From positions 1 to 42,765 of the forward strand of contig JACQKK010000208.1 in NCBI GenBank assembly GCA_016204605.1: 42,765 nucleotides of DNA, written 5' to 3'. Below, in pieces: positions 1 to 42,765 of the stretch (positions within the stretch are counted from its first letter, which is position 1; each line of letters opens with the position of its first letter). This DNA comes from Candidatus Lambdaproteobacteria bacterium (GTDB taxonomy: Bacteria > SAR324 > JACQKK01). Both the position numbers and the translations under genes were made by a program. Under the pieces are notes generated by a model. That model ran no database searches and was not told the DNA's origin. It saw only the letters and a program-made list of their open reading frames with translations.

Positions 1-180
1 ACGGTGTGCCTGGCCTGGCAGCCGCCCGGCCGCGACGCGGAGGCGCTGGCCCAGGCGCTGCGCCGGCGCGAGCCGCCCATCGTGGCCCGGGTCAACGAGG
101 GCCGCGTGCTGTTCGATTTCCGCACCTTGTTCGAAAGCGACCTGCCCGACTTCGTCGCCGCGCTCGAAGCCCTCAAGTAA
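1..180 (+). CDS. selA: L-seryl-tRNA(Sec) selenium transferase (SelA family), C-terminal fragment
   Basis: This is the last 59 codons of a gene that begins before the window, ending at TAA 178-180. The visible peptide contains REPPIVARVNEGRVLFDFR, which matches the C-terminal beta-strand region of SelA (pattern P-x-I-x-R-x-x-D/E-G-R-L-x-x-D-x-R). SelA is a cytoplasmic PLP enzyme that converts seryl-tRNA(Sec) to selenocysteinyl-tRNA(Sec). Only the tail is visible, so the PLP-lysine cannot be checked; a SelA-like paralogue (D-glucosaminate-6-phosphate ammonia lyase group) remains possible. The selenoprotein-like gene at 1606-2196 supports true SelA. An MFS gene follows after 57 bases. Confidence 0.7.
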   Translation, partial: TVCLAWQPPGRDAEALAQALRRREPPIVARVNEGRVLFDFRTLFESDLPDFVAALEALK

Positions 181-237
181 GCCGGGCCGGGTGCCCGGTC
201 ACGGCCGCTTCTTCCCTCTTCCTTTCGGAGTGCAGCG

Positions 238-1470
238 ATGAGCACCGAGTCGCAGCCTGCCCCGCCGCGGGGATGGCTGCTCGCGCTGCTGCTGGGCAGC
301 GCCGCGCTGCTGCTGTGCGTGTCGATGGGCGTCCGCCAGTCCTTCGGGCTCTACCTGACGCCGCTCACCCGGGAGCTCGGCTGGGGGCGGGAGACCTTCG
401 CGCTGGCGATCGCCATCCAGAACATCGTCTACGGCGTGTCGCAGCCGTTCATGGGCATGCTGGCGGACCGGTTCGGCACGTTCCGGGTGCTGAGCCTGGG
501 GGCGCTGCTATACGCGCTGGGCGTGTTCGCGATGTCCCAGGCCGCCGTGCCGCTGGCCTTCACGCTCTCCGCGGGCCTGCTGGTGGGCGTGGCCCAATCC
601 GCCACCTCGATCGCCATCGTGATCGGGGCGGTGGGGCGGCTCGCGCCGGAAGACCAGCGCAGCCGGGCCATCGGCATCACCATGACCGGCACCTCCTTCG
701 GCCAGCTCGTCATGCTGCCCTTCGGCCAGGCCCTGATCGACGGCTACGGCTGGCAGACGGCGCTGCTGGTCACGAGCGGCGTCACGCTGCTGATGGTGCC
801 GCTGGCGCTCGGCTTCGCCCTGCGCAGCGCGCCGCGGGGCGCCGCGGCGGGCCAGCGGCTGGGCGAGGCCCTGGGCGAGGCCGGCCGTCACAAGGGCTAC
901 CGCCTGCTCACGGCCGGCTTCTTCACCTGCGGCTTTCACGTCACGTTCATCGCGACGCACCTGCCCTCGTACCTGGCCGACCAGCGCTTTCCCGGCACCG
1001 CCGGCGCCACGGCGCTGGCGCTGATCGGCCTGTTCAACATCGCCGGCACCTATGTCTGGGGCCACCTGGGCGGCAGGTACAGCAAGAAGCGCCTGCTGAG
1101 CCTGATCTACTTCAGCCGCGCCGTCGTCATCTCCGTCTTCATGCTGGCGCCCAAGACGCCCCTGACGATTTACGTGTTCGCGGCCGTGCTGGGCACCATC
1201 TGGCTGGGGACGGTGGCGCTCACCAGCGGGCTGGTCGGGCAGATCTTCGGCGTGCAGTACCTTTCGACGCTGTTCGGAATCGCCTTCCTCATGCACCAGG
1301 TGGGGAGCTTCCTCGGGGCGTGGCTGGGCGGGCTGGTGTACGACCTGGCCGGCTCCTACGATCCGATGTGGTACGCGGCCATCGGCCTGGCGCTGCTGGC
1401 CACGGCGGTGAACTGGCCCATCGACGAGCGCGCCGTCGCGCGCCCGGCCCGCGCCGAGCAGGCGGCCTGA
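238..1470 (+). CDS. MFS transporter
   Basis: A 410-residue integral membrane protein with about 12 hydrophobic segments, the usual length for the major facilitator superfamily. After a short polar N-terminus (MSTESQPAPPRG) come alternating hydrophobic helices. The loop between helices 2 and 3 reads GMLADRFGTFRV, the MFS signature GxLaDRfGxrrv. The second half has the equivalent loop GHLGGRYSKKRLL. Overall it resembles the oxalate/formate-antiporter-like or monocarboxylate group, but the substrate cannot be read from sequence. The ATG at 238 is preceded by a purine-rich TTTCGGAGTG Shine-Dalgarno region. It sits between selA and the Sec-GST gene on the same strand, so co-transcription with selA is possible, though the GST has its own promoter candidate. 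Confidence 0.9.
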   Translation: MSTESQPAPPRGWLLALLLGSAALLLCVSMGVRQSFGLYLTPLTRELGWGRETFALAIAIQNIVYGVSQPFMGMLADRFGTFRVLSLGALLYALGVFAMSQAAVPLAFTLSAGLLVGVAQSATSIAIVIGAVGRLAPEDQRSRAIGITMTGTSFGQLVMLPFGQALIDGYGWQTALLVTSGVTLLMVPLALGFALRSAPRGAAAGQRLGEALGEAGRHKGYRLLTAGFFTCGFHVTFIATHLPSYLADQRFPGTAGATALALIGLFNIAGTYVWGHLGGRYSKKRLLSLIYFSRAVVISVFMLAPKTPLTIYVFAAVLGTIWLGTVALTSGLVGQIFGVQYLSTLFGIAFLMHQVGSFLGAWLGGLVYDLAGSYDPMWYAAIGLALLATAVNWPIDERAVARPARAEQAA

Positions 1471-1489
1471 TCGCACGTGACGGATTCAC

Positions 1490-1519
1490 TTGACGGCAGG
1501 AACCACGGGGCGTGAGAAT
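1490..1519 (+). promoter_or_regulatory. Candidate sigma-70 promoter for the Sec-GST gene
   Basis: TTGACG (1490-1495, 5/6 to consensus), an 18-bp spacer and GAGAAT (1514-1519, 4/6) lie about 85 bases before the GST start codon, in the 135-base gap after the transporter. Found by eye only; no transcript evidence. Confidence 0.35.
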
Positions 1520-1605
1520 CTCTGCGCGTTCCCGGCGCACTTCAGCCGCACGCGAGCCCGGCAGCCGCACCCGCCGCGGCAACATCACCGATCGGGAGAC
1601 CCGCC

Positions 1606-2196
1606 ATGATCAAGCTCTACTCCATGCACCGCTGACCCTGGGCCTGGCGGACGAGGCTCGTCCTCCACGAAAAGGGGATTCCCTATCAGCTCCAGGAAGA
1701 GGATCTCAAGCACAAGTCGCGGGAGCTGCTGGCGGTGAGTCCCTATGGCAAGGTGCCTGCCCTGGTGGACGGCGAGCAGGTCGTGTTCGAATCGGCCATC
1801 ATCGGCGAATACCTCGACGAGGCCTATCCCGAGCCGCCCCTGATGCCGAAGGAGCCCTACGCGCGCGCCCAGGCGCGGTTGTGGAGCGATTACGTGGGGA
1901 ACCACCTGGGGCCGGCGTTGCGCAACATCCGCTACGCCAAGACGCCCGAGGAGGGCGCCAGCCACGTGCCCGCGCTGCACGAGCGGCTGGCCTACGTGGA
2001 AAGCCACATCCGCAACGCAACCGGCGGCTGGTTCGTGGGCGGCCGCTTCGGCATGGCCGATATCAACTTCCTCCCCCACGTGCACCGCATCGCGGGGATG
2101 GAGGGCGCCCCGCTGGCGAAGTACCCGGGGCTGCACGCGTGGTACGCGGCATTCCGGAAGCGCCCCAGCTTCCAGGAAACGCTGGACGGACGGTAG
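1606..2196 (+). CDS. Selenocysteine-containing glutathione S-transferase-like protein (in-frame TGA, codon 10)
   Basis: The gene starts at ATG 1606 after a GGGAGAC ribosome-binding site and runs 196 codons to TAG 2194-2196, with one in-frame TGA at 1633-1635. The N-terminus reads MIKLYSMHR-U-PWAWRTRLVL followed by HEKGI. This is the thioredoxin-fold start of a GST, in which the position before the cis-Pro-Trp motif is normally the catalytic Cys or Ser (C-P-W/F-A-x-R-x-R). After the TGA the frame stays intact and GST-like: SPYGKVPALVDG (thioredoxin-fold beta 3), ESAIIGEYLDE (glutathione gamma-Glu site; E-S motif), then an all-helical C-terminal domain with GRFGMADINFLPH (N-capping box). A hairpin matching the bacterial SECIS pattern starts 9 bases after the TGA, and a selA-like gene ends 1.4 kb upstream on the same strand. 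An automatic caller would start at GTG 1735 and lose the active site. Likely role: thiol/selenol redox or glutathione transfer in the cytoplasm; substrate unknown. A plain nonsense mutation is the alternative, but the position of the TGA argues against it. Confidence 0.85.
1645..1667 (+). promoter_or_regulatory. Bacterial SECIS-like hairpin downstream of the UGA
   Basis: GGACGA (1649-1654) pairs perfectly with TCGTCC (1658-1663) around a three-base loop GGC. After a C.T mismatch the stem resumes for three pairs (1645-1647 with 1665-1667). The apical loop starts with G, and 19 bases separate the UGA from the loop. Both fit the published bacterial SECIS model (short G-containing apical loop roughly 16-37 bases after the UGA), the structure that SelB binds to recode UGA. 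Confidence 0.75.
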
Positions 2197-2202
2197 CGCC
2201 GC

Positions 2203-2340
2203 GCCGCCTCACCCCCGCCCCCTCTCCATTGCATGGAGCGGGGAGATCGGCTCCAGCAGCCGCACAGCCGGCGGCGCACCGGCAGCGGTCCCCTCGCCAT
2301 CACCGATGGGGCGGGGACGGCAGGGCGGGGTGAGGCCGCC
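2203..2340. repeat. Dispersed palindromic repeat, copy A
   Basis: The roughly 138-bp convergent gap between the Sec-GST gene and birA. Ends are imperfect inverted repeats: GCCGCCTCACCCCCGCCC at the left and GGGCGGGGTGAGGCCGCC at the right. The inner part contains CCCCTCTCC and further GC-rich arms. It is the most diverged of the three long copies; compare 5054-5187 and 41242-41377. It may also act as a bidirectional terminator. Confidence 0.6.
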
Positions 2341-2356
2341 CGCCCGCCGCCGTTCC

Positions 2357-3109
2357 CTACCGCAGCCAGTCGACCTCGCCGGAGACGGCGGTGTGCACCG
2401 CGCCGTCGTCGCCCTGGATGCGCAGGAAGCCCTCGGCCGTGATGCCGAGGGCGACTCCCTCCCGCTGTCCGCCGGCCACGGCGTAGCGCACGCGCCTGCC
2501 GGCCAGCGGCGCCCGGCGGCTCCATTCGGCGAGCAGCGCCGCGGTTTCTCCCGCTTCGAGGCGGGTCAGGCCGGCATCGAGACGGCGCAGGATCGCCCCC
2601 AGCACGGCCTCGGGATCGACCGGCGCCGCCGTGTGCTCGGCCAGCGTGGTCAGCACCGGCCGCAGCTCCGGCGGGAAGTCGGCGGCGGCGCCGAGGCAGT
2701 TCACCCCGATGCCCACCACCAGCCGCGCCTCGCCAGGTGGGCCCTGGCGCAGCTCGGCCAGGATGCCGCACAGCTTGCGCCCCCCCAGCGTCACGTCGTT
2801 GGGCCACTTGAGCTCCGGTCGCAGCGCGAGCGTGTCCTCGACCGCCTGGGCCACCGCCAGCCCCGCCACCAGCGAGCACAGCGGCACCTGCTCCGGCCGC
2901 AGGCGCAGGTGGGCCACCACCGAGAACAGCAGTTGCGTCCCCGCGACGGAGGCGAAGGCGCGGCCCATCCGGCCGCGCCCGGCGCTCTGGTGGCGCGCCA
3001 GGACGACGAGGCCATGCTGCGCCAGGTACTCCTCGCGCTCGAGCACGAGGGTGTTGGTCGAGGGCGCTTCGTCGAGGCGAACGATGGTGTGGCCGAGCGG
3101 CGGGCGCAA
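2357..3109 (-). CDS. birA: Biotin--[acetyl-CoA-carboxylase] ligase
   Basis: A 250-residue monofunctional biotin protein ligase that activates biotin to biotinyl-AMP and attaches it to the lysine of biotin carboxyl carrier protein. Visible motifs: STN at 17-19, the biotinyl-AMP loop GRGRMGR at 44-50, KWPND at 101-105 and the GRKLCGIL lysine region at 110-117, followed by VVGIGVN and an SH3-like C-terminal domain with GITAEGFLRI. It lacks the N-terminal winged helix of E. coli BirA, so it is the class I non-repressor form. It is the last gene of the gsp minus-strand run, 30 bases after the gspK stop; linkage to secretion is probably only positional. Confidence 0.93.
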   Translation of the reverse strand: MRPPLGHTIVRLDEAPSTNTLVLEREEYLAQHGLVVLARHQSAGRGRMGRAFASVAGTQLLFSVVAHLRLRPEQVPLCSLVAGLAVAQAVEDTLALRPELKWPNDVTLGGRKLCGILAELRQGPPGEARLVVGIGVNCLGAAADFPPELRPVLTTLAEHTAAPVDPEAVLGAILRRLDAGLTRLEAGETAALLAEWSRRAPLAGRRVRYAVAGGQREGVALGITAEGFLRIQGDDGAVHTAVSGEVDWLR

Positions 3110-3139
3110 GCGTGCTCCGGGGGCCGAGGGGGGCGTGCC

Positions 3140-4318
3140 TCAATGCAGCGTGTAGAACAGCACCTTGGACGAGGTGCCGGTGCGGTTGGCGGCATTGCGC
3201 GGGACGTTCAGCACGGCCTCGAGCCGCGCCTGCACGCCGTTGACCTCCGTGGTCAGCGCGATCCGGTAGAACTCGTCGTAGGTCGAGAACACCTGCGCGA
3301 CGTAGTTGGCGTTGACCTTGACCGCCGCCAGCTCCGGCGTGCCGAGTTTCGCCTTCAGGGTGGCGTCCGTATACACCACCCGCGGCGTACCGGGCAGCGT
3401 ATCGAGCGGCAGCAGCACGTCCGCGATTTCCGCGGCGTTGGCGGCGTAGGTGTTGATCGCCTCCTGGATATCCTTGAAGGCCGGCGTGCGCACGATCGCA
3501 TCGAGCACGGCGCCGTCCATCTCCCGGCGCTGCAGGAACGCCACGATCTCGTCGTGGGTGGCCCGGTTGACGTTGAGCCGCTCGGGATAGAGCTTGCCAG
3601 CACCACGTGGAGGAAGAACGGCGAAGCGCTCCTCCCAGACCTGCCAGGGAAACGCGCCCTGGGCCACGCCGCGCACGAGCCGGATTTCCGCCAGCCGGGT
3701 GAGGGGGCCGTTGCGCGGCTCATACTCGGGGTTGCGGTCGTGGTACGCAGCGGCCTCGGCCCCTTGCACGCCGGTCAGCTCCGTGTAGGGCACCGTATCC
3801 TGGTCGATCCAATCGAACAGGGCCGCGTACAGGTTACCGATGTCGTAATCGCTGGGCGGCGGCGGGGCGCCGGCGGCGGCCGCTCCCGTCGGGGCGGGCG
3901 GCATCGCGTCGCGCAGGATGTGGAGGAACAACCCCCAGCGCGCGCGCTCGAAGGACTGCCCCGGCTGGATGTTGACGAACTCGTTCAGGTTGAAGCGCGC
4001 GTCCAGGGGTTCGATGCGCAGGTCGATCAGCAGGCCGTCCTCCCATGGCAGCGAGGCGACCGTCAGCAGGCTCTGCATCTGGGCGAAGGACTTGAAGAAC
4101 TCGACCTCGTCCAGCAGCAGCCCGATCTGGGCCACCTTGAACGCCGCCCGCGCCAGCTCCTGCGCCCGCTGCGAGTCCTTGAAGGTCTGCACGGCACGCA
4201 GCTCGAGGCCGGTGGCGAAGAACACCTCCGTCACGTAGGCGGACACCAGCAGCACGACCACCAGCGTCATCAGCAGCGCGAAGCCGCGCAGGCGCAGCCG
4301 GGAGGCGGGGGGCGTCAT
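3140..4318 (-). CDS. gspK: Type II secretion minor pseudopilin GspK
   Basis: A 392-residue pseudopilin, the large tip subunit of the type II secretion pseudopilus. The ATG at 4316-4318 overlaps the gspJ stop by 4 bases (ATGA). The N-terminus RLRLRGFALLMTLVVVLLV is a prepilin-peptidase site (cleavage after Gly) and a hydrophobic helix lacking Glu+5, as usual for GspK. The large globular domain contains EPLDARFNLNEF and a helical insertion; NVNRATHDEIVAFLQ resembles the helix-hairpin-like segment found in GspK. Length and position after gspJ fit. The open frame extends upstream to 4462, but that part overlaps gspJ. Confidence 0.93.
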   Translation of the reverse strand: MTPPASRLRLRGFALLMTLVVVLLVSAYVTEVFFATGLELRAVQTFKDSQRAQELARAAFKVAQIGLLLDEVEFFKSFAQMQSLLTVASLPWEDGLLIDLRIEPLDARFNLNEFVNIQPGQSFERARWGLFLHILRDAMPPAPTGAAAAGAPPPPSDYDIGNLYAALFDWIDQDTVPYTELTGVQGAEAAAYHDRNPEYEPRNGPLTRLAEIRLVRGVAQGAFPWQVWEERFAVLPPRGAGKLYPERLNVNRATHDEIVAFLQRREMDGAVLDAIVRTPAFKDIQEAINTYAANAAEIADVLLPLDTLPGTPRVVYTDATLKAKLGTPELAAVKVNANYVAQVFSTYDEFYRIALTTEVNGVQARLEAVLNVPRNAANRTGTSSKVLFYTLH

Positions 4319-5250
4319 GGCGCGCTGGGGGCTGACGGGGCGTAGGGCAAGTTGATCTCGTACGTCTCCCGCTGCGCCCGGCCGGAGGCGCTCCGCAACC
4401 CCAGCGTCAGCCGCAGGGCGATCGGCATGGGATCGCCCGCGGGCCGGCGCAGGGGGTTCCACTCCCGCTCCCAGGCGTCGGCGCTCTCGCTGTCGGCGGC
4501 GCTGCGCGGGAGGAACTCGACCAGGAACGCCTCCACGTCGCGGGCCAGCTCGACGGTGGTGCCGCCGTGCTCCAGGTCGTCGTCGATGTACAGGTCCTCG
4601 CGCCGCATCAGCAGGCGCGTGCGGCGGTCGTCGGACTCCTGCACCCAGTAGGCCACCTCGTGCAGCCCCGGCTCCTGTGCCGGCAGCACCTGGCGATGGA
4701 AGCGCGCGGCGATGGCGCTGTGAAAGCGCACGTTGCTGAAGTCGCCGTCGCCGAAGCGCTCCGTGCGGCCGACGATGCCCGTCTCGCGTTGCTGCCCTGC
4801 CGGGTCTTTGAAGCCTTCGAGGAACACGACGTTCTGGAGATCGTCCACCACCATCGCCAGCAGCAGCCGCTGCTCCTGCCGTTCGGCCAGGCTGCGATCC
4901 AATCCCTTGGCGCTCTCCGAGATCTGGAAGAAGCTGCCGAACAGCAGGGCCAGGATTACGGAGAGCAGGGCCAGCGCGATCAAGAGCTCCAGCAGCGTGA
5001 AGCCGCCGCAGGTGCAGCGGCGCGGCGCGCTAGGCGAGGGGCTGGCAGCCCCTGCGGCCTCACCCCCGCCGGCTGGCGCCGGCGCGCCCCTCTCCAGGGG
5101 GAGAGGGGCTGCAAGAAGCTCCAGAAGCGAATCCGGGGCACCCTCCCTCTCCTCCCGGAGAGGGAGGGCCGGGGAGGGTGAGGCCGCCGGGGCTGCTGAA
5201 GCCGAGGGGTTATTCGGAGGTCTCGACACGGAATCAGCGCGGCTGGACAT
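4315..5250 (-). CDS. gspJ: Type II secretion minor pseudopilin GspJ, with repeat-derived long leader
   Basis: A 311-residue minor pseudopilin. The prepilin site is CGG-FTLLELLIALALLSVI, with Glu+5 present, followed by a GspJ globular domain (FHRQVLPAQEPGLHEVAYW, LYIDDDLEH). The only ATG/GTG choices in frame lie far upstream. ATG 5248-5250 overlaps the gspI stop by 17 bases and gives a leader of about 83 residues, whereas pseudopilin leaders are normally well under 30. Most of this leader (about residues 22-65) is the in-frame translation of the dispersed palindromic repeat at 5054-5187. No nearer ATG, GTG or TTG exists between the repeat and the cleavage site. Either the long leader is tolerated, or translation starts at a non-standard codon by coupling from gspI. 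Confidence 0.85.
   Translation of the reverse strand: MSSRADSVSRPPNNPSASAAPAASPSPALPLREEREGAPDSLLELLAAPLPLERGAPAPAGGGEAAGAASPSPSAPRRCTCGGFTLLELLIALALLSVILALLFGSFFQISESAKGLDRSLAERQEQRLLLAMVVDDLQNVVFLEGFKDPAGQQRETGIVGRTERFGDGDFSNVRFHSAIAARFHRQVLPAQEPGLHEVAYWVQESDDRRTRLLMRREDLYIDDDLEHGGTTVELARDVEAFLVEFLPRSAADSESADAWEREWNPLRRPAGDPMPIALRLTLGLRSASGRAQRETYEINLPYAPSAPSAP
5054..5187. repeat. Dispersed palindromic repeat, copy B, inside the gspJ frame
   Basis: 134 bp with perfect 12-bp inverted termini: GCGGCCTCACCC at 5054-5065 and GGGTGAGGCCGC at 5176-5187. Inside are two hairpins (CCCCTCTCC/GGAGAGGGG at about 5087-5107 and CCCTCCCTCTCC/GGAGAGGGAGGG at about 5150-5168) separated by about 40 bases of unrelated sequence. 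Its reverse complement is nearly identical to copy D (41242-41377) outside that middle spacer. It is fully translated in the gspJ leader. Confidence 0.85.
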
Positions 5251-5710
5251 ACGTCTCCGAGCGGTAGCGCCGCTGGCCGGCCCCCTCGTGCCATTCGAGG
5301 ATGAGGATGATCTTGCGCACGACGATGCCCGGCACGGCCTCCTCGTCGCGGATCTCCCGCGTCCAGGCATAGCCGGCCAGCGCATGCTCCGGGGGAAACT
5401 CGCCCTGGGCGATGGAGACCGAGGTTTCCGAGCGGCGCTGCCAGTGGGCCAGCTCGTTGTGCGCATACACGATGGCCTTCCACAGCCCCCGCATCGAGCC
5501 GTTGACGTAGAGCGTGGAGGCGAAGCCCTGGTGGAGCGCGATCAGCGCCACGGCCATGATCGAAAGCGCGATCAGCACTTCGAGCAGGGTGAAGCCCTGG
5601 CCGCGGCTGCGTCGGCGTGGGCCGGCCGCGCCGGGCGCAGCGGGCGCGCCCTGGGCCGTGGCACCGCCCCTATCGCGTCGGTCCCACCTGCGCCCCGAAT
5701 TCGGTGACAT
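5234..5710 (-). CDS. gspI: Type II secretion minor pseudopilin GspI
   Basis: A 158-residue minor pseudopilin of the tip complex with GspJ and GspK. The cleavage site and helix read RSRGQG-FTLLEVLIALSIMAV, with Glu+5 present; the small C-terminal domain ends YRSETYVQPR. The start is uncertain: ATG 5710 gives a 34-residue leader and overlaps gspH by 41 bases, and ATG 5728 is 6 codons longer. No closer start codon exists, so this leader too is longer than usual. It overlaps the gspJ start by 17 bases, which suggests translational coupling. Confidence 0.88.
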   Translation of the reverse strand: MSPNSGRRWDRRDRGGATAQGAPAAPGAAGPRRRSRGQGFTLLEVLIALSIMAVALIALHQGFASTLYVNGSMRGLWKAIVYAHNELAHWQRRSETSVSIAQGEFPPEHALAGYAWTREIRDEEAVPGIVVRKIILILEWHEGAGQRRYRSETYVQPR

Positions 5711-6296
5711 GGCCGGGCACCAGTTCAATGCGGCCCACCCAGCCCACCTCGCGCAGGGTCCAGGGCTCGCCGCGCTCGTCGAAGTGCAGCAGGAAGGGGT
5801 CGATGAACCCCGAGGCGTCGATCACGATCGGCACCGGACGCTCGACCAGGGGCTCGTTGGTGCTGCCGTAGACCAGCACGCGCTTGAGACTCCAGCCGGC
5901 GGGGAAGCGGTGCTCGCCCAGCAGGCGGGGCTCGGTGACACGCTGGGGCTGCTGGTCCAGCGTCTGCCGCTCGATGTGGTAGCGGCCGGCCTTGAGGTCG
6001 AGCACCAGCTGGTAGCGGGTGCGGGTGAGGATGGCCTCGTTGCGGAGCAGCCGCAGCACCCCGCGCAGCCGCTGCGCTTCGCTGTCGCGATCGCGCTGCA
6101 CCACGTTCTGGAAGGCGGGGATGGCCAGGAACATGGCCAGGGCGAGCACGGCCAGCGTCACCGTCACCTCGAGCAGGGTGAAGCCGCGCGGGCGGCCGGC
6201 GCCCCCATTAGTCCTTGCTCGAGATATCCTTGTCCAGCTCCGATCCCCCCTCGGCGCCGTCGGCCCCGAGCGATCGGATCTCGTAGGTGTGCCCAT
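5670..6296 (-). CDS. gspH: Type II secretion minor pseudopilin GspH (start disturbed)
   Basis: A GspH/FimT-type minor pseudopilin: GRPRG-FTLLEVTVTLAVLALAM followed by AIPAFQNVVQRD and a beta-rich domain ending VTEFGAQVGPTR. The uninterrupted frame has no ATG, GTG or TTG between 6296 and the cleavage site, so the formal start is ATG 6294-6296 deep inside gspG. However, the gspG stop overlaps an ATG (TAATG, ATG at 6206-6208) that is one base out of frame. One additional G in the run of five G after that ATG would give MGGAGRPRG-FTLLE, an ideal short leader. A homopolymer indel (assembly or real) is therefore likely, and the natural gene is probably 5670 to 6208. Confidence 0.8.
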   Translation of the reverse strand: MGTPTRSDRSGPTAPRGDRSWTRISRARTNGGAGRPRGFTLLEVTVTLAVLALAMFLAIPAFQNVVQRDRDSEAQRLRGVLRLLRNEAILTRTRYQLVLDLKAGRYHIERQTLDQQPQRVTEPRLLGEHRFPAGWSLKRVLVYGSTNEPLVERPVPIVIDASGFIDPFLLHFDERGEPWTLREVGWVGRIELVPGHVTEFGAQVGPTR

Positions 6297-6657
6297 CGGA
6301 CGTGTACCCGTAGGGGTGCTTCCAGGCGTCGCGCGGCACCGCATTGGCTTTCAGGTAGGGCCCCTGCCAGCTTTCCGGGATGGTGCCCACCTCCGGCTTC
6401 CTGATCAGCGCGTCCAGCCCCTGCTCGGTGGTGGGGTAGGCGGAGTTGTGCAGGCGGTACAGGTCCAGCGCCGATTCGAGCGCCTTGATCTGGATGGTGG
6501 TGGCCCTGACCCTGGCCTTTTCCGCCTCCTCGAGCAACTGGGTGCCGACGATGCCGGCGATCAGGGCGAGGATCACCATCACCACCAGCACCTCGATGAA
6601 GGTCATGCCCTTGAGGGCCCGCGCCGCCGGGCGCAGGCGACTGCGGCGGTTCCGCAT
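6208..6657 (-). CDS. gspG: Type II secretion major pseudopilin GspG
   Basis: A 149-residue major pseudopilin that polymerises to form the secretion piston. The leader MRNRRSRLRPAARALKG is cleaved before MTFIEVLVVMVILALIAG, with Glu+5 present. Typical GspG markers follow: LDLYRLHNSAYPTTEQGLDAL, GPYLKANAVPRDAWKHPYGY, and the calcium-binding C-terminus SLGADGAEGGSELDKDI. Full family length. Starts 3 bases after the gspF stop; its stop codon overlaps the expected gspH start (TAATG). Confidence 0.96.
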   Translation of the reverse strand: MRNRRSRLRPAARALKGMTFIEVLVVMVILALIAGIVGTQLLEEAEKARVRATTIQIKALESALDLYRLHNSAYPTTEQGLDALIRKPEVGTIPESWQGPYLKANAVPRDAWKHPYGYTSDGHTYEIRSLGADGAEGGSELDKDISSKD

Positions 6658-6660
6658 GGG

Positions 6661-7884
6661 TCATCCCACCAACTGGTTGAGCTGCAGCATCGGCAGCAGG
6701 ATCGACAGCACGATGAAGCCCACCGCCGCGCCCATCATCAGGATCATCACCGGCTCGAACAGCGACGTGGCGGCGTCGAGGGTGGCGGTGGTCTCGATCG
6801 ACAGGCGCGCGGCGACGTTCTCCAGCATCTCGTCGAGCGTGGCGGTCTCCTCGCCGATGGCGATCATCTGGAGCACGTCGTCCGGAATGAGCCCGACGCG
6901 CCCGAGCGCGACCGACAGCGAAATGCCCCGGTTCTGCACATCGAGGATAACACGATCCATGGCCCGCATGTAGAGCCGGTTGCCCATCACCCCCGTCGCG
7001 ATCTCCAGCGCGCCCTTGAGCTCGACGCCGCTCTTGAGCAGGGTGGCCAGGCTCTGGGTGAAGCGCTGCACGATGATGCGGCGCCGCACCTCCTTCCAGT
7101 AGGGCGCGGCCAGCTCCAGCCGGTCGCGGAACCATTGTCCGCCCTCGGTGCCGAGGTAGTGCAGGGCGCCCCAGAGCGCCAGGGCCAGCAGCGGCAGGAT
7201 CGCCCACCAGTAGCCGGTCAGCAGCTCGCTCGCTGCGATCAGGATGCGGGTGGGCAGGGGCAGTTGGGCGCCGAAGCTTTCGAACAGCCGCGCGATCTTG
7301 GGGATGATGTAGGTGACCATGAAGACCACCACCGACGTGCCGAACACCATCATGAACGCCGGGTAGACCAGCGCCGAGCGCAGCCGGGTGTGCAGGCGCG
7401 CCACCCCCTCGTAGTGCTCCGCCAGCCGGCGCATGATGAGCACCAGCGAGCCCCCCGCCTCGCCGGAGCGCACCATGCTCACCACCATCTGGGGGAACAC
7501 GCCCGGAAAGGCGGCCAGGGCATCGGCCAGCGTGGCACCTTCGACCACGCGCCCGCGCACCCCGGCCAGCACCTCGCGCAGCCCCGCCCTGCCGGCCTGG
7601 AGCAGCATCATCCCCAGCGCCGCGTCGTAGGGAATGGTGGCCTGGAGCAGCGTGGCGAACTGGCGCGTGAAGGTGGCCAGTTGGCGGGCGGAGAGCTTGG
7701 GCGGTGCGCGGCGCCGGAACGGATTGGCGATGCCGAGCTGGAGCGCCTGGGCGGGCCTCACCTCGACCGGGTACGCGCTGCGGCTGCGCAGCACGGCCTT
7801 GGCCTCGCCTGCGGAGACGGCGTCGAGGGTGCCGCTCTCGGTGCGGCCGTCGGGCCTCAGCGCCCGGTACGTATAGAGCGCCAC
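6661..7884 (-). CDS. gspF: Type II secretion inner-membrane platform protein GspF
   Basis: A 407-residue polytopic protein that links the GspE ATPase to the pseudopilus. It starts with GTG (7882-7884), 12 bases after the mltG stop. The N-terminal MALYTYRALRPDGRTESGTLDA is the classic GspF/PilC opening. Two homologous T2SSF domains follow (about residues 75-197 and 277-399): FTRQFATLLQATIPYDAAL and FTQSLATLLKSGVELKGAL. Each is followed by a transmembrane segment, and the protein ends ILLPMLQLNQLVG. Length and topology match the family. Confidence 0.96.
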   Translation of the reverse strand: MALYTYRALRPDGRTESGTLDAVSAGEAKAVLRSRSAYPVEVRPAQALQLGIANPFRRRAPPKLSARQLATFTRQFATLLQATIPYDAALGMMLLQAGRAGLREVLAGVRGRVVEGATLADALAAFPGVFPQMVVSMVRSGEAGGSLVLIMRRLAEHYEGVARLHTRLRSALVYPAFMMVFGTSVVVFMVTYIIPKIARLFESFGAQLPLPTRILIAASELLTGYWWAILPLLALALWGALHYLGTEGGQWFRDRLELAAPYWKEVRRRIIVQRFTQSLATLLKSGVELKGALEIATGVMGNRLYMRAMDRVILDVQNRGISLSVALGRVGLIPDDVLQMIAIGEETATLDEMLENVAARLSIETTATLDAATSLFEPVMILMMGAAVGFIVLSILLPMLQLNQLVG

Positions 7885-7896
7885 GGGTGCTCCCGC

Positions 7897-8928
7897 TCAG
7901 GAGTTGGGGCGGCGGTTGGGCTGCTTCTGGTACTTGTACACCGCCCGGGTGTGGGTGCGGTAATCGGCGGAGAAGAAGTGGCTCCCGTCTCCCTTCGAGA
8001 CGAAGTAGAGGTACTTCACCTGCGCGGGCTCCAGCGCCGCCCGGATGCTCGGCAGGCCGGGATTCGCGATCGGCGTGGGGGGCAGCCCCGGCATCACGTA
8101 CGTGTTGTAGTCGGTGCGGGTGCGCAACTGCTCGCGGGTCAGGTTGCCGTCGAAGTGCTCCAGCCCGTAGATCACGGTGGGGTCGCTCCCGAGCGTCATG
8201 CGCGCCCGCAGGCGGTTGTGGAAGACGGCCGCGATCAGCGGGCGCTCCTGGGGTGTGCCCGTCTCCTTCTCGATGATCGAAGCGAGCGTGAGCGCCTCGT
8301 ACGGGGTGAGCCCCATCCGGGCCGCCTGGTCCTGCAACAGCGGCAGCGCGCGCTTCCGGAACTGCGCGACCATCATGTCGATCAGGCGGGCCTCGCCCAC
8401 GCCGCGATGGAAGAAGTAGGTCTCGGGATAGAGCAGCCCCTCCAGGCTCGCGGGCGGCTGGGCGAAGGGCAGCGCCAGCCCGGCGATGAACTCCCGGTCC
8501 CGCGCCAGCCGCAGGAACTCGGCGGCGCTGCCGGCCTCCTTTTGCTCGACACGCTGGGCCACCTCGAACATCGAAAAGCCCTCCGGCACGGTCAGCGCCA
8601 GGTAGCGGGCCTTGCCCGAGACCAGGTAGTCGAGCAGCTCGTTCGGGGTGACGACGCCGTTCAGCACATACTCGCCGGCTTTGATGCGCGTGGTATCGCC
8701 CCGCAGCACGGCCAGCCCGCGGATCAGCTCCGGGTTGTTCAGGATGCGCGCCTCGGCCAGCCGCCGCACGAAGTGGGAGAGCGATTCGCCTTGCTCCACC
8801 TGGATCACCAGGGGCTGCGGCGCGTCGACGGCGCTGGTGTGGTTGCCCAGCACGAACACGACGACCATGAACGCCAGCAGGCCGGTCACCACGCCCGCGA
8901 TCGCCAGCACGGCGGGTTGTCTCAGCAT
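7897..8928 (-). CDS. mltG: Endolytic murein transglycosylase MltG
   Basis: A 343-residue inner-membrane lytic transglycosylase that cuts nascent glycan strands. One N-terminal membrane helix (residues about 7-28), a LysM-like segment (VIQVEQGESLSHFVRRL), then the YceG domain: TVPEGFSMFEVA, LEGLLYPETYFF, the catalytic ASIIEKETG (Glu220) and PLIAAVFHNRL, GSDPTVIYG and the end KYLYFVSKGDGSHFFSADY. The ATG at 8926-8928 overlaps the gspN stop (ATGA). The usual company of mltG is pabC/tmk/holB; here it is embedded between gspN and gspF with overlaps on one side and 12 bases on the other, so it is surely co-transcribed with the secretion genes. Confidence 0.94.
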   Translation of the reverse strand: MLRQPAVLAIAGVVTGLLAFMVVVFVLGNHTSAVDAPQPLVIQVEQGESLSHFVRRLAEARILNNPELIRGLAVLRGDTTRIKAGEYVLNGVVTPNELLDYLVSGKARYLALTVPEGFSMFEVAQRVEQKEAGSAAEFLRLARDREFIAGLALPFAQPPASLEGLLYPETYFFHRGVGEARLIDMMVAQFRKRALPLLQDQAARMGLTPYEALTLASIIEKETGTPQERPLIAAVFHNRLRARMTLGSDPTVIYGLEHFDGNLTREQLRTRTDYNTYVMPGLPPTPIANPGLPSIRAALEPAQVKYLYFVSKGDGSHFFSADYRTHTRAVYKYQKQPNRRPNS

Positions 8929-9794
8929 CAGCGACTCCGGGGGACCAGCGCGAAGTTCGGCCGGCCGGCGGTGCCGGTCACGGTGCCGTTGAGGCTGCCG
9001 TTGACCAGCATCGCATCGAAGAGCAGCCGCAGCGCACCGAGCCGCTGCAGCCAATCCGGGCGGAACGAGGCCTGCACGTTCAGCCGCAGGGCGCTCTGCT
9101 CGGGGCGGTCCAGCCGGGGCACGATGGAGCCGCTGACCGTCCCCTGCACGTCGCCGCGGAAGGCGAACTGCTCCACCTCCAGCGCCCGGTCGCTCGTCAG
9201 CTTCAGATCCACCCGCTCGATGCGGGCGGCGGGGAGCTGCACGCCCCCTTGCGCATAGGGGCCGATTTCGATGCCTTCCGCGTACCCGCTGAGCCGACCC
9301 TTGGGCAACTCATTGCCGATCGCCCCTGCCGGCGGGCGTTCGAGGGCCCCGTCCACGCGCAGGCTGCCCCGGATGGGCACCCTCAGCGCGCCTCGCAGCG
9401 CGGGTATCTCCTCGAAGCGGATATCCCGCAGGGCGAACGAGACTGCGCCGCGCCAGGGCACCAGCGCGTCGATCCGGCCCTTGTCGCCCAGCGTGGCGCT
9501 CACCGGCAGCCCGCGCCAGGGCCGCCACGGCACCGCCAGCCGCAGGTCGCGCAGCGACACGAGCGCGGTGGGGCGCGCGGCGCCGTTCAGCAGCAGCTCC
9601 ACCCGCTCGATCGTCAGCCCGCCCCAGCCCAGCTCCGCGGGGGTCAGCACCACGCCGAGCTGCGGCACGGCCAGGTTGACCCGCGTGGCCACGAACCGGG
9701 AGAGCGCCGCGCCCGGAAAGTGCGCGCTCAGCCCGAGCGCGAGCAGCGCCACGCCCAGCAGCGGCACCAGCAGGATCAGGAGCAGGCGCTTCAT
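8928..9794 (-). CDS. gspN: Type II secretion protein GspN
   Basis: A 288-residue protein with an N-terminal membrane anchor (LLLILLVPLLGVALLALGL) and a beta-rich periplasmic body made of repeated strands such as LTIERVELLLNG and ARIERVDLKLTSDRALEVEQ. This fits the GspN family, an accessory component found in only some type II systems and thought to act in the periplasm. Overlaps gspM (ATGA) and mltG (ATGA). Identity rests on position plus the AsmA-like strand pattern, so it is slightly less sure than the core genes. Confidence 0.8.
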   Translation of the reverse strand: MKRLLLILLVPLLGVALLALGLSAHFPGAALSRFVATRVNLAVPQLGVVLTPAELGWGGLTIERVELLLNGAARPTALVSLRDLRLAVPWRPWRGLPVSATLGDKGRIDALVPWRGAVSFALRDIRFEEIPALRGALRVPIRGSLRVDGALERPPAGAIGNELPKGRLSGYAEGIEIGPYAQGGVQLPAARIERVDLKLTSDRALEVEQFAFRGDVQGTVSGSIVPRLDRPEQSALRLNVQASFRPDWLQRLGALRLLFDAMLVNGSLNGTVTGTAGRPNFALVPRSR

Positions 9795-10276
9795 CAGTAG
9801 AGGGCCAGCACGCGCAGCTGCAGCCGCAGCAGGGTCTTGGAGCGGAAGGCGGGGGTGATCTCCATGGCGTCGACGACCAGTCGCGGTTCCGCGTTTTCGA
9901 TGGCGTGGATGAACTGGACGAGCTCGTCCAGATTCAGATCGTTCGCCCGCACCTCGACGCCCTCGAAGGCACGCTGGGCGCCGCCGGGCAGGGCGGTGAG
10001 CTGCACCCGCTCCTTCAGAGCGACCTGACCCGCCAGCCGTTCAAGGGTGCTGATGAGCGGCTGGCCGCCCGCCTGGGCCTCGGGCCGGCCCTGCAGCCGG
10101 GTCAGCTCGGCCTCGAGGGCCGCCGCCTGCCGCGCCGCCCGTTCGAGGCGGTCGGCCTCGGCGGCGAGCTGCTCCTCATACCGCCACACCACCTTCCCCC
10201 CAAGATACAGCCCCGCCCCCGCCAGCACCAGCGCCAGCACCAGCAGCAGCACCTTTTCGCGGTCGGAGAGCCTCAT
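9794..10276 (-). CDS. gspM: Type II secretion protein GspM
   Basis: A 160-residue bitopic inner-membrane protein: short cytoplasmic MRLSDREK, a membrane helix (LLLVLALVLAGAGLYLGG), a coiled-coil segment (EEQLAAEADRLERAARQAAALEAEL) and a ferredoxin-like periplasmic domain with ANDLNLDELVQFIHAIE. GspM pairs with GspL to form the assembly platform. One base separates its start codon from the gspL stop. Confidence 0.9.
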   Translation of the reverse strand: MRLSDREKVLLLVLALVLAGAGLYLGGKVVWRYEEQLAAEADRLERAARQAAALEAELTRLQGRPEAQAGGQPLISTLERLAGQVALKERVQLTALPGGAQRAFEGVEVRANDLNLDELVQFIHAIENAEPRLVVDAMEITPAFRSKTLLRLQLRVLALY

Positions 10277-10277
10277 C

Positions 10278-11765
10278 TCAGCGTTCCTGGACGATGCGGT
10301 AGCGCAGCGTCTGGCCGGCCTTCTGCTGGGTCACCTGCGGGGACTTCCCTGCGCCCGGCACGGCCTCCAGCCTCTTGCGCAACAGCTCGGAGGCCTCGTA
10401 GCTGTCGGTGGTGCCGCTCAAGACGAGCCGGTCGGGGGTGAGGGTGAGGCTTTCCAGCGTCAGGTTCGGGAAGCCCTTGTACACTTCGGACACGGTGCGC
10501 AGGAAGGTCAGCGCGTCGTAATGGTACGTGGCGAAGCGGGCGGAGGCCTGATTCTGCTTCCGCAGCAGTTGCACCCGCTCCTCCAGCAGGCGCAGGCTCG
10601 CCGGAACCGGTCGCTGGCCCGGGGCGGCGCGGGCGAGCCGCAGCTCGAGCGCGGCCTGGGCCTGCGCCGTGCGTCCGCGCAGCGCCTGGAATCGCAGCCC
10701 CAGCCCCGTGGCCGCCACGCCCAGCAGCAGGGTCAGCAGCACCGCGGCGAGGGCCAGGGGCCGGCGCGCCTCCGCGAGCCGGCCCAGCAGCCCCTTGCCG
10801 CGGGGCAGCAGGTCGATGCCGCGCAGCGCGAGGGCCCCGTCGGCGTCGGCGGTCAGCTCGTCCATCACGCCGTAGAAGCGGCGGGCGGGCGGGATGGCGG
10901 GCGGCACGGGCGCCGGCGCGACCAGGCCCGTCGCTTGGTCCTGCCGCAGTAAGGGGGCGAACAGGCCATGCAGGGACACGGTGTGGGTCTGCCCCAGGGC
11001 ATGGGTCTGGATGAAGCGGTTCAGCTCGCCGCACAGGGCGCCGAGCTCGCCCTGCAACGCGGACCAGGCTCCGGCCGTGCCGGCCCCTTCGGCGGGCTGG
11101 CGCAACCCGGCGGCCAGGGCCGCCGCAGGCGAGCTCCACCCCGCTGCCGGGCGCTCGCCGAGCCAGCGGGCGAATACCGCCCCGAGCGGCTTGACGGCAT
11201 GCAGCGCCTCGCGCTCGACGTAGGAGACGAAGCATTCTTCCGCGCCGGCATAGACCTGGTAGTGGCGTGGGCTCGGCGCGGGTCGCGTGGCGTGCAGCGC
11301 CTGCGCGGCGAAGGTCAGCCGGAACGGCGCCAGCCGGTGGCCCCGGCACGCCTCCAGCACCCGTTCCACCAGCGGCCGCGCCATCAACGCGACGAACACG
11401 GTCGTGGCGGGGCCGTCGCCGGGCAAGAGGGCGTGGTCGTAGGCCAGCTCGTCGAGGCTTTCGAGCAGCTCGTCCTCGAGCGCGAAGGGCAGCGCCAGGG
11501 CGATCTTGCGGGGCTCGGCGAAGGGGAACTCCAGGCGCCGCACCCGGGCTTCGGCGGTGGGGAGGATGATCACCAGCGGCGCGTCGGGCAGCGCCTGCTC
11601 CGCGGCGAGGGTCTCCAGGATGCGGGGCAGCGCCACAGCGGCGTCGCCCTCGTCGGCCGCCGGGAACCAGCTCCGGCCCGGCCCAGGCTCGCCCTCGCGG
11701 CCGGCCGGGCCGGCCCATTCCGCCAATGACGGATGGAGGGTCACCACCTGGAAGGTTCGGCTCAT
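10278..11765 (-). CDS. gspL: Type II secretion protein GspL
   Basis: A 495-residue assembly-platform protein. The N-terminal cytoplasmic half is actin-like (LVIILPTAEARVRRLEFPF, KIALALPFALEDELLE, VFVALMARPLVERVLEAC) and binds GspE in known systems. A membrane helix (LALAAVLLTLLLGVAATGL) leads into a periplasmic coiled coil and a ferredoxin-like domain (YDALTFLRTVSEVY, LTLTPDRLVLSGTTDSYEA). First gene of the gsp run, 212 bases downstream of the filament-like gene at 11978. gspC, gspD and gspE are not next to it. Confidence 0.93.
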   Translation of the reverse strand: MSRTFQVVTLHPSLAEWAGPAGREGEPGPGRSWFPAADEGDAAVALPRILETLAAEQALPDAPLVIILPTAEARVRRLEFPFAEPRKIALALPFALEDELLESLDELAYDHALLPGDGPATTVFVALMARPLVERVLEACRGHRLAPFRLTFAAQALHATRPAPSPRHYQVYAGAEECFVSYVEREALHAVKPLGAVFARWLGERPAAGWSSPAAALAAGLRQPAEGAGTAGAWSALQGELGALCGELNRFIQTHALGQTHTVSLHGLFAPLLRQDQATGLVAPAPVPPAIPPARRFYGVMDELTADADGALALRGIDLLPRGKGLLGRLAEARRPLALAAVLLTLLLGVAATGLGLRFQALRGRTAQAQAALELRLARAAPGQRPVPASLRLLEERVQLLRKQNQASARFATYHYDALTFLRTVSEVYKGFPNLTLESLTLTPDRLVLSGTTDSYEASELLRKRLEAVPGAGKSPQVTQQKAGQTLRYRIVQER

Positions 11766-11977
11766 CGCTCAGGCGGCTGAGGGCGGGGGAGCGGCTGCAC
11801 ACGGGAAACGGCGGGCCGCGCGGCGCGGGGAGCGGGCCCTAGGCGGCGGGCGGGGGAGAAGCGGTCGGCGGGGATGGGCTGGCGGCGCCCCGGGGAGGGT
11901 GCCCCTGCGGGGCGCCGCTCCGGCCGGAACAACGTGTGCCGGCGCCGGCGGAGCGGCGCGCGGCGCCTGCCGCGCGC
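11766..11977. other. Gap between the Cfp-like gene and gspL
   Basis: 212 bases, extremely GC-rich, no credible ORF. A strong hairpin, GGTGCCCC-TGC-GGGGCGCC (11898-11916, one G.T pair), could slow or end minus-strand transcription from the filament cluster, but it lacks a following T-run. No convincing promoter for gspL was seen. Confidence 0.4.
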
Positions 11978-13897
11978 TTACTGGAACACCTCCTCCGCCT
12001 GTCCCGCGCCACCCTCGGCCCCGACGTCGGCCAGGCCCCCGCCGGTCTGGAATCCGCCGAGCATGTCGGCGCGCTCCGTCGAGCGGCGGCGGGAGAAGGA
12101 GGCGAACGCCGTATCCTGGAAGCCCTTGGACACCGCATAGATGAACTCGTTGAGCACGTTCGCCATGTTCATCATGGTCGAGCTCTTGCGCTTGATGGTG
12201 ACGATGTCCACCTCGAGCAGCAGCCCCGCGTTCAGGTGGAACGGATTGATCTGGGCCGAGAACCTGGCCGATTCGATCTCCAGGAAGCGGAGGCGGCTCT
12301 CCAGGATCACCCGCAGGTCGGGGTTCGTCTCGCCGAACACGTCCTCGAGCCTGGCGAACATGACGGGGAAGCGGCCCTTGACGTCGTTCATGCGCTGCTC
12401 GTAGGTCGGGTTCGCCGCCACCGACGACGCGACGTCCTTCCCGGTCACGAACGTGATCTCGTTCCAATGCCGCACCGGCTCTTCCGCGGACTCGGCCTCG
12501 CCTTCCGGCTCGCCACTGGCCAGGTTGCCGAACCAGCCGCGGCGGGCGGGTTTCTCTGCGAGCAGCCGCTTCGAGAAGGCGATCCAGTCTTCCTTGCCCG
12601 TCTGCTCGAGGTGTTCGCGGAACACGGCCTCCACCACATCGCCCACCTCGTGCACGGTGCGCTCCAGCTCCTGGAGCTGCATCGTGCAGGCATCGCGGAA
12701 GGCCTTGATCTGGGCGTTGTCCAGATAGGCCAGCTCCATCTGGTAGCGCTCGTCGGGCAGGATTTCGGCGTTGGTCTCCGCGTACTCCCGGATGATGCAG
12801 CGGCGCGCCGACTTGTAGTTCTCGATGTGCTGGTAGCCCATCCGGCTCCAGTCGAGCACGTGGGTCATCGAGTTGACGGCGGTGTTGTAGCCGCGGTTGC
12901 GGATGTTCTCGTTCTCGACGACCTTGTACACGTTCTCCCGCACGCCGAGCGCATCGTACTCGCTGCCCTTGATCTCTGCCTGAAGCCCCTCGATCGCATC
13001 GAAGATCTTCTTCGCCATGTAGGTGAAGCGGCGGGAGCCGTCGGTCTCCTCATCGGAGGTATGGTTTTCCACGGCCTTGATGCGCTCGAAATTCTGCTCT
13101 TCGGCGGTGAGCTCGGGCTTGCCCTCGTCGACCAGGGACTCGTTGATCTTCTTGACTTCGACGTCCACGGCTTCCATCACCCGGCTCGTGATGAGCTGCT
13201 TGATGATGAAGGTGACGGGCGTCTGGTGCTGATAGATGGCGCTGATCAGCTCGCTGTCGAGGATGTTCAGCGCCAGCTTGATCTCCTGCACCGTGGTGGG
13301 CTTGTCGGGCAGATCGCGGAACGAGCACTTCACGATGGCGTAGGCGTTCTCGCCGCGCACGAAGGCCCCCACGTCGGTCTTGCGGCGCAGCAGGCTGTTG
13401 GTCAGGGTCTCGAGATCGTTCACCTCGCGCTGCACGTGGCCGTGCAGGTGGCCGAACATGTTGACGATCGACTTCTCGACCTCGCTGGTGTTGAACTTGT
13501 CGGCGCCGCCGACGCGATCGAGCAGGTACGAGATCGGGCGGGGGGCATAGCGGTTGAGGCCCCGCATCTCCTCCCCATCGACCATGTCGCGCACCTTCTT
13601 GCCCAGCTCGTCCTCCGCCGTGGTGAGGTAGCGGTTGAGCATGTTCTGGAAGGTCTGGTTGTAGTAGGCGTGGAGCTTCGACTTGATCGAGCCCATCACC
13701 TCCAGGCGACTGAGGGCCTCGGGCGGCAGCTTGGCATGGATGTGGTTCAGCACCTTGTCGACTTCCTCGTCGATCATGGTGCGCGCCTCGGAGTACTCGT
13801 CGCGCTCGTGCCGATTGAGGCTGTTGCGGGAGCCCACGGCGCTAGCCGTCTCCGGGTGGATCACGTTCGGACCGTGGACAATCATGTCATCGGCCAT
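11978..13897 (-). CDS. CfpA-like cytoplasmic filament protein, paralogue 1
   Basis: A 639-residue soluble protein with no signal peptide or membrane helix; highly charged and mostly helical. I recognise it from memory as a homologue of CfpA, the ribbon-like cytoplasmic filament protein of treponemes. Blocks shared with paralogue 2 (18026-19876): AVGSRNSLNR with RDEY (19-35), FNQ/YNQ-x-FQNM-x-NRYLT (78-92), EKSIVNMFGHLHGHVQR (141-157), RGENAYAIVKCSFRD (181-195), ENVYKVVENENIRNRGYNTA (321-340), SRMGYQHIENYKSAR (351-365), LPDERYQMELAYLDNAQIK (380-398), HWNEITFV (477-484), LLLEVDIVTIKR (559-570) and VLNEFIYAVSKGF (581-593). The C-terminal tail (about 615-639) is Gly/Ala-rich and differs from paralogue 2. 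The start ATG 13895-13897 follows CAGGAGCGATGCC. Last gene of the filament cluster, separated from the dikinase-like gene by a repeat-filled gap. Coding certainty is very high; the CfpA assignment needs a profile search. Confidence 0.75.
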   Translation of the reverse strand: MADDMIVHGPNVIHPETASAVGSRNSLNRHERDEYSEARTMIDEEVDKVLNHIHAKLPPEALSRLEVMGSIKSKLHAYYNQTFQNMLNRYLTTAEDELGKKVRDMVDGEEMRGLNRYAPRPISYLLDRVGGADKFNTSEVEKSIVNMFGHLHGHVQREVNDLETLTNSLLRRKTDVGAFVRGENAYAIVKCSFRDLPDKPTTVQEIKLALNILDSELISAIYQHQTPVTFIIKQLITSRVMEAVDVEVKKINESLVDEGKPELTAEEQNFERIKAVENHTSDEETDGSRRFTYMAKKIFDAIEGLQAEIKGSEYDALGVRENVYKVVENENIRNRGYNTAVNSMTHVLDWSRMGYQHIENYKSARRCIIREYAETNAEILPDERYQMELAYLDNAQIKAFRDACTMQLQELERTVHEVGDVVEAVFREHLEQTGKEDWIAFSKRLLAEKPARRGWFGNLASGEPEGEAESAEEPVRHWNEITFVTGKDVASSVAANPTYEQRMNDVKGRFPVMFARLEDVFGETNPDLRVILESRLRFLEIESARFSAQINPFHLNAGLLLEVDIVTIKRKSSTMMNMANVLNEFIYAVSKGFQDTAFASFSRRRSTERADMLGGFQTGGGLADVGAEGGAGQAEEVFQ

Positions 13898-14311
13898 GGC
13901 ATCGCTCCTGGTGTGTAGTGATCGCGGCGCACCGCCGCCCATGCCAATCGAAATCGGTTCGCGTCGTCGCACGAGCGGCCGCCGAGGCTTACACGATCGC
14001 CAACCCGGTGCGGCGAGCCGCTCCGGCCGTCCCAAAGTCGAAGTCCCCGACTCTAACGCCGCGCCTGCCGCCCCGTCAAGGTTGGCTGCCACGCCTGCGG
14101 GCCGCCCAGGCGGATTTGCACCGTATGGAGCGGGCCTGCGGCATGCGATCCCGCAGCGGCGGGGTTCGTTCCCTCCGGCGCGCCGCGCGCCTGCTACCTG
14201 GCGCCGCGCGCCTGCGGCATGCGATCCCGCAGCGGCGGGGTTCGTTCCCTCCGGCGCGCCGCGCGCCTGCTACCTGGCGCCGCGCGCCTGCTACCTGGCG
14301 CCGCGCGCCTG
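13898..14311. other. Gap between the Cfp-like and dikinase-like genes
   Basis: 414 bases. The half nearest the filament gene (13898-14135) has no credible ORF; it may hold a promoter for paralogue 1, but no good -35/-10 pair was found. The rest is the tandem repeat array described at 14136-14329. Confidence 0.5.
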
Positions 14312-14329
14312 CTACCTGGCGCCGCGCGC
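14136..14329. repeat. Tandem 21-bp / 76-bp repeat array at the 3' end of the dikinase-like gene
   Basis: Two identical 76-bp units (14136-14211 and 14212-14287), each made of a 55-bp part plus a 21-bp part, followed by two more copies of the 21-bp part (14288-14308, 14309-14329). On the minus strand the 21-mer encodes Ala-Arg-Gly-Ala-Arg-stop, i.e. the last codons and TAG stop of the gene ending at 14312. The array is thus a local duplication of the gene terminus into the downstream gap. Not a CRISPR: there are no variable spacers. Confidence 0.9.
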
Positions 14330-16930
14330 CTTGAGCAGGTGCTGCGCCACCGCGAGCTTGGCGATCGGCACGCCATAGGGGGTGCAGGTGACGAAGTTCA
14401 GCTTGCTGCCGAACGCGAAGTTGATGTTGACGGGGTCCGAGGCATAGTTCCCGTACAGCCCGATCCGCAGATCCGGCCGCGTCATCTTGCCGAAATGGGC
14501 GGCGATCGAGATCAGCTCCTTCACCGGCATGGAGAGAATCTGGAACGGGTTGTCCTTGAGAATGTCGTACTGGGTATAGGAAGGCAGAAACAGGTTCACG
14601 TCGTCGTAAGACATCCCGTTCGTGGTCTGGGTGAGCATGTTCGCATCGATGGCGAAGAAATCCGATTGCTTCGCCAGATGGCCGGCCATCAAGGCGGCGG
14701 CCGGCATTTCGATCGCCGCGCCCAGCTTGTAGCGGAACGGGAACTCGCCCCGCTTGAGCTCCGCCAGCAGGTCCTTCTCGACGCCGCGGATGCCGCGGAT
14801 GATGGTGCCCTCGATGTTCCGCCCGTTGCGGATGAAGCGCATCTCGGCATCGCCGATGATCGCCGGCACCATCAGGTCGAAGTCGAGCGCACGCTTGCCA
14901 TCCTCGCAGTAGGCGAGCGCGCCGCGGAAAATCGCCTCCGCCTGCACCTCGTACAGCTCGGGATACGAGATGGCGATGCGGCTGCCGCGCAACCCCAGCA
15001 TGGGGTTGAGGTTGCGCAGTTGCTCGGCGCGGGCGGCGAGCGTTTCCGCCGTCAGCCCCTTGTGCTTCTTCTGCACCGCGGCGAAGAGCTGCTGCTGCTC
15101 CGCGGGCGTGTGCGGGAGAAAATCGTAGAGGGGGCTGTTGAGCAGGCGCAGCACCACCTTCTTGCCGTCGGCGGCGCGGAACAGCTCCACCACGCGCTCT
15201 TCCAGGTTCCGGGCCAGTCGCGCCAGCGCCGGCTTGCGGCTGGCCGGTTCGTTGAGCAGCAGCAGCACCTCCTGGAACAGCTCGCTGGTGCCCGGCATGC
15301 GGAGCAGGTTGTCCACGGCGTACAGGCCGATCCCCTCGGCCCCGAGCTTGAGCGCCACGTCGATGTCCTTGAAGGACTCGGCGCTGGACCACACCTGGAA
15401 GCCCGAGGTGAGGTTGGTTAGGGCGCCCATGAACTCTTCCAGGCCGTTGCTCGACGTGTCCGGATAGACGAGCTTGGCCGCGCCGAGCCACATCGTCGGC
15501 TTGGTGTAGGTCGGCACCTCGAGCGAGATCGTGTCGAATTCCTTGATGCGATGACCCCCCAGCTCGACGTAGCCGTCGTGGTACTTGACGTCCTCGTACA
15601 GCAGGCAGGGCTTGCGCAGGCTGCGGGCGACGACGGGGGCGTGCGAGGCGTACCCGCCTTCGGAGGCGATGACGGCCTTGCCGATCTCGATCGCTTCCAC
15701 ATCCGCCGCATCGGTGTGGGGCATGATCAGGATCAGATCGGGGTTGATCCCCATCAGCGAGCAGCGCCGGTACTCCTCGAGCAGCGCTTTGGTGCTGAAG
15801 GCGACCCGGGCCACCGCCGCGCCGGGGGAGCCCGCGGTGCCGCCCACGATCTTGGTCATGCCACGGGTGCTCTGGTAATCGATCACCGGGTGCAGCAGGT
15901 CCTGCAACTGGGCCGGCGGCACGGAGGTGGCCAGCCGCTCCCGGGCGATGAGCCCCTTGCGGTGCAGATCCAGCAGCGTGCGCAGCTCGGCCTGGGTGGA
16001 CTTGGCATCGACCGGGTTCTGCTCGACCAGCCAGAACGCGCTATCCTCGATCACGAACTTGATCTGGCGGATATCGAGAAACTTCTCCTCGAGCCGGCTG
16101 ACGACCTTGCGCAGCTCGTCGAGGTACTGGGCCGGCAGCTCGTTGATGTCCTTGCCGTCCTCGGGCAGCGTGTCGAACTCGTTGTGGCCGAAGTGGCCGC
16201 TCAGCCGCGGCTCGCCCGTCACGATGTCGCGCGAGTAGAAGCCGCCGTTGTAGGAGCGGTCGCCGAAGTTGCCGTAGACCATCATCTGCACGACCAGCCC
16301 GGCCTCGATGCCCTCGTTCATGGGATCGTTCAGGTACTGCTCATTGAGCCCGGCCAGCACCATGCGCAACTGCTCGTAGCCGTTCTGCGGGAAGTCGGGC
16401 AGCAGCTTCTCGCGCACCAGCTCGCACAGCTCCTTGTGGGAGGCTTTGGGCTTCGATTCCACCAGCGACTTGAAATCGCCCGCCTTCCTGCCGAGGAAGC
16501 GCACCCCGATGTTCTCCATGAAGTGCAGATACTCGTGGTACGCGAAGTCTTCCCCGCAGTACTTGGCGAAACCGGCGGCGACCGTATCGTTGATGCCCAC
16601 CGTGTGCACCGAGCGGATCGTCCCGATCTGGATCGAGGGTGACACCACGATCTTGAACAGCATGGGCCGTTCCGGGGCGTTGAAGGTCTTGCCCGTCATC
16701 TTTTCGATCTTCTTGACCTCGCCCTCGAGGTCGTTCAGCCGCAGCTCCTCCTTGAGCTTGCCGCCCGTCACCGTGGCAGACTCGATCAGCAGCCCCGGCG
16801 CGATCGGCACCCCGATCTGCGCCAGTTGCAACATGTTGCGACCCCGCAGGCCGAAGCGCTCCTGCAGGTCATCGCCTTCGAGATATGCCTGCTGATTGAA
16901 ATGAATGAGCTCGACCATCGTGCCACGCAT
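14312..16930 (-). CDS. Degenerate pyruvate phosphate dikinase-like protein
   Basis: 872 residues, the full length of pyruvate phosphate dikinase (PPDK, about 874), with all three domains. The central swivelling domain keeps the phospho-histidine motif GGYASHAPVVAR (His430). The C-terminal barrel keeps NPMLGLRGSRIAISYPELYE (642-661) and AAIEMPAAAL (Glu741). Lost residues: the PEP arginine of GIGLxRTE is Ala538 (GIGLYAVD); the Mg-binding Asp of TNDLTQ is Met765 (ANMLTQ); the catalytic Cys of GICGEHGG is Tyr826 (GLYGNYAS). In the ATP-grasp domain the VRSGA arginine segment reads KIVVSPSI (93-100), and the LQTR end reads VEQN (302-305). PEP/pyruvate chemistry is therefore unlikely; a scaffold or regulator is inferred. 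Its ATG overlaps the stop of the HPr-like gene (ATGA), so the two are translationally coupled. From memory, a ppdK gene also lies near cfpA in Treponema pallidum. Confidence 0.88.
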   Translation of the reverse strand: MRGTMVELIHFNQQAYLEGDDLQERFGLRGRNMLQLAQIGVPIAPGLLIESATVTGGKLKEELRLNDLEGEVKKIEKMTGKTFNAPERPMLFKIVVSPSIQIGTIRSVHTVGINDTVAAGFAKYCGEDFAYHEYLHFMENIGVRFLGRKAGDFKSLVESKPKASHKELCELVREKLLPDFPQNGYEQLRMVLAGLNEQYLNDPMNEGIEAGLVVQMMVYGNFGDRSYNGGFYSRDIVTGEPRLSGHFGHNEFDTLPEDGKDINELPAQYLDELRKVVSRLEEKFLDIRQIKFVIEDSAFWLVEQNPVDAKSTQAELRTLLDLHRKGLIARERLATSVPPAQLQDLLHPVIDYQSTRGMTKIVGGTAGSPGAAVARVAFSTKALLEEYRRCSLMGINPDLILIMPHTDAADVEAIEIGKAVIASEGGYASHAPVVARSLRKPCLLYEDVKYHDGYVELGGHRIKEFDTISLEVPTYTKPTMWLGAAKLVYPDTSSNGLEEFMGALTNLTSGFQVWSSAESFKDIDVALKLGAEGIGLYAVDNLLRMPGTSELFQEVLLLLNEPASRKPALARLARNLEERVVELFRAADGKKVVLRLLNSPLYDFLPHTPAEQQQLFAAVQKKHKGLTAETLAARAEQLRNLNPMLGLRGSRIAISYPELYEVQAEAIFRGALAYCEDGKRALDFDLMVPAIIGDAEMRFIRNGRNIEGTIIRGIRGVEKDLLAELKRGEFPFRYKLGAAIEMPAAALMAGHLAKQSDFFAIDANMLTQTTNGMSYDDVNLFLPSYTQYDILKDNPFQILSMPVKELISIAAHFGKMTRPDLRIGLYGNYASDPVNINFAFGSKLNFVTCTPYGVPIAKLAVAQHLLKARGAR

Positions 16931-17946
16931 CAGAAAAGATTGAGCAGCTTGTTGACATCTTTCTTGAGGAACTGCCCGAAGCGGATGCTGGCACCCTCGA
17001 ACAGGTAGCGTTGCAGCTTCGCCACGCCCTTGATCTCATCGCCCGCCACGGAGAACAGGATCACGTCGCCGTGCTTGACCTTGCCCCATTTGAATAACGC
17101 ATTGATGTTGTTGACCTTCTGCCCATCGTGGAACACGTCCACGTCCAGCCCTGCGTATTTGGCCTTGTAGCTGGCGAGAATGTTCTTCCACGCCTCGACG
17201 TTGCCGTTGTGGAACAGCTCGTTGGTCACCTGGATGCTGTACTTGGGCGTGACCTTGCGCTTGCCGCCCGCGGTGGGCGGTGGGGGCGGCGCGGCCGGCG
17301 CGGCCTGCTCCGGCTCTGCTTCCTCGGCCCGGGCCGCCGGTGCGGCGGCCGGCGCGGCCTCCTGCGCCGGCGCAGCGGGAGCGGGGGCCGGCGCGGGCGC
17401 GGCCACGGCTTTCGGGCGGGCGACGAGGGCGGGGTCGTTGAAGCGCTCGAGCCCCCGGGCATCGTGGCCGGTGAGCAGGTCGCGCAGGGCCTCGAGCGCA
17501 TCCGCTTCGAGAGCGGCATCCTCCGGCCGTACGGCTTTGGCGTAGAGCACCAGCAGCTCCTCGCGGCTCAGCTCCTGCACGCCTTCCCATTGGGCGCTCA
17601 CCTTGGGATTGATCGCGCAGATGCCGAGCTGCGGGTGGTGGTAGGCGACGATCAGATCGAGCCGGTTCCACTTGGCGGTGGTCTCCCGGATCGGATCGAA
17701 GCTCTGCACGTTCGCGGGAAGATTGAAGGACAGGCTCGCGTACTGCATCCGGTCCACGACCAACGCGTTCAGGATCGGCGCGATCTGCTGCTTTTCGACC
17801 TTCTTGCTCTTCTCCAGCTCGTCGATCAGATCGGCCAGGTTGGTGCCCTGGTTGATCTGCTCGAGGATGCCGGACACCAGGCGGAAATGGCCCAGCGACT
17901 TGTTGAAGCCGGTGCGGGTGCTGAGTGACGCGTACTCGTTGATCAT
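16930..17946 (-). CDS. Two-domain protein with a C-terminal HPr-like domain lacking the active His
   Basis: 338 residues. N-terminal domain (1-175) is helical and of no family I recognise (GFNKSLGHFRLVSGILEQIN). Residues about 176-228 are an Ala/Pro-rich flexible linker. The C-terminal domain (about 235-318) aligns without gaps to the phosphocarrier HPr: VTNEL at 240-244 matches VTNKL, ILASYKAK matches the helix-1 end, and KVNNINALFKWGKVKHGDVI (277-296) matches the HPr segment ending in VNxKSIMGxxxLG...GDxI. The phosphorylatable His of HPr (motif L-H-A-R-P) is Asn247 and the Arg is Asn249; a His sits one place earlier (246). Phosphotransfer is therefore unlikely. It starts 79 bases after the second filament gene, with an AGGAAGGGG ribosome-binding site. 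Pairing with a degenerate PPDK recalls the EI-HPr complex of the phosphotransferase system. Function unknown. Confidence 0.85.
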   Translation of the reverse strand: MINEYASLSTRTGFNKSLGHFRLVSGILEQINQGTNLADLIDELEKSKKVEKQQIAPILNALVVDRMQYASLSFNLPANVQSFDPIRETTAKWNRLDLIVAYHHPQLGICAINPKVSAQWEGVQELSREELLVLYAKAVRPEDAALEADALEALRDLLTGHDARGLERFNDPALVARPKAVAAPAPAPAPAAPAQEAAPAAAPAARAEEAEPEQAAPAAPPPPPTAGGKRKVTPKYSIQVTNELFHNGNVEAWKNILASYKAKYAGLDVDVFHDGQKVNNINALFKWGKVKHGDVILFSVAGDEIKGVAKLQRYLFEGASIRFGQFLKKDVNKLLNLF

Positions 17947-18025
17947 GGCCCCTTCCTGAGTTTCCGTACGGCAAACCGCCCCGGGCGCTCGCGGGCGGGC
18001 CCGCGCGCCGCCCGCGGTCTCGACA

Positions 18026-19876
18026 TCAGGTCGCCGCCCCCTGGTCGAACTTCTCCACCTCGCCCGTGACGTGGCTGCGGCGGTGGAACGTGGAGGCGGT
18101 GCGATCCACGAATCCCTTCGAGATGCCGCCCAGGAACTCGTTCAGCACGGCGGTAATGCCCTTCACCGTCACCCGCAGCCGCTTGATGCTGGTGATCGAG
18201 ATTTCGAGCAGCAAGCCCGGCTGGAGATGGTAGGGGTTGACCTTCGACATGAAGTCCAGGAACTGGCTTTCCAGGAAATTCAGGCGCTGCTCCAGGATCA
18301 CCCGGTGGTCCGGGAAGCCCAACTCGAAGACATCCTCGAGCTTCCGGCGCAGCGCGATGAAGCGCTGCTTGTACTCCTGGATCACGATCTCGTAGGTCTG
18401 ATTCATCTCCTCGAGCGAGGTCAGCCGGCGCTGTACGAACGTGATCTCGTTCCACTGGCGGGCCCTGGCCGGCTCCTCCTCCTCGCCGCCTGTCTGGAAC
18501 CAACTGCGGCGCTTGGCCGGCTTGTCCCGATCCACGGTCGAGCCGAGCAGGTCGTCCCAGTCGCGCCGGCCCGCCTTCTCCTTCTCCTCCCGGTACACCT
18601 GTTCGACCACCTCCCAGAGCCGGGTGATCTCGCGGCGGAACTCCAGCAGTTGCTGGGAGTAGGCGACCTGGTGCTCCTTGATCTGCCGGCTGTCGAAGTA
18701 TTGCAGGTTGATCTCGTAGCGCTCGTCGGGCAGGCGCGTGATGTCGTTCTCCTCGTATTCCTGCACCAGCAGCTTCCGGGCATGCTTGAAGTTCTGCACG
18801 TACTGGTAGCCCATCCTGCTGTTGTCGAGGATCGAGGTCAGCATGTTGATGGCGGTGTTCCAGCCGCGGGTGCGGATGTGGTTGTCGTCCAGCAGCTTGG
18901 TCACCCCTTCGCGCACGGCCAGCGGGTCGAAATCGATCTTGTTCACCTCGCCGGCCAGGCCGGAGACCCGATCCAGGAAGTGCTTGGGCAAGAGCTGATA
19001 CCGGCGCGAGCTCTCGCCGTCGGTGTCGTCGGTGTAGTTCTCGATGGCCTTGACCTTCTCGAAGATCGCCTCGTGCGGGGTCAGCGGCGGCTTGCTTTCC
19101 ACCGCGAGCTGCTGGTTGATCTCATCCACCTCGCGTTCCATCAGCGTCTGGATGTGGTTCGCGATCACGTCCTTGATGAGATGCTCGGAGAGCAACTGGT
19201 GGGGGACGATCGGGCTGATCAGCTCGGCATCGAGCACGTTGATGGCCAGCTTGACGTCCACCACCTTGTCCGGCTTGCGGTAATTGTCCCGGAACGAGCA
19301 CTTGACGACGGCGTACGCGTTGTTCCCGCGGATGAACTGCCCCACGTCCTTGTGCTGCAACAGCAGGCCGGTCGACAGGTTCTCGAACAGCGACACGCCG
19401 CGCTGCACGTGGCCCTGCAGGTGCCCCATGATGTTCACCATCGACTTCTCGACTTCGCCGGTGTTGAACAGCTCGGAACCCCCGATGTGGTTGATGAGCT
19501 CCGCGATTTCCCGGGAGGAGTAGCGGTTCAGGTTGCGGTGTTCGTCCTTGTCGACCAGATCCCGCACCTTCTTGGTCATCTCGTCTTCGACGGAGGTCAG
19601 GTAGCGGTTGACCATGTTCTGGAACGACTGGTTGAAGTAGGTGTGCAGGTATCCCTTGATGTTCCCCATCACCTGGACGTCCTGCAGCACCTCGGGCGGC
19701 AACTTGGCCTGGATGTGGTTCAGAATCTTCTCCACCTCCTCGTCGATGACGAGCCGACTCTCGACGTACTCGTCCCGACCATCCCGGTTGAGGCTGTTCC
19801 GGGAGCCGACCGCACTCGGTTCTTCCGGGTGCAGCTCGTTGGGGCCTTTCAGAAAGTCCGACTGTGCCGTGGTCAT
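18026..19876 (-). CDS. CfpA-like cytoplasmic filament protein, paralogue 2
   Basis: A 616-residue soluble, charged, mainly helical protein, collinear with the paralogue at 11978-13897. Shared blocks: AVGSRNSLNR (22-31), LPPEVLQDVQVMGNIK (59-74), FNQSFQNMVNRYLT (81-94), EKSMVNIMGHLQGHVQRG (143-160), RGNNAYAVVKCSFRD (183-197), SRMGYQYVQNFKHAR (353-367), LPDERYEINLQYFDSRQIK (382-400), QWNEITFVQRR (474-484), LLLEISITSIKRL (555-567) and VLNEFLGGISKGFVD (577-591). Compared with treponemal CfpA (from memory) the order of blocks is the same. The ATG 19874-19876 has GGAGG 8 bases upstream; an in-frame TTG five codons earlier is less likely. No membrane segment or nucleotide-binding motif is visible, so assembly would not use an actin- or tubulin-type cycle. 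First gene of the cluster. Confidence 0.75.
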   Translation of the reverse strand: MTTAQSDFLKGPNELHPEEPSAVGSRNSLNRDGRDEYVESRLVIDEEVEKILNHIQAKLPPEVLQDVQVMGNIKGYLHTYFNQSFQNMVNRYLTSVEDEMTKKVRDLVDKDEHRNLNRYSSREIAELINHIGGSELFNTGEVEKSMVNIMGHLQGHVQRGVSLFENLSTGLLLQHKDVGQFIRGNNAYAVVKCSFRDNYRKPDKVVDVKLAINVLDAELISPIVPHQLLSEHLIKDVIANHIQTLMEREVDEINQQLAVESKPPLTPHEAIFEKVKAIENYTDDTDGESSRRYQLLPKHFLDRVSGLAGEVNKIDFDPLAVREGVTKLLDDNHIRTRGWNTAINMLTSILDNSRMGYQYVQNFKHARKLLVQEYEENDITRLPDERYEINLQYFDSRQIKEHQVAYSQQLLEFRREITRLWEVVEQVYREEKEKAGRRDWDDLLGSTVDRDKPAKRRSWFQTGGEEEEPARARQWNEITFVQRRLTSLEEMNQTYEIVIQEYKQRFIALRRKLEDVFELGFPDHRVILEQRLNFLESQFLDFMSKVNPYHLQPGLLLEISITSIKRLRVTVKGITAVLNEFLGGISKGFVDRTASTFHRRSHVTGEVEKFDQGAAT

Positions 19877-20396
19877 AGTGTTCCTCCGCAAGACCTCGCG
19901 TACCTGCCCGTGAACCTCAGCGCTCGTCCCGTGCCGGCCGGTGGCCGTGTTCGCGTCCGCCCGCTCGCGCTCCGCGGCCGGCGCACCCGCACGCCGGGTG
20001 GCGGCGCGCCGCGTATTCCCGCGTCGTCCGTGCAGGTCGGGCCGGCGCTGCCTCCGGCGGGCGCGTGGCGCCCCGCTCAGCGAAAATCCATCGCTATCAG
20101 AAAAGGCGCGGCTTCACAAGATTGCCTACCGGCGCGCTCGGGTGCGGCGCGTCGCGTCCCCTCGCCACGGTGCACGCCCGCACTCCGTCCTGTTTGTATC
20201 AGGAATTGCGACGAATTCCACCCAATTTCCGCGCCGGCGCGGGGGGCCGATCGCCCGTCCGCCGGCTCAAGACCGCTCCGGGTCGGCGACGGACGCGACC
20301 AGGGCGCTCGCGCTATCGCCGCCGTGGCGCGTGGAGCCCCGGCGACAGCCTCTCCGGCGCGGGGCGACGAGCCGAGACGTCTGGTGGCCGCAGCTT
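19877..20396. other. 520-base gap upstream of the filament cluster
   Basis: No credible ORF. GC-rich, with two islands of lower GC (about 20085-20110 and 20190-20235). On the minus strand the second island has an extended -10-like TGATACAAA (-10 TACAAA at 20193-20198) and a weak -35 GTGGAA with 17-bp spacing. This would place the cluster start about 310 bases upstream of the first gene. The first island holds a small inverted repeat, AGCGA...TCGCT. Both are weak by-eye calls. Confidence 0.4.
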
Positions 20397-21773
20397 TCAC
20401 GGCTGGTTCGGGTCGCCGACAGGCAGGCTCTGGGGACGGCGGGTGAGGCGGCCCAAGGGCTGCAATTCAGGCACTTCCTTCTGCGCTCCCGCACCCAGCT
20501 GCTTGAATCTGCGCGCTGTGGCGGACAACCGGGATTCAAGCGATTTCAACGCCGCATCATGCGCATCGACGGCGCTGTCGAGCGCTTTGCCGATCTTGCC
20601 GAAGTGCTCGGCCACCAGGACGATTCGATCGGACATTTCCCGGCCGAGCGCACTGATTTCTTGAGCGCCCAACGCCACGTGCTCCTGGCGCCAGCCATAC
20701 TCGATCGCCAGCAGCAGTGCGAACAGGCTGCTCGGCGTGGCGATCACGATACGTTGCCGCAAAGCCCATTCCACCAGTTCGGGGTCTCGCTCGGCCGCTG
20801 CGGACAGGAACGCGTCATTGGGCATGAACAACACCACGAATTCGAGCGAACCGGGGAACTGACTCCAGTAGGCTTTGGACGCCAAATTCTTCACGTGCTG
20901 TTTGACGTGCCCAGCGTGACGATCCAGGGCGGCGATGCGGTTGTCCTCGGTGACGGCCTCGGCGTGCTCCCGGTATGCATCGAACGGTACTTTTGAATCG
21001 ACCACGATGTCACGCCCGGCCGGCAGCCGCACCACCATATCCGGGCGCAGCCGACCATCTTCCGCCCCGACATGGACCTGTTCATCGAAATCGCAGTGCG
21101 CGGTCATACCCGCGAGTTCCACGATTCTGCGCAACTTGATCTGACCCCAGTTCCCCCGACTCTGCGAGGAACTCAGCGCGTTGGTGAGCTTCGCGGTCTC
21201 CGCGCCGAGCTGTTGCTGCCCCAGAGCGATCTGCTGCAAGTGCCGACCCAGGCTCCCCAGTTCGTTCTGCCGCTTCTGCTCCAACTCGTCGGCGGCCTTC
21301 TTGAACTCTATGACGCGATCCTGCAGGGGCTTCAGGAGCTCTCCAATGGCTTTCTGGCGCGATTCCAGGTTCGCGTTGGCACTTTCCTGCAACGCCGAGA
21401 ATTTCTGCTCGGCGAGGGCGAGGAAGCTCGCGTTGTTGCCCGCGAGCGCCTCGGTGGCCAGAGCCTTGAACGTGTCGGGGAGCCTCACCTGCGCTTGCTC
21501 GAGCTGGGTCCTCTGGTCGGCGAGGTTTTGCTCACTATTCTTCAGGCCAGTCTCGGCCTTGGCCTTGTCCGACTCCGCCTGGAGCAAGCGTTCCTGCAAC
21601 TCCTTCTTTTCGGCTCCCAGGTTGCCGATCTGGGCACGCAATTCCTCGCTCAGGGCGGCCGCGGCCTCGAAATGGGCCTTGCCGAGCCGCCAAGCCGCGA
21701 ATCCCACGAGTGCCATGCAGATCAGGGCGCCGACAATGAAGGCGATCACCGCACCCACGGAAACCTCGCCCAT
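20397..21773 (-). CDS. rmuC: DNA recombination-limiting protein RmuC
   Basis: 458 residues: an N-terminal membrane helix (VIAFIVGALICMALVGFAAW), a long coiled coil (about 35-200) and the RmuC nuclease-fold domain. Recognisable RmuC motifs: RGNWGQIKLRRIVELAGM, RPDMVVRLPAGRDIVVDSKVP split over strand and turn, FVVLFMPNDAFLSAA and RQRIVIATPSSLFALLLAI. E. coli RmuC limits inversion at short inverted repeats. ATG 21771-21773 is preceded by AAGGAGGTAAGCC, a near-perfect Shine-Dalgarno. It is the first minus-strand gene of the run but is 520 bases from the filament cluster, so it is likely a separate unit. Confidence 0.94.
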   Translation of the reverse strand: MGEVSVGAVIAFIVGALICMALVGFAAWRLGKAHFEAAAALSEELRAQIGNLGAEKKELQERLLQAESDKAKAETGLKNSEQNLADQRTQLEQAQVRLPDTFKALATEALAGNNASFLALAEQKFSALQESANANLESRQKAIGELLKPLQDRVIEFKKAADELEQKRQNELGSLGRHLQQIALGQQQLGAETAKLTNALSSSQSRGNWGQIKLRRIVELAGMTAHCDFDEQVHVGAEDGRLRPDMVVRLPAGRDIVVDSKVPFDAYREHAEAVTEDNRIAALDRHAGHVKQHVKNLASKAYWSQFPGSLEFVVLFMPNDAFLSAAAERDPELVEWALRQRIVIATPSSLFALLLAIEYGWRQEHVALGAQEISALGREMSDRIVLVAEHFGKIGKALDSAVDAHDAALKSLESRLSATARRFKQLGAGAQKEVPELQPLGRLTRRPQSLPVGDPNQP

Positions 21774-21943
21774 GGCTTACCTCCTTCGCCCGCGCACCAT
21801 GACACGAATCCCTCCCAGCGCCGCAGCGCCGCCGAACCCCGCCACTCTAACCCTGTCTCTCCCTCCAGGCAAAAGAATCTCGGGTGGGTGCCGTGCCCTT
21901 CCAGCGGGACACGGCCCTGGCCGCGAATCGCGCTGCGCAGGGG

Positions 21944-21972
21944 TTGTGCAATCCCGCGGTTGTTGCCATAGT
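21944..21972 (+). promoter_or_regulatory. Candidate promoter for the DUF924 gene
   Basis: TTGTGC (21944-21949), 17-bp spacer, CATAGT (21967-21972, 4/6), in the 288-base divergent gap between rmuC and the DUF924 gene, at the only lower-GC stretch there. By eye, weak. Confidence 0.3.
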
Positions 21973-22061
21973 AATTTTTGACGGCGGCGAGGGTGCAGCC
22001 CCCTGCCGGGGCCGCCCGCGGCCGATTCCGTACCGACCCGCTTCGCCACCCCTCCGGGCGC

Positions 22062-22772
22062 ATGAACGCCACCCGAACCCAGCACCCGCCGGTCACAGAG
22101 GCCCGTGGCGTGCTCGCGTTCTGGTTCGGCCTGAAGAGCCCCGGCAAGAAGGACGACCGGCGGGTACAATCGGCCTTGGGGCTGCTCCACCGGCAGGCCG
22201 CACGCGGCCAGCTCGAAGGGTGGCGCGAAGAGGCCCGGGAGCGCCTGGCGCTGATCCTGCTGCTGGATCAGGTGCCGCGCCACCTCTACCGCGAGCAGCC
22301 CCGCAGCTACGCCACCGATCTCCAGGCGCAGGCGCTGACGCGGCGCTTCTTCGAGCGCGGCGACTGGCGTCCGTTCGAGCCCATCGAGCGCTTCTATGCG
22401 GCGCTGCCGTACCTGCACGCCGAGGCGCCGGCATTGCAGGAGCAGGTCAATCCCGTGATCCACGCCTGCGCGGAGGCCATCCCGGAGCTGGCCTTCATGG
22501 GGCCCATCGCCGACCTTTACCGGGAAACCATCGCCCGCTTCGGCCGGTTTCCCCACCGCAACGCCATGCTGGGGCGCAGCAGCACCCCGCTGGAGCTGCG
22601 TTTTCTCGAAGAGGAATGGGCGCCGCGGCGCAGGCGGGGCCGGCGGGCCCCTGGCGCCGGCCCGGCGTCCGCACCCGCACCCGGCCCGGCGCTGGGGGGC
22701 CATGCGCGCACCGGCGCCTCGCGGTCGGAGCCGGGTGGGGCGAGCCCGCCCGGCGCCGCCCGGCCGGCCTGA
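22062..22772 (+). CDS. DUF924 family protein
   Basis: 236 residues. Matches the DUF924 family of bacterial TPR-like all-helical proteins: VLAFWFGLK near the start, RLALILLLDQVPRHLYRE with the conserved Asp-Gln and Pro-Arg, ARGVL/QALT helix pattern, PIERFYAALPYLHAE, and GRFPHRNAMLGRSSTPLE(L). Function of the family is not established. The last about 50 residues are a low-complexity Arg/Ala/Gly/Pro tail beyond the normal family end. ATG 22062 was chosen because family similarity begins shortly after it; the frame is open a further 28 codons upstream. Confidence 0.88.
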   Translation: MNATRTQHPPVTEARGVLAFWFGLKSPGKKDDRRVQSALGLLHRQAARGQLEGWREEARERLALILLLDQVPRHLYREQPRSYATDLQAQALTRRFFERGDWRPFEPIERFYAALPYLHAEAPALQEQVNPVIHACAEAIPELAFMGPIADLYRETIARFGRFPHRNAMLGRSSTPLELRFLEEEWAPRRRRGRRAPGAGPASAPAPGPALGGHARTGASRSEPGGASPPGAARPA

Positions 22773-22842
22773 CGCATTCCGGGGGAACCCGCCAACTGCG
22801 CTCCCCGCGCCTGGCGCGGGGAACATCGATCGGAGGAGCTCC

Positions 22843-23850
22843 ATGCGCGCCGTCGTCGTCTATCGCGGGGGTCCCCCGGAAGTGCTCGGCCTCGAAGACG
22901 TGCAGACGCCGGCGCCGAGCCCCGATCAGGCCCGGGTGCGCCTCAGGGCCGCGGGGCTCAACCACCGCGACCTGTGGAACCGCAGGGGCTACACGGGGCC
23001 GGGACCGCTGATCCTCGGCTCCGACGGCGCCGGGGTGGTGGAGGCGGTGGGCGCCGAGGTGCACCAGGGGTGGGCAGGCCGGGAGGTGCTCATCAATCCG
23101 AGCCTGTACTGGGGCGCCCGCGAGGATGCCCCGGGGCCCGGGTACCAGATCCTCGGCAACCCCATGAACGGCACCTACGCGGAGGCGGTGGTCGTCCCCA
23201 TCGCCAATCTGACACCCAAGCCGGCCCATCTGGATTTTGTGGCCGCCGCGGCGCTGCCCCTGGCCGGGCTCACCGCCTGGCGGGCGCTGTTCACCCAGGG
23301 CGCGCTGCGCTCCGGCCAGACGGTGCTCCTGCCCGGCATCGGCAGCGGCGTGGCCGGCTGGGCCCTCATGTTCGCCAAGGAGGCGGGCGCGCGCGTCATC
23401 GTCACCTCGGGCAGCGAGGAGAAGCTCGCACGGGCGCGGGGCCAGGGCGCGGACGACGCCGTCAACTACGGCGATCCCGACTGGGAGCTCCAGGTGCGCC
23501 AGCGCGCGGGGGAAGCGGGCATCGACCTGGTGCTGGACCACACGGGCGAGAAGACGCTGCCCGCGGCCCTGCGCCTGGTGCGGATGGGCGGGCGCATCGT
23601 GTTCCTCGGCGCCACCACGGGCCAGCAGCTGATCCTCAACCTGCGCACGGCCTTCTTCAAGCAGGTGCACCTGATCGGCACCACGATGGGCAGTCCGCGT
23701 GAGTTCGACGAGATGGTGGCGTTCGTCGATAGCCACCGCATCCGGCCCGACGTGCACCACGTCTTCCCGCTGGGCGAGGCCGTCGAAGCGCACCGGCTGA
23801 TGGAGGCGGGCAGGCAGTACGGCAAGATCGTGCTGAGCATCGCCGAGTGA
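22843..23850 (+). CDS. Zinc-type alcohol dehydrogenase/quinone oxidoreductase family (MDR) protein
   Basis: 335 residues, cytoplasmic NAD(P)H-dependent medium-chain dehydrogenase/reductase. GroES-like N-terminal half (RLRAAGLNHRDLWNRRG, LILGSDGAGVVEAVG), then a Rossmann domain with LPGIGSGVAGWALMFAKEAGA as nucleotide loop and VTSGSEEKLARA. The catalytic-zinc Cys of true alcohol dehydrogenases is not seen in the AGLNHRD segment, nor is the structural-zinc four-Cys lobe, so it is probably a zinc-free quinone-reductase-like member. GGAGGAGCTCC precedes ATG 22843. Substrate unknown. It converges with thiL (33-base gap). Confidence 0.9.
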   Translation: MRAVVVYRGGPPEVLGLEDVQTPAPSPDQARVRLRAAGLNHRDLWNRRGYTGPGPLILGSDGAGVVEAVGAEVHQGWAGREVLINPSLYWGAREDAPGPGYQILGNPMNGTYAEAVVVPIANLTPKPAHLDFVAAAALPLAGLTAWRALFTQGALRSGQTVLLPGIGSGVAGWALMFAKEAGARVIVTSGSEEKLARARGQGADDAVNYGDPDWELQVRQRAGEAGIDLVLDHTGEKTLPAALRLVRMGGRIVFLGATTGQQLILNLRTAFFKQVHLIGTTMGSPREFDEMVAFVDSHRIRPDVHHVFPLGEAVEAHRLMEAGRQYGKIVLSIAE

Positions 23851-23883
23851 GCCCCCGCACGCCCGACCCGGCAGCAGCCCTCG

Positions 23884-24846
23884 TCAGCGCCGAGGCTGCG
23901 GGGGGCGCAGGTGGTCCCATCCCTCCGGCGCGAGCGGTTCGCCGGCGAGCAGCACGCCCCGCCCTGCCCGCACCTCGCCGATCACCGTGAGGCTGCCCGG
24001 CGCAAAGGCGGCGAGGCGCCGCTGCGGAAGCGTCAGCAGCAGCTCGTACTCCTCCCCCCCGTGCAGGGCATAGCGCAGCGCATCCTCGCCGCGCGCCCCG
24101 GCGAACGCGCGCAGCTCGGGCGAGCACGGCACGCGGGCCGGGTCGATCTCGAGCCGCACCCCGCTGCGCTCGGCGAGATGGCCCAGCTCCGGGGCCAGGC
24201 CGTCGCTGATGTCGATGGCCGCGCTCGCCGCTTCCCGCAGCGGCTCGACCAGGTCGATCCGCGCCAGGGGGCGCACATGGCGCCGCCGCAGCCACTCCTC
24301 GCCGGGCGAGGCCGGGGGGCGCGTGAGGAGGTGGAGGCCCGCGGCGCTGTCTCCGAGCGTGCCGCTCACCGCCACCAGGTCGCCGGGGGACGCCCCCGAG
24401 CGGGCCACGAATCGGGTGGTTTCGCCGACCATGAAGATATCGAGCACGATCTCCGCGGCGCCGCTGACGTTGCCGCCCAGCACATCGAAGCCGTAGTGGG
24501 CCGAGGCCTCCGCGAGTCCGTCGTACAGCCCCTCGTAGAGCGCGACCGGCGCGTCGGCCGGCACCCCCAGCGAGATCAGCGCGCAGAGGGGCCGCCCGCC
24601 GCAGGCCACCACGTCGCTGACGTTGGCCGTGGCCGTGCGCCAGCCCACGTCGGCCATGGGCATCTGCCCGCGGAGGAAGTGGCGCCCTTCCACGGCGATG
24701 TCGCAGGTCAGCAGCAGGTGCCGGTCGCCGAAGCGCAGCACCGCCGTGTCGTCGCCGATGCCGACCGAGCCGGGCCGGCGCGGCGCCTTCAGGCGGGCGG
24801 CAAGCCGGGCGATCAGCTCGAACTCGCCCGGGCGGGGGTCGCTCAT
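23884..24846 (-). CDS. thiL: Thiamine-monophosphate kinase
   Basis: 320 residues. Phosphorylates thiamine monophosphate to thiamine pyrophosphate using ATP. PurM/ThiL-fold motifs: GEFELIARL (7-15), GIGDDTAVL (29-37), LLTCDIAVEGRHF (46-58), DVGWRTATANVSDVVACGG (67-84; the family normally has AAMGG), DIFMVGETTRFVARSGASPGD, DISDGLAPELGHLAERSG and GEEYELLLTLP. The length is normal. I considered SelD, which shares the fold, but it lacks the SelD N-terminal Cys/Sec-Gly-Lys motif and has the ThiL-specific GEFELI start. The ATG at 24846 is the one at which family similarity begins. No thiamine riboswitch was seen upstream. Confidence 0.93.
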   Translation of the reverse strand: MSDPRPGEFELIARLAARLKAPRRPGSVGIGDDTAVLRFGDRHLLLTCDIAVEGRHFLRGQMPMADVGWRTATANVSDVVACGGRPLCALISLGVPADAPVALYEGLYDGLAEASAHYGFDVLGGNVSGAAEIVLDIFMVGETTRFVARSGASPGDLVAVSGTLGDSAAGLHLLTRPPASPGEEWLRRRHVRPLARIDLVEPLREAASAAIDISDGLAPELGHLAERSGVRLEIDPARVPCSPELRAFAGARGEDALRYALHGGEEYELLLTLPQRRLAAFAPGSLTVIGEVRAGRGVLLAGEPLAPEGWDHLRPPQPRR

Positions 24847-25490
24847 GGCAGGCGGGCGTCTTTCGAGTGAGGTGGGTCTGGCGCCCTCGACCCGGGCGCG
24901 CCGGCATTGCAGCACAATCGCTCACCCCGCACAACGGGCCCCCAGCGCGCCGGCCACGGCCCCCGACGGCGGGCGGTTCTGCCCGCGCCTTAGCGGGAAG
25001 GCACCGCGCGGCACCCCCGCTGCGACCCCGGCCACGGGTTGAGGCGGGCCGCTCGGCGCGGCGGCGATCCGATTCGTGTGCCCGCAAACATCGGCCCGCG
25101 GCCTGCGCTTGCCCTGCGCGAGCCGCGGGCGGCGCACCCCGCCCGCCCGGACACACCGTTGGCGGCTCCGAGGCGGCAACTCGATATCATGCGCCGCGGC
25201 TGGGAGCCCCGCCGGCTCCCGCCAGCCGGCGAAATATCTGCATGCGCCACAAAAAAAAACGATCTGGCATCAGCCTCCCGCCTGTTTTTTTCTTGTGTGG
25301 TTCAAAATATTGGCTTATACGTCGAGGTGCGGAGGTCGCTCCCGGTGGGGGCCCGCCGCGATAGGAAGTTCCGCATGGCCGGCGCGCGGGAGGGAGCGGA
25401 TGGCTGCCGCCCGGCAGGCCGATGACGGGGCATCCGGCGGTCGGAGCCGGTCGGTTCCGGTTCGCCCATCTTCCCGCTCAAGGAGGAGAT
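24847..25490. other. 644-base divergent gap between thiL and the HU gene
   Basis: No credible ORF longer than a few dozen codons. The thiL-proximal 350 bases are GC-rich and featureless. From 25230 to 25325 base composition shifts sharply to AT (an A9 run at 25252-25260, a T7 run at about 25284-25290), marking the likely HU promoter zone. A 7-bp palindrome (GCCGGC...GCCGGC, 25210-25231) precedes it. The HU transcript would have a leader of about 160 bases. Confidence 0.5.
25293..25321 (+). promoter_or_regulatory. Candidate sigma-70 promoter for the HU gene
   Basis: TTGTGT (25293-25298), exactly 17 bp, then TATACG (25316-25321, 4/6), in the most AT-rich stretch of the window, preceded by a T-run that could act as an UP-like element. 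A strong promoter would suit an abundant nucleoid protein. Confidence 0.5.
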
Positions 25491-25775
25491 ATGACGAAGG
25501 CCGAACTGATCGCCAAAGTGGCGAAGAAGACCAACTCAAGCCAAGCCCTGACGGGGAGCGTCGTCGATGCGACGCTGAACGAAATCCGCGGCCTGCTCGG
25601 CAAGGGCGGATCGATTTCGTTCACGGGCTTCGGGTCGTTTGGCGTGGCCAAGCGGGCGAAGCGCAAGGGCCGCAACCCGCAGACCGGCCAGGAGATGGTG
25701 ATCCCCGCCTCGAAAGTGGCGCGCTTCCGACCTGGCAAAGGCCTGAAGGAGGCGGTGGGCGGCAAGAAGCGCTGA
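25491..25775 (+). CDS. HU family DNA-binding protein
   Basis: 94 residues, a small basic nucleoid-associated protein that bends DNA as a dimer. Starts MTKAELIAKVAKKTNSSQA, keeps ISFTGFGSFGVAKRAKRKGR and the DNA-minor-groove arm GRNPQTGQEMVIPASKV (Pro at the arm tip), and ends FRPGKGLKEAVGGKKR. ATG 25491 is preceded by AAGGAGGAGAT, an excellent ribosome-binding site; the frame is open a further 23 codons upstream, but that extension is not family-like. It has its own promoter candidate and terminator, so it is monocistronic. Confidence 0.96.
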   Translation: MTKAELIAKVAKKTNSSQALTGSVVDATLNEIRGLLGKGGSISFTGFGSFGVAKRAKRKGRNPQTGQEMVIPASKVARFRPGKGLKEAVGGKKR

Positions 25776-25798
25776 GCTTCCCCTCGACTCGCCTGGTG

Positions 25799-25837
25799 CC
25801 TGCCTCCCCGCCAGGGAGGCGGGCGTCTTCTTGTCTT
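25799..25837 (+). terminator. Intrinsic terminator after the HU gene
   Basis: CCTGCCTCCC (25799-25808) pairs with GGGAGGCGGG (25814-25823) with one G.T pair and a five-base loop CGCCA, followed by a T-rich tract CGTCTTCTTGTCTT. It starts 24 bases after the HU stop codon. It is the best terminator in the window. Confidence 0.8.
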
Positions 25838-26017
25838 ACCCGACTGATCCAACGTGACGTCCCGCGCGATGCGGCGCGAGGGCGCCCGGGCGTGGGCCGC
25901 CGGCCTGGGGGGGCGGCGTTGCCCCGGCACCGCGTGCCACCCACGCCGCCGCTCCGCCGGCCGCGAGCCGGAGCCGGCCGGACGCTTCCCGCGCAGGAGG
26001 CGCCCGGTGGCGCCGCC

Positions 26018-27706
26018 TCAGGGTTTGGCGGAGAGCAGGCGTGGCGGGGGCATGACGCCCGGGTGCTGCAGGATCTGCGCGGCCAGCTCGGCCTGCGGCT
26101 GGTCGGTCTGGACGAGGATGTGGCGGCCCGGCGGCAACTCCTGCACCGTCTCGTAGGCCGCCATCTGCTCCGCGAGGAGTTCCGCACGCCCGTCGGAAAT
26201 GCCCGGGGCCGTCGCGATGCGGGCGGCGAGCCGGTCGCGGATCTGCGTCTCGGGCAGGTGGCATTCGATCAGGTACGGTTCGCCCCCCTCGGCCCGGGCG
26301 AGCGCGAAAGCCTCGCTGCGCCGCGCCTCCCGGGCGAAGGACGCGTCGAGGATCACCGACTGCCCCTGCCGCAGCAGGCTCCGCGCCCGCTCGAAGAGCG
26401 TGCGGTACGTGGCCGTGTTCCAGCTTTCCGCGTAGATGCCCTCTCCCCACTCCGACAGGTTCGGGAACTCCGGGATCGCGGCGCCCGCGGCGGCGGCCAG
26501 CTCCTTGCGGATCGCATCGCTCGACAGCACCGGCAGGCCGGCCTGGGACGCCAGCGCCGCCGCCAGCGAGGATTTCCCGGTACCCATCAGCCCGGCCAGC
26601 ACCAGCACCACCGGCGGCGCCATCTCCTTGGCAAATTCGGCGGAGAGCGCAAAGAAGCCGCGCGCGCGCTCCAGCAGGTGGCGGGCTTCGTCGTCCGCCA
26701 GCTTGGGGTCGGCCAGCTTCATGCTCAGCACCTTGCCGCGCACGAACGCGCGGTAGCAGGCGTAGAAGGGCACGAGCCGCGGCAGGGTCTCATCGCCCGT
26801 GCGGGCGACGTAGCGCTGCATCAGTTCGCGGCCGAGCTCGGGATGGCCCAGCGCGCTCAGGTCCATCAGCAGGAACGCGAGGTCCGAGGCGACGTCGCCG
26901 TAGCGGAAGCGGTCGTTGAACTCGATGCAGTCGATGATGCGGATGCCGTCCGCGCCCAGGTGGATGTGCTCGCAGCGCAGGTCGCCGTGGCCGTCGCGGA
27001 TGAAGCCCTCGCGCACCCGCATTTCGAACAGCCCACGGTTGCGGGCCAGATATCGGAACACCGCGCGGTCGATCTCGCTGTAGCGGGCGTCGGTGAGGGT
27101 GGTGTTGACGTAGGGCAGCACCTGGCGGAAGTTCTCCTCCCAGTTCTGCCGGATCAGCGCCAGGCTGCCGTAGCGGGCCAGCGCGCGGCCGCCGCGCTGG
27201 CGGCGGTGAAAGTCGGCGATCAGCGCCGCGAGCGCCTCGAGCTCGGCCGGGCCGATGGTGCCTTGCCGGACGCGGGCATCCAGCATCTCCTCGGCCGGCA
27301 GCCGGCGCATCACCACGGCGTAATCGACCACGGCCTCGCCGCCGTCGAGGCTGTAGCCGTTGCCCGCCCGGCGCAGCGCCTGCACCCCCAGGTACACCCC
27401 CGGGGCGAGCCGGGCGTTGAGCCGCAGCTCCGCCTGACAGAAGCGCTTGCGGCTGGGGAGGGTGTGGAAATCGGCGAAGCCCAGCTTCACGGGCCGCTTG
27501 AACTTGAACACGAAGGCGGGGGTGAGAAAGACGGTGGAAATGTGGGTCTGCACCACCTGGATCTCCCGCGCCCTGTCCTCGGGCGGCTCGGCGAAGACCG
27601 TGCGGGAGCGCAGCGCGGACATGATCCGTTCGAGCTGATCGGCGCTGCGCCAATCGGGAGTAGGCTCTTGGGAATCGGCCGGGCGCCGCTTCCGGGTGCG
27701 AATCAT
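26018..27706 (-). CDS. Aminoglycoside-phosphotransferase-like / P-loop kinase fusion protein
   Basis: 562 residues, two enzyme-like domains. The N-terminal half (about 30-330) is a kinase-fold phosphotransferase: FVFKFKRPVKLGFADF, the catalytic loop GHGDLRCEHIHL (His-Gly-Asp) and the metal-binding IIDCIEFNDRFRYGDVASD. The C-terminal half has a Walker A LAGLMGTGKSSLAAAL, SSDAIRKELA and a Walker-B-like SVILDASFAREARR, like small-molecule or polynucleotide kinases. The fusion corresponds to the COG2187+COG0645 type, widespread in proteobacteria but of unknown substrate. The ATG at 27704-27706 was chosen; the open frame extends upstream through repeat-like sequence that is not family-like. Confidence 0.88.
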   Translation of the reverse strand: MIRTRKRRPADSQEPTPDWRSADQLERIMSALRSRTVFAEPPEDRAREIQVVQTHISTVFLTPAFVFKFKRPVKLGFADFHTLPSRKRFCQAELRLNARLAPGVYLGVQALRRAGNGYSLDGGEAVVDYAVVMRRLPAEEMLDARVRQGTIGPAELEALAALIADFHRRQRGGRALARYGSLALIRQNWEENFRQVLPYVNTTLTDARYSEIDRAVFRYLARNRGLFEMRVREGFIRDGHGDLRCEHIHLGADGIRIIDCIEFNDRFRYGDVASDLAFLLMDLSALGHPELGRELMQRYVARTGDETLPRLVPFYACYRAFVRGKVLSMKLADPKLADDEARHLLERARGFFALSAEFAKEMAPPVVLVLAGLMGTGKSSLAAALASQAGLPVLSSDAIRKELAAAAGAAIPEFPNLSEWGEGIYAESWNTATYRTLFERARSLLRQGQSVILDASFAREARRSEAFALARAEGGEPYLIECHLPETQIRDRLAARIATAPGISDGRAELLAEQMAAYETVQELPPGRHILVQTDQPQAELAAQILQHPGVMPPPRLLSAKP

Positions 27707-28266
27707 GAGCGGGCTCGCGCGCGTGGGAGGGCGTTGGATTACACGGTCCATTGCCGGAAGGATGCAGGGCTTCACGCGGGGTGCGCGTTCCATTCCGCCG
27801 CTTGGCGCGGGCACGGTACCGCGTCCTCCGGTGCAGCACCGGAGCATTCGCCAGGGGTTTTTCGCAACGGGCTTTTCGCAACAGGTCTTCTGCACGGTCA
27901 ATGCCAGGCGATGGGCGCAGCCGCCGCGCGGAACCCGGCGGCGGCCGTGGCAGTAGCGCGACACGCCGATCCTCAGGAGCGACTGCGCTGGCGGGCCGGC
28001 GCGGCACGCGGTCGCCGGCGCGCTCGGCGCCGCGGGGGCAGGCCGTCGGCCGCGCCGCAATCGGGACAATTTGGCGCTGGCCAGCGTCAACTTGTCTCGC
28101 ATCGAGCGGGCCGAAAATACGCTCCATGTCAGCGCAAATGGGCGATGCCCGCACGTCCACGCAGTCGGCGGTTGCCGTTCGGGGCGGGAATTGTATAGGC
28201 TTAGGCACGATCGGGGCCTGCCTGCCAGGCGCCCACCCCTTCATGCACAAGCGGAGACAGGGGAAC
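27707..28266. other. 560-base divergent gap with a short direct repeat
   Basis: No credible gene. It contains two copies of TTTTCGCAAC (27859-27868 and 27873-27882), 14 bases apart, in the sequence context TTTTTCGCAACGGG / CTTTTCGCAACAGG. Spacing close to 1.3 helical turns would allow a protein to bind both copies; alternatively it is debris of an old insertion. No clear -35/-10 pair was found for either flanking gene. Confidence 0.4.
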
Positions 28267-28698
28267 ATGAGCGCAGACACATCCGAAGAGAAGAGCGGGA
28301 TCCTGCATCCGCACCGGGCCTTGCACCGGAGACACCTCGAGGCCGTCCTCTATCTGGCCGACAAGATGGGCCAGGCCGATGGCCAGTCGGTGCCCTCGGA
28401 GCTCAAGATTGCCACCACCCTCGCCGAAGCGGGCGGGCTCAAGGGGTACCGGCAGCAGCAGTGGTACCGGGATATGAGCGAGGACGAGGCCTGCCGGCGT
28501 CTCGATCTCGACGTGGCCAAGCGCGGCGCGCTGGTGGTGCTGGCCCTGGTGCTCAAGGCCGATGTGCAACGCAAGCCGGAGGAGCAGAGCTACTTCAAGC
28601 ACGTGCGCGAAAAGCTCGGCGCCCCGCCGGTGAGCGTGCCGGTGGAACTCGATGCGCACATCGCGCTGGCGCTGGAATACTTCAAGGGCAAGGATTGA
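28267..28698 (+). CDS. Small helical protein of unknown function
   Basis: 143 residues, predicted soluble and all-helical. The motif spread HRRHLEAVLYLADKMGQADG, ELKIATTLAEAGGL and AKRGALVVLALVLKADVQ loosely resembles TerB/DjlA-type helical bundles (an A-D-G after helix 1 is typical), but the match is not firm. ATG 28267 follows GGGGAAC. Seven codons into the downstream gap begins the ketopantoate-reductase-like gene (46 bases away), suggesting co-transcription. I do not recognise the family with certainty. Confidence 0.7.
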   Translation: MSADTSEEKSGILHPHRALHRRHLEAVLYLADKMGQADGQSVPSELKIATTLAEAGGLKGYRQQQWYRDMSEDEACRRLDLDVAKRGALVVLALVLKADVQRKPEEQSYFKHVREKLGAPPVSVPVELDAHIALALEYFKGKD

Positions 28699-28744
28699 GC
28701 GTGCCGCCAGGACGCCAGGGCGCGGGGCAGCGACGCGGGGCGAG

Positions 28745-29668
28745 ATGCGGATAGCCATCATGGGGGCCGGCGCCGTGGGCGGCTACTACGGCGCTCTGCT
28801 CGCCCAGGCCGGCGAGGCCGTGAGCTTCATCGCCCGCGGCGCCCAGCTCGATGCCCTGCGCCGGCGCGGCCTGCGGCTGCGCACCGACCGCGGCGAGATC
28901 GCCCTGGCCCGCGTCGAAGCCAGCGACGAGCCGGCCCGCATCGGCGCCGTGGATGTGGTGCTGGTGACCGTCAAGGCATACGACCTGGCGGCCGCGGCCC
29001 AGGCGCTGCGGCCCCTCGTCGGGCCGGAAACCGCCGTGATCCCCCTGCTCAACGGCGTGGACAGCGCGGAGCGGCTCGCGGCCGTGGTCGGCGAGCGGGC
29101 GGTGCTGGGCGGCCTGGCCTACATCTCCGGGCGGATCGAAGCCCCGGGCGTGGTGCGCCAGACGGGGCCCCTGAACCGCCTGCTGTTCGGCGAGCGCGCC
29201 GGCGGCCCGAGCGAGCGCGGCCGGCGCATCGAGGCCGCCTTCAGGCAGGCCGGGCTCACGGCCGAGCTGGTGGCCGATATCCGCAAGGAGCTCTGGCGGA
29301 AGTTCCTGTTCATGGCCCCCTCGGCCGGCGTGTGCGCGGTCACCGCCAGCCCGCGCGGTGCGGTGATGCGCGATCCCGATACGCGCGCGCTGTTCGTCGC
29401 GGCGCTGGAGGAGCCCCTGGCCCTGGCGCGCCGGCTGGGGATCGCGCTCGACGCGGACATCGAGCGGCAGGTGCTCGCCCTCAGCGATCAGCAGCCCGCC
29501 GATTCCAAGCCCTCCATGCTGTTCGATCTCGAACAGGGGAAGCCGCTCGAGCTGGAGGCGTTCAGCGGCACCGTGGTGCGGCTGGGGCGCGAGCTGGGGA
29601 TCGCCACCCCCACCCACGGCATGATCTACGCGTCGCTCAAGCACCGGGCGGGCGGCAAGGCCGCCTAA
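28745..29668 (+). CDS. 2-dehydropantoate 2-reductase family protein
   Basis: 307 residues. NADPH-dependent reductase fold: MRIAIMGAGAVGGYYGALLA is the ApbA/PanE nucleotide-binding start (GAGAVGGYYG). ARGAQLDALRRRGLRL follows, then VLVTVKAYDLAAAAQALRP, VIPLLNGVDSAERL and the C-terminal catalytic KELWRKFLFMAPSAGVCAVT (Lys) with DSKPSMLFDLEQGKPLELE. These are all PanE family marks. Family members beyond pantothenate synthesis are common, so the substrate is not certain. It converges with the recombinase-like gene (40-base gap). Confidence 0.9.
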   Translation: MRIAIMGAGAVGGYYGALLAQAGEAVSFIARGAQLDALRRRGLRLRTDRGEIALARVEASDEPARIGAVDVVLVTVKAYDLAAAAQALRPLVGPETAVIPLLNGVDSAERLAAVVGERAVLGGLAYISGRIEAPGVVRQTGPLNRLLFGERAGGPSERGRRIEAAFRQAGLTAELVADIRKELWRKFLFMAPSAGVCAVTASPRGAVMRDPDTRALFVAALEEPLALARRLGIALDADIERQVLALSDQQPADSKPSMLFDLEQGKPLELEAFSGTVVRLGRELGIATPTHGMIYASLKHRAGGKAA

Positions 29669-29708
29669 GCGGCACCGGCAGCGCCCGGATCGCGCCCGCA
29701 GGCCGCGG

Positions 29709-31252
<1,544 letters not shown>

Positions 31253-31370
31253 CGGGCCGTGCGCGCCGACCGTGGGCCGCCGGTCGCGCCGCCTGGGCAC
31301 GAGCGGCCCTGCGAACCCCTGACCACTCCAAAACGGCGTACCCACGTTCCTTTTAGAAAGGTAGGTTGCA

Positions 31371-32780
<1,410 letters not shown>

Positions 32781-33139
32781 TTCCGCTCCGGCCGTCGCCG
32801 CACACGCGAGCACCGGCGTTCCGCCCCCTGAGCCGGGGGCGATCGCCGGAGTTCGCGTTTCGTGCGCCCGGCAGCCCCACCCCGACCTTCGGCTACCCCT
32901 CCCCGCGATGGCGGGGAGGGGCCGGGGGTGGGGTTTCGCGCGCGGTGCGCACCCCTTGATCCGCCCCATCATGTCGGGCCCGTGTGCCGGTCCGCGATTG
33001 CCCTGGGGGCCGCCCGGGCTCGCTTGTCATTGGGGCGGCGCCATGAAAGGATCGGCGGGCCAGGCGAATTGCCCGCCGGCGACGCTGCGGCCGGGCACGC
33101 ACCGATCAGGGATGAGACCAGGGCGCGGCCGGGAGAGGC
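32781..33139. other. 359-base gap between glnA and smc
   Basis: No credible ORF. It contains the palindromic repeat/terminator-like structure at 32875-32933. The remaining 200 bases upstream of smc are GC-rich; no strong promoter was seen. Confidence 0.5.
32875..32933. repeat. Short relative of the dispersed palindromic repeat; possible glnA terminator
   Basis: Nested inverted repeats: outer CCCCACCCC (32875-32883) with GGGGTGGGG (32925-32933), inner CCCCTCCCCGC (32896-32906) with GCGGGGAGGGG (32911-32921) around a GATG loop. It is followed only by TTTCG, so it would be an imperfect terminator. Its arm sequences resemble those of copies A, B and D. Confidence 0.55.
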
Positions 33140-36100
33140 ATGCGACTCAAAGAGATCAAGCTGCACGGCTTCAAGTCGTTCTGCGACGGCAGCGAATTCG
33201 TCTTCCGCGACAAGGGCATCACGCTGATCGTCGGGCCCAACGGCTGCGGCAAGAGCAACGTGGCCGATGCCATCCGCTGGGTGCTGGGCGAGCAGAGCCC
33301 GCGTCTGCTGCGCGGGGGCAGCATGGGCGACGTGATCTTCAACGGCAGCAGCTCGCGCAAGCCGATGGGCCGGACGGAGGTGACGGTCACCTTCGACAAC
33401 GGCGACGGCGGCGCGCTGGAGAAGTACCGGGACTTCGCCGAGATCGCCGTCACCCGCCGCCTGTACCGCTCCGGGGAAAGCGAGTACCTGATCAACAAGC
33501 TGCCCTGCCGGCTGCTCGACGTGCGCGAGCTGGTGATGGATACCGGCGCCGCCGGGCGCTCCTACTCCATCGTCGAGCAGGGGCGGGTGGAGGAGTTCGT
33601 CACGGCGAGCCCCGCCGAACGGCGCCTGTTCCTGGAAGAGGCCGCCGGGATCGTGCGCTACAAGACCCGGCGCATCGCCGCGGAGCGCCGCCTCGAACAG
33701 ACCCGCCAGAACCTGCTGCGCGTCCAGGACCTCGAGGGGGAGCTGCGCCGGCAGGAGAGCGCGCTGCACGACCAGGTCAACAAGGCCACCGCGTATATCG
33801 CCCTGCGCGACGAGATCGGCGGCCGGGCGCTGCGGCTGGCGTGGTACCGCCTCACCCGCAGCCGGGCGCGCTGCGGGGAGCTGGAACGCGCCTGGAGCCA
33901 GGCCCGCGACGATACCGCGGCGGAGCAGCAGGCCCTGGCCCGCCTCCAGGCCGACCTGGAGCGGGTCGGGCTCGATCAGACGCGCCTGGAGGGGCTGCTG
34001 CGCGATCAGCGCCAGGCCGTGCGCGCCCTCGAGCAGGAGCTGCAGCAGGGCGAGACCCGGCTGGCCGTGGGGCGCCAGAACGAGGAGAACGGCCGGCGCT
34101 GGGTGCAGCAGCACCAGCAGGCCCTCGCCGAGGCGGAGCAGGCCCAGGCGGCGGCCGCCGCCCAGCGGCAGGAGCTGCACGGCCAGGCGCAAGCGCTGCT
34201 GCTGCGGGAGGCGGAGCTCCAGGCGGCCATCGGCGCCGCCACGGCGGTGTTCGCCGAACGCGAGGCCAGGCGCCAGCAGGCGGAGGCGGCCATCAAGCAC
34301 GTGCAGGAACGGCTGATCGAGTGCCACACCACCCTCGTCGGCATCGCCAACCAGCGCCAGTTCCTCGAAGAACGGGCGGCGGATGCGGAGCGCCGTCGCG
34401 CCGGGCTGGCCGACCAGCTCGCCGCCGAGCAGCGGGAGCACGCCGCCGCCCTGGCGCGGCTCGGCGAGGCGACCCGGCGCCAGGGAAGCCTGCGCCTCGA
34501 GCGGGAGCGGCACGAGGCGGAGCGGCGCGGCCTGGCCGAGGCGCTGCTCGCGGCCGGCGCCGAGCTCGATCAGCGCCGCACCCGGCTCGCCGCCCAGGAG
34601 CGCGAGGCGCTCGCCGGGCGCTCCCGGCTGGAGTCCCTGCGCGAGATCGCCGCCAGCCACGAGGGCTTCGGCGCGGCGGTGCGCGCCGTGCTCGACTGGG
34701 TCGAGGCCGAGCCCGCCACGCGCGACGCCCTGACCATCCTCGGCGCGCTGGCGGAGCTGGTGGACGTGCCCGCCGACCTGGTCGAGGAGGCGGGGGCGTT
34801 CCTGGCGCCGTTCCTCGAACTGATCGTGGTGCGCGAAGGGGCCCGGCTGCCCGAGCTCCAGCGGCGGCTCGCCGCGCGGGAGATCGGCGGCGTGCGGTTC
34901 CTCGCGCTCGATGCCCTGCCTGCGCCGCCGCAGGCGCCTGCGGGCGGCGGGGTGCTGGCGGAGCGGCTGGGTTTCGTGCCCGGCCTGGAGGCGCTGGGGC
35001 CGGCCCTGTTCGGCGGCGTGGCGCTGCACGCGTCGGCGGAGCTGCCCCACCCGCTGCCCGCCGGCGAGGGCGCGGGCCGGGAATGGCTCGGTCGCCACGG
35101 GGCATTCCACACCGACGGCCGGCGCATCGTCACCCTCGGCCGGCCCCAGGCTCCCGCCGAGGGCATCCTGCGCCGCCGGGCGGAGATGGCCGACCTCGCC
35201 GCGCGGCTCGCCGCGCTCGACACCGCACGGGAAGAGGCTGCCCAGGCCGCGGCGGCGGCCGCAACCGCGCTGGATCAGCTCCAGGCGCGGGCGCGCGAGG
35301 AGGATGCCCGCATGCAGCAGCAGGCGCTGGCGCTGGCCCAGCTGGACCAGGAGATCGCCCAAGGCCGGCGGGAAGGGGAACGCCTCGCCCGGGTGGTCGC
35401 AGCCCTGGCGGCGGAGCGGGAGCGGCTCGGCCAGGAGGCGGGCGGGTTCGCCACGCAACGCGAGGCGCTGGCCCGCGAGCATGACCTCTGGCAGGGCCGG
35501 CGCACCGCGCTCGAGGCGGAGCTGGCGCAGGCCCGCGGGCACAGCGAGTCGGCGCGGCAGGAGGCGGCCGAGCACGGCCAGCGGCTCACCGAGCACAAGG
35601 TCGCCCACGGGCAGGCGCTCTCCCGGCGCGAGAACGCCCAGGCCCGGCTGGCCGCGCTCGATACGGAGCGGGGGCTGCTCGATGGGCGCCACACGGAACT
35701 CGCCGCGGAGCTGGCCCGGCAGCAGGAACGGCTCGCCGCCACCGCGACCGAGATCGCGGCGCTGCGCCAGTTGCTCGGGGCGCAGCAGACGCAGCTGGCC
35801 GAGGCGCGCCGTGCGTTGCGCGGCCATCTCGAGCAGCACGACCGGCAGGAGCAGCAGCGGCAGGGCTGGACCGAGCAGTCCCGCCAGGCCCAGGCCCGGC
35901 TGGATGGGGCCCGCACCCGGGCGCACGAGGCGGAAGTCGCGCTCACCGCCGAGCGCCTGCGCGCCGAGCAGTGGGCGCAGGAGGCCCAGGGCGATCCGCC
36001 CCCGCAGCCCGCCCAGCCCTTCGACGAGCGCGCGGCGGAAGACGAGCTGGCGCGGGCCCGGCAGCGGCTGGGGCGGATGGGTGCGGTCAACCTCGCGGCG

Positions 36101-36676
36101 CCGGAGGAATATGAGGCCCTGCGCCAGCGCCTCGCGTTCCTGGAGCGGGAAAAGGGCGATCTCGAGCGGGCGAGCGCGGACCTGGAGGAGTCGATCCGCC
36201 GCATGAACCAGGAGTCCCGCCGCCGCTTCAAGGAGACCTTCGACCAGGTCAACGGCAAGTTCGGGGAGATTTTCACCCGCATCTTCGGCGGCGGGGAGGC
36301 ACGGCTCGTGCTTACCGACTCGGAGGACCTGCTGCTGGCCGGGGTGGATATCGTGGCTCAGCCGCCCGGCAAGACGCTGCAGGGCCTCAACCTGCTTTCC
36401 GGGGGGGAAAAGGCGCTGACGGCGATTTCGCTGATCTTCGCCTTCTTCCTCAGCAAGCCCAGCCCGTTCTGCCTGCTCGACGAGGTGGATGCGCCCCTGG
36501 ACGACGTGAACGTCACGCGCTTCAACCGCCTGGTGCAGGGTATGACAGACCGTACGCAATTCATTATCATCACGCACAACAAGCGCACGATGGAGATCGG
36601 CGACGTGCTGTACGGCGTCACCATGGAGGAGCCCGGCGTGTCCAAGGTCGTCTCGGTCGACCTGGCGCAACGCTGA
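33140..36676 (+). CDS. smc: Chromosome segregation protein SMC
   Basis: 1178 residues, full SMC length. N-terminal Walker A GPNGCGKSN (32-40) with the adjacent VADAIRWVLGEQSPR. Two long coiled coils (about 170-500 and 670-1000) flank a hinge starting near SHEGFGAAVRAVLDWVE (about 504-640). The C-terminal head has the ABC signature LLSGGEKALTAISLIFAFF and Walker B PFCLLDEVDAPLDD. SMC entraps DNA with ScpA/ScpB to organise and segregate the chromosome; neither kleisin gene is in the window. The ATG at 33140 follows GGGAGAGGC. Confidence 0.97.
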   Translation: MRLKEIKLHGFKSFCDGSEFVFRDKGITLIVGPNGCGKSNVADAIRWVLGEQSPRLLRGGSMGDVIFNGSSSRKPMGRTEVTVTFDNGDGGALEKYRDFAEIAVTRRLYRSGESEYLINKLPCRLLDVRELVMDTGAAGRSYSIVEQGRVEEFVTASPAERRLFLEEAAGIVRYKTRRIAAERRLEQTRQNLLRVQDLEGELRRQESALHDQVNKATAYIALRDEIGGRALRLAWYRLTRSRARCGELERAWSQARDDTAAEQQALARLQADLERVGLDQTRLEGLLRDQRQAVRALEQELQQGETRLAVGRQNEENGRRWVQQHQQALAEAEQAQAAAAAQRQELHGQAQALLLREAELQAAIGAATAVFAEREARRQQAEAAIKHVQERLIECHTTLVGIANQRQFLEERAADAERRRAGLADQLAAEQREHAAALARLGEATRRQGSLRLERERHEAERRGLAEALLAAGAELDQRRTRLAAQEREALAGRSRLESLREIAASHEGFGAAVRAVLDWVEAEPATRDALTILGALAELVDVPADLVEEAGAFLAPFLELIVVREGARLPELQRRLAAREIGGVRFLALDALPAPPQAPAGGGVLAERLGFVPGLEALGPALFGGVALHASAELPHPLPAGEGAGREWLGRHGAFHTDGRRIVTLGRPQAPAEGILRRRAEMADLAARLAALDTAREEAAQAAAAAATALDQLQARAREEDARMQQQALALAQLDQEIAQGRREGERLARVVAALAAERERLGQEAGGFATQREALAREHDLWQGRRTALEAELAQARGHSESARQEAAEHGQRLTEHKVAHGQALSRRENAQARLAALDTERGLLDGRHTELAAELARQQERLAATATEIAALRQLLGAQQTQLAEARRALRGHLEQHDRQEQQRQGWTEQSRQAQARLDGARTRAHEAEVALTAERLRAEQWAQEAQGDPPPQPAQPFDERAAEDELARARQRLGRMGAVNLAAPEEYEALRQRLAFLEREKGDLERASADLEESIRRMNQESRRRFKETFDQVNGKFGEIFTRIFGGGEARLVLTDSEDLLLAGVDIVAQPPGKTLQGLNLLSGGEKALTAISLIFAFFLSKPSPFCLLDEVDAPLDDVNVTRFNRLVQGMTDRTQFIIITHNKRTMEIGDVLYGVTMEEPGVSKVVSVDLAQR

Positions 36677-36702
36677 ACGCCCCCTGAATCTGCGGAGCGA
36701 CA

Positions 36703-38352
36703 ATGGCACAGCGCAGCGAGATCGGTCGGCGCCATCCGCCGGTAGTGGGGCCGCGGGTGGTGGGGCTGGGGTTGGTTCTGGCGATGCTCTGGCTCGCACC
36801 GGGGCACCAGGCGGCCGCCGCCGAGCTCAATTCCGAGGCGCTCGCCACCCGCATCGCCGAGTCGCTCAACACCCTCCGCGATCCCCGCTACAAGACGGTG
36901 GCGTTCTCCCGCATCAGGCAGGCGGGGACGCGGGTCAACGTGGACGAGGTGATCGATTTCGCGAACGTGAAGCTCGTGCGCGGCCGGCGGCTGCAGGTGG
37001 TCGATCGCTCCAAGCTCCAGTTGATCCTGCGGGAGCAGAAGGTGCATCTCTCCGATTTCGTCTCGGCCACCAAGTACAGGGAGCTGGGCCAACTGGCGGG
37101 CGTGGACCTGTTCGTCTACGGCACGGTCTACCGCGATGCGCTGGTGCTCAAGGCGATCGACGTGCAGAACTCCGCCATCGCCTGGGCCGACGTGTTCCCG
37201 ATCGGCGAGGACACGCGCGAGGCGGATCTGCTGCGCCGGCTGGGCGAGGGGGTGGTGCTGTCCATGCGCAACGACCTCGAACGGCTGCGCGCCGCCAAGA
37301 TCCGGCTGGTCAGCTTCTGGAACATCGACGTGCCAGGGGCCATGCCCCAGGAAGCCGTGATGGATTTCCTCTCGGTGGCCCTCACCAGGGAAGGCAGCCT
37401 GAAGGTGGTGGACCGGGAGAACCTGGAGCTGATCGTCGGCGAGCAGAAGCTGAGCCAGGCGGAGTTCATCGACGAGAAGCGCGCCAAACGGCTGGGCGAG
37501 CTGTACGGCGTGGACGGCTTCATCTACGGCGCCATCAGCGAGCGCGACGGCAACTACATCGCGTCGATGAAGATGATGAACATCTTCAACGGCGTGATCG
37601 CCTGGGCCGATCTGATCAAGATGGAAGCCGGCGCGGGCAAGGGTGAGCCGGGGGCCGTCGCCGGCGGGGGCGGCGCCCCGGCCGTCCCGGGGATGGCGTA
37701 CATCCCCGAGGGGGAGTTCGTGATGGGCGCCAACGGGGTCGAGCTGGATAGTCGTCCCGCCCACCAGGTGACCGTGCGCAAGGGGTATTACCTCGATACC
37801 GGGGAGGTCTCGAACGCGGAGTACCTCAAGTTCGTCAGAAGCCGCGGCCACCGCGCCCCGTACTACTGGGCGGGCGGCAACCCGCGTCCCGGCGAAGAGG
37901 GCCTGCCCGTCGTCGGCGTAACCTGGGAGGATGCGCGCAAGTACTGCCGGTTCGTGGGCAAGCGCCTCCCCAGCGAGGCCGAATGGGAAAAGGCGGCGCG
38001 CGGCACCGGCGGACAGACCTACCCCTGGGCCGGCACGTCTTTCTCGCCCAGCTTCACCGTCACGGTCGAATCCGGCCGCAAGGCGCCGGTCGAGGTGGAT
38101 GCGCAGAACCGCGACTTGAGCCCCTACGGCGTGCGCCACCTGGGCGGCAACGTGCGGGAGTGGGTGAACGACGCCTTTCTCCCGTACACGGGCGCGGCGA
38201 AGGATCCCCGCCACGAGCGCGAGAAGGTGGTGCGGGGCGGCTCCTGGGCCACGACCTCGGCGGCGGCGCGCACCTTCTTCCGGGGTTCGAGCAACCCGAA
38301 CAACGTCTGGCCGGACGTGGGGTTCCGCTGCGCCAAGGCCCTGGGTGAGTGA
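36703..38352 (+). CDS. Secreted fusion: duplicated CsgG/LpoB-like domains plus FGE-sulfatase-like domain
   Basis: 549 residues. An N-terminal signal segment (GLGLVLAMLWLAPGHQAAAA, likely cut near residue 40) leads to a repeated beta-alpha domain: RLQVVDRSKLQLILREQK with LAGVDLFVYGTVYRD (first copy, about 60-185), and LKVVDRENLELIVGEQK with LYGVDGFIYGAISERD (second copy, about 195-310). This is the CsgG/LpoB/FlgO pattern. After a Gly/Ala linker comes an FGE-sulfatase (SUMF1) domain (about 330-549): GMAYIPEGEFVMGANG, GEVSNAEYLKFV, RLPSEAEWEKAARG, GGNVREWVND and RGGSW. The copper-binding active-site Cys pair of true formylglycine-generating enzymes after RGGSW is absent (ATTSAAARTFFR). The FGE domain is thus probably a binding module. 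A periplasmic or outer-membrane-associated role is inferred. It follows smc by 26 bases. Confidence 0.88.
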   Translation: MAQRSEIGRRHPPVVGPRVVGLGLVLAMLWLAPGHQAAAAELNSEALATRIAESLNTLRDPRYKTVAFSRIRQAGTRVNVDEVIDFANVKLVRGRRLQVVDRSKLQLILREQKVHLSDFVSATKYRELGQLAGVDLFVYGTVYRDALVLKAIDVQNSAIAWADVFPIGEDTREADLLRRLGEGVVLSMRNDLERLRAAKIRLVSFWNIDVPGAMPQEAVMDFLSVALTREGSLKVVDRENLELIVGEQKLSQAEFIDEKRAKRLGELYGVDGFIYGAISERDGNYIASMKMMNIFNGVIAWADLIKMEAGAGKGEPGAVAGGGGAPAVPGMAYIPEGEFVMGANGVELDSRPAHQVTVRKGYYLDTGEVSNAEYLKFVRSRGHRAPYYWAGGNPRPGEEGLPVVGVTWEDARKYCRFVGKRLPSEAEWEKAARGTGGQTYPWAGTSFSPSFTVTVESGRKAPVEVDAQNRDLSPYGVRHLGGNVREWVNDAFLPYTGAAKDPRHEREKVVRGGSWATTSAAARTFFRGSSNPNNVWPDVGFRCAKALGE

Positions 38353-38401
38353 TACGCGAGTTCCCGGCGCATCGGGTGTTGAGGCGACCGCCGGCCGGCG
38401 C

Positions 38402-39094
38402 TCAGTTGTTGAGGCGTTCGGGCAGCGGCGTGAGCTTGGTGAGCGCGATCCCGGCCAGCTCCCGCACCAGCTCGTTCTCGTCGTGCTGGGCCATCGCCCG
38501 CAGCCGGTCGTTGAATTGCCGGGCCTGCGCCGCGACCAGCGCCTGGATGGCGTGCCAGCGCACGAACGGGTCCGCGTGATCGAGGAACGGTCGCAGATGC
38601 GGGGCGGTCTTGCCATCGACGAGCTTCTCCACCGCGCGCAGCACGGGCAGGATCAACCGCTCGCGCCGCCGCTCGAGGGCGGCTTGGTCCTCCTTCTTCC
38701 GCGCGAAGCGGGAGAGCAGCTTGCCGGTCCAGCCGGAGGTGTTGACGCCGATGGCAGCCAGCAGCACCGGCCCGGCCGAGGCATCGCCCGTCTCGCCCAG
38801 CGCATCCACCACGGTTTCCAGGAACAGCGGGTTCGCCTCGCGGTGCCGCTCCAGCAGCTCGGTGAGCTTCATGACGGCCTCGGGGCGCTTGCTGCGGCCC
38901 AGCGCGGCGATGGCATACATCGCGACGGAGGGGTTGGCCTCGTCGGCCAGCGCGAGCAGCGCCGAGAACGGCACGCGCCCCGACTTCTCATAGCCCAGCA
39001 GCCGCGTGGTGACCGCCTGGCGCGCTTCGGGCGAGCCCTTGGCGATCACCTCGAGCAGGCTGTCGAGTTCCTTCAGCGTCTCCCGCGTGATCAT
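38402..39094 (-). CDS. HEAT-repeat protein
   Basis: 230 residues, no signal peptide. Made of about five to six helical hairpins of HEAT/armadillo type: [20 protein letters not shown] and [36 protein letters not shown], and [20 protein letters not shown] with [17 protein letters not shown]. Such repeats usually form protein-binding scaffolds. No catalytic motif. It is convergent with the FGE fusion and divergent from ispF. Function unknown. Confidence 0.85.
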
Positions 39095-39243
39095 GGCTCC
39101 TGTCGCGGCGGATGGGGGGGGCGAGCCCGGCGCCGCGGGTCTCGGGCCTGCTGCGGCCTGGCAGGCCTACCCGGCGCGGGCGTCCCCAGCTTAGCGGTTT
39201 GCGCGGCGCGGGCGCAACCGCGCGCGAGCGCGAGGCGCGGGCC

Positions 39244-39732
39244 ATGATGCGCGTGGGCACCGGGTACGATGTCCACCGGCTGGTGGCGGGCCGGCCGCTC
39301 GTCCTCGGCGGCGTGCGCATTCCCCATGCGCTGGGGCTGCTGGGCCACTCGGATGCGGACGCGCTGCTGCACGCCGTGTGCGATGCCCTGCTGGGCGCGG
39401 CCGCCCTGGGCGACCTCGGGCGGCATTTCCCGTCCGGCGACCCCCGCTACGAGAACGCCGACAGCCGCGAGCTGCTGCGCACGGTCGTGGCGCTTCTCGG
39501 CGCGCAGGGCTGGCGCGCCTCGAACCTCGACTGCACCGTGGTCGCCGAGCGCCCCCGGCTCGCCCCCTACATCGAGGCGATGCGCGACACGCTGGCGGGC
39601 CTGCTGGGGCTGACGCGGGATCGGGTATCCGTGAAGGCCACCACCACGGAGGGACTGGGGTACATCGGAAGGGAGGAGGGCATCGCCGCCCAGGCGGTGG
39701 TGCTGATTGAATCCGCGCCCGCCGGAGGCTGA
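39244..39732 (+). CDS. ispF: 2-C-methyl-D-erythritol 2,4-cyclodiphosphate synthase
   Basis: 162 residues, trimeric enzyme of the MEP isoprenoid pathway that cyclises CDP-ME-2-phosphate with release of CMP. Metal ligands GYDVHRL (Asp and His) and [19 protein letters not shown] (His), [16 protein letters not shown], the CMP-binding [20 protein letters not shown]. The length is normal. Either ATG 39244 or ATG 39247 could start it. ispD, often its neighbour or fusion partner, is not adjacent. Confidence 0.96.
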
Positions 39733-39748
39733 GCCCCCCGCGAGCGAA

Positions 39749-40054
39749 TCAGGTGGCCGCCCCGGCCGCCATGCAGCCGCCGGCGCAGGCCTCGGCGCCG
39801 CAGCCGCCCGCGGCCGCCTGCGGGGCCGCAGCCTTCTCCGCGCTGCCCTCGGAGCCGCCCTTGCCCTCGGCGCTTTTCGCGTAGCCGTGGTTGTACCAGC
39901 CGCTGCCCTTCAGGTGGAAGGCCGTCAGCGAAAGCTTGCGCACCAGCTCGCCTTGTTCCGCGCAGGTGCAACGGGTCAGGGGCGCATCGCTGAACCGCTG
40001 GATCGCTTCCGTCTCCTTGCCGCAGCTCGTGCAGACATACTCGTAGATCGGCAT
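39749..40054 (-). CDS. FmdB-type zinc-ribbon protein with Cys/Gly/Ala-rich tail
   Basis: 101 residues. Starts MPIYEYVCTSCGKETEAIQR, the FmdB regulatory-protein zinc ribbon (first C-x-x-C), followed by LTRCTCAEQGELVRKLS (second pair) and FHLKGSGWYNHGYAK, the typical FmdB end. A further 40 residues are low-complexity Ala/Gly/Ser with three added cysteines spaced C-x4-C-x3-C near the end (CGAEACAGGC). ATG 40054 fits the family start; the open frame extends further upstream but without similarity. Function of the family is poorly known. Confidence 0.9.
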   Translation of the reverse strand: MPIYEYVCTSCGKETEAIQRFSDAPLTRCTCAEQGELVRKLSLTAFHLKGSGWYNHGYAKSAEGKGGSEGSAEKAAAPQAAAGGCGAEACAGGCMAAGAAT

Positions 40055-40202
40055 GACTCCTCCCTCGTTGACCACCGCCCACCGAATGCCAGGCTTGTGA
40101 CGAATTTCTTCGGAGTAACTCCCTGCTTGGATGGAGCGATTGTAGGGCGGCCCGCGCGGGTTTGTCAACGCGCGCGGGACTGCGGTGACGGGTCGTGGCC
40201 GC

Positions 40203-41186
40203 TCACGTCGCCGGCACCAGCACGATCTTGCCGATCGCCCGGCGCGTCTCGATCAGCTCGAAGGCCCGCACCAGCTCCGTCATCGGCAGCACCTGGGAGA
40301 CCACCGGGCGGATTCGGCCCGCCTCGTACCAGCCGAAGATGACCCGCTGCGCCTCGCGCACCCGCTCCGGGGCGTTGGCGCGGTAGGAGCCCATGTACAT
40401 CCCCACCACGGAGATGACCTTGACCAGGATGCGGTTGACGGCGATCTCGGGGATGCGGCCGCTGGTGAAGCCGATCGTGACGATGCGGCCGCCCCAGGCG
40501 ATGCAGCTCGTGCTCTGGTCGAACACGTCGCCGCCCACGGGGTCGAACACCACGTCCACACCCCGGCCGCCGGTGAGCCGCTTCACCTCGGCGACGAAGT
40601 CGTCCTTGGCGTAGTTGATGACGTGATCCGCGCCGCACTGGCGGCACACTTCGAGCTTTTCCGGCGTGCTGGCCGTGGCGATGACCTTGGCGCCGACCAC
40701 CTTGCCCACCTGGATGGCGGCCGTGCCGACGCCGCCGGCGGCGCCATGGACCAGCAGCCACTCGCCCGCCTTGAGCTGGCCACGCTCCACCAGCCCGAGA
40801 TACGAGGTCTGGAAGCCGTTGAACAGCGCCACGGCGTCGGTATCGCTCATGGCGGCGGGCAGCTCGAAGGCCTCCTCGCCCAGCAGCGCCAGCTCCGTGA
40901 ACGCGCCGCTCGTGCCCGCCGAGCCGCCGATCAGCCGCTGGCCGGGCCTGAAGGGCGACCCCGGCCCCGTCTCGATCACCGTGCCGGCTACGTCGCTGCC
41001 CGGCACAAACGGCAGGGGGTCCCGGACCTGGTACTTCCCGGCGATGCGCAGGGTGATCGAGAAGGAGATGGTCGTGGCGCCGACCCGGATCAGCGCCTGC
41101 CCCTTGCCCGGCCTGGGCTGGGGAAACTCGCCCCAGCGCAGCACATCTTTGTAGTGACCGTACTCGTGGACGGACCAGGCCAGCAT
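40203..41186 (-). CDS. NADPH:quinone oxidoreductase family protein (proximal copy)
   Basis: 327 residues, a zinc-free medium-chain reductase. MLAWSVHEYGHYKDVLRWGE opening, LPFVPGSDVAGTVIETG (GroES-like part), VHGAAGGVGTAAIQVGKVVGA nucleotide site, ATASTPEKLEVCRQCGADHV, then FDPVGGDVFDQSTSCIAWGG. No catalytic zinc Cys. ATG 41186 has GAAAGGAGGCGACG upstream. It is the closer of two tandem paralogues (the other at 41474-42454), with repeat copy D between them. Cytoplasmic; substrate unknown. Confidence 0.92.
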   Translation of the reverse strand: MLAWSVHEYGHYKDVLRWGEFPQPRPGKGQALIRVGATTISFSITLRIAGKYQVRDPLPFVPGSDVAGTVIETGPGSPFRPGQRLIGGSAGTSGAFTELALLGEEAFELPAAMSDTDAVALFNGFQTSYLGLVERGQLKAGEWLLVHGAAGGVGTAAIQVGKVVGAKVIATASTPEKLEVCRQCGADHVINYAKDDFVAEVKRLTGGRGVDVVFDPVGGDVFDQSTSCIAWGGRIVTIGFTSGRIPEIAVNRILVKVISVVGMYMGSYRANAPERVREAQRVIFGWYEAGRIRPVVSQVLPMTELVRAFELIETRRAIGKIVLVPAT

Positions 41187-41241
41187 CGTCGCCTCCTTTC
41201 GCAGCAAACGCGGGTCAGGGAAATATCGAGTGCCTCTGCGA

Positions 41242-41377
41242 GCGGCCTCACCCTCCCCGGCCCTCCCTCTCCCGGGGGAGAGGGAGGGAGCCCCAATCCA
41301 GCCACCGGCAAGAACTGAGGGACGCCCCTCTCCCCCAGGAGAGGGGGCAGCCGCGTCAGCGGCGGGGGTGAAGCCGG
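41242..41377. repeat. Dispersed palindromic repeat, copy D
   Basis: 136 bp: left end GCGGCCTCACCC (41242-41253), right end GGGTGAAGCCGG (41366-41377, two changes from a perfect inverted terminus). Two internal hairpins (CCCTCCCTCTCCC / GGGAGAGGGAGGG and CCCCTCTCCCCC / GGAGAGGGGG) lie around a spacer. Same structure as copy B in reverse orientation. It lies in the 287-base gap between the two quinone reductase genes. Confidence 0.85.
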
Positions 41378-41473
41378 AGCGCCAGCCCGCTCGATTCCGT
41401 CAATTCGACCCGCTCCCCGCAACCATCCAGCTCCGTGGGGCGAATCCGCAGCAGAGGCGGCCCTGCGGGGCGC

Positions 41474-42454
41474 TCAGGGCGTCACGATCACCTTGCCCTG
41501 GCTGATGCGCGACTCGACGAGCCCGATGGCGTGGGGCAGCTCCGCCAGCTTCACGACATGGGAAATGACGGGCCGGATCTGCCCCTCGTGGTACAGCGCC
41601 AGCAGGTGCTCCATAGCCTGCCGCACGCGTTCCTGGCCGGCGGTGCGGTAGGAGGTGAGGTTCAGCCCCGTGACGGCGATGTTCTTCAGCAGCACCCGGT
41701 TGATGGCCAGCTCCGGGATGCGTCCGCCGGCGAAGCCGACCACCGCCAGCCGGCCATCCCAGGCGATGCAGCGCGTGCTCTGGTCGAACACGTCGCCGCC
41801 CACGGGGTCCAGAATCACGTCGGCGCCGTGGCCCTTGGTGACGCGGTTGACCTCCTCCGCAAAGTCCTGCTCGCGGGTGTTGAACGCGAATTCGGCGCCC
41901 TGCTTGCGGCAGAAGGCGAGCTTCTCCGCGCTGCCGGCCGTGGCGATCACGCGCGCCCCGAGCGCCCGGCCGAGCTGGACGGCGGCCGTGCCCACGCCCC
42001 CCGCCGCGCCGTGCACGAGCAGCCAATCGCCCGGGCGCAGGTCGGCCCGGTCCACCAGCCCCAGGTAGGCCGTCTGGTAGGCGTTGAGGAAGCCCGCCGC
42101 TTCCGCATCCGACATCACATCGGGAATGGGATAGGTCAGCGCCGCATCGACGATGGTGTACTCGGCGCAGGTACCCTGCCCGCCGTACACGTAGCCCATC
42201 ACCCGCTGCCCGACGGCGAAGGGGAACCCTTTCGCCGCCTGCTCGACGACGCCCGCCACCTCCAGCCCCGGCGTGAACGGCAGGGGGTCCTTGAGCTGGT
42301 ACTTGCCCGCGATCTTGAGGATCATCCCGAAGGAGATGCCGGCGCCCGTGACGCGAATCTGCGCCTGCTGCGGCCCGGGCTCGGGCTTGGCCACGTCCTC
42401 CCAGCGCAGCACCTCCTGGTACGGCCCGTACTGAGGCACCCGCCATGCGTGCAT
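41474..42454 (-). CDS. NADPH:quinone oxidoreductase family protein (distal copy)
   Basis: 326 residues, collinear paralogue of the gene at 40203-41186. MHAWRVPQYGPYQEVLRWED, LPFTPGLEVAGVVEQA, LLVHGAAGGVGTAAVQLGRA, DPVGGDVFDQSTRCIAWDGR and the end ESRISQGKVIVTP. Both copies share the same central and C-terminal segments almost word for word, so they arose by tandem duplication and then diverged. ATG 42452-42454 follows GAGGAGTTTCACC. Substrate unknown. Confidence 0.92.
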   Translation of the reverse strand: MHAWRVPQYGPYQEVLRWEDVAKPEPGPQQAQIRVTGAGISFGMILKIAGKYQLKDPLPFTPGLEVAGVVEQAAKGFPFAVGQRVMGYVYGGQGTCAEYTIVDAALTYPIPDVMSDAEAAGFLNAYQTAYLGLVDRADLRPGDWLLVHGAAGGVGTAAVQLGRALGARVIATAGSAEKLAFCRKQGAEFAFNTREQDFAEEVNRVTKGHGADVILDPVGGDVFDQSTRCIAWDGRLAVVGFAGGRIPELAINRVLLKNIAVTGLNLTSYRTAGQERVRQAMEHLLALYHEGQIRPVISHVVKLAELPHAIGLVESRISQGKVIVTP

Positions 42455-42765
42455 GGTGAAACTCCTCTATGCCATCCCGGAGCGATCCTGCGGGGACGGG
42501 CCCGGGCATCCCTGACAGGAGCCAGGCTCGGAACGCCCCTTGCGCGTCGGGGAAACCGCCCCCGCGCCAACCCATCATTTGAGGCCAATCCGGCCGGAGA
42601 GGCAAGGAGAAAAACACGGCAGGCCAGGGCAAGTCCAAAGTCGTCCGTCACCTCATGCTGGCGTCTGGCGTCAGCGCCGTTCCGGTCGCGTGCGGAGCGG
42701 CGCTGGGAGCGCTGCGGCTGGCGCTCCGGCCTCGACCTCCGGAGTCGTTTGGAGTGGCCTCGGGC
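42455..42765. other. Terminal 311 bases without a supported gene
   Basis: Upstream region of the distal quinone reductase. An ATG at 42655 opens a plus-strand frame to the window edge, but its Ala/Arg/Pro-biased translation has no recognisable features. I saw no clear promoter. Confidence 0.4.

Follow-up and report, generated by a model that had tools for sequence, protein, structure and literature searches.

The cytoplasmic ribbons of treponemes are made of the protein CfpA. Why a bacterium outside the spirochaetes should carry CfpA-like genes on either side of relatives of pyruvate phosphate dikinase (PPDK) and HPr, and what such partners might do for a filament, is the question raised by a window of 42,765 nucleotides (the whole stretch of DNA analyzed here) from a SAR324 genome. 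Its minus strand holds four collinear ORFs, all of them with a plausible Shine-Dalgarno sequence: cfpA_B (18026..19876, 616 aa), HPrl (16930..17946, 338 aa), PPDKl (14312..16930, 872 aa) and cfpA_A (11978..13897, 639 aa). The stop codon of HPrl and the start codon of PPDKl overlap by one base (TGATG). An earlier reading made from the sequence alone (hereafter the sequence-only reading) had described this arrangement and placed it in a non-spirochaete, and both points held.

We compared the two outer proteins with the NCBIfam profile NF040882 ("cytoplasmic filament protein CfpA"), for which the equivalog cut-off is 500 bits. They matched nearly the entire profile with 733.7 (cfpA_A) and 703.4 bits (cfpA_B), in agreement with the CfpA membership that had been proposed for them; the assignment of cfpA_B is further supported by the tree and by synteny, and the identity of cfpA_A with the remaining CfpA sequences in the comparison is about 48-56%. 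A Pfam scan of both proteins returned nothing significant, Pfam being without a CfpA model. The predicted structure of CfpA was poor (pLDDT 63) and offered no docking information, and the Foldseek matches obtained with it were meaningless. CfpA was also sought in viral contigs, where none was found. The genome holds a third CfpA paralogue (G000:C15:25616-27439, 913.8 bits against NF040882) in addition to the two noticed by the sequence-only reading, and all three copies are intact. By family membership, these paralogues would form a cytoplasmic ribbon in SAR324.

The distribution of the genes was surveyed in Spirochaetota and SAR324, with a contig scan of relatives that covered the best 80 of 340. 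CfpA was present in 20 of 52 SAR324 genomes, namely in every genome of family f1, to which the window belongs (10/10), and of family f3 (10/10), and in none of f2 (0/31) or f4 (0/1). Most CfpA-bearing f1 and f3 genomes had three copies. SAR324 genomes are MAGs, and the one analyzed here is 80% complete and split into 212 contigs, which would leave room for CfpA being a binning artefact or a recent acquisition from spirochaetes, devoid of function. We consider this highly improbable. Besides the 20/20 presence in f1 and f3, mostly as three copies that are intact in the window's genome, the phylogenetic tree resolved three SAR324 paralogue groups that either extend across the f1/f3 split or go back before it, and it placed all spirochaete CfpA sequences in a single, fully supported clade of their own. 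The tree and this presence led us to reject contamination and recent transfer. A cytoskeletal filament discussed for treponemes would thus be found in a second phylum, where it is older than the split of two families.

The neighboring genes accompany CfpA in both phyla. HPrl orthologues were detected in 96 of 218 Spirochaetota genomes, including 94 of the 98 CfpA-positive genomes versus 2 of the 120 CfpA-negative ones (both genes in 94 genomes, CfpA alone in 4, HPrl alone in 2, neither in 118; raw counts, uncorrected for phylogeny). Within SAR324, HPrl was found in 10/10 f1 and 6/10 f3 genomes and in 0/32 genomes without CfpA. The order cfpA-HPrl-PPDKl, on the same strand, was complete in 63 of 71 spirochaete loci; among the others, five contigs stop within HPrl, one stops 580 bases past cfpA and two cfpA copies are truly without the full trio. 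In f1 this trio is followed by cfpA_A, and the trio order also occurs in part of f3. In SAR324 as in Spirochaetota, cfpA-HPrl-PPDKl forms a single ordered unit, as anticipated by the sequence-only reading, although only paralogue B, and not both filament genes, is part of it. Indeed, the trio-linked CfpA is paralogue B throughout in both CfpA-bearing families, cfpA_B falling into one clade with the trio-linked f3 copies, and cfpA_A adjoins the trio, downstream of PPDKl, only in f1. Neither of the outcomes that the sequence-only reading had set as refuting it, a missing CfpA profile match or a missing conserved neighborhood, was thus observed. HPrl was not found in 4 of the 10 CfpA-bearing f3 genomes, and in the two of these that were read there the stretch after cfpA_B holds unrelated genes; CfpA can therefore do without HPrl. 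The locus may be viewed as a conserved cytoskeletal operon in its SAR324 version. It shares with treponemes the above-cut-off filament proteins and the same downstream genes, and differs from them in its host, in three CfpA paralogues versus usually one, in cfpA_A after PPDKl, and in the broken PEP site of f1 PPDKl. It also gives the filament two named partners, HPrl and PPDKl, which in spirochaetes are almost always found with CfpA and are concrete candidates for the bridging and anchoring components reported for treponemal ribbons. Literature searches on SAR324 with cytoplasmic filaments and on TP0747, the Treponema pallidum gene at the position of HPrl, gave no match, with most subscription journals outside their reach.

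HPrl is composed of an N-terminal alpha/beta domain (about residues 1-165), a low-complexity Ala/Pro linker and a C-terminal domain (residues 232-338, 16930..17253, minus strand) with the succession strand-helix-strand-strand-helix-strand-helix. Its description relies on an AlphaFold model (pLDDT 85), Foldseek and orthologues. The best PDB matches of the model were nearly all HPr or Crh, as were the top 20, with E-values of 0.009 or worse, probabilities near 1 and target TM-scores of 0.5-0.66, and the C-terminal domain is thus predicted to have the HPr fold. The claim rests on this predicted fold because scans with Pfam and NCBIfam assigned HPrl no domain (including no PF00381 match) and a PDB profile search gave chance matches only; a profile-profile comparison with HPr, for which two of five HPr rows were entered by hand, yielded a probability of 0.7%. 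The "pseudo-HPr" of the sequence-only reading is retained as a predicted fold bearing an invariant histidine, and sequence profiles leave it unconnected to HPr. This residue, His246 (codon 17209..17211, minus strand; motif NELFHNGN), is conserved in 40/40 and 18/18 sequences and lies directly N-terminal of helix 247-263. It would correspond to His15 of HPr at the helix N-cap, an equivalence drawn from secondary structure and not from superposition. Unlike HPr of the phosphotransferase system (PTS), HPrl lacks Arg17 and Pro18 (HNGN instead of HxRP), carries an additional N-terminal domain and shows linkage to a filament gene.

PPDKl matched TIGR01828 over its full length with 435 bits, far under the equivalog cut-off of 843 bits, and was collinear with maize PPDK from end to end (phmmer E-value 3e-98). 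Like PPDK (PDB 1vbg, 1dik, 1kbl), it comprises ATP-grasp, swivel and PEP-binding domains, of which the first is dead and the last is degenerate in f1. We then tabulated its residues in the numbering of Clostridium symbiosum PPDK. The swivel histidine, His430 in the window (codon 15641..15643, minus strand) and the phospho-histidine His455 in C. symbiosum, was kept in all homologues examined (56/56 spirochaete, 6/6 f3, 9/9 f1). The ATP site was not. In spirochaetes, K22 is replaced by R (52/52 aligned) and E323 by R or K (56/56), R92 has become V, L or I, and Q335 has become E, D or N; in f1, all four residues are replaced in 9/9 sequences, the window included; and the f3 site is degenerate too, yet R92 aligns as R in 2/6. 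The PEP site distinguishes the lineages. Spirochaete proteins keep R561, R617, D620, E745, S764, G766 and T767 (56/56) as well as N768, D769 and C831 (55/55 aligned), and f3 proteins keep R561, R617, D620, E745, G766, N768, D769 and C831 (6/6), nearly the whole site, even in two whose ATP domain is just 17-18% identical to canonical PPDK. In f1 the site is broken, with R561 and D769 lost in 9/9; the window has A, M and Y at R561, D769 and C831. PEP site and phosphorylatable histidine thus stand on one chain in spirochaetes and f3, and not in f1. Judged by these residues, PPDKl is not a dikinase, and the spirochaete and f3 patterns point to an active PEP-to-histidine half-enzyme from which only the ATP half was lost. 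The single term "pseudo-dikinase" is too coarse, since the ATP half is lost everywhere and the PEP half in f1 only.

A PEP-binding and a phospho-histidine domain on one chain, next to an HPr-fold protein with an invariant histidine, recall PTS enzyme I and HPr, including the nitrogen-PTS; unlike enzyme I, PPDKl is derived from PPDK, and the place of the HPr-binding domain of enzyme I is taken in it by a dead ATP-grasp domain. We favor, by a narrow balance of probability, an enzyme-I-like and PEP-driven relay in which PPDKl passes phosphate to HPrl in the specific service of the CfpA ribbon, and of which only a scaffold would be left in f1. PPDKl would be a PPDK descendant without the nucleotide/phosphate half-reaction. 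Since the PEP site and swivel histidine are kept in spirochaetes and f3, it should work there like enzyme I, taking phosphate from PEP onto the swivel histidine and handing it to the His246-type residue in the HPr-fold domain of HPrl, whose gene immediately precedes that of PPDKl. Through its phosphorylation state, HPrl would then link the PEP level to the assembly, bridging or anchoring of the ribbon. That phosphate is transferred, in which direction, and that CfpA is acted on at all are inferences, and so is the broader claim of the sequence-only reading that dikinase- and HPr-derived proteins organise the filament. The catalytic step cannot apply as proposed in f1, where the PEP site is broken; this decay suggests that PPDKl and HPrl most likely persist there without catalysis, bridging or anchoring a filament of several subunits, or else that a different enzyme I charges HPrl.

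Such a role could be extended to all lineages, PPDKl and HPrl being purely structural pseudo-enzymes that bridge or anchor CfpA ribbons and their conserved residues mere leftovers. The genes do persist with the ATP half dead everywhere and the PEP half dead in f1, where pN/pS values of 0.21-0.50 indicate purifying selection, and the title of Izard (2004), cited in PMC3398590, speaks of unidentified components that bridge and anchor the ribbons of treponemes. However, leftover residues would not stay invariant in the aligned columns of 56 spirochaete homologues, and nearly so in six from f3, even beside an unrecognisable ATP domain, and we regard this extension as rather unlikely.

In T. pallidum, the syphilis agent, cfpA (TP0748), TP0747 and TP0746 are the trio genes in trio order, a parallel of which the sequence-only reading had named the closeness of a ppdK gene to cfpA. 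Unlike the window locus, there is a single cfpA, and TP0746, which scores 608 bits against the TIGR01828 cut-off of 843, has lost the ATP site as in all PPDKl and kept the full PEP site. TP0746 is described as the glycolytic PPDK in PMC10013896, and we found no second full-length PPDK and no pyruvate kinase in the T. pallidum genome, so that a need for a metabolic TP0746 exists. With its PEP half intact, PPDKl could still convert PEP to pyruvate and merely be co-transcribed with cfpA. This appears improbable to us, more so than a purely structural role, given that the ATP-site residues are replaced, that 15 of the 18 spirochaete genomes with the trio that were tested keep a separate PPDK above the cut-off, that HPrl tightly co-occurs with CfpA while PPDKl follows HPrl across two phyla, and that PPDKl is degenerate in f1; the window's genome also encodes a separate full-length PPDK above the cut-off. 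TP0746 is probably misannotated as a dikinase. More tentatively, and with slightly less than even confidence, the half-dead dikinase and the HPr-fold protein may constitute a PEP-driven phosphorelay that specifically serves a bacterial cytoskeleton of the intermediate-filament-like kind and through which, in both Spirochaetota and SAR324, the organisation of the filament depends on the state of glycolysis; TP0746 would then be a part of the relay and not a dikinase. The prediction is that TP0746, which recent papers treat as the last, ATP-yielding step of glycolysis in T. pallidum, is unable to make ATP; if true, the accepted energy scheme of this organism, with neither pyruvate kinase nor another full-length PPDK, needs revision.

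Promoter and terminator scans of the locus gave results at chance level. GC-rich direct repeats (14130..14330; 76-nt and 21/33-nt units) occupy the region between PPDKl and cfpA_A, and the PPDKl stop codon lies inside the first of them.

By sequence, both filament paralogues of the window belong to the CfpA family. Against the NCBIfam model NF040882 ('cytoplasmic filament protein CfpA'), which has a curated cut-off of 500 bits, cfpA_A scored 734 bits and cfpA_B 703 bits. A third CfpA (914 bits) is encoded on another contig of the same genome. In Treponema denticola, cfpA mutants have no cytoplasmic filaments and exhibit chromosome condensation and filamentation (PMC3398590). CfpA was found in 20 of 52 genomes of the SAR324 phylum, namely in all members of the window's own family f1 (10/10) and of family f3 (10/10), and in none of f2 (0/31), which is in the same order as f1, or f4 (0/1). 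In a quick, unrooted tree, the paralogue groups united f1 and f3 copies (SH-aLRT of 98% for A and 96% for B), which makes the paralogues older than the f1/f3 split, while spirochaete CfpA formed a single separate clade with 100% support. Contamination or recent transfer as the source of SAR324 CfpA is opposed by both the shared paralogue groups and the separate spirochaete clade. No CfpA was found in viral contigs.

The window carries four genes in a run on the minus strand, from 19876 to 11978: cfpA_B (616 aa), the HPr-fold protein HPrl (338 aa), the PPDK-like protein PPDKl (872 aa) and cfpA_A (639 aa). HPrl lies 79 bases downstream of cfpA_B and shares one base with PPDKl (TGATG), and the 414 bases from PPDKl to cfpA_A contain GC-rich repeats. 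These direct repeats (14130-14330; 76-nt and 21/33-nt units) begin with a copy that contains the PPDKl stop codon. A single sigma-70-like site was seen upstream of cfpA_A (14050-14079), the number of such sites being at chance level. The neighbouring genes, for a GspL-like type II secretion protein and RmuC (10278-11765 and 20397-21773), are unrelated to the trio of cfpA, HPrl and PPDKl.

The trio is also linked in spirochaetes, where cfpA, HPrl and PPDKl follow one another on one strand and are complete at 63 of 71 loci. Among the remainder, five contigs stop within HPrl, one stops shortly past cfpA, and two cfpA copies truly lack the pair, one being a second copy that shares its contig with a trio-linked cfpA. 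SAR324 loci have the same order, and the linked paralogue is always B; cfpA_A comes after the trio in f1, and the other paralogues are located elsewhere in f3. CfpA and HPrl co-occur as well: of 218 sampled Spirochaetota genomes, 98 have CfpA, 96 HPrl and 94 both (Fisher p = 5e-54, with genomes counted without phylogenetic correction). Within SAR324, HPrl was present in all f1 genomes, in 6/10 of f3 and in zero genomes without CfpA. Two f3 genomes keep cfpA_B with unrelated genes at the HPrl-PPDKl place (L113, G045:C133; L143, G042:C36), so the pair is dispensable at least there; their CfpA_B sequences have long end branches in the tree.

The C-terminal domain of HPrl is predicted to fold as strand-helix-strand-strand-helix-strand-helix (overall pLDDT 85), and in Foldseek, HPr and Crh structures made up the top 20 PDB matches of the model (the best with a probability close to 1; target TM-scores of 0.50-0.66, E-values of 0.009 and worse). 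The motif NELFHNGN is nearly invariant, and its His246, invariant in 40/40 and 18/18 sequences, immediately precedes the first helix, the place of His15 in HPr. However, HPrl lacks Arg17 and Pro18 of HPr, and sequence profiles did not detect the kinship. The HPr assignment thus extends only as far as the predicted fold. Another HPrl-like protein, a short one (frames of about 135-200 aa) flanked by purH-like and ubiE-like genes, occurs in f1 genomes, including the window's own (G000:C175:1310-1594, L169) and G005 (C22, L170). Both of these, the two read, have lost the HPr-type histidine, which is consistent with a drift from catalysis to structure in f1.

PPDKl and maize PPDK can be aligned from end to end (E = 3e-98). 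Nevertheless, PPDKl reaches 435 bits against a dikinase cut-off of 843 and, judged from its residues, is not a dikinase. The ATP-grasp site of 56 spirochaete homologues carries replacements at K22 (to R), R92 (V/L/I), E323 (R/K) and Q335 (E/D/N), in C. symbiosum numbering. In contrast, these homologues have an invariant swivel histidine and an invariant PEP site (R561, R617, D620, E745, S764, G766, T767, N768, D769, C831) wherever the columns align. In spirochaetes, identity to canonical PPDK is 23% in the ATP domain versus 48% in the PEP domain. The six f3 homologues have the same pattern, with T767 replaced by G in two. At three f3 loci (L112, L141, L142), HPrl and PPDKl are strongly diverged with most PEP-site residues retained; for L141 and L142, ATP-domain identity to canonical PPDK is only 17-18%. 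In f1, R561 and D769 are gone (9/9) and R617 is variable, with the swivel histidine present (9/9). Across f1 genera, pN/pS for PPDKl and HPrl was 0.21-0.50, indicating purifying selection on maintained genes. The other PPDK of the window's genome (L149, G000:C186:1-2442; 935 bits, above the equivalog cut-off) has an altered ATP site (K22 to M, E323 to Q, Q335 to S) and an intact PEP site.

We infer that PPDKl, where its PEP half is intact, could transfer phosphate from PEP to its swivel histidine, that PPDKl, without its nucleotide site, would pass it to HPrl, and that phospho-HPrl may bridge or regulate CfpA ribbons. The invariance of the PEP site speaks against the main rival, a purely structural role of PPDKl and HPrl in all lineages. 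Under the phosphate-relay reading, the charging step would be broken in f1, so that a scaffold role of the two proteins is more likely there, unless HPrl receives its phosphate in another way. Among the references of PMC3398590 is a tomographic study on treponemal filaments whose title mentions components for bridging and anchoring. Our search, largely of openly available literature, found no paper tying HPrl or PPDKl to CfpA, or SAR324 to CfpA.

The trio occurs in the same order in G094, a T. pallidum-like genome of 1,139,633 bases (L166, G094:C1:809500-818000), whose size and whose PPDKl position (810752-813313, minus strand) match T. pallidum and its TP0746. The cfpA gene of T. pallidum is TP0748 (PMC2217670). 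TP0746, annotated 'pyruvate phosphate dikinase', has been named a glycolytic enzyme and listed with nucleotides 810772 and 811414 (PMC10013896). It is the sole full-length PPDK-like protein in G094, where pyruvate kinase gave no match. TP0746 has kept the PEP site and lost the ATP site, which makes its annotation as an ATP-forming dikinase doubtful.

Follow-up and report, generated by a model that had tools for sequence, protein, structure and literature searches.

A tandem HPr-fold protein and a dikinase relative encoded with the filament protein CfpA: candidates for a phosphate relay

Related systems and the cfpA gene trio

The closest described counterparts of the locus presented here are the PTS pair of Enzyme I (EI) and HPr, the enzyme pyruvate phosphate dikinase (PPDK, TIGR01828), the HPr relative Crh and the cytoplasmic filament protein CfpA. 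Crh, which lacks the active His of HPr, is a single-domain protein regulated at Ser46. The role and control of treponemal cytoplasmic filaments have long been an open question. CfpA is known from Treponema, whereas the genome studied here is that of a SAR324 bacterium; in its window, by which we mean the whole stretch of 42,765 nucleotides analysed, two genes of the CfpA family NF040882, both scoring above the family cut-off, lie on either side of a real ORF, P0001, which is directly followed by the gene for a PPDK relative, P0002 (table 1). P0001 starts 79 bases after the first cfpA copy, and its junction with P0002 reads TGATG, a one-base overlap instead of the ATGA overlap given in the original prediction; the latter was right about the ORF, its Ala/Pro stretch, its coupling to a dikinase-like gene and its link to filaments. 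A simple scan of promoters and terminators was uninformative (one promoter-like site for 0.9 expected, and two terminator-like sites for 5.8 expected).

Table 1. Features of the locus, with positions in the window
Feature	Position	Strand	Evidence and remarks
cfpA copy 1 (P0005), cytoplasmic filament protein CfpA	18026..19876	-	NF040882 703 bits, cut-off 500; start M at 19876
Predicted tandem HPr-fold protein (P0001)	16930..17946	-	338 aa ORF
Predicted N-terminal HPr-fold domain of P0001, residues 69-161	17464..17742	-	VIA-align, Foldseek, conservation
Ala/Pro-rich linker of P0001, residues ~173-231	17254..17430	-	sequence; pLDDT <50 at 194-227
Predicted C-terminal HPr-fold domain of P0001, residues ~233-321	16984..17250	-	isolated-domain model, Foldseek, VIA
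His246 codon of P0001, directly before helix A	17209..17211	-	conservation; helix start at 247
PPDK-derived partner (P0002), 872 aa	14312..16930	-	TIGR01828 435 bits, cut-off 843; residue tables
His430 codon of P0002, PPDK phospho-His equivalent	15641..15643	-	53/53 operon members
cfpA copy 2 (P0003)	11978..13897	-	NF040882 736 bits; start M at 13897

The trio formed by cfpA, the tandem-HPr gene and the PPDK-like gene occurs in SAR324 bacteria and in many spirochaetes. Among 78 loci fetched by their cfpA in these organisms, 51 show the trio gene order and seven more have one partner before the contig ends. All three genes are present in the same 27 of 134 genomes of the Treponema family (counts uncorrected for kinship), with the tandem-HPr and PPDK-like genes adjacent in every one of the 27; in 26 of these genomes the contig also carries cfpA next to the pair. 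In five spirochaete cfpA loci (L126, L176, L179, L180 and L182) the partners are absent from the 7.7-9.8 kb downstream, which suggests that they may not be indispensable to the filament. According to published work on T. denticola, the genes TDE0842-44, annotated as cfpA, hypothetical and 'PPDK', are adjacent and co-repressed (PMC3914990), and both CfpA and the 'PPDK' TDE0844 belong to the 16 major bands of the envelope fraction (PMC3931704). None of the papers that our literature searches brought up describes the operon partners of CfpA as parts of the filament.

Predicted HPr folds and the conserved histidine of P0001

As modelled, P0001 is a tandem HPr-fold protein. Its N-terminal domain, located within what had originally been called an unknown helical domain, aligns with HPr and Crh structures at VIA-align Z scores of up to 10.2 (26 rows of at least 8.2), with rmsd of 1.8-2.4 over 79-81 residues, and the top Foldseek rows are HPr. 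Conservation indicates that the active-site region of this domain has no His, as in Crh; P0001 differs from Crh in carrying two HPr folds, and 1zvv_J appears only among the structural matches. The C-terminal domain, when predicted alone, attained a pLDDT of 91.7 and a pTM of 0.86; its Foldseek rows 1-20 are all HPr or Crh (prob 0.93-1.00), while its VIA Z scores against HPr reach 7.7, a value within the range that the tool calls middling, the next matches being GlmM (6.3) and aIF2 alpha (5.9). Every VIA-align HPr row obtained with the full-length model falls on residues 69-161 and none on the C-terminal domain, an apparent refutation of the C-terminal HPr fold that was overturned by predicting this domain in isolation. 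In the predicted models both domains fit the beta-alpha-beta-beta-alpha-beta-alpha arrangement of HPr, the N-terminal one matching it better.

At the sequence level, PF00381 gives no match at E 0.1 in any of the 57 C-domain members tested, nor at E 1 in P0001 itself; comparing profiles with those of 30 genuine HPrs yields nothing significant (Prob 1.5), and searches of Pfam, NCBIfam, PHROGs and PDB sequences with P0001 return no credible family. The HPr assignment therefore rests on the predicted fold, and it is the fold, not the sequence match, that survives from the original prediction of an HPr-like C-terminus. HHalign comparisons between the two domains, and of either with the 30 HPrs, are not significant, and consequently an internal duplication is not demonstrated. 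In the PDB profile search with the C-terminal domain, the top match, the RxLR effector 5zc3_B, has an E value of 0.00084 for the whole sequence and 0.45 for the best stretch, and was deemed due to chance.

The C-terminal domain had been proposed to carry Asn in place of the phosphorylatable His. Asn247 and Asn249 are indeed present, but the claim of a substitution is unsafe because the preceding residue, His246, is invariant in trio members (61/61) and missing from the nine stand-alone paralogues (0/9), which retain the Glu-Ala-Trp that follows. In the family, His246 is found in all 59 members having a letter at that position; position 247 is Asn in 56, His in two and Tyr in one, while Gly248 and Asn249 are each conserved in 58/58. 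Helix A begins at residue 247 of the predicted models, immediately after His246. How, then, does this region align with His15 of HPr? The indications are contradictory: the strand register favours Asn247 (score 1.98) and the helix hydropathy pattern Asn249, whereas His246 is favoured only by the helix N-cap and the non-significant HHalign. VIA-align places residue 233 on HPr residue 1. Were His246 the active His, no Arg would stand two residues after it as Arg17 does in HPr, Gly248 and Asn249 being invariant.

A dikinase relative altered at its ATP end

P0002-type proteins share with PPDK the order of domains, the length, the phospho-His and, in spirochaetes, the PEP site; they differ from it in having replaced ATP-grasp residues, in forming a separate clade of their own (SH-aLRT 100) and in failing to reach the TIGR01828 cut-off, since full-length members score 435-690 bits and the T. 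pallidum-type protein 609. Their divergence from ordinary PPDKs is uneven: the ATP half is 24% identical, the His domain 32% and the PEP domain 48%, as compared with 59, 58 and 59% among ordinary PPDKs themselves, of which 16/16 have every residue checked. Within the 53 operon members, K22, E323 and the Asp of the SMPGMMDT loop are never found (0/53 each, with a basic residue replacing E323 in 50), R92 persists in two and R337 in one, while Q335 is retained in 50. The phospho-His of the swivel domain is present in all 53; in P0002 it is His430, the equivalent of H455 in C. symbiosum numbering.

The 43 spirochaete copies all have Arg for K22 and Arg or Lys for E323, and none has R92; H455, R561, R617, R666, E745, N768, D769 and C831 are each present in 43/43. 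In the SAR324 clade of the window, R561 and D769 are lost in six of six members and both His remain; P0002 itself lacks R561, D769 and C831, so that PEP use is unlikely here. Judged by these residues, the ATP end of the partner appears to be lost throughout and the PEP end not, and the spirochaete partner would provide Enzyme-I-like chemistry derived from a PPDK. The partner does not, then, seem to be a merely dead enzyme. A loss of phosphotransfer agrees with the damage seen in the window clade but finds no general support in view of the conservation of His246, of the partner's phospho-His and of the spirochaete PEP residues.

The likeness to the PTS pair consists of an enzyme with PEP site and phospho-His whose gene adjoins that of an HPr-fold protein in which a His stands where helix A starts, the His15 register being contradictory; the His and PEP domains are common to PPDK and EI, and TIGR01417 matches the T. 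pallidum-type protein at 1e-29. Unlike EI, the enzyme is PPDK-derived and without the HPr-binding domain (PF05524 has no match in P0002 at E 1); unlike HPr, the carrier comprises a pair of HPr folds and lacks both Arg17 and a PF00381 match. Moreover, ordinary EI and HPr are encoded separately in trio genomes, that of the window included. An ordinary full-length PPDK is also present in 18 of the 23 spirochaete genomes tested, or 19 if the partial one of G109 is counted. Pyruvate kinase finds no match in genome G134, which agrees with T. pallidum at two published positions of TP0746, and the sole dikinase there is of the ATP-grasp-altered type.

A possible relay on the filament

What might the three genes do together? 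We lean, tentatively, towards a relay that is located on CfpA filaments and runs from PEP to His to HPr fold; in the window clade it would have decayed or be supplied from another source. P0001 would be an accessory of the filament in which the Ala/Pro linker separates a first HPr-fold domain without His from a second one in which the invariant His246 marks the beginning of helix A, and its partner would be a PPDK with a rebuilt ATP-grasp half, deprived of ATP/Mg residues, that has kept both its PEP domain and the swivelling domain with the phospho-His. For the ancestral and spirochaete form an Enzyme-I-like relay seems most likely: PEP would phosphorylate the PPDK-like His, the phosphate would pass to His246 of the filament-held protein, and filament assembly or anchoring would track the PEP/pyruvate state. 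In the SAR324 window clade the PEP pocket appears decayed though both His persist, hence the relay there would be either fed from elsewhere, ordinary EI and HPr being encoded in the genome, or reduced to a docking module.

Alternatively, the proteins may be purely structural, filament-associated scaffolds in which the HPr-fold domains and a dead dikinase dock mutually and on CfpA while no phosphate moves. This is rather unlikely in our judgement, even if it agrees with the missing Arg17 equivalent, the N-terminal HPr fold devoid of His, the operon that is still kept in window-clade members with an eroded PEP site, and the abundance of both the PPDK-like protein and CfpA in the T. denticola envelope fraction, as reported in the work cited above; it leaves unexplained why seven PEP-site residues and the phospho-His are intact in every spirochaete copy, and why His246 never varies in the trio. 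A docking-only role had also been proposed in the original form, with Asn occupying the phosphate site and an EI-HPr interface kept just for binding. The strand register, the VIA-align start at residue 233 and the broken PEP site of P0002 speak for it, and yet the invariant His246 lies next to Asn247 and disappears in precisely those proteins whose genes have no partner gene beside them, which makes this version very improbable.

The partner could, on the other hand, be a working PPDK with a re-wired nucleotide half that is merely anchored to the filament by the HPr-fold protein as adaptor. The conservative change of K22 to Arg, the retention of Q335 and the situation of G134, where PEP must somehow be converted to pyruvate although only this type of PPDK and no pyruvate kinase match is present, are in line with such an enzyme; R92, E323, the SMPGMMDT Asp and R337 are nevertheless gone, and most spirochaete genomes tested have an ordinary PPDK alongside, so we consider it improbable. 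The makeup of G134, with this altered dikinase alone and no pyruvate kinase match, stands against the assumption in the literature that the T. pallidum PPDK makes ATP (PMC10013896); either that metabolic model or our reading of the ATP-grasp residues needs revision.

Extending the argument further, and rather doubtfully, the trio could represent a second, PPDK-derived phosphotransfer system, in which an ATP-blind dikinase moves PEP phosphate to a tandem HPr-fold protein on CfpA filaments; the spirochaete cytoskeleton would then read the glycolytic state directly, and the 'PPDK' of T. pallidum would be a filament component and not an ATP-yielding glycolytic enzyme. Should the three genes form a single machine, two of its components have so far escaped notice, one labelled as a hypothetical protein and the other as a metabolic enzyme. 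The three-gene set spans many spirochaetes, the syphilis bacterium included, and bears on the energy metabolism of T. pallidum; it suggests that a phosphate relay fuelled by metabolism may once have run on the filament, or still does.

Two predicted HPr folds between filament genes

The 338-residue protein P0001, encoded between cfpA1 and the gene for the PPDK-like partner P0002 (872 residues), matched no family in any sequence library searched. Its full model, built from 14 sequences (pLDDT 76.8, pTM 0.50), shows a helical stretch at the N terminus (residues 11-66) and two folded domains that share a beta-alpha-beta-beta-alpha-beta-alpha topology, one at about 69-161 and the other at about 233-321, separated by a disordered Ala/Pro linker. 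The best Foldseek rows for this model are nearly all HPr, and the HPr rows of VIA-align cover residues 69-161 (highest Z 10.2, 26 rows of at least 8.2; rmsd 1.8-2.4 across 79-81 residues); what had been labelled an unknown helical domain thus contains a predicted HPr fold. When the C-terminal domain was modelled alone from 57 sequences (pLDDT 91.7, pTM 0.86), HPr or Crh exclusively occupied Foldseek rows 1-20 (E 0.006-0.034) and the top 28 VIA-align rows (Z up to 7.7, followed by GlmM at 6.3), in agreement with the HPr-like domain of the original prediction. Because both methods give HPr for both modelled domains, P0001 is, on these models, a protein with two HPr-fold domains; common descent with HPr was not confirmed by any sequence-profile test run.

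P0001 follows cfpA1 after a gap of 79 bases, and its junction with the P0002 gene is TGATG, a one-base overlap, rather than the ATGA reported earlier. By NCBIfam, both flanking genes encode CfpA, which is known from Treponema as a cytoplasmic filament protein.

Coordinates of the genes and other features discussed
Feature	Position	Strand	Remark
cfpA1	19876-18026	minus	first of four consecutive genes; passes NCBIfam CfpA cut-off
P0001	17946-16930	minus	second of four
P0002, PPDK-like	16930-14312	minus	third of four
cfpA2	13897-11978	minus	fourth of four; passes NCBIfam CfpA cut-off
Two tandem arrays	14130-14331		76-base and 21-base units, from last codons of PPDK-like gene into gap before cfpA2
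Type II secretion protein M-like	9794-10276	minus	window neighbour
RmuC	20397-21773	minus	window neighbour
Ketopantoate reductase	28652-29668	plus	window neighbour
SMC	33140-36676	plus	window neighbour
Third cfpA of own genome (L010)	G000:C15:25601-27406		away from window locus; type top-scoring against NF040882, in relatives lacking adjoining partner genes
Stand-alone C-domain copy, own genome (L002/L012)	G000:C175:1310-1621
PPDK-like gene of a SAR324 relative (L076)	G005:C45:21993-24587		in-frame TAG
PPDK of G134	810752-813313

Distribution of the trio

A CfpA-alignment scan of genome contigs kept 78 loci, assigned to spirochaetes or SAR324 by title or because their contig is shared with SAR324-class genomes, and the complete trio of cfpA, P0001-type gene and PPDK-like gene is present at 51 of them, while 7 have one partner and then a contig edge. 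The remaining 20 have cfpA without partners: 13 belong to a separate SAR324 cfpA paralogue and 7 to spirochaetes. Two of the latter (L125, L129) lie in genomes where another cfpA has the partners; neither partner was found within 7.7-9.8 kb downstream of the spirochaete cfpA at L126, L176, L179, L180 and L182. Among 134 genomes of the Treponema family that passed a completeness filter of 90, cfpA, the C-domain and the operon-type PPDK each occur in 27, and among the matches listed these are the same 27 (G098, G121, G122, G124-G147), with the two partner genes adjoining in all of them and cfpA next to the pair, on one contig, in 26; these are raw genome counts, uncorrected for kinship. Ordinary PPDK exceeds the cut-off in at least 115 of the 134.

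In T. denticola the trio corresponds to TDE0842-0844 (cfpA, a conserved hypothetical and a 'pyruvate phosphate dikinase'), neighbours by number that are repressed together (PMC3914990). Its envelope fraction gave 16 identified major bands, among them TDE0844 (band 1) and CfpA (band 3); the authors attribute the presence of CfpA to inner-membrane anchoring and leave the dikinase without comment in that section (PMC3931704); this is co-fractionation, not binding. In literature mostly outside the subscription journals, no paper treating the trio as a single system was found (TP0747, TDE0842-44, CfpA/dikinase, Treponema filament/HPr), nor any pairing of SAR324 with CfpA.

The altered dikinase and an invariant histidine

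P0002 scores 435 bits against TIGR01828, for which the cut-off is 843, and the operon-type PPDKs form a single clade against 34 ordinary PPDKs (SH-aLRT 100); SAR324 genomes have an additional PPDK match elsewhere. Comparison of 53 operon-type members with 16 ordinary PPDKs (C. symbiosum numbering) finds K22 and E323 retained in none, R92 in 2, the loop Asp in none and R337 in 1, but Q335 in 50 and the phospho-His in all 53. Since the replacements are themselves conserved (R at K22, a basic residue at E323 in 50/53), the ATP-site surface looks re-used rather than decayed. At the other end, R561, R617, R666, E745, N768, D769 and C831 are each retained in 43/43 spirochaete members and in 4/4 of a second SAR324 family, and spirochaete members are 48% identical to ordinary PPDKs across the PEP domain and 24% across the ATP half. 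The window clade has lost R561 and D769 in all six members, R617 in five, N768 in three and C831 in two, the phospho-His being present in all six.

In the P0001 family (62 aligned members, namely 61 fetched ORFs and P0001), residue 246 is His in 59/59 members with a letter there, residue 247 is N in 56, H in 2 and Y in 1, and Gly248 and Asn249 are each found in 58/58. With three Treponema members added (T. pallidum-type L272, L274, L275), His246 is found in 61/61 matched members, a count that leaves out four cut at contig ends. Short stand-alone C-domain copies, distant from cfpA, occur in nine SAR324 genomes (the window's own and L031-L034, L036, L038-L040); all nine lack His246 (E, E, G, G, V, T, T, R, E instead) and retain the Glu-Ala-Trp that comes after it. 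The ORF adjoining the window genome's own copy presumably resembles a purH relative. In the models, His246 immediately precedes a helix starting at 247, and His15 of HPr likewise stands directly before its helix. Which residue, then, corresponds to His15? Asn247 scores best by the preceding strand (1.98) and Asn249 by helix hydropathy (r 0.69); a non-significant HHalign match (Prob 1.5) points to His246. Arg17 has no counterpart in the family. Because His246 is invariant, these registers conflict and Arg17 is absent, the original statement that His is replaced by Asn at 247 is not a safe one, nor do we claim a classical HPr active site in the C-domain.

A possible phosphorelay at the filament

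The most economical reading is an Enzyme-I-like relay, in which, at the filament, PEP would phosphorylate the His of an ATP-blind dikinase and that His would hand the phosphate on to the tandem HPr-fold protein, at His246. Such a relay would account for the perfect conservation of the PEP half and the His alongside a changed ATP half, for the recruitment of an HPr fold, and for the loss of His246 in copies whose partner is not adjacent. The main rival is scaffolding without phosphotransfer.

A second rival, a re-wired but working dikinase, has its best argument in the apparent lack of pyruvate kinase in T. pallidum. Genome G134 (1.14 Mb, one contig seen) has a sole PPDK among the matches listed, with Pro at residue 655 (nt 811414) and Ala at 869 (nt 810772) counted from the start codon; because the same residues are published for TP0746, G134 is either T. 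pallidum itself or a strain very close to it. The G134 trio (G134:C1, L272) is intact: the PEP half of the PPDK is complete, GIRGR, LLKVVLSP and REVRFT stand where ATP-grasp motifs would be, and the tandem HPr-fold partner carries NELFHNGNVEAW. No pyruvate kinase match was found in G134, though the other four genomes searched each have one, as do all 14 controls, and among the matches listed there is no ordinary PPDK, just the ATP-grasp-altered operon type, so that the PEP-to-pyruvate step of this genome is unexplained. TP0746 is taken in the literature as ATP-making (PMC10013896).

Under the relay, the window clade would represent a late stage, with its PEP pocket already gone. The window's own genome has ordinary EI and HPr (G000:C67 and C171), and its pair could be fed by these, or could now be structural.
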